A stretch of 45,931 bases of DNA from Coriobacteriia bacterium (GCA_023252055.1 JAHEXP010000009.1:1-45931), one strand, 5' to 3'. Counted from the stretch's first letter, positions 1 through 45,931 are shown. Numbers and translations are program-made. The notes: generated from the letters alone by a model not told the origin.

Positions 1-512
1 TCGAAGATGCGCGGATCCGGCTTGTGAAGACCGTCGGCCGCGGAGCACACCACGGCGTCGATGAGAGCGCTCAGCCCAAGCCCGTCGAGGATCGAAGCGA
101 GCCGCGAGTCCCAGTTCGAGATGATGCCCACCGTCGTGCCGCCGGCGCGCAGGCGCTCGAAGGCTGGCGCGACGTCCGTGTACGCGCGCCATCTCTGCGA
201 TCGCCCGAAGGCGTCGTACACGGCGCGGGCGAGGACGGGCGCTTGTTCGTCCGGAAGTCCGAGGCGGCGGCACAACAGCGCATACATGCCCACCCAGACC
301 CCCGCGGCGCGTTCGTCGCTGGTCCAGAACGTGTCGTCCTCGCGGTAACGGTCCTCGTAGTAGTCGTCGACCATCGGGAGAAGCGATTCGATCTCCTCGA
401 TGGGCCGAGCGTGACCGGCCGCGACCAGGATCTCGGAACAGACCGCCGCGACGGACGGGTACGGATGGATCAGCGTGTTGCCGACGTCGAAGAAGACGGC
501 GTCGTATGACAC
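1..512 (-). CDS. HAD-superfamily hydrolase (partial, C-terminus outside window)
   Basis: The N-terminal 170 residues are present; the rest runs off the left edge. I translated it from a GTG at 512, which puts the nucleophile motif near residue 8 (FFDVGNTLI). Further motifs are IISNWDS (HAD motif II) and HKPDPRIF (motif III Lys), with a helical cap between motifs I and II, so subclass IA. The second Asp of the usual DxD motif is Gly here (DVGNT), as in some HAD-IA branches, so ordinary phosphatase activity is not assured. It lies 12 bp after the nitroreductase stop and is probably co-transcribed with it. No strong Shine-Dalgarno precedes the GTG, so the start is uncertain. Substrate unknown. 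Confidence 0.8.
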   Translation of the reverse strand, partial: MSYDAVFFDVGNTLIHPYPSVAAVCSEILVAAGHARPIEEIESLLPMVDDYYEDRYREDDTFWTSDERAAGVWVGMYALLCRRLGLPDEQAPVLARAVYDAFGRSQRWRAYTDVAPAFERLRAGGTTVGIISNWDSRLASILDGLGLSALIDAVVCSAADGLHKPDPRIF

Positions 513-524
513 GGCGGACGCCCG

Positions 525-1091
525 CTATCCGAGGTAGGTTGCGATGGTTTCGAGCCGGCCCGGGTCGTTCGGGACCTCTGCGGGATGCCCGACGAGAACG
601 AGCGAGACGATCTCGCGGTCCTGACCGATCCCGAGCAGCGACGAGAGCTTGTCGCGCACCCAGAAGGCGAAGGTGAGGTTGCAGCATGCGAGGCCCTCGG
701 CGGTAGCCGCGAGCATGAGGTTCTGGACGGCCCCGCCGGTCGACATGTACTCGTTGATACGGGACAGGTCATCATCGGAACACGGCACGGTGACGGCGAT
801 CACCACAGGCGCGCCCCCGAGGCTCGCGAAGAAGTGCTCAGCCTGCGCGAGCCGGCTGGGCGGCAGCACGTCGAGGTACTCCTGCAGATGGACCGTGGAC
901 AGCGCGGTGATCTCGCACACCGCGTCGCGCGTGGCACCGGTGGCGACGTGGAAACGCCAAGGCTGCGCGTTGTAGGGCGAAGGGGCGGCGCCTGCCGCTG
1001 CTACGAGGCGCTCGAGAACGGCGTGGTCGACCTCAGCGCCGTCGTAATCACGGACCGAGCGGCGGGTGCGGATCGCTTCGTAGAGTTCCAT
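525..1091 (-). CDS. Nitroreductase-family FMN oxidoreductase
   Basis: A complete 188-aa protein of typical size for the family. The N-terminal RTRRSVRDY is the FMN-phosphate-binding signature, followed by SPYNAQPW, a substrate/FMN-contact region. The family reduces nitro groups, quinones, flavins or other small molecules with NAD(P)H through a ping-pong FMN mechanism, usually as a cytoplasmic dimer; the substrate cannot be read from sequence. The ATG follows GAGGGAGAACC, a good ribosome site. It follows the STAS-HATPase gene by about 146 bp and is 12 bp ahead of the HAD gene, so it may be the distal part of the sigma-54 run or have its own promoter; no clear -35/-10 was seen. Confidence 0.88.
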   Translation of the reverse strand: MELYEAIRTRRSVRDYDGAEVDHAVLERLVAAAGAAPSPYNAQPWRFHVATGATRDAVCEITALSTVHLQEYLDVLPPSRLAQAEHFFASLGGAPVVIAVTVPCSDDDLSRINEYMSTGGAVQNLMLAATAEGLACCNLTFAFWVRDKLSSLLGIGQDREIVSLVLVGHPAEVPNDPGRLETIATYLG

Positions 1092-1237
1092 GGTTCTCCC
1101 TCAGAGAGGCTGCGTTCTCGATGGTACCGCATGCCCGTACGGGACGGAACGCGTGGAACCGTGCGAACGGCGCTCGAGGACAGCCGGTCCACGCGGCCGC
1201 TGCCACCATGCGCGCCGCAACGAGGGGTACGAGCGGC

Positions 1238-2014
1238 CTACGCGGTCGCGACCCTGCGCTTGCCGAGCAGCACGTCGGTGCCGCCGCCGGCGGAAGGCCG
1301 GAACTCGACCGCGTCCATGAGCGCGCGCATGAACAGAACGCCACGGCCGCTCGGAGCGAACGTGTCATGGCTCACCGGCGGGACACCGTCGTAGCCACAA
1401 CCGCTATCGGAGATGACCACGTCGACGTGCTCCGGGTAGGCGCGCACCTCGACCCCCACGATGTCGCTCGGCCCGCGGGGCGACCCATGCCTCACCGCGT
1501 TGGCGAGCGCCTCACCGACCGCCACCTTGATGTCGAAGATCGCCGACTCGTTGAGGCCGAGCGGGGCAACGATCTCGGCGACCCGGGCGCGTGCGGCCGA
1601 CATATGGCTGACCTCGGCAGGGAACTCGAACGACTCCGCCCACAGCGGACCGATGTGGCGGCCGTCGCGGACTCGCGCCGCCAACGCCTCCTCGATGGAG
1701 GGAGCAACGGAAACCGAGGGCGCCACTCCGATGAGGCCGGCCAACTCGAGGATTCGGGCGACATCCGCGTTCGCGCCGGCGAGGGCGAGGGTTCCCGAGA
1801 CCGGTTGAAGGCGCCGGTCCGCCCATATGACGAAACCCAGAGCCGACGAGTCCATATACTCGACGCCCTCCAAGTCCAGCACGATGCTTTCGTAGCCGTC
1901 GCTCAACGCCGCGTCCATGGCGTCCCGAACGCTCGGGACGCTCTCACTGTCGAAATCGCCTTCGACGCGCAGGATGCACGCGTCGGCGTCCGGCCGGTCC
2001 GTAACCTTCAGCAC
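1238..2014 (-). CDS. STAS-HATPase fusion: anti-sigma antagonist joined to serine kinase
   Basis: A partner-switching protein of 258 aa with both halves in one chain. Residues 1-110 are a STAS domain (SpoIIAA/RsbV type) with the phospho-acceptor loop YMDSSALGF, the likely acceptor being the second Ser (about S57). Residues 125-258 are a GHKL/HATPase domain (SpoIIAB/RsbW type) with N-box EALANAVRHG, G1 box DSGCGYD and G2 box GRGVLFM. Normally the kinase phosphorylates a separate antagonist and binds a sigma factor or other target. Here substrate and kinase are covalently linked. I chose the GTG at 2014 because GAGG lies 5 nt upstream and the STAS fold starts there; an upstream GTG at 2089 has no ribosome site. 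No SigB/SigF-type gene is in the window, so the target is unknown. Confidence 0.85.
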   Translation of the reverse strand: MLKVTDRPDADACILRVEGDFDSESVPSVRDAMDAALSDGYESIVLDLEGVEYMDSSALGFVIWADRRLQPVSGTLALAGANADVARILELAGLIGVAPSVSVAPSIEEALAARVRDGRHIGPLWAESFEFPAEVSHMSAARARVAEIVAPLGLNESAIFDIKVAVGEALANAVRHGSPRGPSDIVGVEVRAYPEHVDVVISDSGCGYDGVPPVSHDTFAPSGRGVLFMRALMDAVEFRPSAGGGTDVLLGKRRVATA

Positions 2015-2147
2015 ATCGACCTCGTTTGTGTCTCGGATCGGAAGAACTCCGCTCCGTTGCTGTCTACCCCCGATGTCCCGATGCGACACCCACGGAAGCG
2101 TACGGGCGTCAGGCTTCCGTCGAGCGGCAGCAGGGAGGGGTGAGCGG

Positions 2148-2867
2148 TCAGCCGCCCTGGAGCGGGACGATCCGGGCCACGAACGACGTCACGAGAGGCA
2201 GCGTCCCCGTGAGCAGCAGCAGACCGAACACGACGAGTACCGCGCCCCCCGCCCGGGACACCGCCACCGAGTGCCGCTGCAGCCACGTCAGAAGAGGCGT
2301 GAGCCTTCCCAGGAACACGGCGAAGAGCACGAACGGCACCGCGAGCCCGAGCGAGTACGAGACCAGCAGCAGCGCACCGGAGACGAGGCTCGTGCCGGAA
2401 CCGGCGAGTACGAGTATCGAGCCCAACACCGGCCCGACGCAGGGGGTCCATCCGAAGGCGAACGCTGCACCCAGCGCCGGCGCTGTCCACACGCCGTGGC
2501 CGCGTGCGAGGGCCGGGTCCATGCGCACCTCGCGATACAGGCCCGGGATACGCACGACGCCGAGCATGATCACCCCGAAGACGAGCACGGCGAGTCCGGC
2601 CACGCGGCTCAGCGTCGCTCGGTAGGGCGCCAGCGCCATACCGAGTACCGATGCTGTCGAGCCCAGGACGATGAACACAGCGCTGAACCCGGCCACGAAC
2701 AGCAGCGCCGAGCGAACGAGCGCCCACGATCGGTCGTGCCCGGTCCGCGTACCGGAAACACTTGCAAGGAACGAGACGTAGCCGGGGACCATCGGCAGGA
2801 CGCAGGGCGATACGAACGAGATGAGGCCCGCGACGAAAGCGGCACCGAAACCGACGCCAGCGATCAC
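2148..2867 (-). CDS. ccdA: CcdA-family thiol-disulfide transporter
   Basis: A polytopic membrane protein of 239 aa, the usual CcdA length (DsbD transmembrane domain family). It passes reducing equivalents from cytoplasmic thioredoxin to extracytoplasmic thiols. The two hallmark cysteines are in SPCVLPMVPGY (C22) and GWTPCVGPV (C143), with about six hydrophobic helices. The start is the GTG at 2867, preceded by GGGAGG at 4 nt; a longer reading upstream is basic and unlike the family. It follows the HMA gene by 73 bp. Because that neighbour is a soluble Cys metal-binding protein and no cytochrome c assembly gene is visible, a role in envelope thiol or metal-thiol maintenance is as likely as cytochrome c maturation. 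Confidence 0.88.
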   Translation of the reverse strand: MIAGVGFGAAFVAGLISFVSPCVLPMVPGYVSFLASVSGTRTGHDRSWALVRSALLFVAGFSAVFIVLGSTASVLGMALAPYRATLSRVAGLAVLVFGVIMLGVVRIPGLYREVRMDPALARGHGVWTAPALGAAFAFGWTPCVGPVLGSILVLAGSGTSLVSGALLLVSYSLGLAVPFVLFAVFLGRLTPLLTWLQRHSVAVSRAGGAVLVVFGLLLLTGTLPLVTSFVARIVPLQGG

Positions 2868-2940
2868 TCGGCCTCCCCCGCGCTCGATGCCTGCTCGCAC
2901 CAGCGGACGCGCTCCGCGGTGCGGCGGACAGGTGGTGGTG

Positions 2941-3162
2941 TCAGGCCGCTTCCGCGCCGTAGCCGGCACGGACCACCGCTGCGATCAGATCGTCGACGGT
3001 GACCTCGTCAGGACGGTACTCGACGTCGGTCATGCCGGTGCGGAAGTCAGAGGCCGCCGACACGACGCCGGCGACATCCTCAAGCTCCATCTGGACGAGC
3101 ATCGAGCATGACTGGCAGTGGAGGCCGGTCGTGCGCAGACGTGCGGTGGCGACATCAGACAT
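2941..3162 (-). CDS. HMA-domain metal-binding protein (CopZ-like)
   Basis: A 73-aa protein made of one heavy-metal-associated ferredoxin-like domain. The metal loop is GLHCQSC (C16, C19), a variant of GMxCxxC with Leu-His in place of Met-Thr. The C-terminal part (VDDLIAAVVRAGYGA) matches the last helix and strand of the fold. Family members carry Cu(I) or related soft metals to P-type ATPases or regulators; no ATPase is adjacent here. The ATG follows AAGGAG at 7 nt. It sits between the zinc-ribbon membrane gene and ccdA. The His in the loop could alter metal preference, so copper is only the default guess. Confidence 0.87.
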   Translation of the reverse strand: MSDVATARLRTTGLHCQSCSMLVQMELEDVAGVVSAASDFRTGMTDVEYRPDEVTVDDLIAAVVRAGYGAEAA

Positions 3163-3204
3163 CGAATGCTCCTTCGCGGTTCCCGGCCATCAGACAGGCC
3201 GACA

Positions 3205-3247
3205 CGATATCGATACTACCCCAGGCGCGCGAACGTCCGCGATATCG
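3205..3247. promoter_or_regulatory. Two CGATATCG palindromes flanking a candidate -10 upstream of the HMA gene
   Basis: The 8-bp palindrome CGATATCG occurs at 3205-3212 and again at 3240-3247; the second is the core of a perfect 12-bp palindrome, CGCGATATCGCG (3238-3249). The centres are 35 bp apart. Between them, on the minus strand, is TAGTAT (3218-3213), a possible -10 for the HMA-ccdA genes, but no good -35 accompanies it. The pair resembles twin operator sites; the regulator is unknown. Confidence 0.35.
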
Positions 3248-3278
3248 CGACGGGGGCAGTCCCTGTGCGGACCGGGGC

Positions 3279-3629
3279 TCAGGTTCGGTCGAGGCTCCCG
3301 TTCGGGGGCGACCACGCGCGCAGCTCTGCGCCGCAATACGGGCACAAACGCCACTCGCTCTGGATGGAATGACCGCACGACCAGCAGGACACGTAGCGCG
3401 CGACATCGTCGGGCGTGTCCCGGGAGTCGCGCGCGATGAGGAACCACGTGATCGCGACGATCACGAACAGCGAGACGAGCGGGAGCGCCCACCCGAGCAT
3501 CGACCCCGGGCCGCCGATGAGCGCACGGCCGGCCGGAGCGAGTGTCACGACGAGGAACCCGATGGCAAGGGCGCCCGCGAGCAGCCCCACAAAGGAGATC
3601 AGTCGCTTGCGGTAGTGCCCGTCATCCAT
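3279..3629 (-). CDS. Small membrane protein with C-terminal zinc ribbon
   Basis: A 116-aa protein with two predicted membrane helices (about residues 10-30 and 44-67) and a short linker. The C-terminal zinc ribbon has ligands CWSC (C82, C85) and CPYC (C96, C99), inferred to face the cytoplasm. The basic N-terminus fits an N-in topology. No named family is recognised. AGGAGAGG lies just before the ATG. It is the first gene after the sigma-54 promoter at 3671-3688, with a predicted leader of about 31 nt, so it is the most direct candidate target of the neighbouring sigma-54 system. A membrane-anchored zinc ribbon could bind metal, sense thiol state or act as an assembly partner; none of this is shown by sequence alone. 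Confidence 0.8.
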   Translation of the reverse strand: MDDGHYRKRLISFVGLLAGALAIGFLVVTLAPAGRALIGGPGSMLGWALPLVSLFVIVAITWFLIARDSRDTPDDVARYVSCWSCGHSIQSEWRLCPYCGAELRAWSPPNGSLDRT

Positions 3630-3670
3630 CGCCTCTCCTGCCCTCGCGGAGCCGTGCCCCGCGCACAGAG

Positions 3671-3688
3671 GTGCAAGGGATGTGCCAA
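3671..3688 (-). promoter_or_regulatory. Sigma-54 promoter, near-consensus
   Basis: On the minus strand the sequence reads TTGGCACATCCCTTGCAC: a -24 element TTGGCAC and a -12 element TTGCA with GG and GC exactly 10 nt apart, against the consensus YTGGCACG-N4-TTGCW. It lies between the NtrC-type activator stop and the zinc-ribbon gene; the predicted start of transcription is near 3661. An inverted repeat GAGAC-CGA-GTCTC at 3726-3738, about 70 bp upstream, could be an activator site, though that is close for an enhancer. Confidence 0.8.
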
Positions 3689-3719
3689 AGGGCGAGGTCA
3701 GCGGGATGCGGGGGCTGGG

Positions 3720-5072
<1,353 letters not shown>

Positions 5073-5088
5073 GAGGACCTCTTCCTTG

Positions 5089-6600
5089 CTACTGGATGGC
5101 CGGGAGCCAGACCGTGAACGCGGTCCCGGTCCCCTGCTCGCTGGTGACTTCCATGTGGCCGTCGTGGTCGTCCACGATGCGGTGGACGATGGTCAGACCC
5201 AACCCGGTCCCGTCGTCGCGCGTCGACACGAACGGGTCGAACACCTTGGGCAACACGTCCGCCGGGATCCCGGCGCCGGTGTCGGTGAAACGGATGAACA
5301 CGAATCCGTTCTCACTCCCGGTCTCGATGCTCAGCGTACCGCCCCCGGGCATCGCCTGCACGGCGTTGCTGATCAGGTTCACGAACACCTGCTTGAGTTG
5401 CTCCGGATCCGCCATGACCTCCGGAACGTCGGCCTGATAGCGCTCGATCACGTCGACGCGAGCGCGCGTGGCGAACGTGTGCGAGAAGAGCGCGACGTCC
5501 TCAAGCACTTGCGCGACGGCCACAGGGCGCATCGTCGGCGCCGCGGGGCGTCCGAAGTCCAGCAGCGCTTTGATGACGCGGTCGAGCCGGTCGATCTCCT
5601 GCTTGATGACCTGGGCGGCGCCGCTGACGCGCTCTCGGTTGCACTCGGAATCCTCCATGAGCTGCACCGATGCCCGGATGATGCCCAGGGGGTTGCGGAC
5701 CTCGTGCGCCACACCCGCGGTCAGCTCGCCGAGCGCGGCCAGACGGTCGGCTCGGATGAGCTGCTCGGTCAGCGCCTTGACGTCGGACACGTCCTCGATC
5801 GTGACAACGGCGCCGAGCTTGCGCCCGCCGACGTCCCGCATCCGCGACACCGACGCCTGCGCATGCACGATCTTGCCGGCGTTGGTCACCAGGCGCACGT
5901 CCCTGAGCGTTCGCGGGCTCCGGCCGTCCAGCACCTTGCGGACGTCCTGCGTGAGGCCGCCATCGTCTTTGAACGCCGTCTCGAGCGGTCGCGCCACCGT
6001 CATCTCCTCGCCGATCCCGAGGATGCGCTCGGCTGCCGGGTTCAGCGTCGCGACCGAGATGTCCGGGCCCACGGTGACGACGCCTGACGTCACGGAGCGA
6101 AGGATCGACTGCGAGTAGCTCTGCGCCGCTTTGAGCTGCACCGCCCGCTCCTCCAAGGAGAGGTACGCGTCCTCGAGCCGGGCGGACACCTGCCGCACTT
6201 CGCGCGTCTGCTTCTCCTCCAGGTCGCGCAGGCGTCCGAACAAGACGCCCATGACGAGGTACATCACGAGTTCGAGCCAGTCGTCGACCACCAGTCCGAA
6301 GAGCTTGTCGCCGACCGGCTGGGCGTAGGGCGCGTACAGCAGAGCCGAGGCGACAGCGGTGAGCAGGCCGCCCCGCACGCCGAACACGAACGCCGCATAC
6401 AGGATCGGGATGTAGTAGAGGCGGCGGTAGAAGTCGTGGTAGTCCGCCGAGCCCGCTGAAGGGCCGGTGAAAGTGTGAAGAGCGGTGATCACTACCAGCA
6501 TCGAGGCGATGACCAGGATGTCGCGCAGGCGCCGCCCGCGTTCGGCGGCCGCCGCGTCCTGAGGATCAGAGAGTGCTCGCGTCGTGAGTCTCAGGGGCAT
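5089..6600 (-). CDS. Membrane PAS sensor histidine kinase (NtrB/AtoS-like)
   Basis: 503 aa. Three or four hydrophobic segments lie between about residues 27 and 122, then a coiled-coil linker (125-160), a PAS domain (about 163-280), a HisKA dimerisation domain with AHEVRNPLG (H299) and an HATPase domain with N-box VNLISNAVQ (N408/N412), G1 DTGAGIP and G2 GTGLGL (464-469). The H-box form HEVRNPL is typical of kinases paired with NtrC-type activators. Its ATG abuts the rpoN stop (TAGATG) and its stop is 16 bp before the response regulator, so the three are surely one operon. The membrane part has almost no large outer domain, which suggests sensing in the membrane or through the PAS domain. Confidence 0.94.
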   Translation of the reverse strand: MPLRLTTRALSDPQDAAAAERGRRLRDILVIASMLVVITALHTFTGPSAGSADYHDFYRRLYYIPILYAAFVFGVRGGLLTAVASALLYAPYAQPVGDKLFGLVVDDWLELVMYLVMGVLFGRLRDLEEKQTREVRQVSARLEDAYLSLEERAVQLKAAQSYSQSILRSVTSGVVTVGPDISVATLNPAAERILGIGEEMTVARPLETAFKDDGGLTQDVRKVLDGRSPRTLRDVRLVTNAGKIVHAQASVSRMRDVGGRKLGAVVTIEDVSDVKALTEQLIRADRLAALGELTAGVAHEVRNPLGIIRASVQLMEDSECNRERVSGAAQVIKQEIDRLDRVIKALLDFGRPAAPTMRPVAVAQVLEDVALFSHTFATRARVDVIERYQADVPEVMADPEQLKQVFVNLISNAVQAMPGGGTLSIETGSENGFVFIRFTDTGAGIPADVLPKVFDPFVSTRDDGTGLGLTIVHRIVDDHDGHMEVTSEQGTGTAFTVWLPAIQ

Positions 6601-7989
6601 CTAGCGCCGCTTCCGCGCCCACGACGGCTCGATGCCGAGCTCCTCGCGGTACTTGGCGACCGTGCGGCGCGCCACCGGGATCCCCTCCTCGCTCAGCAGG
6701 TCCGCCAAGCGTTGGTCCGACAGCGGCCGGGCGGCATCCTCTCCGGTCAGGATGTCGCGCAACCTGGCCTTTACGGTGGTGGACGCGACGTCCATCCCGG
6801 TGGAGGTCCGGTACCCGCCGGAGAAGAAGTGCTTGAGTTCGAACATGCCGTACGGCGTTGCCATGTACTTGCCTGTCACGCCGCGGCTCACGGTCGAGAG
6901 GTGCACGCCGATCTCGACGGCGACATCCTCGAGCCTCAGCGGACGCAGAGGGCCCTTGCCGTCGTCAAAGAACTCGTGCTGCACGTCGAGGATGATCTCA
7001 GCGATACGGCTCACGGTGTCCTTGCGCCGGTCGACGTTACGGATGAACGCCTCCGCCGAGCGGATGTGGTCCTTCAGGTAACGCACCGTCTCTGCATCGG
7101 CAGGAGCACCGACCCGCAAGAGCGAGCGGTACTTGGTCGAGATGCGCAGTGTGGGAACGGCGTCCGAGTTCGGGATGATGACCCATCCGTCCTCGAACCG
7201 TCGCAGGGTGACGTCGGGGACGATGTAGCCGGGCGACGGACCCGGTGAGAACGCCCCGGCGGGACGCGGGTTCAGCTGGCGCAGGAGTTCCACGAGACGG
7301 CGCACCTCGGCCTCGTCCACCCGAAGGGCCCGCGCAACCTTGCGGAAGTGGCTGCCCGCGATGTCATCCAGGTAGCACTCGGCGATCTTGATCACGAGCG
7401 GCTCGTCGATCGACAGGTAGTCGAGCTGGATCTTGAGCGCTTCGGGGAGCCCACGAGCGCCTACCCCCGGCGGGTCGAGCTGCTGAACGACCTTCAGCGC
7501 ACGCTCGGCGGTGGCGACATCGGTACCGGAGATCTGCGCTATCTCCTCGAACTTCACGCAGAAGAAGCCGTCGCCATCCAGAGAGCCGACGATCGCGCGG
7601 GCGGCGCGGGCCTCCTCTTCCGTGAGACTCATCATGGCGAGCTGCTGTTCAAGGTAATCGCCGAACGATTGGACCGAGCCCACGTAGTCTTCGGTGCTCG
7701 AGGTCTCGGCGTCGGGATCCCGCGGCACCACCGGTTCTGAGGAGTCGAGCTCGGCATACTGATCGAGCCATTCGTCCCAGCTGCGGTCGTCCTCTTCCGC
7801 CTCCTCGGCGCGCTCCTCTTCGGGCGCTTCCTCGAACTCGTCCAGCTCGAGTACCGGGTTCTCCAGCAGTTCCGTCTCAACGAGCGTCTGCAGCTCGGCG
7901 ATCGGCATGGCGAGGATGCTCAGCCCCTGGTAGACCTGCGGGGAGAGCGTGACCTTCTGCCTGAGATCGGGGCGTTGCTGCAGATCCAT
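6601..7989 (-). CDS. rpoN: RNA polymerase sigma-54 factor RpoN
   Basis: 462 aa from the ATG at 7989, preceded by AGGAG at 5 nt; the longer reading to 8070 adds a non-family tail. Region I begins MDLQQRPDLRQKVTLSPQ and has the LELLENP-like repeat ELLENPVLELDE, followed by an acidic linker (about residues 50-80). The core-binding and helix-turn-helix regions follow, and the RpoN box ARRTVAKYRE is at 440-449. The factor directs polymerase to -24/-12 promoters and needs an AAA+ activator to melt DNA. It heads an operon with a kinase and an NtrC-type activator. A GATAAT at about 8045 (minus strand) is a possible -10. Sigma-54 is generally regarded as missing from most Actinobacteria, which makes it notable if the taxonomic guess holds. 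Confidence 0.97.
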   Translation of the reverse strand: MDLQQRPDLRQKVTLSPQVYQGLSILAMPIAELQTLVETELLENPVLELDEFEEAPEEERAEEAEEDDRSWDEWLDQYAELDSSEPVVPRDPDAETSSTEDYVGSVQSFGDYLEQQLAMMSLTEEEARAARAIVGSLDGDGFFCVKFEEIAQISGTDVATAERALKVVQQLDPPGVGARGLPEALKIQLDYLSIDEPLVIKIAECYLDDIAGSHFRKVARALRVDEAEVRRLVELLRQLNPRPAGAFSPGPSPGYIVPDVTLRRFEDGWVIIPNSDAVPTLRISTKYRSLLRVGAPADAETVRYLKDHIRSAEAFIRNVDRRKDTVSRIAEIILDVQHEFFDDGKGPLRPLRLEDVAVEIGVHLSTVSRGVTGKYMATPYGMFELKHFFSGGYRTSTGMDVASTTVKARLRDILTGEDAARPLSDQRLADLLSEEGIPVARRTVAKYREELGIEPSWARKRR

Positions 7990-8093
7990 GACACTCCTGA
8001 CGGTTCCGCGGCGCCGGTGCGCGCTGCACGCGGGTACGGCCCCATTATCCCCGATTGGAGCCCCGGACACCTACAACCGGTCCAGCTCCACAT

Positions 8094-9071
8094 TCAGACG
8101 GCGGGTGGCAGTCCCGCTGGCTCCTGCGACCCCACCCGGCGACGCGCCATCAACTGCGGCACCTGAGCCACCACGACCGCTGCGAGCACCAGAGCGCCAC
8201 CGGCCAGCTGCAGAGGACTCAGGGGCGAGTAGAGGGCCGGTATCAGATAGGTCCCCACCCCGGCTAGGACGGGCTCGAGCGTCGCCGTGATACTGGCCTT
8301 GGTCGCATCGATGTGGTGGAGCGCGGTCAGGAACGCACCGAACGGTACGACCGTGCTGAGAAGCGCCATCACCGACACCGCCGCGAGACGTGTCGGATCC
8401 GACAACATCTTCAGGATCGATGCCGGTCCGCCCAGCCACAGCAGCCAGAACAGGGCTGCGAAGCCGAGTCCGTACGTGAGCAGCGTCCACGGGGAGAAGC
8501 GCGGCGCCGCGTACTTGCCCATCACGGTGTAGAAGGCGAAGAAGACGGCCGAGGCGAGCCCCCATCCTATCCCTGCAGCGGAGACGCTGAGGCCCGCCCC
8601 TCCTATGGCGCCCACCATCAGCGCGCATCCCGTGATCGACAGGGCCACGCCCACCGGCAACGCCCAAGTGAGACGCTCACCGAGCGCGAGGACCGACACG
8701 GCGAGCACCAGGATCGGGGCCAGGTACTCGAGCAGGATCGCCGTGGGCACATTGGTGAGACGGATGGTGGCGAAGTAGGTGAAGTGGACGGCCGCGAGGC
8801 CGAGTACTCCGAAGACCGCGAGGAACGGGATGTCGCGGGCCTGCACGCGTAGTTCGCGCCTGCGGAACAGTCCGAGGTAGGCGAACAGCATCGCGGCCGC
8901 GATCACCGCTCTGGCGCCCGACAGCACGGCCGGGTCGACCTCGGCGCCCGTTGTCACGAACAGCCACTTGGCCGTCAGCCCACCGGCCGCCCATCCAGCG
9001 GCGGCCAGCACCGCCAGCAGGTAACCGCGCGTCGGGTGCGCCGTCACCACGCCTGCGCCCGCGTTCGCCAC
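8094..9071 (-). CDS. EamA/DMT-family transporter
   Basis: About 325 aa with ten predicted membrane helices in two five-helix EamA repeats, for example GYLLAVLAAAGWAAGG at the start of the first and IGWGLASAVFFAFYTVMGKY at the start of the second. The family exports amino acids, drugs or metabolites or imports various solutes; the substrate is not predictable. I placed the start at the GTG at 9071 because a GGGGGAG precedes it and because a reading back to 9176 would run through the csoR promoter and operator. A GTG at about 9050 is also possible. It is divergent from the CsoR/CstR-type gene and could share its operator. The rpoN gene follows after 104 bp. Confidence 0.85.
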   Translation of the reverse strand: MANAGAGVVTAHPTRGYLLAVLAAAGWAAGGLTAKWLFVTTGAEVDPAVLSGARAVIAAAMLFAYLGLFRRRELRVQARDIPFLAVFGVLGLAAVHFTYFATIRLTNVPTAILLEYLAPILVLAVSVLALGERLTWALPVGVALSITGCALMVGAIGGAGLSVSAAGIGWGLASAVFFAFYTVMGKYAAPRFSPWTLLTYGLGFAALFWLLWLGGPASILKMLSDPTRLAAVSVMALLSTVVPFGAFLTALHHIDATKASITATLEPVLAGVGTYLIPALYSPLSPLQLAGGALVLAAVVVAQVPQLMARRRVGSQEPAGLPPAV

Positions 9072-9140
9072 ATCTCCCCCGTCTCCCCCGGAATGCCACC
9101 AACCCCCTCGTTCCGCGCCGGCCTGCATTGCGGAGAACGC

Positions 9141-9170
9141 TTGAGGCGCGATACCCCCCGAGGGTATGAT
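9141..9170 (+). promoter_or_regulatory. Promoter of the CsoR/CstR-type gene with overlapping operator
   Basis: A -35 TTGAGG (9141-9146) and a -10 TATGAT (9165-9170) are separated by 18 bp. Inside the spacer and reaching the -10 is the inverted repeat ATACCC-CCCGA-GGGTAT (9151-9167), which has the form of CsoR/CstR operators (ATACCC...GGGTAT). Binding there would block polymerase, so the regulator should repress itself and perhaps the divergent EamA gene. Confidence 0.8.
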
Positions 9171-9219
9171 CGTCACAACGTACAGGGCGCAACTTTACCG
9201 CTCGCCCAAGGAGGCCGCA

Positions 9220-9552
9220 ATGAGCGCGTCAACCACCCCCCTCGATCCGTCGGCCACGGCTCTCGCCGAGCGGCGCGCCATCCAGAACCGCCTGAAGCGT
9301 CTTGAGGGCCAGATCCGCGGCCTTCAGAGCATGGTCGATGCGGAGAAGGACTGCCAGGAGGTCCTGACGCAGGTCATGGCAGCGAAGTCCGCGTTGAACC
9401 GGGTGGGCCTCCTCATCATCGGGCACTCGATGAAGACGTGCCTCGAAGCGAGCGACGCGGTCGACAAGGACGAGATCGTCGACGAGGCGCTCTCGATGCT
9501 CCTGAGGTACGTCAACCTGCCCGAGACGTGGTCGGGCCCCGGCATCGAATGA
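9220..9552 (+). CDS. CsoR/CstR-family (DUF156) repressor
   Basis: 110 aa from the ATG at 9220, with AAGGAGG 6 nt upstream; all-helical DUF156 fold. The first ligand Cys is in EKDCQEVLTQ (C45) and the second in HSMKTC (C74). Copper sensors have His four residues before the second Cys; here that position is Ser70 and a His lies one residue earlier (H69). The stretch KDCQEVLTQVMAAKSAL resembles the persulfide sensor CstR, as I recall it, so either Cu(I) or sulfane-sulfur sensing is possible. The operator in its own promoter supports autorepression. The ferrochelatase-like gene follows after 85 bp and may be co-transcribed. Confidence 0.9.
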   Translation: MSASTTPLDPSATALAERRAIQNRLKRLEGQIRGLQSMVDAEKDCQEVLTQVMAAKSALNRVGLLIIGHSMKTCLEASDAVDKDEIVDEALSMLLRYVNLPETWSGPGIE

Positions 9553-9637
9553 TCCGCCATTTCGGGCCGCCGTCGGTTCCTTCGACGCTGTCGACGGGCA
9601 TGACATCGGGTGACGTTCCGATCGGTGGGAGGTGCGC

Positions 9638-10873
9638 GTGCAGTTCGGGCCGTGGGCGACAGCCCTGATCGCGAGTGTCGCGGGCGGGGCCGCCGTGTGC
9701 GCGGCTCTTGTCGTGCGGCGCCGGTGGATCCCGCTCTGCTTCGCGGTGGGGACGCTCGCGGCGGTGACGGACACCCTCGCATGCGCACTGATCTGGGGGG
9801 CCGCGCACCGTTTCGACGGTCTCATAGCAGCCGTCGCGCTGTCGATGGGCGCCGCTGCGGGCGGGTTCGCACTCTACGCATCCATTCTCGGCTCACGGCC
9901 CGAGCGGCGCGGCCCCGTCTTCGACGGAGCGGTTGCGCCGGCCTCTCCGGGCACTCACGTCATCCTCCTCGCAGACGCCGAACCTGAGAGCTACGACCCG
10001 GCTGCGGTCACGGCGGGACTTGGGCGGTTCGGCGCCAACGACCTCGACCTTCCTCCCGAAGTGGCGCGTCCACTGATCTACGCGTCCGAGCGGTCGCGCT
10101 ACCACCGCATCGGGACGAGCCCCGCCCGCGGTGCTGTCCGTGGGATCGCAGCCACACTCGAGTCGCGACTCGCGGGGTTGGAGGATGCGACCGCCATCAC
10201 GGTCTCCGCCGCGTTCTGCACGGGAGGCCCGTCGCTGGCGCAGGAGGTCTCACGAAGCGTTGCGGGTGGCTGCCGCAGACTTGTCGTCGCTCCCCTGTCA
10301 GCGGCGTGGTCCCCGGCGTTCGAGCAAGCGCTCCAAGAGGTGCCGACACCGGCTCTCGCCGCAGCGGGGGTCGCTGTCGAGACGGCCGTCCCGCTGTGGG
10401 CGTCCGAGCATCTGAGCACGATGATCGCCCAGCGGATCGTGTCCGAGCTCGGGGGCGACCGCTCGAGCGACGGCGTGGTCCTCATTTCCGAAGGCGACCC
10501 CTGGGAACAGGAGCGCTCCCAGCAGGAGTACCGGGAGCAGATGACGTTCCTCATCGAGCGCGTGAGGTCGGAGCTGGTCCGTGCAGGAGTGGCCGCCGGT
10601 CGCATCAAGCGCGCGTGGTTGTGGCTGGAGGAGCCGGACATCGCCGAGGCGGTCCGCCACGCGACGGCGGTCGGTGCACGCACGCTCGTCATCGTCCCGG
10701 TCACCTATCCGACGGAGACGCTCGCGACACTCATAGACGTGCGCTACGCAGCCGAGCGGGCTGCTGCAGACACGGGTGCGGCCGTCACGGTCATCGGCGC
10801 TTGGGGAGACGATCCTGCCGTCGTCGAGTCGCTCACGGATGCGGTCCGCGATGCGGTGGGCCGTTTCGTCTAA
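9638..10873 (+). CDS. Membrane-anchored ferrochelatase-like protein, catalytic His not found
   Basis: 411 aa. About three hydrophobic helices occupy residues 7-85, an addition absent from ordinary HemH/CpfC. The soluble part matches the chelatase fold in order: GTHVILL (strand 1), YHRIGTSPARGAV (compare YxxIGGxSPL), RRLVVAPLSAAWS (compare the LPLYPQYS strand), EGDPWEQE (compare GDPYxxQ) and VPVTYPTETLATLIDVRYAAE (compare the ETLxELDIEY segment). The motif carrying the metal-inserting His in true ferrochelatases (like FTAHSLP) appears shortened to VLISEGDPW, with no His. It may be an inactive relative, a regulator, or an enzyme with another metal. Start chosen at the GTG at 9638, 5 nt after GGGAGG; a GTG at 9632 overlaps that site. 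Confidence 0.7.
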   Translation: MQFGPWATALIASVAGGAAVCAALVVRRRWIPLCFAVGTLAAVTDTLACALIWGAAHRFDGLIAAVALSMGAAAGGFALYASILGSRPERRGPVFDGAVAPASPGTHVILLADAEPESYDPAAVTAGLGRFGANDLDLPPEVARPLIYASERSRYHRIGTSPARGAVRGIAATLESRLAGLEDATAITVSAAFCTGGPSLAQEVSRSVAGGCRRLVVAPLSAAWSPAFEQALQEVPTPALAAAGVAVETAVPLWASEHLSTMIAQRIVSELGGDRSSDGVVLISEGDPWEQERSQQEYREQMTFLIERVRSELVRAGVAAGRIKRAWLWLEEPDIAEAVRHATAVGARTLVIVPVTYPTETLATLIDVRYAAERAAADTGAAVTVIGAWGDDPAVVESLTDAVRDAVGRFV

Positions 10874-10909
10874 CGCGCACGCCGGCGCGATGCCGCGGGA
10901 CGACCGTTC

Positions 10910-11623
10910 CTACGCGCGGCACCGGGCGCGGTTGAGCGCCTGCTGCCGCCGGATCGCGGGGTATCGGTATGCGTAGCGGAGAGCGACCGAGAGACCACCC
11001 CTCGCGGCGCGAGCGCACGTCTCCAGCTCCTCGATAGAGCGGCGCACGTCCTCAGCGTTCTCACCACGGAAGAGCGTGTAGCCGTTGCCGATCGCGCGAA
11101 GTACATGCGCATCGCTGCCGCCCGTTGCCGCGACACCCTGGCCGGCGAGGAACGCTTTCGCCGCGAGGCGGTTGGCGCGGATGAGATACGGCGACGAGTT
11201 GTAGACCTCCATCGCGTGGAACGCCACATCCCCGATGCGGTCGCCAAGGCTCTTGAGGCCGAAGGGCCCGAACGCCTTGTTCGCGAAAGGATGCGCGATC
11301 ACGGCGATGCCGCCCTGTGCGGAGATGCGGGCGATCGTTTCGGCGGCAGACAGCCCGGGCGGCACGTCCTCGGTGAGGAACAGTCCAAGGATGTGGCCCC
11401 ATTTCGACGTGATCTCCGAGCCGATGACGACATCGAGGCCGGGGAAGGCGCGCGCTGCCTCACGTGCACGAAGCGCACCTTCGATGGTGTTGTGATCGGT
11501 GATCGCGATGACCTTCAGATCGGTCCGCGTCGCCGCATACTCGACGATCTCCTCGGGAGTGGCGAGACCGTCGCTCTCGGTCGAGTGTATGTGCAGATCG
11601 GCCTTGCTCCACGTTTCCGTCAC
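10910..11623 (-). CDS. PHP-domain metal-dependent phosphoesterase
   Basis: 237 aa. Metal ligands are in the usual PHP order: DLHIHSTESDG near residue 9, ITDHNTIEGA near 41, a Glu/His pair in IGSEITSKWGH, IAHPFA in the middle and GGSDAH near 167. The family holds trinuclear metal and includes nucleoside 3',5'-bisphosphatases and RNase AM (TrpH/YciV); this protein is shorter. The GTG start follows GGGAGG at 5-6 nt. The 117-bp gap before it contains a sigma-54-like promoter, so the gene may answer to the sigma-54 system at 3.7-8 kb. Converges with the ferrochelatase-like gene, 36 bp apart. Confidence 0.88.
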   Translation of the reverse strand: MTETWSKADLHIHSTESDGLATPEEIVEYAATRTDLKVIAITDHNTIEGALRAREAARAFPGLDVVIGSEITSKWGHILGLFLTEDVPPGLSAAETIARISAQGGIAVIAHPFANKAFGPFGLKSLGDRIGDVAFHAMEVYNSSPYLIRANRLAAKAFLAGQGVAATGGSDAHVLRAIGNGYTLFRGENAEDVRRSIEELETCARAARGGLSVALRYAYRYPAIRRQQALNRARCRA

Positions 11624-11664
11624 ACGGCCTCCCTCGGCGCGCAGTGTGAGAACCGGTCATGGAA

Positions 11665-11681
11665 CAGCAACACGTGTGCCG
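11665..11681 (-). promoter_or_regulatory. Second sigma-54-like promoter, upstream of PHP gene
   Basis: On the minus strand the sequence is CGGCACACGTGTTGCTG, with GGCAC and TTGCT elements and the required 10 nt between GG and GC. Only the first T of the TGGCAC element is lost. Transcription would begin near 11655, giving a leader of about 31 nt, the same as at the first site. It lies wholly in intergenic DNA. Confidence 0.65.
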
Positions 11682-11740
11682 CGAGCGCGTCCCCCATGCG
11701 GACTCCACAGGGAGATGGAGCGCACGGCGACGGACGGTCG

Positions 11741-12919
11741 TCAGCGCGTCATGGTGGGGTACAGCTTCACACCCTCCGAGCGCGCGAGGTAAGGCTCGAG
11801 ACGTGCCGCAGCCTCGTCGGGGACCGCCCCGTCCTGCAGGGCCCGCGAAAGCTGGTAGGACGACAGGCTCGAGAACGCATCCCACATCCCAAGGGAGCGG
11901 ACCTCTGACTCGAAGGCCACACGTCGCGGGTCCTTCATGTCCGGGAGCGACACGCACGGATACCGGTACACCTTGATCGACCCTCCCGTGCCGAAGAGCC
12001 GCTCCGTCCCGTCTTCTGCGGCGCGTGCGGCTATCGCCTCCTTCAACTCGTCCTGGCGGGCCTTGAGCGCCGACAGCTCCTCGGAGACCTTCAGGTACTC
12101 GTCCACTAGAACGACGCCCCCCTCGAGTGCGCGCTGCTCGCCGGGCATCGCCTCGGTAGCGTAGAGGTGGCTCCACGCAGGACACATCGCCTTGTAGTCG
12201 CACCAATCGCACAGGGACGAGGTTCGCGCCGGGAACGCCGCTTGGGCCTCGATGCGCCGCACGGCATCGAGGACCTGGATACGCAGTGCTTCAAGCTGCT
12301 CTGTACTGCGGATCGAGCGTACCTCGGCGTCGAACGCGAGGTAGTGCCACACGAGCTCGATCCGCACGGCCTCCGGATGCATCTCGCGCACCGCCAAGGC
12401 GTACAGGGCGAGCTGCCTGTCGGCGTCCGCCTTCGCCTGCGTCATGAGGGTCGCACCGGTCTTGTAGTCGTGGATCTCCCAGACCCCGTCGGGACGTTTC
12501 GCGATGCGGTCGACGTAGCCGACCAGCCCGTGGTCGTCATCGAGTCGAAGCGTGATCCGCGCCTCGAGGCCGATCGTGATGTCCTGATCGAAAGGAGCGT
12601 AGCGCGCGTGATAGTCGCGCACCGCCTTCTCCCCGATCGCGCGGTAGTCTTGCGAGGTCCGGCCGGCGCGCACCACGCGCACGTCGTCCGTCCACTCGGC
12701 GTCCCACGCGGCCCGGTATGCGTCGACGGTCTCAGCGGCGGTGGGCACTTTGCATGCGCGAACCTCCCCGTACAGCCATTCGAGCGCCTCGTGGACCCGG
12801 TTCCCCATGAACGCCTCGATGCCCGCCGGCCCCCTCGGGACCTTGAGCAGGTAGCAGAACTCGTACTTCTTGGGACAGGTCTCGAACGATTCGATGCGTG
12901 AGTGTGAGAACGTGGACAC
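11741..12919 (-). CDS. PD-(D/E)XK nuclease with Fe-S cluster cysteines (RecB/Cas4/AddB-type)
   Basis: 392 aa from the GTG at 12919 (GGAGG 6 nt upstream). N-terminal SRIESFETCPKKYEF gives C15; the distal cysteines C237, C240 and C246 (CDWCDYKAMC) complete a 4Fe-4S set as in AddB and Cas4. The nuclease core has D137 in GYVDRIA, then EIHDYKTG (D151, K153), and the RecB-type motif RQLALYALA. A C-terminal helical extension of about 140 residues includes a coiled-coil stretch (KVSEELSALKARQDELKEAI). There is no helicase domain, no CRISPR array and no addA/addB partner here, so it belongs to the stand-alone exonuclease group (PF12705-like). Role probably in DNA repair; inferred. Confidence 0.85.
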   Translation of the reverse strand: MSTFSHSRIESFETCPKKYEFCYLLKVPRGPAGIEAFMGNRVHEALEWLYGEVRACKVPTAAETVDAYRAAWDAEWTDDVRVVRAGRTSQDYRAIGEKAVRDYHARYAPFDQDITIGLEARITLRLDDDHGLVGYVDRIAKRPDGVWEIHDYKTGATLMTQAKADADRQLALYALAVREMHPEAVRIELVWHYLAFDAEVRSIRSTEQLEALRIQVLDAVRRIEAQAAFPARTSSLCDWCDYKAMCPAWSHLYATEAMPGEQRALEGGVVLVDEYLKVSEELSALKARQDELKEAIAARAAEDGTERLFGTGGSIKVYRYPCVSLPDMKDPRRVAFESEVRSLGMWDAFSSLSSYQLSRALQDGAVPDEAAARLEPYLARSEGVKLYPTMTR

Positions 12920-13020
12920 AGAAGGCCTCCATCCGCTTTGGACGGGTCCATCGTGCCACTCGGGTCTGACACGCATCCCGCCCGGACCCCGACCGGATCC
13001 CGAACCGCGCCGTAACGACG

Positions 13021-14184
13021 CTAGACGTTCGTGCGCGCCCACTCCCGCAGCCGTTCCACGCCCTCACGGAGCCGGTCCACGGAAGACGCGTACGTGAAGC
13101 GCAGGAACCCTTCGCCGCCGGGGCCGAAGTCGATGCCCGGCGCCGCCGCCACTCCCGCCTCCTCGAGCAGCCGGTAGGTCAGCGCGAGCGAGTCGCTCCC
13201 CCACGACCGGGCGTCCGCGAACGCATAGAACGCGGCTGTCGGCTCCACCTCGATCCCGAGCCCGAGGCCGCGGAGGGCGGGCACCAGGAACTGTCGACGC
13301 TGGTCGTACTCGGCGCGCATGCGCTCGACGTCCGGACCGGCCTTAAGGAGCGCGGTCACGCCCGCCACCTGCACGAAGTGGTTCGCGCACAGGAAGAAGT
13401 TCTGCTGGATGACCTCTGCGGGCCGTACGAACGCCCGTGGAGCCACGAGGTAGCCGAGCCGCCACCCCGTCATCGAGTACAGCTTCGAGAAGCCGTTGAG
13501 CACGAACGCGCGGTCGGTGTACTCGAGGATCGTGTGGTCGGTTCCGGTGAAGTCCAGGCCGTGGTAGATCTCGTCGCTGGCGATGTAGAGGCCGTGACGC
13601 TCCGCGACGTCCGCGAGCGCGCGCAGGTCCTCCGGCGGCAGCACGGTGCCTGTGGGATTGCACGGCGAGTTGATCATGATGCAGCGGGTCCGCGGCGTGA
13701 TCGCCGCCTCGACCTCGTCGATACGCATGCGGAACCCGTCGCTCGACCGCGCGGGAACGCGCACCGGCACGCCGCCGAGGAACGCGATGTAGTTCGGATA
13801 CGCCGGGTAGCAGGGGTCCGCGATGATGACCTCGTCCCCCGGATCGAGCAGCGACCCGAACAGCAGCAGCATCGCCGGCGACGTTCCTTGGGTGACCACG
13901 ATGTCCCGGGCGTCCACGGAAACGCCGTACTTCGATGAGAAACGTGCGGAAACGGCGTCGCGAAGGTCCGGCAGTCCCTGGGACTGCGTGTATCCCGTGT
14001 CCCCGCCCTCCATCGCGGCTTCCGCAGCGCGGGTGATGACGTCAGGCGTCGCGAAGTCGGGGTCGCCGACGTCCATGCGCACGATGTCGCGACCGCCGGA
14101 TTCGAGCTCCTTGGCGCGGGCGACGACGTCCATGACCACGAAGGGGCGGACGGCGCTGGCTCGAGCAGACACGTGGTCGGGCAT
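13021..14184 (-). CDS. Class I/II pyridoxal-phosphate aminotransferase
   Basis: 387 aa, full length for the aspartate aminotransferase (fold type I) superfamily. The PLP lysine is K234 in GFSKLYSMTGWRLGY; SPCNPTG (173-179) and ASDEIYHGL (D204) line the cofactor, and FLRFTYA near the end holds the carboxylate-binding Arg. The ATG follows GAAGGAG at 4 nt. It is 30 bp downstream of the B12-binding radical SAM gene, the last member of that operon. It could serve amino acid metabolism generally or make an amino substituent on the product of the operon; substrate unknown. Confidence 0.92.
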   Translation of the reverse strand: MPDHVSARASAVRPFVVMDVVARAKELESGGRDIVRMDVGDPDFATPDVITRAAEAAMEGGDTGYTQSQGLPDLRDAVSARFSSKYGVSVDARDIVVTQGTSPAMLLLFGSLLDPGDEVIIADPCYPAYPNYIAFLGGVPVRVPARSSDGFRMRIDEVEAAITPRTRCIMINSPCNPTGTVLPPEDLRALADVAERHGLYIASDEIYHGLDFTGTDHTILEYTDRAFVLNGFSKLYSMTGWRLGYLVAPRAFVRPAEVIQQNFFLCANHFVQVAGVTALLKAGPDVERMRAEYDQRRQFLVPALRGLGLGIEVEPTAAFYAFADARSWGSDSLALTYRLLEEAGVAAAPGIDFGPGGEGFLRFTYASSVDRLREGVERLREWARTNV

Positions 14185-14214
14185 GGCTCTCCTTCGGTGG
14201 TTCGTAAGCCGGTG

Positions 14215-15480
14215 CTACACCCGGGCCCGATAGATCGACTGCAGAGACGACGCCATGACCTCGGCGCGTCGGAGGTCACGGAACGACACGTCCGGCGTCG
14301 CGATGACCTCGTGCGGTGGCTCCCGGTCGAACTCGAGTCCGAGTTCCAACGCACGCTCCCACAGCCCCGTTCCCGGCAGCACATGCAGAGTGGATGACTG
14401 CACCTTGCCCGGGTCCAGGTCGAAGCAGAACCGCAGTCCCGCAAGGAAGTCGTATGCGCTGTCGCCCGGGAGCCCGACGATGAGGTCGCATTCGCACGAG
14501 ATGCCGTGCGCCCGCAATGCGCGCACTCCGGCAGCGAACTTCATGGCATCGAACGGGCGATCACATGCAGCGAGCGCGGCGGCGCCGATCGTTTGCGGGC
14601 CGGTCTCCACGCTGGCGACGCCGGCCTCACGCAACAGGGCCGCGGCCTCGTCGTCCACGCGCTCGATGTCGACCTCGATCGTGTGCAGGCGCAGCCCGCG
14701 CGCCACGTGCGGCGCCATCCAATCAGCGAACTTGCGCAGGCGGCCGTCCGTGAGATTGAACACCGGGTCTATGAACGAGAAGCTCTTCACACCCGGAGCC
14801 GTCGCGACCGCCTCGATCTCGGCCGCCACACGGGCATCGCTGAAGGACCGGATCTTGCCGTAGCCCTTGCCTTCGAAGCAGTACGCGCACCGGTGCGGAC
14901 AGCCCCGGTAGGTCTCCAGATAGGCCCCGCCGTCGAGCGGCTGCAGCAGCCCGGTCAGGTACGGCGACGGCAACGAGTCCAGGTCGGCCACGAGCGCGCG
15001 ATCGGGAGTCGAGACGATCTCGTCCCCCCGGCGGAGCGCGAGCCCGTCGACCCTCCATGCCTTCCCGCCTCGGGCGAGCTCGGCGAGCAGTCCTGCGAAG
15101 GTGACCTCACCCTCCCCGCGAACTACCGCCGAGACCTCGGGGTGGGCGGCGAGCACGTCTTCGGCCGCGGGACCGACTTCGGGCCCGCCGAGCACGATGG
15201 CACACTCCGGGCGCACGGATCCGACGATGCGGCAGACCTCGTATACGGCACGCGCGTTCCAGCAGGTGACGGAGATGCCGAGAACGTCGGGCTCAAGTCC
15301 CAGGACGCGCCAGGCGGCCCACCAGGGGTCCACCGACGTGTCAAGATCGAGCGTCTCGAATGCGCACCGGCCCGCAAGGGCGCTGTCGGCCTCCGCGTAG
15401 GCGCGCAGGTAGCCGAGCGCCAACGAACGGTAGCCCGGGGAGTTCAGCCCGAGAAGCACGGTGCGCATCGGCTGGGCCAT
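14215..15480 (-). CDS. B12-binding-domain radical SAM protein
   Basis: 421 aa. Residues 1-160 form a Rossmann-like cobalamin-binding domain (VLGISVTCWN, IVLGGPEVG, VVRGEGEVTF), without the DxHxxG motif, as is common for this class. The radical SAM core has the CX3CX2C motif CPHRCAYC (C194, C198, C201), later SFSFIDPVFN and CECDLIVGLPGD. Such enzymes do methylations, cyclisations and rearrangements, often on lipids, tetrapyrroles or natural products. The ATG abuts the upstream stop (TAGATG), with AGGAGG at 8 nt. Its position between a radical-SAM-like protein and an aminotransferase suggests a shared biosynthetic path; the product is unknown. Confidence 0.93.
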   Translation of the reverse strand: MAQPMRTVLLGLNSPGYRSLALGYLRAYAEADSALAGRCAFETLDLDTSVDPWWAAWRVLGLEPDVLGISVTCWNARAVYEVCRIVGSVRPECAIVLGGPEVGPAAEDVLAAHPEVSAVVRGEGEVTFAGLLAELARGGKAWRVDGLALRRGDEIVSTPDRALVADLDSLPSPYLTGLLQPLDGGAYLETYRGCPHRCAYCFEGKGYGKIRSFSDARVAAEIEAVATAPGVKSFSFIDPVFNLTDGRLRKFADWMAPHVARGLRLHTIEVDIERVDDEAAALLREAGVASVETGPQTIGAAALAACDRPFDAMKFAAGVRALRAHGISCECDLIVGLPGDSAYDFLAGLRFCFDLDPGKVQSSTLHVLPGTGLWERALELGLEFDREPPHEVIATPDVSFRDLRRAEVMASSLQSIYRARV

Positions 15481-16359
15481 CTAGCACACCTCCTGAGCGC
15501 GGGCGCGCGCGATCTGCGGTGCCAGCTTCGCGGCGAACGGCGGTGGCGCGAGCAGCGCCAACTGGTCCGCCGACGCCCCGACAGGGGCCCCACCGCACAC
15601 GCCGTCGAGAGGGCAGAGCGTGCAGACCGGGGGCTTCGAGCCGTCGCGGCCTCGGACAGCGTCGGCGAGGTGCATGTCGTAGCCCGCAAGCATGCAGAAC
15701 GGCACGCCCCCGACCTCGACCCACACGCCGTTCACGACGCCGGTGTCGCAGGCCGCGACGATCCACGGCACCGCCGCGGCAAGGTCGATGCCGCCATCTG
15801 TCACAGACATCTCGACCCGGTCGGCGCCCGCCTCAACGGCCGCACCCACCGCGGACGGCAGGTCGCGCAGGTTGTGCCGGCACACCGGCACGGCGACGGT
15901 GATGCTCACCGGCAGCTGCGCAGCGTCGGCGGTGGCCCGGTACGCGGCGACGCCCTCGCGGGTGCTGTCGAAGATCCCGGGCATGCCGGCCAAGGCATCG
16001 TGCACGCCCTCAGTGCCCGCGAGGAACGTCACGCGGATGTGGCGAACCCCGGCGCTGAGCGCGCCGTGCGCGTTCTGAGCGGACCGCAGGGCGACTGCGT
16101 CGGTGTCGATGGCCAGGCGCCGGCACCCCGCCTCCATGACCCCGGCGACGATGCGTGGCAGCTCCTGATGCGTGAAGGGCTCCGCGCCCGTCAGGCGGAT
16201 GTTGGGGCCCGTGCCCCGGCTCCAGCCTTTGCAGGCCGCCCCCGCCTCCTCCACGACTTCCGCACCCGAGCGGAACGCCGCACGCTCCGGCGAACCCGCG
16301 CACCGTCCACACTGCACCTGAGGACCGTCTCCCAGCGAAATGTCCACGAACTCGATCAC
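15481..16359 (-). CDS. Radical-SAM-like protein with incomplete cluster motif
   Basis: 292 aa. The stretch IRLTGAEPFTHQELPRI is the SAM-contacting GGEP-type motif of radical SAM enzymes, and later barrel-like strands follow (HIRVTFLAG, PVSITVAVPV, RVEMSVTDG). The N-terminal cluster motif is not standard: the sequence is VQCGRC (C17, C20), with Pro where the first Cys of CX3CX2C should be, and a further Cys near residue 43. The C-terminus has PPVCTLCPLDGVC, resembling an auxiliary SPASM/Twitch-type cluster. It may use a rearranged cluster or act as a partner of the adjoining B12-binding enzyme. The GTG start abuts the glycosyltransferase stop (TAGGTG), with GGGAGG at 8 nt; its stop abuts the next ATG. 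Confidence 0.72.
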   Translation of the reverse strand: MIEFVDISLGDGPQVQCGRCAGSPERAAFRSGAEVVEEAGAACKGWSRGTGPNIRLTGAEPFTHQELPRIVAGVMEAGCRRLAIDTDAVALRSAQNAHGALSAGVRHIRVTFLAGTEGVHDALAGMPGIFDSTREGVAAYRATADAAQLPVSITVAVPVCRHNLRDLPSAVGAAVEAGADRVEMSVTDGGIDLAAAVPWIVAACDTGVVNGVWVEVGGVPFCMLAGYDMHLADAVRGRDGSKPPVCTLCPLDGVCGGAPVGASADQLALLAPPPFAAKLAPQIARARAQEVC

Positions 16360-17505
16360 CTACAGCACCTCCCGGTAGAGCGCGGCGGTCCGGTCCAACA
16401 TCGTCTCCTCGCCGAACTCGGCGAGGGCACGCCGGCGCCCCGCATCGCCCATCTTCTTGCGCGTTCCAGGCTCACGGAGCAGGCGACCGATCGCCTCCGC
16501 GAGCGGCGCGGCCTTGCCCGCGGCGACCAGCACTCCGGTCTCGCCGTCGACGACCACCTCCGGCGTCCCGCCCACGGCGGTTCCCACCACGGCCAGCCCG
16601 GCCGCCATCGCCTCGATGGTCCCGAGCCCGAGGCCCTCGGCGATCGCGGGAGAAACGTAGAGGTCGAGCGCGCCCAAGAGGCCCGCCACATCGGTCTCGA
16701 AGCCGGGGAACACCATCCGGTCGCGCACCGGGGTCGCCCGTGCCTTGGTGCGGACGAACTCGAGAAGCGGGCCGTCCCCGGCGATGACGAGCCATGCATG
16801 GGGCTCCGCAGCGAGCACCCGCGCCGCCGCCTCGACGAGCACGTCGAGCGCCTTCTGCGGCGCGAACCGCGCCGCGAGGCCGAAAGCGAGCGCGTCATCG
16901 GGCACACCGTAGCGGCCCCGAGCGCCTGAGCGGTCGGAAGGGGCCAGGAATGGCGAGAGGTCGAGTCCGTTGTGGATCGTCGTGACCAACTCCGCGGGGA
17001 GCCCGATCGTGTCGGTCATCTCGGCGCGCAGAGCGTCCGAGACGGTCACGACGCGCGCGGTACGCCGCGCTAGACGACGCTCGAGCCAGATGTACAGCGC
17101 CCGCATCGCCCCGGATACGCCCCCGTAGAGCACCTGGTTGTGAACGGTGACGACGGTGGGCGTCCGTCGTGACACGAGTGTTGCGAGTCGCGCGATCAGG
17201 GCCGCCTTCGACCCGTGTGCGTGGATGATCGCCGGACGCCGCTCCCGGATGACCTCGGCCAGGGAGACCACGGCGAGCAGGTCTTTCAGAGGCCGCAGCG
17301 GTCCGACGATCGGAACGGGGTGGACCTGTATCCCCAGTTCCAGGGCGTCATGGACGAGTTCCGAATCCCCGGGGCATGCCAGTTCGCTCTCGAACCCGAG
17401 GGCACGCAGGCCCGTCGCAAGTTGAAGGACATGTGCGCGCATGCCACCGACAGCGGGCCTCACGACCTGAAGGACTCGCGTGCCCTGCCTCGGATCCGAC
17501 GCCAC
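16360..17505 (-). CDS. GT4-family glycosyltransferase
   Basis: 381 aa, a GT-B fold. The N-terminal domain has VLQVVRPAVGGMRAHV (acceptor-side glycine loop) and HAHGSKAA. The C-terminal domain has GLAARFAPQKALDVL and the nucleotide-sugar-binding ESEGxxxxxxEAMAxG-type motif as AEGLGLGTIEAMAAGLAVVG, followed by GGTPEVV. It would transfer a sugar from an NDP-sugar with retention. Start set at the GTG at 17505 after GGGAGG; an in-frame reading further back adds an unlike tail. It leads the four-gene run with two radical SAM proteins and an aminotransferase, so its acceptor may be the product of that run. Confidence 0.9.
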   Translation of the reverse strand: MASDPRQGTRVLQVVRPAVGGMRAHVLQLATGLRALGFESELACPGDSELVHDALELGIQVHPVPIVGPLRPLKDLLAVVSLAEVIRERRPAIIHAHGSKAALIARLATLVSRRTPTVVTVHNQVLYGGVSGAMRALYIWLERRLARRTARVVTVSDALRAEMTDTIGLPAELVTTIHNGLDLSPFLAPSDRSGARGRYGVPDDALAFGLAARFAPQKALDVLVEAAARVLAAEPHAWLVIAGDGPLLEFVRTKARATPVRDRMVFPGFETDVAGLLGALDLYVSPAIAEGLGLGTIEAMAAGLAVVGTAVGGTPEVVVDGETGVLVAAGKAAPLAEAIGRLLREPGTRKKMGDAGRRRALAEFGEETMLDRTAALYREVL

Positions 17506-17560
17506 AAGACCTCCCGACCGCCCACAGGGGCGGGACATGGCCCGCACCGGGCCGCAGAGA

Positions 17561-17569
17561 AGCGTAGCA
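17561..17569 (-). promoter_or_regulatory. Candidate extended -10 for the glycosyltransferase operon
   Basis: Minus-strand TGCTACGCT fits an extended -10 (TGn + TACGCT) about 57 bp before the GTG at 17505. No convincing -35 is present, which extended -10 promoters can tolerate. Confidence 0.35.
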
Positions 17570-17627
17570 CGCCCGAAAGCCGCCGCACCGGCCCGAGTCG
17601 GCTGCATAACCACGCGACCGACATGTA

Positions 17628-17656
17628 TTGGCAGACGGCGCGTCCGGCGCGATACT
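17628..17656 (+). promoter_or_regulatory. Promoter of the 60-aa membrane protein
   Basis: TTGGCA (17628-17633) and GATACT (17651-17656) are exactly 17 bp apart, 36 bp before the ATG at 17692. It is divergent from the glycosyltransferase operon. Confidence 0.6.
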
Positions 17657-17691
17657 TATCGGCGCACGGCCCTGCAACGGGAAGGACGACG

Positions 17692-17874
17692 ATGACCGAC
17701 GTCCGTGCACGTGCCGCCGGCGACAGCGGACTATCTGATGGGCAACGGGAAGCGCTCTGGAAGTGGCGCTGGCTCGGCTTCCGCGACAGCACCCCGGCGT
17801 TCAAGGCCTGCCTCGCACTGGCAGCTGCCGTTCTGTTCGCGCTCATCGCCTATGCGATGGTGCCGCTCCCCTAG
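17692..17874 (+). CDS. Small single-pass membrane protein, unknown function
   Basis: 60 aa: a soluble N-terminus (MTDVRARAAGDSGLSDGQ), an aromatic/basic stretch EALWKWRWLGF, and one hydrophobic C-terminal helix (about residues 38-57) ending MVPLP. GGAAGG lies 6 nt before the ATG, and a good -35/-10 pair precedes it. The coding frame, ribosome site and promoter together support a real gene. No family is recognised. It converges on the ClC gene with 17 bp between the stops. The C-terminal-anchored layout suggests a small tail-anchored regulator or assembly factor; inference only. Confidence 0.65.
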   Translation: MTDVRARAAGDSGLSDGQREALWKWRWLGFRDSTPAFKACLALAAAVLFALIAYAMVPLP

Positions 17875-17891
17875 GTCCGGACCCCGCCCGA

Positions 17892-19625
17892 TCACGCTTC
17901 TCTCTGCAGAAGGCGGTCGAACGCCAGGATGTCCGTCGACGAGACGATCCCCTCGATCCGCGACGGATCGTTCGAGTCGACCACGGGGACACGGTCGAGA
18001 TCCTGTTGTTCCATCACCGCAGCGATCTCCCCCACCGCCCTGTCCCCCGTCGTCGTCACGACATCACCGATCATCACCGCGGACACCGGGGTGACCGCCC
18101 GCACGTCGGCGGCCACGTCTCGAACGTCGGACATGCTCACGAAACCGACCAACCGGTGGCCCTCCGTCACAGGGAACCCCTTCCTGCGGTGCCTCAGGAC
18201 GTAGTCCTCGAGGAACTCCTGGACTGTTGCGTCCGCAGGGACGGTCAGCACGGTCTTGGTCATGATGTCCTCGACCTTGAGCATCATGAGCCGGTCGACG
18301 GCATCCTCACGGCGCCAGCGTTGCCGCTTCGAGACAGACACTCTTCCCGCCACCGTGTAGGCGACAACAGAGGCCACGAGACCTGGGATCAGGTAGCCTG
18401 CGCCCCCGGTCGACTCGGCGACGAACACCGCTGCGGCAATCGGAGTGTTGTAGCCGGCCGCCAGGAACGCCGCCATCCCGACCACGGGGAACAGAGGGCC
18501 GTTCGCGCCGGGAACCAACCCTCGCAGCGTCGATCCGGCGGCCGCTCCCATCGCGATCATCGGGATGAACAGACCACCCGCCGCCCCGCTCCCGATGGTC
18601 GCGACAGTAGCGCCCACCTTGAGCAGCAGGAACTCGAACGACTCGAGGGGACCTGCGGTGCCGGACACCAGACGCCCGATGGCCTCGTAGCCGGTTCCGA
18701 GCACCTCAGGCCGCCCGAACAGCGCGAGGCCGACGAGGGCGAGTACTCCGACCACCGCTCCTCCAAGGGCGGTGCGCACCCAGAGGGGCGATCGGACCCG
18801 ACCTGCGGCGGCCTCGACAGCGTGCAGGGACTGAACGAACAAGCGCGCGACGAAGCCGACGACCACGCCGAGTACGAGCGCGTAGCCCAGGTCAGGCGTC
18901 GACATCACGTATCTCTCGCTCACCGTGAACAACGGCTTCACGCCGAGGAACTGAACGAGGACCAGGTAGGACGCCACCGAGCCGACGAGCGCGGGAATGA
19001 GCGCCTCGTGGGCCATGTCGTCCATGTAGGGCACTTCCAGCGCGAAGATCACACCCGTGAGCGGCGCCTTGAAGATGGCCGCCACGCCCGCAGCAGCGCC
19101 CGCGACCGCCATCTTCCTCACGTCGTCCTTGGTGTAGCCGAAGCGCTGCAACTTCGCCGTGACGAACGATCCGATGGCGCCGCCCATGTGGATGCTGGGC
19201 GCTTCCATCCCTGCGCTGCCTCCGAGGCCCACGGAGACCAACGCCGCGAGCACCTTCCCGGGCACCGACCGGTAGGAGAACACGCCTCCCCGGTTCTGAT
19301 ATGACTCGATGTACTCCTCCGTGCCCTGGAGGGACGGGTCGTCCGTGGTCTTCTCGAGGAGTAGTCCGGACAGGGCAAGGCCCACGATCGGCAGGATGAG
19401 GACGGCGGCAGGGGTCAGCAGGTTGCTGACGTTGCCCCAGAGCAGGTCGTAGGCGATCAGATCTATCAAGGTGACCGCGGCGCCGACGATGACTCCGACC
19501 AGGACCGCGGGCAGGAACTGGCGACGCACTTGCCCCCACAGATCGAACGTGCCCTTCCGGGTCGCCTCGGCGTAGTCGGACAGACGCGAACGTGGCGTAC
19601 GGCTCAAGACTCCCCTGCCCTTCAT
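17892..19625 (-). CDS. ClC-family chloride channel/antiporter with CBS domains
   Basis: About 577 aa. Ten or more membrane helices carry the ClC signatures: GGSAGMEAPSIHMGGAIGS (the GxEGP-type motif, retaining the gating Glu) and SGAAGGLFIPMIAMG (the GxFxP motif). The first motif, GSGIP in well-studied ClCs, is replaced by a QGTEEYIESY segment, so anion selectivity may differ. Two C-terminal CBS domains (VEDIMTKTVLTVPADATVQE and the following repeat ending EGIVSSTDILAFDRLL) could bind nucleotides. The start at 19625 gives family-like length; an ATG at 19652 is an alternative, neither having a strong ribosome site. Divergent from the ArsR gene, which may regulate it. Confidence 0.92.
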   Translation of the reverse strand: MKGRGVLSRTPRSRLSDYAEATRKGTFDLWGQVRRQFLPAVLVGVIVGAAVTLIDLIAYDLLWGNVSNLLTPAAVLILPIVGLALSGLLLEKTTDDPSLQGTEEYIESYQNRGGVFSYRSVPGKVLAALVSVGLGGSAGMEAPSIHMGGAIGSFVTAKLQRFGYTKDDVRKMAVAGAAAGVAAIFKAPLTGVIFALEVPYMDDMAHEALIPALVGSVASYLVLVQFLGVKPLFTVSERYVMSTPDLGYALVLGVVVGFVARLFVQSLHAVEAAAGRVRSPLWVRTALGGAVVGVLALVGLALFGRPEVLGTGYEAIGRLVSGTAGPLESFEFLLLKVGATVATIGSGAAGGLFIPMIAMGAAAGSTLRGLVPGANGPLFPVVGMAAFLAAGYNTPIAAAVFVAESTGGAGYLIPGLVASVVAYTVAGRVSVSKRQRWRREDAVDRLMMLKVEDIMTKTVLTVPADATVQEFLEDYVLRHRRKGFPVTEGHRLVGFVSMSDVRDVAADVRAVTPVSAVMIGDVVTTTGDRAVGEIAAVMEQQDLDRVPVVDSNDPSRIEGIVSSTDILAFDRLLQREA

Positions 19626-19722
19626 GTCCGCTGTGTGCCCCGAGAATAGCATCGGCGTGTCTCGCTCGTGCTCCCCTTCCGTCCTCGGCCCCAGGGAGAG
19701 CGGCACCATGACGGACACGCGA

Positions 19723-19779
19723 TTGCGGACCCGCTCGCGGGCGCCTATGCTGGCGATACACTTTGATTTCCTTCGAAAT
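19723..19779 (+). promoter_or_regulatory. Promoter and candidate operator of the ArsR-family gene
   Basis: TTGCGG (19723-19728) and TATGCT (19746-19751) are 17 bp apart. Just downstream, at about the transcription start, is the inverted repeat ATTTC-CTTC-GAAAT (19766-19779), the AT-rich type of site that ArsR dimers use. Autorepression is likely; the divergent ClC gene may share it. Confidence 0.55.
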
Positions 19780-19798
19780 GAGATCGGAGCACGGACGC

Positions 19799-20104
19799 AT
19801 GCCCCTGACCGACCAGCAGCTGGACTTGGCACTCAAGGCTTTGGCATCCAGGCCGAGGCGCGAGATCCTGTGCGCCATCGATGAGGCCATGCACGAGCCG
19901 GGCAAGGACTGCTGCAACCCGGGTGAGATATGCGCATCGAAGCTCTGCGAGCGCGTCGGCCTGTCGGCCCCCACGATCTCCTACCACACGACCGTGCTCG
20001 TGGGAGCCGGGCTTGTCGACGCGCGCTCTGACGGGAAATGGGTCTACTACTCGCTCGTTCGCGAGTCGCTCCACGAGGTCGCAGCATCGATCGTTCGATC
20101 CTAG
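19799..20104 (+). CDS. ArsR-family winged-helix repressor with cysteine cluster
   Basis: 101 aa from the ATG at 19799 (GGAG 9 nt upstream; an ATG at 19778 in the same frame is an alternative). The recognition helix region reads VGLSAPTISYHTTVLVGAGLV and the wing DGKWVYYSL, as in ArsR/SmtB proteins. Five cysteines lie before or in the recognition region: C25, C38, C39, C45 and C50, within KDCCNPGEICASKLC. This is more than the two or three of the classic ELCVCDL sensor, which suggests soft-metal/metalloid or thiol-redox sensing. It is divergent from the ClC gene and 75 bp ahead of the GGDEF gene. Confidence 0.87.
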   Translation: MPLTDQQLDLALKALASRPRREILCAIDEAMHEPGKDCCNPGEICASKLCERVGLSAPTISYHTTVLVGAGLVDARSDGKWVYYSLVRESLHEVAASIVRS

Positions 20105-20179
20105 GAATCGCACACACTGCGGAAGTCCCGTGCCACGCGGCGTGAGCCCGCACGGCAGGGGACGGGATGTGGAGCACAC

Positions 20180-21757
20180 ATGGCGGCCACGGTGACCATT
20201 CAGGCGATGCTCTACGTCGCAGCGGTGCTCCAGGTTGCGGCCGCGGGAGTCGCGTTGCTCCTCATCCCGATCAGCGGGATGCGCAAGTCATGGATCGTCG
20301 TCTGCATCGCCCTCGGTCTTCAGGCGTACCGGCGGATCGACGCGATCAACTCCCACCCCACGCTCGTTGAGGCCGTGACGGCCTTGGCCGTCTCCGTCCT
20401 GCTGCTTGCCGGGATCATCGGCATCCGTTCCGTCTTCGCTTCCCTGCGCAGGACCCGCAGCTTGCTCGACGCGGAGGTCGACAGGGGCCGGGCCGTCCCG
20501 AACCGCGCGGACACCGCGATCGTCATCCTCGGGACGGACGCTCGCGTCCGCGAGATGAACGATGCCGCGCGCAGACTGACCAGGACCGAGGGCACGGGCC
20601 TCGTGGACGCGAACTGGTTCGAAGGATTCGTCCCCGAGGAGAACCGCGCGAAGGTGCGCGCCATGTTCGACCGCCTGATCTCATCGGGCGAGGGCGACGA
20701 CGAGTATGTCCAGTACGAGATCCTCGATCTGGAGGGCGGACGGCACACCGTCGTGTGGCATCGGCGCCTCATGCGCGACGCCGAGGGCCGAACGACGGGC
20801 GTGCGGATCGCCGGGATCGACCTCACCGACGTGACTCTCGTCGAGAAGGACATCGCGTTCCGTTCCCTGCTGCTCGATCGTACGAGCGATTCGGTCGTCG
20901 TCTTCCGGCCCGACTACACCGTCGTCTACGCCAACAGCACAGCGTGTTCGTACCGCGGTGTCCCGCGGGAGGAGATGATCGGGACCGATGTCCGCCGCTT
21001 CATGCTCGCGTCGGATCGGGACGTGGTGTGCACCCGGATCGCCGCCCTCCCGCCGGGAGACTGCCTGACGTTCGAGACGGAGACCGTCGACGTCGAGGGA
21101 GTGAAGCATCCGCTGGAGTCGCACGTGTGCGTCGTCTCGCTCGGGGACGAGGTGTTCCTGGTGGACGTGGCTCGGGACATCTCCGACCGGCGCAAGGCGG
21201 AGGGGGCCGTTCGACGGCTCGCGTTCACAGACCAACTGACGGGACTCTCCAACCGGGCGCACCTCGCGGACCGCGCGACCCAGTCGCTTGCACGGGCGCA
21301 GCGTTCCAACGACACGCTCGCGTTCGTGTTCATGGATCTCGACCGCATCAAGTCGGTCAACGACACCTACGGGCACGCCATGGGAGACGAGTTGCTGCGG
21401 CAGGTCGGCTTCCGTCTCTCGGGGATGTTCCGCGACGAAGACACGGTGGCGCGCGTGGGGGGCGACGAATTCATCGCCTTCGCCCGCGTCGGAGGGCCGG
21501 AGGACGCGCGCACACTCGCCCAACGGCTCGTGGAACTCATGGCGACGCCATTCGCGATCGAGGACAGCGAGATGGCGATCACCGCGAGCGTCGGCGTCTC
21601 CGTGTACCCGGACGACGGTGAGGACTTGGAAGCCCTTGTCGCCAAGGCCGATGCCGCGATGTACGCGGCGAAGGACGAGGGGCGCGGCACCTATCACCTG
21701 TACCGCACAGAGGACTCCCTGACCGCACGGGGGCCCTCACAGCCTGAGGTCGCCTGA
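20180..21757 (+). CDS. Membrane PAS-PAS-GGDEF diguanylate cyclase
   Basis: 525 aa. Two or three hydrophobic helices (about 8-30, 36-50 and 64-85) precede two PAS domains (about 105-220 and 225-340) and a GGDEF domain (345-515). The active-site motif is intact, GGDEF at 427-431, and the inhibitory I-site RxxD is intact five residues upstream (R418, D421), so it should make c-di-GMP from GTP and be subject to product inhibition. There is no EAL or HD-GYP domain. The ATG follows GGAGCACAC. It is 75 bp after the ArsR gene and could be read through from it. No c-di-GMP receptor is obvious nearby. Confidence 0.94.
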   Translation: MAATVTIQAMLYVAAVLQVAAAGVALLLIPISGMRKSWIVVCIALGLQAYRRIDAINSHPTLVEAVTALAVSVLLLAGIIGIRSVFASLRRTRSLLDAEVDRGRAVPNRADTAIVILGTDARVREMNDAARRLTRTEGTGLVDANWFEGFVPEENRAKVRAMFDRLISSGEGDDEYVQYEILDLEGGRHTVVWHRRLMRDAEGRTTGVRIAGIDLTDVTLVEKDIAFRSLLLDRTSDSVVVFRPDYTVVYANSTACSYRGVPREEMIGTDVRRFMLASDRDVVCTRIAALPPGDCLTFETETVDVEGVKHPLESHVCVVSLGDEVFLVDVARDISDRRKAEGAVRRLAFTDQLTGLSNRAHLADRATQSLARAQRSNDTLAFVFMDLDRIKSVNDTYGHAMGDELLRQVGFRLSGMFRDEDTVARVGGDEFIAFARVGGPEDARTLAQRLVELMATPFAIEDSEMAITASVGVSVYPDDGEDLEALVAKADAAMYAAKDEGRGTYHLYRTEDSLTARGPSQPEVA

Positions 21758-21812
21758 GCTACGCCCGTCGACGTCCCGGCACAGCGCGAGGCGGACCGGC
21801 CGCACGATCCCC

Positions 21813-22727
21813 TCAGCGGCTGACGCCCATCGCCGAATCGGCGGCCGCAGCCATCGCCTCCAGTACCGCCTTCGTCGTGGGCGCCGCGCCGGAGCCCGCA
21901 CGGACAGCCGCGAAGATCCGCCGGTGCATGGCGGGCTCGACCAGCGGCAGGATCGCGATGTCGAGACCGCGCAGATCGGTCATCGCCGGAGCGATCCCCA
22001 CGCCCAGCCCTGCCTCGACAGCCGACCCGATCGCCCGGAAGTAGTTGCTCTCGAGGACCACCCGGGGCTCGAAGCCGGCCGACTGCGCCACGCGCTCGAC
22101 AGCCTGACGACTCGTCGCGCTCTCCATCGCCACACACCAGTTCTCCTGTGACAGGTCCTTGAGCCTGACGGGCCCTGTGGCGAGCGGATGGCCCTTCGGC
22201 AGGAGCGCGACGATCGGCTCCTCCAGCAGGTCGAAGCGGGTGATGCTCGGATCGTCTTGCATCGGCACGAAGTCCCACTCGTGCGACAGCGCGATGTCGA
22301 GCTCCCCCGCCCGCAGCGCCGGCAGGGCACGCACCGGCTCGAGCTCGCGGATGGTGAGTTCGATGTTCGGGAACCGACGGGTGATCTGGGCCAGAGCGGG
22401 CAGCGCGATCGACTGCGCCGCGGTCTGGAACACAGAGATGCGAACGCTCCCGCTGACCGTCCCGGTGAACTCGGCGATGTCGGCCAGCGCCTCCTCGCAA
22501 TCTGCAAGGATCACCTCGGCGTGAGCGACCAGGCGGCGTCCGGCGTCGGTCAGGCGCACCGATCGTGCGGTCCGCGCCAGCAGCGGCACCCCGACTTCCG
22601 CCTCGAGGGTGGCGAGTTGGTGCGAGATGGCCGGCGGGGTCAGATAGAGCGCCTGGGCCGCAGCGGCGATCGTGCCCCGCGCGGCGACCTCCCGGAGTAT
22701 CCGCAAGCGCGTCGTGTTGAGCGTCAC
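21813..22727 (-). CDS. LysR-family transcriptional regulator
   Basis: 304 aa, standard length. The N-terminal winged helix-turn-helix includes GTIAAAAQALYLTPPAISHQ and the wing VPLLARTARSVRLTDAG. The effector domain follows (SVRISVFQTAAQSIALPAL; ELDIALSHEWD). The GTG start has GAGG-type sequence upstream. It is divergent from an unknown multi-TM protein gene, the usual arrangement in which a LysR protein controls its neighbour and itself. Effector unknown. Convergent with the GGDEF gene, 55 bp apart, with no strong terminator hairpin between them. Confidence 0.92.
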   Translation of the reverse strand: MTLNTTRLRILREVAARGTIAAAAQALYLTPPAISHQLATLEAEVGVPLLARTARSVRLTDAGRRLVAHAEVILADCEEALADIAEFTGTVSGSVRISVFQTAAQSIALPALAQITRRFPNIELTIRELEPVRALPALRAGELDIALSHEWDFVPMQDDPSITRFDLLEEPIVALLPKGHPLATGPVRLKDLSQENWCVAMESATSRQAVERVAQSAGFEPRVVLESNYFRAIGSAVEAGLGVGIAPAMTDLRGLDIAILPLVEPAMHRRIFAAVRAGSGAAPTTKAVLEAMAAAADSAMGVSR

Positions 22728-22742
22728 TGCCTCGCCCTCCTC

Positions 22743-22764
22743 ATCGAGCGTAATTTTCTTCGAT
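22743..22764. promoter_or_regulatory. Candidate LysR operator in the divergent region
   Basis: The inverted repeat ATCGA-N12-TCGAT (22743-22764) encloses an AT-rich core and lies directly before the LysR start codon. It contains T-N11-A arrangements typical of LysR boxes. TGATAT (22775-22780) is a possible -10 for the plus-strand gene. Confidence 0.4.
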
Positions 22765-22856
22765 GCTCACCGAATGATATCGCACATGGACGCACGGCTC
22801 GAGGCGAGGCACCCTTGTGGAGACGTCCCGAGGTCCCGACGCGAAGGAAGCTACAC

Positions 22857-23648
22857 GTGCTGATCCTGCTGACGAAAGTGCTGTTGTCGCCCGTGCTGTT
22901 GTCGATCTGCGTGTTCGCAGCAAGGCGCTGGGGCACGTCGGTCGCGGGGCTGTTGCTCGGCCTGCCGCTGGTCTCGGGCCCGGTCTCCTTCTTCCTTCTC
23001 TCCGAGCATGGACCTTCCTTCGCCGAGAACGCTGCACGCGGAACGATGTTCGGTCTGGTGGCCACCGGGGTCTTCTGTGTGACCTACCAGCGGATCTCGG
23101 ACTCCACGCGGTGGTGGCAGTCGCTTCCCGTCGCGGGTTCCACCTGCCTGGGATCGATCTACCTGCTCTCGCACATGCACCTGAGCCTCGTCGACAGCGT
23201 TCTGCTGGCGGCGGTGCTGCTCGCCGGTCTCGTCATCGCCGCCGACGCTCCGTCGCGAAGTGCCGGCACGCCGCCCACCTCGAAGCGGGCGCTCGGCTTC
23301 CGCATGGCGATCGCCAGCTCGGTCGTGCTGGCCGTGACCATGGGGGCGGGCCTCCTGGGTTCTCAGCTCAGCGGCATGTTCGCCGCGGTACCGGTCATCA
23401 TCGCGATCATGACCGCGACCTCCCACCGGACGGTCGGCAGCGATTCCGCCAACGGGCTGCTGGGCGCGACCGTCAACGGCCTGTGGGGAGCGGTCGCGTT
23501 CTTCGCGGTCGTCGCGTTCCTGGTGACGGTCGCGACGCCGACCGTCACCTACCTCGTGGCATCGCTCGCCGCGCTCGTGGCGGGGTTCCTCGGCATGCGC
23601 ATCCCGCGGGTGCTCACGAACGCAACAGCGCCTGGCGTCACGATCTGA
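22857..23648 (+). CDS. Polytopic membrane protein, unknown function
   Basis: 263 aa from the GTG at 22857, with GAAGGAAG 6 nt upstream. Seven or eight hydrophobic helices in two similar halves: LLLGLPLVSGPVSFFLLSEHG in the first and MFAAVPVIIAIMTATSHRTVG in the second share a glycine/proline-containing helix then a polar turn, hinting at an inverted or tandem repeat as in small transporters. No family is confidently recognised. Divergent from the LysR gene, which may control it. MoaB follows after 80 bp, so the two may share a transcript; molybdate or cofactor-related transport is a guess. Confidence 0.75.
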   Translation: MLILLTKVLLSPVLLSICVFAARRWGTSVAGLLLGLPLVSGPVSFFLLSEHGPSFAENAARGTMFGLVATGVFCVTYQRISDSTRWWQSLPVAGSTCLGSIYLLSHMHLSLVDSVLLAAVLLAGLVIAADAPSRSAGTPPTSKRALGFRMAIASSVVLAVTMGAGLLGSQLSGMFAAVPVIIAIMTATSHRTVGSDSANGLLGATVNGLWGAVAFFAVVAFLVTVATPTVTYLVASLAALVAGFLGMRIPRVLTNATAPGVTI

Positions 23649-23728
23649 TCGGAGCGACCGCCGGCCATCCCACATCGGGTACAAGACTTGCAGAGAAGGT
23701 GCCCGATGACTTCAGGGAGCGTGGTCGC

Positions 23729-24223
23729 GTGGGCGGCACTACATTCGCGGTACTGACATGCTCGGACGCGAGCGCCGCCGATCCCGCGATGGATGCGGCG
23801 GGGCCTGCGCTCGTCGAGCTGGGCGAGAACGCGGGTTGGCAGTGCATAGGTCGCGAGGTCTCCCCGTCCGACCGCTCACGCATCTCCGAATGCCTGATCG
23901 ACTTCACCGACCGGCGCGGCGCGACGCTGGTCTTCACCACCGGTGGTACCGGCCTCGGCCCCACCGATGTCACGCCCGAGGCGACGATGGACGTGGCCAC
24001 ACGCGCCGTTCCCGGCATCGCGGAGGCGATCCGCGAGGGCTCGGCGCAGTTCACGAAGAAAGCGATGCTGTCACGCGCCGTGGCGGCTCAGCGCGGCGCC
24101 TCCCTCATCGTCAATCTGCCGGGATCCGAGAGCTCCGCTCGCGAAGCCTTCGGGCTCGTGGTCGACGTCATCCCCGCCGCCGTGCGCATGATGCGAGGCG
24201 AGGGGAAGTGCAAGATCGAGTAG
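23729..24223 (+). CDS. moaB: MoaB/MogA-family molybdopterin adenylyltransferase
   Basis: 164 aa, usual size. The MPT-binding signature FTTGGTGLGPTDVTPEAT is complete, followed by the catalytic-side segment RGASLIVNLPGS. The enzyme adenylates molybdopterin so that molybdate can be inserted. Start set at the GTG at 23729 with GGGAG about 9 nt upstream; the fold begins GGTTFAVLTCSDASAA. The next gene, 34 bp on, encodes a Mo-cofactor enzyme, which supports the assignment. Confidence 0.92.
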   Translation: MGGTTFAVLTCSDASAADPAMDAAGPALVELGENAGWQCIGREVSPSDRSRISECLIDFTDRRGATLVFTTGGTGLGPTDVTPEATMDVATRAVPGIAEAIREGSAQFTKKAMLSRAVAAQRGASLIVNLPGSESSAREAFGLVVDVIPAAVRMMRGEGKCKIE

Positions 24224-24257
24224 GATCCGCGGAACCGCGACAGATCGAGGCCAGCCG

Positions 24258-24971
24258 ATGACCAAGGACCATACAGAGGGCCTGACGCGCCGGGAGTTCG
24301 TCGCCGGCTTGGGTGTCGGCGCGCTCGCGATGCTCGCCTCCGGGTGCGTCCCCCGGCCGCCGTTGGTCTCCTCGAACCCGTCGGGCTTCCCCACGAGCGA
24401 GCAACTCGCCAAGTCCGAGCTTCGCGTCTACAACGGCCAGAAGCTCGACTCGATCACGGCATCGCGCGAGAACTCCATCGAGGGACCCCAATACGTCGAC
24501 AAGAAGTCGTGGCGTCTGACCGTCGACGGGCTCGTGGATGCCGTCAAGACATACACGTTCGACGAGCTGATCGCCGCCTTCCCCGCCGACAAGCAGGTCC
24601 ATCGTCTCGATTGCGTCGAAGGGTGGAGCGAGACGCAATTGTGGGAGGGCGTCAGGGTCGCCGACGTCATCAAGGCCAGCGGCGTGAAGAGCGCCGCGAA
24701 GATGGTCATCCTGCACGGCCATGACGGCTACACCACCGAGTTCCCGGTGGGCTACTTCGACGAGTCGCATCTGCTCGTCTACAAGCTCAACGGCGTGGAT
24801 CTGTCCGCGCAGCGCGGCTACCCGCTGCGCCTCGGGGCGTGGAGCAAGTGGGGCTACAAGTGGATCCGCTGGGTCGAGAGGATCGAGCTGTCCGCGGACA
24901 CCACGTACCTGGGCTATTGGGAGAGCCGCGGCTACAGCGCGACAGGCGAGCGGTCACAGCCTTCGCTGTGA
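24258..24971 (+). CDS. Tat-exported molybdopterin oxidoreductase (sulfite oxidase/MsrP fold)
   Basis: 237 aa. The N-terminus has a twin-arginine signal (TRREFVAGLGVGALAM, R11-R12) and a lipobox ending at C30 (ASGC), so it is probably an exported lipoprotein that folds with its cofactor first. The oxidoreductase molybdopterin domain (PF00174) follows with the Mo-ligating Cys in HRLDCVEGWS (C119) and the typical LRLGAWSKWGYKWIRWVERI near the end. It is shorter than MsrP and lacks a visible heme-protein partner, MsrQ. Its substrate may be a sulfoxide, sulfite or other oxide. It pairs with moaB just upstream; its stop codon lies inside a long hairpin. Confidence 0.9.
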   Translation: MTKDHTEGLTRREFVAGLGVGALAMLASGCVPRPPLVSSNPSGFPTSEQLAKSELRVYNGQKLDSITASRENSIEGPQYVDKKSWRLTVDGLVDAVKTYTFDELIAAFPADKQVHRLDCVEGWSETQLWEGVRVADVIKASGVKSAAKMVILHGHDGYTTEFPVGYFDESHLLVYKLNGVDLSAQRGYPLRLGAWSKWGYKWIRWVERIELSADTTYLGYWESRGYSATGERSQPSL

Positions 24972-24981
24972 CCGCTCGCCT
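24944..24981. terminator. 17-bp perfect hairpin between convergent genes
   Basis: Arms AGGCGAGCGGTCACAGC (24944-24960) and its exact complement (24965-24981) enclose a 4-nt loop, CTTC. It contains the last codons and stop of the molybdoenzyme gene and is 37 bp from the stop of the opposing peptide-binding gene. No U-tract follows on either strand, so it may end transcription in both directions with help or protect 3' ends. Confidence 0.65.
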
Positions 24982-25017
24982 GGTCGTCCTCATTCGAGGG
25001 CTTTGAGCAGAGCGCGC

Positions 25018-26724
25018 CTACTCGACCCAGGCCTTCGCGAAGTCCGCGTAGCCCTGCGCGTCCCACGTGAAGCCATGGAGCCGCGCCGAACCCACGCGAT
25101 CGTGCTGGTAGAACATCAGCGGCACCACGGGGTTGTCGGCCCCGACCATCGCGCTGATCGACTGATATGCCGCGACCCGGGAGGCGATCCCGGTGTTCTT
25201 CCGCGCGGAGGTGAGAGCGGTATCGACCGCGGGGTTCTCGTACCACGACAGGTTGTCGTTGGAGTCCGAGCGGAAGAGCGCGTCGAGGAAGTTCTCTGCG
25301 GTCGGATAGTCGCCGATCCAGCCGAGCCGGCCGAGCTGGAAGTCGCTGTCGTAGAGCCACCCGAGGTATGTCGGGAAATCATCCGTGCGTGTGGTGACGG
25401 TCAGGCCGATCTCAGCGAGGTCCGATCGCACCATGTCCATGATCTGCTGGTGCCCGCCGTCGTTGTTGTACGACAACTGGATCGCCGGAAGCCCGGCTCC
25501 ACCCGGGAAACCGCCGTCGATCAGCGCCTGCTTCGCGGCTTCGAGATCGTAGCGGGAGTCGGCCCATCCGCCCTTGACGTAACCGGCGACCCCTGGCGGC
25601 AGCATGTTGTCGGCAGGCTGGCGGCGGCCCTCGAAGACCGAGTCGCAGATGGCCTGACGGTCGATCGCGAGGGAGATGGCCTTGCGGACGTACGGGTTCT
25701 CCATCGTGGGATCCAGGTTGTTGCACAACAGGTAGTAGATGGAGTTCTCCGCGCCGAGGAGCACCTGCTTCCCCGGGTCGACGGTGTAGCCGTTGTCCGA
25801 GACTCCGTAGGCGGCCTTTGCGGCGGCCATCTGCCCCCACGCGATCGGCGAGAAGTCGAGGTTGCCCGCGGTGAAGTCGGCGTAGGCCGTATCGGGATCC
25901 TCGTAGATCTTGAAGTCGACACGGGAGAGGTACGGCTTGGCTCCGTAGTAGTGCGGGTTGGGCTTCAGGCGGATGAGGCTGTAATGGCTCCAGGGCTTGT
26001 ACATCATGAACGGTCCGTTGCCGATGGGCATGTTGCCATAGGCCACGCGGCTGCTGTGATACTTCACGCGGCCCGTGACCAGCGACTTCGGGACGGGCGC
26101 GAGCGCGGGGTGCGAAACAACGTACGGGAAGTCCGCACACGCCTGGGTAAGCGTGACCCTGAATGTGTAGGCGCTCACGGCCTTCACCCCGGACAGGACC
26201 TTCGTCTTGCGAGCCATGAGCGACTTGTAGCCCTTAACGGACTTCAACAGGAAGCTCACATTCGACGGATCCGTCCGCTTGCTGCGTGTGTCTTTCGTGC
26301 GCGGGTCCACTATCCGTGTCCATGCGTACACGAAGTCCGCGGCCTTGACCGTCTGGCCGTTGGCGAACTGGTCCTTCTTGTTCAGCGTGAAGGTCCACAC
26401 GGTGGCGCCATGGCTCGACGACCACGACTTGGCCGCCGCGGGCATGACCACGGTCGAATCGAGCGGATCGACGCGCGTGAGACTGTCGAACAGCGCCTGG
26501 ACGACCTGGACGCCTTCAGACTCCTGGGCGTTGTAGGGGTCGATGTAGGCAGGCTCACCGAGGTAGAACGACATCGCTCCGCCACGTACGGGAAGTTCAA
26601 GGGCCGATGCGAGCGTGGGCCCGATCAGAGCTCCGAACAAGGCCGTGATGCATGCGATGGAGACGATTCGAGCGGCGGCCGATGCGATCCCCGGGCGCGA
26701 TGCGGCGCGATGACGAACGTCCAT
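25018..26724 (-). CDS. Peptide ABC transporter substrate-binding protein (orphan paralog, no lipobox)
   Basis: 568 aa, SBP family 5 (OppA/DppA). A basic N-terminus and a hydrophobic segment (IACITALFGALIGPTLASA) form a Sec signal, but no lipobox Cys follows it. The mature part starts VRGGAMSFYLGEPAYIDPYNAQESEG, nearly identical in layout to the lipoprotein at 34363-36066 (TMSFYIGDPAAIDPYNAQESEG), and the similarity continues throughout. The two are clearly paralogs. It has no permease of its own, so it may feed the oppBCDF operon 4 kb away or be released. The ATG follows GGGGGGAACTCAC. Divergent from the Asp-box protein gene. Confidence 0.92.
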   Translation of the reverse strand: MDVRHRAASRPGIASAAARIVSIACITALFGALIGPTLASALELPVRGGAMSFYLGEPAYIDPYNAQESEGVQVVQALFDSLTRVDPLDSTVVMPAAAKSWSSSHGATVWTFTLNKKDQFANGQTVKAADFVYAWTRIVDPRTKDTRSKRTDPSNVSFLLKSVKGYKSLMARKTKVLSGVKAVSAYTFRVTLTQACADFPYVVSHPALAPVPKSLVTGRVKYHSSRVAYGNMPIGNGPFMMYKPWSHYSLIRLKPNPHYYGAKPYLSRVDFKIYEDPDTAYADFTAGNLDFSPIAWGQMAAAKAAYGVSDNGYTVDPGKQVLLGAENSIYYLLCNNLDPTMENPYVRKAISLAIDRQAICDSVFEGRRQPADNMLPPGVAGYVKGGWADSRYDLEAAKQALIDGGFPGGAGLPAIQLSYNNDGGHQQIMDMVRSDLAEIGLTVTTRTDDFPTYLGWLYDSDFQLGRLGWIGDYPTAENFLDALFRSDSNDNLSWYENPAVDTALTSARKNTGIASRVAAYQSISAMVGADNPVVPLMFYQHDRVGSARLHGFTWDAQGYADFAKAWVE

Positions 26725-26916
26725 GTGAGTTCCCCCCGACTCCGGATGTTGAGTCGCATGCTACACCCGCGCCCACCGGGGGCACCGTGTCGCCTGCCAG
26801 CGCGAGCCGAGATGTTCTCGCGAAGCGGGTATATACTTCAGATTGCCCGCGCGTACGGGCACACCCCGCCGCCGGCGGACGGCGAGGCGCACCCACTCCC
26901 CCAGGAGGGTCGCGCC

Positions 26917-29835
26917 ATGAAGAGACTCCTCTCGTACCTCTCCCTCGTCGGCCTGCTCGTCATCGTGTTCGGTCCAACGGTCGGCGCGGCCGTCGACCCG
27001 CTCGTCCCGACCGTCTCTGCGGTGTCACCTGCTGCGGCGTTCAACGATGTCGACGTGCGCGTGACGATCACGGGAACGGACTTCGCCGCAGATGCTTCGA
27101 GCACGCCGACGGTGATGATCGGGGCCATCCCCCTCTCCGACGTCACGTGGGTGGACACCCAGACGCTGACCGCCAACGTGCCGTTCGGTGCCGAGCCGGG
27201 CACATACGCCCTTACGGTCACGAACCCCGGGGGCGGGATCGGCACGCTGGTGGACGCATTCACCGTGTCCGCCGGCATCGGGGAGTGGAACGTCGGCAAC
27301 CTCTTCGGCGCGCAGGTGCGTCAACTCCTGATGAAGCCGGGCGACCCCGACACGCTCTATGCGCTGGCGTACGACGTGGGGATGTTCCGCAGCACCGATG
27401 CCGGGGAGCACTGGACGTTCACGAACGCCAACGTCATCGGGAACGCGGACTTCGTGATCGACCCCTCGACGCCGGGACGCCTGTACTCCGTCATGAACGA
27501 AGGTCTTCGGCGCTCCGACGATGACGGGCAGACATGGCCGACCTTGCTCTACGACACCGGTCAGGACGTCACACCCCGGTCCGCCGAGGTGTTCGTCTCG
27601 CCGCACCACCCGAACGTACTCTTCCTCGGGTCCTACGTCCCCTACGGCAACGGCGTATACCACGGTGAGTACGCTATCAAAGGGCTTCTGAAGTCCGTCG
27701 ACGGCGGCACGCACTGGACTCATGTGGCGAGCATGGAAGGGACCGGCGTGCAGTCCGTTGCCTTCGACCCCTCTGATCCGACCGGCTCCCAGATGGTGCT
27801 GGCCACCTCGGATGCACGGGTATTCACCTCGACCGACACCGGTGCCACGTGGACCGAGGCGGCGAAGCCGTCAGCGCCGGCACTTGAGATGTACGGCTCG
27901 ATCTCCTACAACCCGCGCAAGCCCGGGGAGGTCTGGGTCACCACAAATGGATCACCCACCCATCTCTTCAGGAGCGACGACGCCGCGATCTCGGGCTGGA
28001 TCGAGGTGACGCCCCCGTACTTCAACGGCGGAACTCCCGTGTTCGTGAGTACGGACACGGTCTATGTCCCGATGTACCGCTCCGCAGACGACGGCACGAC
28101 GTGGGAGGAGTTCGGCCCGTCGCCATGGTGGGGCGGAGGCGCCGTCGCCGTGAGTCCCAACGACCCGCTGACCATCTACGCCGGGGACGCGACGGTCGGT
28201 GTCCAGAAGAGCACCGACGGCGGGCAAACGTGGGAAACCAAGAACCAAGGGCTGCAAGGCATGAACTGCCTTGAGATGAATGTCTCCTGCACGGATCCTC
28301 TCAGGGTGTACGCGAGCTTCTGGGGGTGGCCGGGGCTGCACCGGAGCGACGACGGCACCGCGAATTGGACCTACCTGCCCACCTCCTCCTTGCCGCCCGA
28401 TTTCGGCTACATCGGTGCGATCCGTGAGGATCCTTTCGATTCGGGTCGGATCTACGAGGGAGGCGGCACATTCGCTTTCAGCAGGGACAAGGGCGAGTCG
28501 TGGACCGACCTGGGGTGGACACTGTCGCCGGCGTTGCCCGACGCAACGGGCGGCTTTGAGACGATGGCTCCGGACCCGCACCACGCCGGCCATCTGGTCG
28601 CCGCCTTCGGGGCGGGCGACTATGGAAATGGCCAAGGGTGGATCTACCGAAGTATCGACGGGGGCGTCTCGTGGCAGGCCGCCACGATGTCGGAGGAGGC
28701 GTCACAGGCAAGGCAGTTCCTCTACGACCCTGAGACGACCGGCACGGTCTACATGACGACGATGGGCTCGGGTGTGTTCAAGAGCGCGGACGACGGGATG
28801 ACCTGGAACCGCGTGGGCCGCAGCTACCGCTTCCTCGACAACGCCAAGTCGATCACGATCGCCACGCACCCGAGCCACGTGGTGGTTGTCGGCGCCGACA
28901 ACTGCGATCGCTCCTACGATGGCGGCGCCACATGGGATCAAGTGGACGTTGCGGTGGGCGGCGACACCTATCTGTTCGTAGAGGGCGATTCGACGCGCCT
29001 GTACTCGGCGGGCTGGGAGGGTATGGGGTTCTCCAGCAACATGGGCGATTCCTGGACCCGAGCGGCGGGCCGACTTGGTCACGCGCACGTCACGTCGCTC
29101 GCGTTCGCCATCTCGAACGGGCGCACGATGCTGTATGCGGCGACCACTGGCGGAGAGGCTGCCGCCGCGAGCAACATGGCTGCGTCCGACACCCTCGCGA
29201 GCGTAGCGGTGTCCGAACAGGATGCGCTCGTGGGCGCGGGCATCTACCGGAAGGCCCAGGTACCCGCGAGCACCACGTTCCGCTCCACCGGCTCGCTGGA
29301 TGGATGGGTGCTGGAGTCACGGCACACGAGCAGCAGCGGCGGCTCGCTCAGTCGCACGTCCTCAACACTGAGGTTGGGCGACAGCGCGACGAAGCGGCAG
29401 TACCGGAGCGTACTCTCGTTCAGTACGTCGTCACTTCCCGATTCCGCGGTGATAACGGGAGTCGCCCTCCGGGTCCGGCGTAACGGCGTGACCGGTGGCG
29501 GGGACCCGATCGCGAAGTTCCACGGGCTCATGGTCGATGTCAAGAAGGGCTGCTTCGGCAGCATGGGGCTGAGCACCGCCGACTTCCGGACCTCCGCCAC
29601 CAGGGCGTACGGTCCGTACTCCCCCGCACTCGCTTCGGGCTGGTACGAGATCGACCTGACCGCTGCCAAGGCGTACGTGAACAAGACCTCGTCGTCCTCG
29701 GGCCGCACGCAGATACGCCTGCGCTTCAAGCTCGACGACAACGCCAACAACACCGCCAACTACGTGCGCCTCTACAGCGGGGACAGCAGCACGCCGTCCC
29801 GCCCGCAGCTCGTTGTGAGCTACTTCCTGCCGTGA
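26917..29835 (+). CDS. Large secreted Asp-box repeat protein with IPT and C-terminal wall-type domain
   Basis: 972 aa, AGGAGGG 7 nt before the ATG. A Sec signal (MKRLLSYLSLVGLLVIVFG...GAA) is followed by an IPT/TIG Ig-like domain (about 35-120). Then come about 12 Asp-box/BNR repeats of the form SxDxGxxW, among them STDAGEHW, SDDDGQTW, SVDGGTHW, STDTGATW, SADDGTTW, STDGGQTW, SRDKGESW, SIDGGVSW, SADDGMTW and SYDGGATW. This predicts a sortilin/VPS10-like beta-propeller. The last 190 residues form a beta-rich DNRLRE-like domain (YRSVLSFSTSSLPDSAVITG; QLVVSYFLP at the end). No LPXTG motif or anchor is seen. Probably an extracellular binding or carbohydrate-active protein; catalytic residues not identified. 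TATACT at 26832-26837 is a candidate -10 without a good -35. Confidence 0.88.
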   Translation: MKRLLSYLSLVGLLVIVFGPTVGAAVDPLVPTVSAVSPAAAFNDVDVRVTITGTDFAADASSTPTVMIGAIPLSDVTWVDTQTLTANVPFGAEPGTYALTVTNPGGGIGTLVDAFTVSAGIGEWNVGNLFGAQVRQLLMKPGDPDTLYALAYDVGMFRSTDAGEHWTFTNANVIGNADFVIDPSTPGRLYSVMNEGLRRSDDDGQTWPTLLYDTGQDVTPRSAEVFVSPHHPNVLFLGSYVPYGNGVYHGEYAIKGLLKSVDGGTHWTHVASMEGTGVQSVAFDPSDPTGSQMVLATSDARVFTSTDTGATWTEAAKPSAPALEMYGSISYNPRKPGEVWVTTNGSPTHLFRSDDAAISGWIEVTPPYFNGGTPVFVSTDTVYVPMYRSADDGTTWEEFGPSPWWGGGAVAVSPNDPLTIYAGDATVGVQKSTDGGQTWETKNQGLQGMNCLEMNVSCTDPLRVYASFWGWPGLHRSDDGTANWTYLPTSSLPPDFGYIGAIREDPFDSGRIYEGGGTFAFSRDKGESWTDLGWTLSPALPDATGGFETMAPDPHHAGHLVAAFGAGDYGNGQGWIYRSIDGGVSWQAATMSEEASQARQFLYDPETTGTVYMTTMGSGVFKSADDGMTWNRVGRSYRFLDNAKSITIATHPSHVVVVGADNCDRSYDGGATWDQVDVAVGGDTYLFVEGDSTRLYSAGWEGMGFSSNMGDSWTRAAGRLGHAHVTSLAFAISNGRTMLYAATTGGEAAAASNMAASDTLASVAVSEQDALVGAGIYRKAQVPASTTFRSTGSLDGWVLESRHTSSSGGSLSRTSSTLRLGDSATKRQYRSVLSFSTSSLPDSAVITGVALRVRRNGVTGGGDPIAKFHGLMVDVKKGCFGSMGLSTADFRTSATRAYGPYSPALASGWYEIDLTAAKAYVNKTSSSSGRTQIRLRFKLDDNANNTANYVRLYSGDSSTPSRPQLVVSYFLP

Positions 29836-29900
29836 CGACACTCGGGGCACACACCCTCTGGCGGGCTCGCTCCCGACTCGATGCGGCATCAGACCAGCAA

Positions 29901-29932
29901 CAGGGCCCCTCCCGTTACCGGAAGGGGCCCTG
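29901..29932 (-). terminator. Hairpin terminator between Asp-box gene and tRNA-Leu
   Basis: CAGGGCCCCT (29901-29910) pairs exactly with AGGGGCCCTG (29923-29932), with an inner CCG/CGG extension. It begins 9 nt after the 3' end of the tRNA on the minus strand and 65 nt after the plus-strand gene, so it can serve both. U-tract is weak. Confidence 0.6.
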
Positions 29933-29940
29933 ATCGTATC

Positions 29941-30026
29941 TGGTGTCCGAGGCGAGAGTTGAACTCGCACGCCCTTGCGGGCACTAGGCCCTCAACCTAG
30001 CGCGTCTGCCATTCCGCCACTCGGAC
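29941..30026 (-). tRNA. tRNA-Leu (anticodon GAG)
   Basis: 86 nt including an encoded CCA. The acceptor arms GTCCGAG and CTCGGAC pair fully, with discriminator A. The anticodon arm is CTAGG-TTGAGGG-CCTAG, giving anticodon GAG (codons CUC/CUU). A long variable arm (TGCCCGCAAGGGCG) marks a class II tRNA, and the T arm contains GTTCAACTC. All bases of a canonical Leu tRNA are present and there is no intron. Confidence 0.97.
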
Positions 30027-30065
30027 ATATGGTTCCCGCGCCCATGGAGGGTGGCGCGGATTCGC

Positions 30066-30094
30066 AGTATAGCAATCGCCCCGATGAGCGCCAA
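30066..30094 (-). promoter_or_regulatory. Promoter of tRNA-Leu
   Basis: On the minus strand TTGGCG and TATACT are exactly 17 bp apart (30094-30089 and 30071-30066). The -10 lies 39 bp before the mature 5' end of the tRNA. Confidence 0.7.
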
Positions 30095-30127
30095 CCCCTC
30101 ATCTCAAGGCGTTCGTACAAGTGCGAG

Positions 30128-31204
30128 CTACGCCTCGACCTCGCCGCTCGCCACCATCTCCTCGTAGGGAGAGCAGGGACCGTCTCCGATGACGGTCGTA
30201 CACGCCTTGTCCAGCGGGATCGGGTACGGCTTTGCGAAGTGGCAGGCTGCCCGATGGCCGGCCGCGACCTCTTTGAGTTCCGGGTCCTGCTCTGAGCAGA
30301 TCGGGAACTGCGCGATCGGGCAGCGGGTGTGGAACCGGCAGCCGCTGGGCGGGTCGATGGGGCTGGGCGGGTCGCCCGGAAGCAGGATGCGCTCCCTGCT
30401 GCGCTGGGCCGCCGGGTCCGCGAGCGGGACCGCCGAGAGCAGCGACTGCGTGTAGGGGTGCGACGGCGCGTCGTAGAGCGCGTGCCAGTCGGCGATCTCG
30501 ACGATCTTGCCGAGGTACATGACCGCAACGTAGTCCGACACATGCTGTACGACCGACAGGTCGTGCGCGATGAAGACGTACGTGAGGTCGAACTCGTCCT
30601 GCAGCCTGTCCAGCAGGTTCAGGACCTGCGCCTGGATCGACACGTCGAGGGCCGAGACCGGCTCGTCGCACAGGATCACCTTCGGCTGAAGTGCGAGCGC
30701 GCGCGCGATGCCGATGCGCTGGCGCTGGCCGCCGGAGAACTCGTGCGGGTAACGCGAGATGTGCTCGGGATTGAGCCCGACGATGTCGAGCAGCTCCTTG
30801 GCCTTCGCGATGCGCTCGCGCCGCGTGCCGATGTTGTGGATCGTGAGCGGCTCGGTGACGATCTCACCGATGGTGAAGCGCGGGTTCAGGCTCGCGTACG
30901 GGTCCTGGAAGATGACCTGCACGTCGCGCCGGTATGCCTTGAGGTCGCGACCGCGCATCTTGAGCACGTCGCGGCCGTCGAACTCGACAGAGCCCGATGT
31001 GGGCTCGGTGAGGCGGATGAGGCAACGGCCGGTGGTCGACTTGCCGCAGCCCGACTCCCCCACCAACCCGAGGGTCTGACCGTGCTCGACTTCGAAGCTC
31101 ACGCCGTCGACAGCCTTGACCTTCGAGCTCATGCGCGACGCGAGGACGCCCTGCTGCACCGGGAAGTACTTGACCAGATCGGTGACCTTCAAAAGCGGCG
31201 CCAT
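30128..31204 (-). CDS. oppF: Oligopeptide ABC transporter ATPase OppF/DppF
   Basis: 358 aa from the ATG at 31204 (GAGG upstream, 2 nt after the oppD stop). Walker [11 protein letters not shown]-loop [10 protein letters not shown], signature [14 protein letters not shown] and Walker [13 protein letters not shown] are intact. The C-terminal oligo_HPY extension has conserved cysteines ([16 protein letters not shown] and AACHF), the set known in this family to hold a 4Fe-4S cluster. It pairs with OppD to power peptide uptake. It is the last gene of the opp operon and ends about 100 bp before tRNA-Leu on the same strand. Confidence 0.94.
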
Positions 31205-31206
31205 CG

Positions 31207-32229
31207 TCACACCACCTCGCTCTGGACATCGAGCGAGCATCCGCGAGCGAACCAGGGCTCGCCCGAGAAGTGACATGCGCTCTTGTGCTCGCCTTGGATG
31301 TTGCGGAGAGCGGGCACCTCGGTCAGGCAGCGCTCGCGGGCGTACGGGCAACGGGGGTGGAACGAGCACCCGCTCGGGACGTCGATGAGGCTGGGCGGCT
31401 GGCCGTTGATCGGGCACAGCTCGCTCTTCTCGGTCATGCCGGCACGCGGGACGGAGTCCATGAGCCCCCACGTGTAGGGGTGCTGCGGCGCGCCGAATAC
31501 CTCGTCCAAGGTGCCGTACTCGACCGGCTTGCCCGCATACATGACGAGCACGCGATCGGCGATGTCGGCGATGACGCCCAGGTCGTGCGTGATCATGATG
31601 ATCGCCGCACCCGTGCGTGCCTGCACCTCCTGCATGAGCTCCAGGATCTGGGCCTGGATCGTGACGTCGAGCGCGGTGGTGGGCTCGTCGGCGATCAGGA
31701 TGTCCGGGTCGCACGCCAGCGCCATGGCGATCATGGCGCGCTGGCGCATGCCGCCGGAGAACTGGTGCGGGTAGTCGTCCACGCGCTTCTCCGGATGCGG
31801 GATGCCCACGAGGTGGAGCAGCTCGATCGCGCGCGCACGGGCCTCGGCCTTCGAGGCGCCCTTGTGAACGCGAACCGGCTCGGCGATCTGGCGCCCGATG
31901 CGGTAGACCGGGTTCAGCGAGGTCATCGGGTCCTGGAAGATCATTGAGATCTCGTTGCCGCGGATGGCGCGGAGCTCCTCGTCCTTCATGGTGATGAGCG
32001 AACGCCCCTTGAAGCGGACGTCGCCGCCCTCGACGCGGCCGGGAGGCATCGGGATGAGCCCCATGAGGGTCAGGGCTGTCACCGACTTGCCGGAACCGGA
32101 CTCGCCGACGACGCCGAGCGTCTCACCGCGGTCCAGCGTGTAGCTCACGCCGTCGACGGCTTTGACGACGCCGTCGCGTGTGTGGAAATGCATCTTCAGG
32201 TCGTCGACCTCGAGCAGATGGTCGGCCAT
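31207..32229 (-). CDS. oppD: Oligopeptide ABC transporter ATPase OppD/DppD
   Basis: 340 aa. Walker [12 protein letters not shown]-loop [10 protein letters not shown], signature [15 protein letters not shown], Walker [13 protein letters not shown] and the switch His in MITHDLGV are all present. The C-terminal oligo_HPY domain has the four-cysteine set ([15 protein letters not shown] and SACHF). AAGGA lies before the ATG, which is 1 nt after the oppC stop. Forms a heterodimer with OppF. Confidence 0.95.
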
Positions 32230-32230
32230 G

Positions 32231-33244
32231 TCAGTCCTTCAGTTTCACGTCGAGTGCATCGCGGACACCGTCTCCGAGGAGCGTGAACGCGAGTACCGTT
32301 GTCAGGATCGCCAGTCCGGGCCAGAGCACGATGCCGGGGTTGGACGTCAGATACGACTGTCCGTCACTGATCATGCGGCCCCAAGACACCGCGTTCGGTG
32401 CGCTCACCGGGTCCGGGATGATCCCGAGGCCCAGGAAGGACAGAGCGGCCTCGGTCAGGATCGCGCCACCGATGGACATCGTCGCGTACACGAGGATCGG
32501 CGCCACAGCGTTCGGCAGGATATGGCGGACGATGAGACGTCCGTCACTCGCGCCGAGCGCCCGGCCGGCGTCCACGTAGTCGTTCTCTTTGACCGACAGG
32601 ATCGAGCTGCGGAACACACGGGCGATCGAGGGCCACCCGAGCACGCCGATGGTGAGCACGACCGGCGCGATGCCGGTGCGGCTGGACTCCGGCAGCACGC
32701 TCAGCAGCAGGATCGCGAACAGTATGTAGGGGAACGCCAGGAACACGTCCGCTATTCGCATGATCACCGCATCGAGCCAGCCCGCATAGAAGCCGGAGAG
32801 CGCTCCGAGGAGCAGCCCGATCAGTACCGAGACGAGCACAGCGAGCGCGCCGACGGTCAGCGAGATGCGAGCGCCGTAGATGACACGGGCGAACATGTCA
32901 CGCCCGAGGTCATCGGTGCCCAGCGGGTGGGTCATCGATGGGCCCTGCAGACGCGTCGCCATGATCGTCGAGGAGTCGATGTGGTTGGGCGCGCCGAAGT
33001 TCTGCGGTACCCAAAGGTCGGCGGTGAGCGTCGCCAGGATCAGGAGCATGAGCCATGCGAGGGCGCCGAGAGCAAGCTTGTTGCGGCTCAGGCGGTACCA
33101 CGCGTCCCCGTAGAGCGTGCGTGCGCCGCGGGACTCCTTGCGGCGTTCGTCCTCATCGCCGGCTGGTCCGTGCGGGTGCACAGGGACGAGCTCCTCGATG
33201 ATCGCGCGATCGCTGACTTCTGTCGCCTTCTGGTCGTCAGTCAT
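32231..33244 (-). CDS. oppC: Peptide ABC transporter permease OppC/DppC
   Basis: 337 aa from the ATG at 33244; a soluble N-terminus of about 60 residues, one leader helix (LGALAWLMLLILATL), the periplasmic-type loop with HPLGTDDLGRDMFARVIYG, then five core helices with the EAA loop DAGRALGASDGRLIVRHILP that docks to the ATPases. That loop and the GTDDLGRD motif are diagnostic for OppC/DppC. Seven bp follow the oppB stop. Together with OppB it forms the membrane channel. Confidence 0.94.
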   Translation of the reverse strand: MTDDQKATEVSDRAIIEELVPVHPHGPAGDEDERRKESRGARTLYGDAWYRLSRNKLALGALAWLMLLILATLTADLWVPQNFGAPNHIDSSTIMATRLQGPSMTHPLGTDDLGRDMFARVIYGARISLTVGALAVLVSVLIGLLLGALSGFYAGWLDAVIMRIADVFLAFPYILFAILLLSVLPESSRTGIAPVVLTIGVLGWPSIARVFRSSILSVKENDYVDAGRALGASDGRLIVRHILPNAVAPILVYATMSIGGAILTEAALSFLGLGIIPDPVSAPNAVSWGRMISDGQSYLTSNPGIVLWPGLAILTTVLAFTLLGDGVRDALDVKLKD

Positions 33245-33251
33245 CGTGTTC

Positions 33252-34271
33252 TCACCCCTCCGCATTCGCGCCGAGGCGGATCCTCGGATCGAGGAAGGCG
33301 TAGCTGATGTCGACGAGCAGGTTCACGACGAGCACGACGACGAGGACCAGCGTCACGCCGCCGACAACCACCGGGTAGTCACGACGGCCGATCGCCTGGT
33401 AGATCATCAGGCCGACGCCCGGCCAGTTGAAGACGGTCTCGGTGAGGATGGCGCCGGAGAGCATGGCGCCCAGGTCGAGGCCGATGAACGTGACGACCGG
33501 GATGAGGGCGTTCTTCATCTCGTGCCCCCACAGCACCGAACGCTCGCGCAGGCCCTTCGCACGCGCTGTGCGCACGTAGTCCTGGCCGGCCACCTCGAGC
33601 AACTGGCTGCGCATGATGCGCGCCGCATATGCGGTCGAGACCGAAGCCAGCGTGATGCCGGGAAGGACCAGATAGACCCACGGGTCGAACGGCGAGCCGG
33701 GGCCTCCCGATCCGGAGATCGGCAGGTAGAACGACCCGCCGGTCCACTCTTTCATGAGTATGCCGAACAGGTACTGCAGCATCAGACCGAGCCAGAACAC
33801 CGGAAGGGCGACGAGGATCGAGGATCCGAGCGTCGCGAGTGTGTCCCAGATCGTGTACTGCTTGACCGCGGCGATGATGCCGATCCCGATGCCGAAGATG
33901 ATCTCGAGCCCGATCGCCGTGAACGCGAGTTCGGCGGTGTACGGATAGGTCTCCGAGAACATCTGAGTGACAGGGCGGCCGGTGGAGATCGACTCGCCCA
34001 GGTCGGGACCGGTGAACTGGAGGCCTGCCTTCGGCGTGTAGTGCACCGGGGACAGTGCGCCCAGATAGTTGACGTATTGGATGTACCACGGCTTGTCGAG
34101 GCCGTAGGAGTGGCGCAGTGCCGCATAGACCGCGGGGGGAAGTTGCTTCTCCCCCGCCTTGAGTGCCACCGGATCACCCGGCAGCACCGTCGTGATGAAG
34201 AACAGCAGCAGCGTCACCCCGAAGAACACCGGGATGAACTGCGCGAACCTTCTGAGGATGTACCGACCCAT
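33252..34271 (-). CDS. oppB: Peptide ABC transporter permease OppB/DppB
   Basis: 339 aa from the ATG at 34271. It begins MGRYILRRFAQFIPVFFGVT, the standard OppB leader helix, has LPGDPVAL after it, and carries the EAA loop YVRTARAKGLRERSVLWGHE. Six membrane helices are predicted. The first gene after the OppA-like lipoprotein gene; the 91-bp gap between them holds a strong hairpin that may lower permease expression relative to the binding protein. Confidence 0.94.
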   Translation of the reverse strand: MGRYILRRFAQFIPVFFGVTLLLFFITTVLPGDPVALKAGEKQLPPAVYAALRHSYGLDKPWYIQYVNYLGALSPVHYTPKAGLQFTGPDLGESISTGRPVTQMFSETYPYTAELAFTAIGLEIIFGIGIGIIAAVKQYTIWDTLATLGSSILVALPVFWLGLMLQYLFGILMKEWTGGSFYLPISGSGGPGSPFDPWVYLVLPGITLASVSTAYAARIMRSQLLEVAGQDYVRTARAKGLRERSVLWGHEMKNALIPVVTFIGLDLGAMLSGAILTETVFNWPGVGLMIYQAIGRRDYPVVVGGVTLVLVVVLVVNLLVDISYAFLDPRIRLGANAEG

Positions 34272-34300
34272 GTGCCGCCTTCGTTCGCCTGACATCACGC

Positions 34301-34336
34301 CGGGTGGCAGGATACCCGAGGGCATCCTGCCACCCG
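34301..34336 (-). terminator. 13-bp hairpin between oppA-like gene and oppB
   Basis: CGGGTGGCAGGAT (34301-34313) and ATCCTGCCACCCG (34324-34336) pair exactly with a 10-nt loop. No U-tract follows. Position between a binding-protein gene and its permease fits a partial terminator or an mRNA-stabilising 3' end that sets the usual excess of binding protein. Confidence 0.6.
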
Positions 34337-34362
34337 TCTAGCGTGCGTGAAATGACCCTACG

Positions 34363-36066
34363 CTACTTGGAGAGCCACACCTTCGTGAAGTCCGCGAGAT
34401 ACATCGAGGAGAAGACGAAGTCGTGAACGCGCGCAGAGGTGACGTGATGGTGCTTGTAGAACATGAGCGGGATGATCGGCAGATCCTGCCCGATCATCGT
34501 GTCGACGGCCTGATAGGCCTTGATGCGAGCGGCGGTGTCGGTGACCTTGCGGGCCTCAACGATGGCCTCATCGACTGCCGTGTTCGCGTACTTGGAGTAG
34601 TTGTCCGTCGACTTCGAGTTGAAGATCGCGTACAGGAAGTTGTCCATGATCGGGTAGTCGGCGATCCAGCCGAGACGACCGATCTGGTACTTGCCGGCGC
34701 CCAGCGCCTTCAGGTAGGTCGGGAAGTCGGTCAGCGGCGCGAGCTTGACCTTGAGGCCCAGCTTGGTCAGGTCCGACTGCACGAGCTCCATGATCTTCTG
34801 GTGACCACCGTCGGCGTTGTACGTGAGCGAGATGGTGGGGGCACCCTTGCCACCCGGGAAGCCGGCCTCGGTGAGAGCGGCGGCCGCGGCGGCCGGATCG
34901 TACTTCGAGAACGCCCAGACACCAGGCGCGTAGCCGGCGATGCCGGGAGGAATGATGTTGTCCGCAGGAGCACGAGTGCCCTCGAACAGGGTGTCGCAGA
35001 TCGCCTGGCGGTTGACGCCCAGGGAGACGGCCTTGCGCAGCGCGAGGTTCTTCATCGCCCCGTCCTTGTTGTTCACAACAAGGTAGTAGGTCGAGTTCTC
35101 GGCGCCCAGCAGGACCTGCGAGGTCGGGTTGGCGGTGAAGCCATCAGACGAGGTGCCGTACTTGGTCTGCGCATCCTTGATCTTGCCGAGCGAGATCTGC
35201 GCGAAGTCCAGGTTGCCCGACTGGAACTCGAGGTACGCGGTGTCGGGGTCCTTGAACGTCATGAAGTTGACGCCGTCGATCATCGGCTTGGCGCCGTAGT
35301 AGGAAGCGTTGGCCACGACCTTGATGTACTGACCGTGCTTCCACGGCTCGGCCATCTTGAAGGGGCCGTTGCCGACGGGCATGTCGCCGAAGGCGACCTT
35401 CGTGCCGTTGACATCGACGCCACCCTCGACGAGGGCCTTCTCGACCGGTGCCAGCGCGGGGTGGGCGACGACGTACTCGAAGTCACCGAACGGCTCGGAG
35501 AGCGTGACCTGGAACGTGAGGTCGTCTACGGCCTTCAGACCGCTCATCTCCGTGGCCTTGCCGGCCTGAACGTCGGCGTAGCCCTCGACCGCACCGAGGT
35601 GATAGCTGATCTGCGACGGGTCGACCTTCTTCGTCGCGGTGTTCAGCGTCTGCGGATTGGCGATGCGGTTCCAGGCGTAGACGAAGTCCGACGCCTTGAC
35701 CGGGGTGCCGTCCGAGAACTTGTCGTTCGGATCAAGCTTGAACGTCCAGACGGTCGCGTCAGCGTTGGCGCTCCAGGACGCGGCTGCGGCCGGAACCAGC
35801 TTGGACGCATCCATCGGGTCGAACCCGGTGAGGCTCGTGAAGAGCTGGTGCACGACCTGCACGCCCTCGGACTCCTGGGCGTTGTACGGGTCGATAGCCG
35901 CCGGGTCGCCGATGTAGAAGCTCATCGTGCCACCCTTGACCGGCGTGTTCGACGTTGTGTTCCCACCGTCGGTGGTGCTCGTCTTGGGTGCGCAACCTGC
36001 AAGCGCACCGACGACGAGAGCACATGCGGCGAGGACCGCGAGACTCTTTGTGAAACGGCTCCTCAT
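34363..36066 (-). CDS. oppA: Peptide-binding lipoprotein OppA/DppA
   Basis: 567 aa from the ATG at 36066. Signal peptide MRSRFTKSLAVLAACALVVG ends in lipobox LAGC, so the mature protein is lipid-anchored at Cys. SBP family 5 features include DPYNAQESEGVQVV, VKASDFVYAWNRI and LGWIADYPIMDNFL. It heads the oppBCDF operon and captures peptides for it; specificity not readable. It is a close paralog of the protein at 25018-26724. AAGGGGG lies about 10 nt before the ATG; a longer frame upstream exists but lacks a ribosome site. Its promoter was not identified with confidence. Confidence 0.94.
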   Translation of the reverse strand: MRSRFTKSLAVLAACALVVGALAGCAPKTSTTDGGNTTSNTPVKGGTMSFYIGDPAAIDPYNAQESEGVQVVHQLFTSLTGFDPMDASKLVPAAAASWSANADATVWTFKLDPNDKFSDGTPVKASDFVYAWNRIANPQTLNTATKKVDPSQISYHLGAVEGYADVQAGKATEMSGLKAVDDLTFQVTLSEPFGDFEYVVAHPALAPVEKALVEGGVDVNGTKVAFGDMPVGNGPFKMAEPWKHGQYIKVVANASYYGAKPMIDGVNFMTFKDPDTAYLEFQSGNLDFAQISLGKIKDAQTKYGTSSDGFTANPTSQVLLGAENSTYYLVVNNKDGAMKNLALRKAVSLGVNRQAICDTLFEGTRAPADNIIPPGIAGYAPGVWAFSKYDPAAAAAALTEAGFPGGKGAPTISLTYNADGGHQKIMELVQSDLTKLGLKVKLAPLTDFPTYLKALGAGKYQIGRLGWIADYPIMDNFLYAIFNSKSTDNYSKYANTAVDEAIVEARKVTDTAARIKAYQAVDTMIGQDLPIIPLMFYKHHHVTSARVHDFVFSSMYLADFTKVWLSK

Positions 36067-36378
36067 AACGTGAATGCCCCCTTCCTGCGTTGACAATACG
36101 TCGTGCTGATACGTTCAAGTCCCTCTTCGTTCCCGCATCCCCCACCCGGTGACCAGCCAGGAACGGGGTCCGCGAACAGAGAGGAACCGGTCCGCTACGT
36201 GATACCACGGACATATCGCCTGTGAGTTTCCCCCTAGGAGCAGCGGCAGCGCAAGTACGAAGCCGCGTGACGGATGCCGTGGGGATGCATGAAACTCGAA
36301 ACGGCGGAGGCCCGAGCGCATTGACCCGGACCTCCGGAGCCGTTCATTGGATAACGCACAGGCTCTATGCTTCCCGCG
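36067..36378. other. 312-bp intergenic region between oppA and secG
   Basis: No gene seen. It holds the secG-side hairpin (36300-36344) and the leader of the opp operon. TTGAAC followed after 14 bp by TATTGT (minus strand, about 36085-36115) is too tightly spaced to be called. A weak GG-N10-GC match at 36249-36264 does not meet the sigma-54 consensus. Confidence 0.5.
36300..36344 (-). terminator. Probable secG terminator
   Basis: AACGGC-GGAGG (36300-36310) pairs with CCTCC-(GGA)-GCCGTT (36331-36344), 11 bp with a 3-nt bulge and a 20-nt loop. On the minus strand it is followed by TTTCGAGTTTC, a broken U-rich tail. It starts about 35 bp after the secG stop. Confidence 0.5.
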
Positions 36379-36687
36379 TCAGACGGGACGGTAGACCATC
36401 ATCAGGAGCAGCGAGGTGAGCGCCCATCCGACGGCCAGGCCGATCGTGATCCGGTCGAGGTTCTTCTCGATGATGCTCGTGCCGGTTGCGGCCGACGACA
36501 TGCCGCCGAACATCGACGACAACCCCGTGCCTTTCCCCGAGTGCAGGAGTACGAAAACGATGAGCCCGACCGCGAGCATCAGGTGGATCGCCACGAGGAT
36601 GTAGACGAGGGGGCTGACGCCGGACGACGTGACCGCCGTGGACGCAGCTGCGGCGGCAGTCGCCGCTACCGTGGATGTCGCTGCCAA
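36379..36687 (-). CDS. secG: Preprotein translocase subunit SecG
   Basis: 102 aa with a low-complexity Ala/Thr/Ser N-terminus, two membrane helices (about 27-48 and 79-98) and between them the SecG signature LHSGKGTGLSSMFGG. It assists SecYE in export. The start codon is TTG at 36687, preceded by AAGGAG at 7 nt; no better ATG or GTG exists at this point. It follows the glycolytic genes, as in other Gram-positives, but has its own promoter at 36769-36797. Confidence 0.93.
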   Translation of the reverse strand: MAATSTVAATAAAAASTAVTSSGVSPLVYILVAIHLMLAVGLIVFVLLHSGKGTGLSSMFGGMSSAATGTSIIEKNLDRITIGLAVGWALTSLLLMMVYRPV

Positions 36688-36768
36688 GACTCTCTCCTTC
36701 TATGTACGTCCGCGCCGCCGGACCCGTGCCGCGACGTCGTGAAGACCGGGTTGGTGTGAGCACGCGCA

Positions 36769-36797
36769 AGTATACGCACACGCGAGCGGCGGCTCAA
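36769..36797 (-). promoter_or_regulatory. Promoter of secG
   Basis: Minus-strand TTGAGC (36797-36792) and TATACT (36774-36769) are 17 bp apart, about 82 bp before the TTG start codon. Confidence 0.7.
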
Positions 36798-36803
36798 CCG
36801 CCG

Positions 36804-36829
36804 AAACGGCCGGAGGACGGCGCCGGCCG
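36804..36829 (-). terminator. Probable terminator after gpmI
   Basis: On the minus strand CGGCCGG (36829-36823) pairs with CCGGCCG (36813-36807), 7 bp with a 9-nt loop, followed by TTTCGG. It lies about 27 bp after the gpmI stop and immediately before the secG promoter. Confidence 0.5.
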
Positions 36830-36855
36830 CGGTCCCGCCGAGTCGGGCCTCTTCC

Positions 36856-38424
36856 TTAACGTTCGACGAGACTCGCGCCCGTCCACTGCGTCGGTGCCGC
36901 GACGCCGATGAGATCGAGGACGGTGGGCGCCACGTCCGCGAGCTTGCCGCTTTCGCGAAGTGCCCGGACGCCATCGGCGACGCACAGCAGCGGCACGTCG
37001 TTGGCGGTGTGAGCGGTGAACGGGCTGACGCCGTCATCGGCCAGCATCTTCTCGGCGTTGCCGTGGTCAGCGGTGATGAGCACCGCACCGCCACGTGCCT
37101 GAACGGCTTCGACCACGCGCCCGACGGCGTCATCGACCGCTTCGACGGCGGCTACAGCTGCGCCCAGCACCCCCGTATGTCCCACCATGTCGCAGTTAGC
37201 GTAGTTCACGATGTAGACGTCCGCGGAGTTGCGCCCGATCTCAGCGACCAAGCGAGCGGTGACCTCGCGCTCGCTCATGTCGGGCTTGAGGTCGTAGGTG
37301 GCGACCTTCGGGCTCGGGATGAGAACGCGCTGCTCCCCCGGCTTCGGCGGTTCGGCGCCACCATTGAAGAAGAACGTCACGTGAGCGTACTTCTCGGTTT
37401 CCGCGATGTGCAGCTGACGCAGGCCTGCGCCGGACAGCACGTCGGCGAGGGTGCAGCACGGCAGCGCCTTCGCGAACGCAACGGGTGCGGGGATCTTTGG
37501 GTCGTACTCCGTGAGGCACACGAAACGGAGCGCAGGGACCTCGGGCCGCTCGAACTCGTCGAAGCCCGGGTCCACGAGCGAGCGGGTGATCTCGCGCGCC
37601 CGGTCCGGCCGGAAGTTGAAGAACACGACCGCGTCGCCGTCGCGCATCCGGCCGTCGACGCCGTCGATCGCGACCGGCGCGACGAACTCGTCGGTGACGC
37701 CGTCCGCGTAGCTGGACTCCACGGCGCGCACGGCGCTGGCCGAGGAGCGGCCCTCGCCCATCACGAGAAGGCGCCAGGCGCGACGCACGCGCTCCCAGCG
37801 GTTGTCGCGGTCCATCGCCCAGTAGCGGCCGCACACGCTCGCCACAACTCCCACACCGAGTCGCTCCATCGTCGCCTCGAGCGAGGTCAGGAAACCCGCC
37901 CCGGATTCGGGCGCGACATCGCGGCCGTCGAGGAACGCGTGCACGAACACATTCGAGGCGCCCCGCTCGCCGGCGAGCTCCATCAGAGCGTCGAGGTGCC
38001 GTATGTGACTGTGGACGCCGCCGTCGGACACGAGGCCCATGAAGTGCACCGCCCGGCCCTCTGCAACGGCGGCGTCGATCGCATCGAGCAGGACCGCGTT
38101 CTCGCGGATCGAGCCGTCCTCGATCGCGCAATCGATCCGGGTGAGCTCCTGGTACACGACCCGCCCCGAACCCATGTTCAGGTGGCCCACCTCGGAGTTG
38201 CCCATCTGGCCGTCGGGAAGGCCCACCGCCAGTCCGGAGCAGGCCAGCGACGCATGCGGATACTCGGCGAACAGCCGATCGAGGTTCGGGGTGTGCGCCA
38301 GCGAGATGGCGTTGCCGGGACCCGCCGGCGCGATGCCGTAGCCGTCCATGATGACGAGCGCCAGCGGCAGTCGCAGCGATGCGCACTGCTCGGGTGCAGC
38401 CGGCGTGAAATCCCCGGAGGTCAC
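36856..38424 (-). CDS. gpmI: 2,3-bisphosphoglycerate-independent phosphoglycerate mutase
   Basis: 522 aa, the two-domain Mn-dependent iPGM. It has the metal Asp in VIMDGYG (D27), the phosphoserine nucleophile in GNSEVGHLNMGSG (S77), DGRDVAPESG, RYWAMDRDNRW and ITADHGNAE near the end. It interconverts 3- and 2-phosphoglycerate in lower glycolysis. The GTG start overlaps the tpiA stop by 4 bp (GTGA), so they are translationally coupled. Position between tpiA and secG differs from the common actinobacterial tpiA-secG order. Confidence 0.97.
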   Translation of the reverse strand: MTSGDFTPAAPEQCASLRLPLALVIMDGYGIAPAGPGNAISLAHTPNLDRLFAEYPHASLACSGLAVGLPDGQMGNSEVGHLNMGSGRVVYQELTRIDCAIEDGSIRENAVLLDAIDAAVAEGRAVHFMGLVSDGGVHSHIRHLDALMELAGERGASNVFVHAFLDGRDVAPESGAGFLTSLEATMERLGVGVVASVCGRYWAMDRDNRWERVRRAWRLLVMGEGRSSASAVRAVESSYADGVTDEFVAPVAIDGVDGRMRDGDAVVFFNFRPDRAREITRSLVDPGFDEFERPEVPALRFVCLTEYDPKIPAPVAFAKALPCCTLADVLSGAGLRQLHIAETEKYAHVTFFFNGGAEPPKPGEQRVLIPSPKVATYDLKPDMSEREVTARLVAEIGRNSADVYIVNYANCDMVGHTGVLGAAVAAVEAVDDAVGRVVEAVQARGGAVLITADHGNAEKMLADDGVSPFTAHTANDVPLLCVADGVRALRESGKLADVAPTVLDLIGVAAPTQWTGASLVER

Positions 38425-39194
38425 GACGCGGCGTGCACGATATCGGAGAACGCGTCGGCCTTGAGCGCCGCGCCGCCCACCAAGGCGCCGTCGATATCCG
38501 GCTCGCCGAAGAACATGGAGGCGTTCTCGGGCTTCACGGAACCGCCGTAGAGCACGCGCGCGGCCTGCGCCGCCGGAGGCCCATACATCGCGCCTACGGT
38601 GGCGCGGATCATGCGGGCGACGTCGTTGGCCTTCTCCGGCGTGGGCGTGTGCCCGGTCCCGATGGCCCAGATCGGCTCGTACGCGACGATGAGCGCCGAC
38701 GCCTGCTCTGCGGTGAGGCCGGCCAGGCCGGCTCGGATCTGACCGCGCACGAACTCCTCGGTCTTACCGGCCTCGTAGAGCGCGAGCGACTCCCCGCAGC
38801 ACACGATCGGCGTGATGCCGTGACGGTGGAGCGCGTGGACCTTCAGGTTCACGGTCTCGTCGGTCTCGCCGAAGTACTCACGCCGCTCGGAGTGCCCGAC
38901 GATGCAGTAGTTGCAGCGCAGGTCGACGAGCATGCGGGGCGCGATGGCGCCGGTGTAGGCGCCCTCCTCTTCCCAGTGCACGTCCTGCGCGCCAAGGCCC
39001 AAGCGCAGGTGGTCGAGTTCGATGATCGTCGAGGCCGCCTTCAGCCCGGTGAACGGCGGACAGACCACCACGTCGACGCGGTCCCATACGTCCGAGACGA
39101 CGTCCTGAACGTGGTCGATCAGCACCGCCCCTTCGCCGGAGGTGGTGAACATCTTCCAGTTGCCGGCGACCATCGGGGTGCGGGACCCGCTCAT
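38421..39194 (-). CDS. tpiA: Triose-phosphate isomerase
   Basis: 257 aa. Catalytic residues are present: AGNWKM (N12, K14), GHSERR (H101) and AYEPIWAIGTG (E173), with the phosphate loop GGSVKPEN. It interconverts dihydroxyacetone phosphate and glyceraldehyde 3-phosphate. The ATG at 39194 has AGGAGGG 6 nt upstream. A 10-bp hairpin lies in the 66-bp gap after pgk. Confidence 0.97.
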   Translation of the reverse strand: MSGSRTPMVAGNWKMFTTSGEGAVLIDHVQDVVSDVWDRVDVVVCPPFTGLKAASTIIELDHLRLGLGAQDVHWEEEGAYTGAIAPRMLVDLRCNYCIVGHSERREYFGETDETVNLKVHALHRHGITPIVCCGESLALYEAGKTEEFVRGQIRAGLAGLTAEQASALIVAYEPIWAIGTGHTPTPEKANDVARMIRATVGAMYGPPAAQAARVLYGGSVKPENASMFFGEPDIDGALVGGAALKADAFSDIVHAAS

Positions 39195-39216
39195 GCTTGC
39201 CCTCCTACTGATGAGA

Positions 39217-39263
39217 TGTGGTCCGTACTGGAGCACGGACCACAGGTTGTGGATGATGCATCA
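39217..39263 (-). other. Hairpin and palindrome between pgk and tpiA
   Basis: TGTGGTCCGT (39217-39226) and ACGGACCACA (39235-39244) pair exactly with an 8-nt loop; next to it TGATGCATCA (39254-39263) is a palindrome overlapping the pgk stop. No U-tract. Likely an mRNA-processing or stability element within the glycolytic operon. Confidence 0.45.
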
Positions 39264-40448
39264 GGCGTCTTGGAGCGCCGCGATCCCGGGCAGCTCGGAC
39301 CCTTCGAGCAACTTCATGGACGCGCCGCCGCCGGTGGAGACGAAGGTGACGCGTTCCTCCAAGTCGAACTTCTTGAGCGCCGCGACCGAGTCGCCGCCGC
39401 CCACGACGGACACCGCGCGGTTGTTGCGCGAGACAGCGAGCGCGACCTGTTTCGTCCCATTCTCGAACGGCGCCATCTCGAACACACCCATCGGCCCGTT
39501 CCAGAAGATCGTGCGCGCCGAAGTGATCTCGCCCTTGAACAGCTCGACCGTCGTCGGCCCGATGTCCAAGCCCATCATGCCGGCCGGGATCTCCTCGCGG
39601 GCGACGATGCGCGTCTCGACATCCGGCTCGATCGCTTCAGCGATGACGAAGTCGACCGGGAGCATGAGCCCCACGCCCTTCTCCGTCGCCTTTGCGAGCA
39701 TCGCCTTGGCCGGCTCCACCCACTCCTGCTCGACGAGCGAGTTCCCCACGCCGATGCCCTTGGCCACCAGCAGCGTGAAGCACATGCCGCCACCGATGAT
39801 GAGCGTGTCGACGCAGTCGAGCAGGCGGTCGATGACGCCGAACTTGTCGGAGACCTTCGAGCCGCCGAGTATCGCCACGAACGGGCGCTCGGGGTGCGCG
39901 AGCATCGCGGTGAGCGTCTCGACCTCGCGAGCCAGCAACAGTCCCGCATATGCGGGCAGGACGTGCGCGACGCCCTCCGTGGAGGCGTGGGCGCGGTGCG
40001 CCGCCCCGAACGCATCGTTCACGTAGATATCGCCGAGTGACGCCAGCGCCTTCGCGAACTCCGGGTCGTTGGCCTTCTCGCCCGGATCGAAGCGGACGTT
40101 CTCCAACATGATGATCTCGCCGTCGACCATGCGGTCCACGGCCTCGTGCGCCTCGGGGCCCACTATGTCGTCGACGAAGACGACGTTGCGGCCCAGCAAG
40201 CGCTGCAGCACGCGCCTGACCGGGCGCAACGAGAACTGCGGGTCCGGCGCGCCCTTGGGGCGGCCCAGATGGCTCATGACGATGACGCGCGCGCCGTGGT
40301 CCACGAGATAGCGCAGGGTTGGAAGCGCCGCGCGCACGCGCGTGTCGTCGGTGACGAGCCCGTCTGAGAGCGGCACGTTGAAATCCACGCGAACGAGCAC
40401 GCGTTTCCCGCGGACGTCGGCGTCCTTGATCGTCTTCTTGTCGAACAC
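39261..40448 (-). CDS. pgk: Phosphoglycerate kinase
   Basis: 395 aa, full length. Substrate-side motifs RVLVRVDFNVP, MSHLGRPKG and LENVRFDPGE and nucleotide-side GGSKVSDKFGV, WNGPMGVFE and GGGDSVAAL are all intact. It makes ATP and 3-phosphoglycerate from 1,3-bisphosphoglycerate. The GTG start has GAGGA 4 nt upstream; 14 bp after gap. Confidence 0.97.
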   Translation of the reverse strand: MFDKKTIKDADVRGKRVLVRVDFNVPLSDGLVTDDTRVRAALPTLRYLVDHGARVIVMSHLGRPKGAPDPQFSLRPVRRVLQRLLGRNVVFVDDIVGPEAHEAVDRMVDGEIIMLENVRFDPGEKANDPEFAKALASLGDIYVNDAFGAAHRAHASTEGVAHVLPAYAGLLLAREVETLTAMLAHPERPFVAILGGSKVSDKFGVIDRLLDCVDTLIIGGGMCFTLLVAKGIGVGNSLVEQEWVEPAKAMLAKATEKGVGLMLPVDFVIAEAIEPDVETRIVAREEIPAGMMGLDIGPTTVELFKGEITSARTIFWNGPMGVFEMAPFENGTKQVALAVSRNNRAVSVVGGGDSVAALKKFDLEERVTFVSTGGGASMKLLEGSELPGIAALQDA

Positions 40449-40462
40449 GCTTCCTCGTCCCC

Positions 40463-41581
<1,119 letters not shown>

Positions 41582-42565
41582 CTAACCTTTACCGCCGCCG
41601 GGTCGCGAGTCAAGCGACCCCTCGAACGCGGCCTTCGTGCGCAACTCGGCCGCGAGTGACTCGATGCGGCGGATGCGGTGGTAGACGGCGGACTTCGACA
41701 GCGGCGGCGTCGCGTACTCCCCCAGCTCGCGGATCGAGACGTCGGGGTGGTCGAGGCGCAACTGCGCGAGTTCCTGGAGCGCAGGCGGCAGCCAGACCAG
41801 ACCGTGGAGGTCCGCCAGGTAGCGGATGTCCTCGACCTGGGCGATGGCGGCGTCGGCGGACTTCTGCAGGTTCGCGGTCTCCGCGTTCACGAGTCGGTTC
41901 ACGTCGTTGCGCATCGACTTCAGGATGCGTACGTCTTCGGTGCGCAGCAGGGCGCGATGCGCCCCCACCAAGGCGAGGAAGGTGACGATCGGCTCGGCGC
42001 CCTTGAGGTACACGGCGAACAACCCGCGACGCCTCGTCACGCGCGCCTCGATCCCGAAGCGCGCCATGAGCCCCACGAGGTCCCGGGCGTGCTGTTCGGT
42101 CTCGGCGGTGAGTTCGAAGTGGAAGTCGCCGTGCGGGTCGGCGACGAAGCCGCCGCCGAGGAAGGCGCCGCGCAGGTACGACACCGCGCAGCAATCCTTG
42201 CGCACCAGGCGCGCCGGTACCCCGTAGGTCAGGCCGCCCACCTCGTCGAGGATGCCGAGGTCCGCGAGCGCCGAGGTGAGGGCGGGCTGGCTCGGCACGG
42301 TGATCAGGTAGTTGTTGGTCTTGTGCAGGACGCTTCGGCGCACTGTGAGCTCGGTCTTCAAGCCGTACAGCGTGTGCATGAGCTTGATCGCCTTGCGGGC
42401 GACCGGTGCGGTCTCCGTGGCCATCTCGAGACGGAATCGCTCTCCGCCGGCGAGGTGGATCGTCCCCTCTACGCGCATGAGTGCGGACAGCTCAGCACGC
42501 GGACAGCACGAGCGCGGGGTTGCGACCCGCGAGAGCTCCTCCTTCACTTCCGCGGTGAAGCTCAC
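41582..42565 (-). CDS. whiA: DNA-binding protein WhiA
   Basis: 327 aa. The N-terminal part is the degenerate LAGLIDADG homing-endonuclease-like fold (SYLRGAFLGGGFVADPHGDFHFEL) and the C-terminal part a helix-turn-helix (DVSIRELGEYATPPLSKSAVYHR). In Streptomyces it controls sporulation; in Bacillus it affects division. The GTG start abuts the yvcK stop (TGAGTG). Its presence next to yvcK and rapZ is a conserved Gram-positive arrangement. Confidence 0.96.
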   Translation of the reverse strand: MSFTAEVKEELSRVATPRSCCPRAELSALMRVEGTIHLAGGERFRLEMATETAPVARKAIKLMHTLYGLKTELTVRRSVLHKTNNYLITVPSQPALTSALADLGILDEVGGLTYGVPARLVRKDCCAVSYLRGAFLGGGFVADPHGDFHFELTAETEQHARDLVGLMARFGIEARVTRRRGLFAVYLKGAEPIVTFLALVGAHRALLRTEDVRILKSMRNDVNRLVNAETANLQKSADAAIAQVEDIRYLADLHGLVWLPPALQELAQLRLDHPDVSIRELGEYATPPLSKSAVYHRIRRIESLAAELRTKAAFEGSLDSRPGGGKG

Positions 42566-43507
42566 TCAGATCACCTCCCTGAGCGCCGCGAGGAGCGAGG
42601 CGCGGTCGTGGTGACGCGGGTCGTCCGCGTCGACGAGATCGGCGAGAACCGGATCGGCGCCCGTCGCTCGGATCCGAGTCAGGACGGGCTCGTCGACGTG
42701 CACGGGATCGAGGTCTTCGGGCAAGGGCCACGCAGCATCGTCGTGGAGCAAGACGACATCGATCGCGTCCGCCAGCCCGTGGCGCCGAAGCGCGTCCATG
42801 TGATCCGCGGCGTCCATCCCGGTGGTCTCGCCGCGCTGGTTGGCGACGTTACACACGTATACGACCGTCCCCCGCGTGGAGAGCAGCGCCTCGCGGATGC
42901 CGCCGGCAAGGAAGTTCGGAAGAATGGATGTGAAGAGGGATCCGGGACCGATGACGACCAGACCGGCCTCGGCGATGGCGTGGGCGGCCGGTTCGTACGC
43001 CGAGGCCTCGCCGCCGGCGAACCGGACGCGCGCGATCGGCGTTGCGCTCTCCGCGACGTTCTTCTGACCCACGACGCGCGCGCCCTCGACGTCTTCCGCG
43101 ACCAGCACGACATCGTCGAGAGTGGATGGCACCACGCGCCCGCGCGCTCCCAGCAGCGTCCCTGCCGCATCGAGCGCCGCCGGGAACGAGCCCTCGATGT
43201 CCGCGAGTGCAGCGATGATCAGGTTGCCGAGCGCGTGCCCGGCGAGGCCTTCGCCGTGCGGGAAGCGGTACGAGAACACCTGGGCGAGCGATGCCGACGG
43301 GTCAGGAGCCATCGCCACGAGGCAGTTGCGCGCGTCGCCGGGCGGGAGCATGCCGAGTTCGCGGCGCAGGTGGCCGCTGGAGCCGCCGTCGTCCGCCATG
43401 GTGACCACCGCGGTCGTCTCGCAGCCCATCTGAAGCAGGCACCACAGGACCTTGGGAAGCCCCGTGCCACCGCCGATCGCCACGGCGCGCATCACCGGAT
43501 CGTTCAT
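42566..43507 (-). CDS. yvcK: YvcK/GlmR (CofD-like) protein
   Basis: 313 aa. The start of the fold is VAIGGGTGLPKVL, followed by the UDP-sugar-binding VTMADDGGSSG and GALADIEGS-like region ALGNLIIAALADIEGSF. YvcK binds UDP-GlcNAc and links carbon status to cell-wall synthesis. Its ATG overlaps the rapZ stop by 4 bp (ATGA), so translation is coupled. Confidence 0.95.
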   Translation of the reverse strand: MNDPVMRAVAIGGGTGLPKVLWCLLQMGCETTAVVTMADDGGSSGHLRRELGMLPPGDARNCLVAMAPDPSASLAQVFSYRFPHGEGLAGHALGNLIIAALADIEGSFPAALDAAGTLLGARGRVVPSTLDDVVLVAEDVEGARVVGQKNVAESATPIARVRFAGGEASAYEPAAHAIAEAGLVVIGPGSLFTSILPNFLAGGIREALLSTRGTVVYVCNVANQRGETTGMDAADHMDALRRHGLADAIDVVLLHDDAAWPLPEDLDPVHVDEPVLTRIRATGADPVLADLVDADDPRHHDRASLLAALREVI

Positions 43508-44418
43508 CCGCGGTCCAGGTCCTTGCGGATGTCGCGGTGCGCGACGGTCACTTCGTATCCCAGGCCCCTCAGATACTCGGCGGTGCGCTCCGCGAGCGCG
43601 ACGGAACGGTGCATGCCGCCCGTGCAGCCCAGCGCCACCGACAGATGGTGCTTGCCCTCTATCAAGTAGTTCGGGAGGAGGTCTTGGAGCAGCGGGAGCC
43701 AGCGCTGGAGGAACTTCGTGGTCTCATCCCGCTCGAGCACGTACTTCTTCACCGCGCCGTCGAGACCGGTCTTGTGCCGCAGCTTCGGGATGTAGAAGGG
43801 GTTCGGCAGGAAGCGGACGTCCATGACGATGTCCGCGTCGATCGGCAGGCCGTACTTGAAGCCGAACGAGCTCAGCGAGATCGACAGGGCGTCCTTCAGG
43901 CTGTCGGAGATGAACCGGCGGCGTATCGCCTCGCGCAGCTGCGCGGGCAGCATCTCGCTCGTATCGATGATGAGGTCGGCCCGCTCGCGCACCGAAGCGA
44001 GCCCACGACGCTCGGCCCGAATGCCTTCCGTGACCGAGCCGCTCTCGCACAGGGGATGGCGTCGGCGCGTCGTCTTGAAGCGGTTCACGAGCACCTTGTC
44101 TGCCGCCTCGAGGTACAGGATGCGGTAGTCGTGCCCCCGCTCCTCGAGCTTCGCGAGTTCCTCCAGCAGGGTGCCGAAGAACTCGAGCGAACGCATGTCG
44201 CAGACGACGGCGACACGGCGGATCGGGCTGCCCGGCAGCGCGGTCAGATCCTCGAGCTCCGACAGAAGGGCCGGCGGCAGGTTGTCGATGCAGAAGTAGC
44301 CGACGTCCTCGAAGGTGTGGATCGCCTCGGAGCGCCCGGCTCCGGACAGGCCGGTGATGACGACCAGCTCGGCCGGCTTCTGGTGCTCTTCGGGTGGGCA
44401 GACCGGGGCATCGTCCAT
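43504..44418 (-). CDS. rapZ: RapZ/YvcJ nucleotide-binding protein
   Basis: 304 aa from the ATG at 44418. The P-loop is VVITGLSGAGRSEA, with Arg in place of the usual Lys, a form common in actinobacterial homologs. It continues CIDNLPPALL, and the C-terminal domain has GCTGGMHRSVALAERTAEYL, the sugar-binding half. In E. coli RapZ controls GlcN6P synthase through small RNAs; in Gram-positives the role is less clear. Shine-Dalgarno is weak (AGG); 7 bp after the holin-like gene. Confidence 0.93.
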   Translation of the reverse strand: MDDAPVCPPEEHQKPAELVVITGLSGAGRSEAIHTFEDVGYFCIDNLPPALLSELEDLTALPGSPIRRVAVVCDMRSLEFFGTLLEELAKLEERGHDYRILYLEAADKVLVNRFKTTRRRHPLCESGSVTEGIRAERRGLASVRERADLIIDTSEMLPAQLREAIRRRFISDSLKDALSISLSSFGFKYGLPIDADIVMDVRFLPNPFYIPKLRHKTGLDGAVKKYVLERDETTKFLQRWLPLLQDLLPNYLIEGKHHLSVALGCTGGMHRSVALAERTAEYLRGLGYEVTVAHRDIRKDLDRG

Positions 44419-44425
44419 GGGTGGC

Positions 44426-44821
44426 CTATCCGCGTTCGCTGCGAGCGGACATCCCGCCGGCGAACCCGCCGAACAGGGACACGATGATGGCGGCCAACGC
44501 CGTGAGCCAGAAGCCGCCGTTGAGGGTGACGGTGGGCAGGATCGCCGCGGCAAGGTAGAACATGGCGAGGTTCACGAGAAGCGCGAACACGCCGAGGGTC
44601 AGGATCGAGACCGGCAGGGCTAGGAGCTGAGCGACCGGCTTCACGATGGCGTTGATGATCCCGAGCACGATCGCGAAGACGAACGCCTCACCGAAGACCG
44701 ACCACGTGACGGGCAGGCCCGGACCGAAGCCCCTGAGCGTGATGAGTCCCAGGTAGGCGACGAGAAGGACACCGATGGCCGTGATCGCCATGCGGAGAAG
44801 GAACCTGACCAACCCGATCAC
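44426..44821 (-). CDS. Phage-holin-4-like membrane protein (PF04020 type)
   Basis: About 131 aa with four membrane helices and the family features GFGPGLPVTW, AIVLGIINAIVKPV, LPVSILTLGVFALLVNLAMFY and FWLTALAAIIVS. Despite the name, members are ordinary chromosomal membrane proteins of unknown role. Start placed at the GTG at 44821; a TTG at 44812 with AGGGG 7 nt upstream is an equally fair choice. It leads the rapZ-yvcK-whiA run, and an extended -10 lies about 42 bp upstream. Confidence 0.85.
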   Translation of the reverse strand: MIGLVRFLLRMAITAIGVLLVAYLGLITLRGFGPGLPVTWSVFGEAFVFAIVLGIINAIVKPVAQLLALPVSILTLGVFALLVNLAMFYLAAAILPTVTLNGGFWLTALAAIIVSLFGGFAGGMSARSERG

Positions 44822-44862
44822 CCCTATTGGTTCGCCGGTGCCGCATCGGACCCTGCCCCCTG

Positions 44863-44871
44863 AGTATAGCA
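44863..44871 (-). promoter_or_regulatory. Extended -10 promoter of the holin-like/rapZ/yvcK/whiA run
   Basis: Minus-strand TGCTATACT is a complete extended -10 (TGn-TATACT). No good -35 is seen 17 bp upstream. The predicted leader is about 35 nt. Confidence 0.5.
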
Positions 44872-44888
44872 ACGCGGAGCCACACGCG

Positions 44889-44914
44889 GCCGGGCGTTTC
44901 CATGACCGCCCGGC
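44889..44914 (-). terminator. Hairpin after uvrC
   Basis: GCCGGGCG and CGCCCGGC (8 bp, 10-nt loop) follow the uvrC stop by 14 bp on the minus strand and precede the extended -10. No U-tract follows. Confidence 0.4.
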
Positions 44915-44928
44915 TTCGCTCCCGTCGT

Positions 44929-45931
44929 CTAATCGCCGATGTCGAGCGGCGCCGGCTCGTCGAGTGTCGCGAGAAACTCGACCACATCGCTCGCCACCTC
45001 AGGGCCGATGCCCTTGACGGCGGCCACGTCCTCCACGCTCGCCCCACGCAGCCGTTTAACGGAACCGAACGCCTTGATGAGCGTCTGCCTGCGCGTGGGC
45101 CCCACGCCGGGGATCTCGTCGAGGATCGACGCGGTCATCGCCTTGCCGCGCAACTCGCGGTGGTAGGTGATCGCGAACCTGTGCGCCTCGTCGCGAACTC
45201 GTTTCACGAGGTACAGCGACGGCGAACCGCCCGGAAGCACGACCGGTGCATCCCATTCCGGGACGAACAGCTCCTCCTCGCGCTTCGCAAGCCCGACCAC
45301 CGGGATGCCGGTGATGTCGATGTCGGCGAGCGCGGCGAGGGTGGCGGAAAGCTGCGGCTTGCCACCGTCGACGATGATGAGGTCGGGGCGCCGAGCGAAG
45401 CGCGCTCCCTCCTTCGCCTCGCGAACGAAGCGCCGCTGCAGCATCTCGCGCATCATCGCGACGTCGTTGGCCTCCGTCGTCTCCATACGGATGCGGAACC
45501 GGCGGTATGCCGAGGGATCGGGCCTGCCGGCCTCGAACACGATCATGGACCCGACTGAGAACCGGCCGTGCAGCGTGGAGATGTCGTAGCACTCGATGCG
45601 CAACGGCGGGACGCTGAGGCCCAGCGCGTTCTCGAGCTCGAGCAGCGCTTGGTTGACACGGTCCTCGTCGTAGCGGGTGCGGAACTTGTAGCGCGCGAGC
45701 GCGTGGCGGGCGTTGGTCGTCGCCATCTCGAGCAGGCGGCGGCGCTCTCCTCGCTCGGGGCGCTCGATCGTCACCTTCCGGCCGCGTCGCTGGGTGAGCA
45801 GCTCCTCGAGCGGTTCTGGCTCCAGCGGCAGGCACGAGACGAGCACCTGCTTGGGCACGTGCGACGCGTCGTTGTAGTAGCGGAGCAGGAAGGCCTCCAC
45901 GAGCTCCGCATCCGAGACGTCGAGCCCCTGA
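44929..45931 (-). CDS. uvrC: Excinuclease ABC subunit C (partial, 5' end outside window)
   Basis: The C-terminal 333 residues or so; the frame stays open to the right edge. The RNase H-like 5'-incision domain is present (ECYDISTLHGRFSVGSMIVF; LIIVDGGKPQL; RDEAHRFAITYHR), followed by two helix-hairpin-helix motifs (DEIPGVGPTRRQTLIKAFGS and VKGIGPEVASDV). UvrC cuts on both sides of a UvrB-marked lesion in nucleotide excision repair. The GIY-YIG and UvrB-binding regions would lie outside the window. Adjacent to rapZ as in many Gram-positives. Confidence 0.95.
   Translation of the reverse strand, partial: QGLDVSDAELVEAFLLRYYNDASHVPKQVLVSCLPLEPEPLEELLTQRRGRKVTIERPERGERRRLLEMATTNARHALARYKFRTRYDEDRVNQALLELENALGLSVPPLRIECYDISTLHGRFSVGSMIVFEAGRPDPSAYRRFRIRMETTEANDVAMMREMLQRRFVREAKEGARFARRPDLIIVDGGKPQLSATLAALADIDITGIPVVGLAKREEELFVPEWDAPVVLPGGSPSLYLVKRVRDEAHRFAITYHRELRGKAMTASILDEIPGVGPTRRQTLIKAFGSVKRLRGASVEDVAAVKGIGPEVASDVVEFLATLDEPAPLDIGD

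Follow-up and report, generated by a model that had tools for sequence, protein, structure and literature searches.

The closest described counterparts of the locus reported here are the cobalamin-dependent radical SAM C-methyltransferases CysS, TokK and KedN5, proteins of 624–681 amino acids; B12 radical SAM enzymes are also known to run non-methylating reactions, as in BchE and OxsB. A Trp residue, Trp76 in TokK and Trp75 in CysS, sits under the cobalt (PMC12846815, PMC13331322), and the substrate channel of CysS includes a helix and a gating loop that come from its C-terminal domain (PMC12846815). MgmA, a two-domain B12 radical SAM enzyme, installs a methyl group on a glutamine of methyl-CoM reductase, and its gene often adjoins the operon of that target (PMC11796369). 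In being a B12 radical SAM enzyme of similar length MgmA resembles the B12 protein described below, and like Mmp10, the architecture of which differs from that of our protein, it acts on a metalloenzyme. To our knowledge neither MgmA nor Mmp10 needs a pseudo-radical-SAM partner, and we know of no description of a B12 radical-SAM system made up of two proteins, one of them a pseudo-radical-SAM subunit. A search limited to the open-access literature likewise brought up no account of such a partner for a B12 radical SAM protein.

The window analysed in this study is a stretch of 45,931 nucleotides, a contig belonging to a 1.44-Mb MAG that is 75% complete. Its named relatives place the source in the order Anaerosomatales of the class Coriobacteriia, an order that has been described and now has cultured members (PMC9686372). 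Anaerosomatales are underground bacteria. Four genes are tightly packed in the same direction (Table 1); in transcription order the junctions read TAGGTG and TAGATG and are followed by a 30-bp gap, exactly as given by the first-pass annotation, which had called a tight operon from the DNA alone. GC content by codon position supports coding for all four genes (GC3 0.84–0.89). The glycosyltransferase starts at a GTG at 17505, and the alignment with its relatives begins only at residue 4 counted from that start; an alternative upstream GTG is found at 17613. Solved relatives of the aminotransferase include 3h14, 2z61 and 1gc3. For all four proteins, every NCBIfam model listed scored below its cut-off. 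The earlier statement that the set matches no recognised pathway was upheld. The transporter elsewhere in the window is made up of an OppA-like substrate-binding protein, two permeases and two ATPases. Reading it as a nickel transporter was rejected, as a nickel-type model was best for the permease only and none reached its cut-off; Opp models were the best NCBIfam matches for the binding protein and the ATPases.

Table 1. Positions of the genes and motif codons discussed in the text, counted from the first nucleotide of the window.
Feature	Position	Strand	Remarks
GT4 glycosyltransferase	16360-17505	-	381 aa; PF13439/PF00534, 1e-34 or better
Pseudo-radical-SAM partner	15481-16359	-	292 aa, long form; PF04055 17.8 bits, sub-threshold
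Cys17-x2-Cys20 codons, remnant of the cluster motif	16300-16311	-	invariant in 38-sequence alignment
Cys160-x-His162 codons, apparent replacement ligands	15874-15882	-	both in 60/60 Coriobacteriia members
B12-binding radical SAM enzyme	14215-15480	-	421 aa; PF02310 and PF04055
Class I aminotransferase, aspartate-aminotransferase-like	13021-14184	-	387 aa; PF00155 5.8e-63
PD-(D/E)XK nuclease-like protein	11741-12940	-	PF12705 2.5e-34; between aminotransferase and PHP gene; family-specific
PHP-domain hydrolase	10910-11623	-	PF02811/PF13263; downstream neighbour kept across the order
Oligopeptide (Opp-type) ABC transporter	30128-36096	-	PF00496, PF00528, PF00005/PF08352

The B12 protein carries both of its domains above the Pfam cut-off in one chain (PF02310, 45.5 bits, 8e-12; PF04055, 58.5 bits, 1e-15). 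Its cluster motif, C194-x3-C198-x2-C201, is intact, and is invariant in a set of 32 and in 19 diverse sequences. Among solved structures the predicted single-chain model matched CysS (9n1b, TM 0.86) and TokK (7kdy, TM 0.85), with superpositions at TM 0.84–0.87 across the whole model, and Trp74, which is at least 90% conserved, aligned with TokK Trp76 and CysS Trp75 under the cobalt. The end of the chain aligned with CysS residue 433; the C-terminal substrate domain, residues 433–630 of CysS, is hence missing. The KedN5 model NF033712 gave 157.9 bits, far below its cut-off of 700, and the MgmA model gave 60 bits, its cut-off being 360; the MgmA structure 9ccb was fold match 12. BchE and HpnJ models also matched the source protein, at 102 and 82 bits, and were next after KedN5 for several members of the family. 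These matches would suit a BchE-like or HpnJ-like non-methylase acting on a small molecule, such as an amino acid or peptide that the Opp transporter imports and on which the aminotransferase then acts. The setting would suit it as well, given that the transporter lies upstream of the radical-SAM pair in about two dozen relative genomes, in many of them directly, with the aminotransferase downstream; on the source contig the transporter is displaced to 30.1–36.1 kb. We nevertheless regard such a function as unlikely, because both the closest profile (KedN5) and the closest folds (CysS/TokK) are those of C-methyltransferases, a Trp under the cobalt fits these enzymes, and neither transporter nor aminotransferase stands beside the pair outside the order. 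The chemistry is probably methyl addition by the B12 protein.

The gene directly upstream had been annotated as a degenerate radical SAM protein, and this description was upheld. The protein falls below the PF04055 cut-off of 29.5 bits, and the first Cys of its CX3CX2C motif is replaced by Pro13 while Cys17 and Cys20 are retained. The AlphaFold model (pLDDT 93.1) shows a radical-SAM barrel, with BlsE (7vob, E 1e-9) as the best solved match in Foldseek, and dN/dS values of 0.16–0.43 show that the gene is under purifying selection and not decaying. The tail of the source protein has four Cys residues (C222, C246, C249 and C255), which are kept in the source's family and lost in most of the order, where a short form of about 235 amino acids is found. 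Partners from outside the Coriobacteriia (Nitrospiria, Deltaproteobacteria and other Actinomycetota) mostly have the full CX3CX2C motif together with a Cys-rich tail, and distant partners with the motif score 41–64 bits on PF04055, above the Pfam threshold. When mapped on the tree of the B12 proteins, partners in a 64-row Coriobacteriia clade (support 100) were all degenerate wherever readable; the tree holds three losses of the first Cys in total, of which one took place in the Coriobacteriia and the other two are single sequences (L139 and L142) without the Cys/His pair. The closest families are HxsC/HxsC4, PqqE and BlsE-type proteins, from which the source partner differs in lacking the first motif Cys; with HxsC4, canonical members reached as much as 108 bits. 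Genes for a His-Xaa-Ser peptide, PQQ or blasticidin were not observed near the pair. The haloarchaeal pseudo-SAM/SPASM protein of TIGR04347 is likewise named as a radical-SAM-like protein that has lost its motif; however, the source partner reached just 25.5 bits against the cut-off of 525 for that model, and we know of no pairing of the TIGR04347 protein with a B12 radical SAM enzyme.

His162, fixed throughout the Coriobacteriia members together with Cys160, was found in none of 19 canonical members of the partner family, whereas Cys160 was already present in 11 of the 19. In the AlphaFold model Cys160 follows immediately upon the predicted strand 152–159, on the side of radical-SAM barrels that holds the cluster and SAM, and the four residues Cys17, Cys20, Cys160 and His162 could therefore form a metal site. 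The conservation of His162 and Cys160 could also have a cause unrelated to metal binding. A partner that still works as a radical SAM enzyme, with its cluster on Cys17, Cys20 and Cys160 and SAM on the fourth iron, would agree with the intact fold, with the mostly kept GxE motif and with the occurrence of Cys160 in canonical members. It is very unlikely in our judgement, since the co-conserved His162 would occupy the fourth site and the GGE motif has relaxed to G-x-E/D; moreover, in those characterised families of radical SAM enzymes that we know of, the cluster sits on three Cys residues of one loop.

A search of 69 genomes of the order recovered a strong homologue of the 292-residue protein in most of them, some of the matches being weak and to other radical SAM proteins. 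We compared 40 relative loci, three of which were cut by contig ends on the relevant side, and in 33 of the 37 uncut loci the genes for the pseudo-radical-SAM protein, the B12 radical SAM protein, the aminotransferase and the PHP hydrolase kept their order. The four-gene layout is not due to chance, because the order of its last three genes is kept across most of Anaerosomatales. The glycosyltransferase was present at all six loci found in the source's own family (five relatives and the source) and at none of the other 35. The aminotransferase is strongly conserved within the order (about 69–85%) and was never found beside the pair outside it. Four relatives have the pair without the aminotransferase (L050, L051, L052 and L074), and the genomes of the first two hold a second copy of the pair with it. 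The proposal that the four families travel together thus stands for the source's family and fails beyond it; neighbourhood conservation, which had been put forward as a check, was borne out within the order for the three genes from the partner to the aminotransferase, and outside the order for the radical-SAM pair alone.

The arrangement is nested and is not a single four-gene pathway. Since the glycosyltransferase and the aminotransferase drop out while the pair persists, sugar and amino transfer lie outside the conserved function, and for the same reason the assembly of an unusual lipid or natural product, which the first-pass annotation had suggested, was abandoned as the main reading. A small pathway of all four genes for an unusual lipid or a glycosylated natural product would account for the tight layout kept in six of six loci of the family, and a GT4 enzyme and an aminotransferase are common in clusters of that kind. 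We think it decidedly unlikely all the same: near-universality in an order of 69 species is not expected of a fast-evolving specialised cluster, and the strong conservation of an aspartate-aminotransferase-like enzyme, as well as the absence of the glycosyltransferase beyond the family and of the aminotransferase beyond the order, argue against it. On our preferred reading of a two-protein enzyme, these two are neighbours and not subunits. The recurring neighbours of the pair are the oligopeptide ABC transporter, the PHP hydrolase and a ferrochelatase-like protein. Among ORFs of at least 50 amino acids no precursor-sized gene, and no other assembly enzyme, recurred beside the pair; in four relatives (L054, L056, L060 and L062) the gene for a transporter ATPase adjoins that of the partner and leaves little room for a precursor. 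A RiPP cluster was provisionally set aside on these grounds, namely the lack of such a recurring gene in that size range and a transporter gene that often adjoins the pair.

The radical-SAM pair is the indivisible core of the locus. In the samples searched, a broad B12-protein profile gave about 480–670 bits for the protein's own family and no more than 300 bits for other B12 radical SAM proteins, so that the two groups separate. Outside the order, the family was found in five genomes of a 396-genome sample of Actinomycetota, from the other Coriobacteriia of which it was absent, in 10 of 200 genomes of a Nitrospiria-class sample and in seven of 291 genomes of a Deltaproteobacteria-class sample; two additional order-level searches in the Deltaproteobacteria gave no further members. 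Beyond Anaerosomatales only the pair remains of the four genes. Of 86 unique B12-family members, 82 had the partner encoded directly upstream and the other four began at a contig end, so that the partner was there in 82 of the 82 with enough upstream sequence. Among the 35 loci of the order that were measured, the two genes overlapped in 29 and lay within 14 bp of each other in the remaining six. In the Nitrospiria a HAD phosphatase recurs beside the pair according to Pfam; further recurrent genes there resemble mnmG/rsmG when read by eye. The pair is ancient, and its coupling argues for a stoichiometric complex.

Taken with an even chance of being right (probability about 0.5), our preferred reading is that the two proteins work as one C-methylase of the B12 radical-SAM kind, in which the pseudo-radical-SAM subunit presents the substrate, probably a protein. 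The 421-residue protein would be a cobalamin-dependent C-methyltransferase of the CysS/TokK type that has been reduced to its cobalamin and radical-SAM domains; a first SAM would yield methylcobalamin and a second the 5'-deoxyadenosyl radical. Since the C-terminal domain of CysS is absent from the B12 protein, its role may be supplied by the partner, which would bind and present the substrate in place of the missing domain. An obligate second subunit would set this protein apart from CysS, TokK and KedN5. The ancestor of the 292-residue protein appears to have been a working radical SAM enzyme that carried a twitch/SPASM-like tail; in the Coriobacteriia the protein would have lost productive SAM binding and become an obligate structural subunit, in which Cys17, Cys20, Cys160 and His162 probably hold a fully ligated metal or Fe-S centre, serving structure or electron delivery. 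The most likely substrate is a protein or peptide residue. The example of MgmA, a methylase of similar length whose gene often lies next to that of its target, methyl-CoM reductase, makes a protein substrate credible; the pair could also act on a small molecule. To judge from the comparisons above, what is probably new is that the two proteins are obligate partners, that the substrate domain is missing and that a ligand has been relocated; the reaction itself probably belongs to a known type.

The Deltaproteobacteria provided a lead to the substrate. The pair stands beside [NiFe]-hydrogenase or hyp genes in six of their seven loci, in two layouts. In four loci (L137, L139, L190 and L191) the pair is immediately preceded by a gene for a HyaD-type protease, which stands behind Rnf-like genes, and in three of these the small and large [NiFe] hydrogenase subunits follow downstream; in L192 the pair lies between hypC-hypD, which it follows, and hypF-hypB-hypA-hypE on the other strand, and in L193 it is adjoined by hypA-hypB. 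Mmp10 and MgmA, both of which alter methyl-CoM reductase, offer a parallel for alteration of a hydrogenase large subunit. The pair might accordingly be a maturation or modification enzyme of [NiFe] hydrogenase that alters the large subunit or helps to build the NiFe(CN)2CO cofactor; where anaerobes obtain the CO for it is acknowledged to be an open question (PMC12134894). HypD accompanies the pair in nine of nine pair-bearing genomes of the Actinomycetota sample, as against 203 of 396 overall, and is found in 66 of the 69 Anaerosomatales genomes. On the other side, hydrogenase-linked loci fall in two clades of the tree, so that the two layouts amount to about two independent placements, and hydrogenase genes were absent near the pairs of Coriobacteriia and Nitrospiria, save one weak 29% match in L099. 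HypD occurred in seven of 10 pair-bearing Nitrospiria genomes versus 166 of 200 overall (these being incomplete MAGs), and E. coli matures its hydrogenases with no such pair. Hydrogenase as the sole or obligate substrate was not adopted, given the other Coriobacteriia in the sample that have HypD and lack the pair, and the three of 10 pair-bearing Nitrospiria, again incomplete MAGs, in which no HypD was found. As a general account of the pair a hydrogenase function therefore seems improbable to us, and [NiFe] hydrogenase is a strong but unproven substrate lead, not a conclusion. We also considered a divided history, with a pseudoenzyme made by a ligand move in the Coriobacteriia (first Cys lost, Cys160 and His162 fixed) that acts as an obligate substrate presenter, and an ancestral form with two active enzymes in the Deltaproteobacteria that serves [NiFe]-hydrogenase maturation, as a new hydrogenase modification or in synthesis of the CO ligand; this combination is a long shot.

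If the preferred reading of a two-protein C-methylase is true, a B12 radical-SAM enzyme would obtain its missing substrate domain from a second, catalytically dead radical-SAM protein, and the path from active enzyme to pseudoenzyme could be traced through one relocated metal ligand. The hydrogenase linkage in the Deltaproteobacteria gives a concrete substrate hypothesis at the point where the anaerobic source of CO is open (PMC12134894). The pair is probably central to the physiology of Anaerosomatales, because it is near-universal in that order, and the cultured members of the order (PMC9686372) make it testable.

The pair, comprising the pseudo-radical-SAM partner and the B12-binding radical SAM enzyme, occurs in its long form without the aminotransferase at three relative loci (L050, L051 and L052), and a short-form copy is additionally present in genomes G033 and G051. 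Read by eye, the neighbors at these three loci are NusA/IF-2 or NifX/Mrp-like genes. At L127 and L128, both diverged Coriobacteriia pairs, a DUF520 (YajQ-type) gene directly precedes the pair. At the deltaproteobacterial, hyp-linked locus L192, a small-protein gene is located between hypD and the pair, and at L193 such a gene lies elsewhere on the same contig; a Pfam search with these proteins gave no match.

Coordinates of the additional features
Feature	Location	Strand	Remarks
Ferrochelatase/CbiX-like protein	window 9632-10873	+	hydrophobic N-terminal part
PD-(D/E)XK nuclease-like protein, stand-alone	window 11741-12940	-	PF12705, weak Cas4 match
1704-aa ORF	window 24721-29835	+	Sortilin-Vps10/BNR repeats, TIG domain
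Substrate-binding-protein gene	window 25018-26724	-	antisense to 1704-aa ORF
Small protein, ~100 aa	L192:8313-8624		
Small protein, ~100 aa	L193:334-615		

The substrate-binding-protein gene and the 1704-aa ORF overlap on opposite strands. Codon-position GC showed that the former is the genuine gene within the overlap, and placed the true start of the plus-strand protein probably at ~26.7 kb.

Among the relative loci compared, the Ferrochelatase/CbiX-like gene adjoins the PHP-domain hydrolase gene throughout the order, and the nuclease-like gene between the latter and the aminotransferase is an insertion limited to the window's own family.
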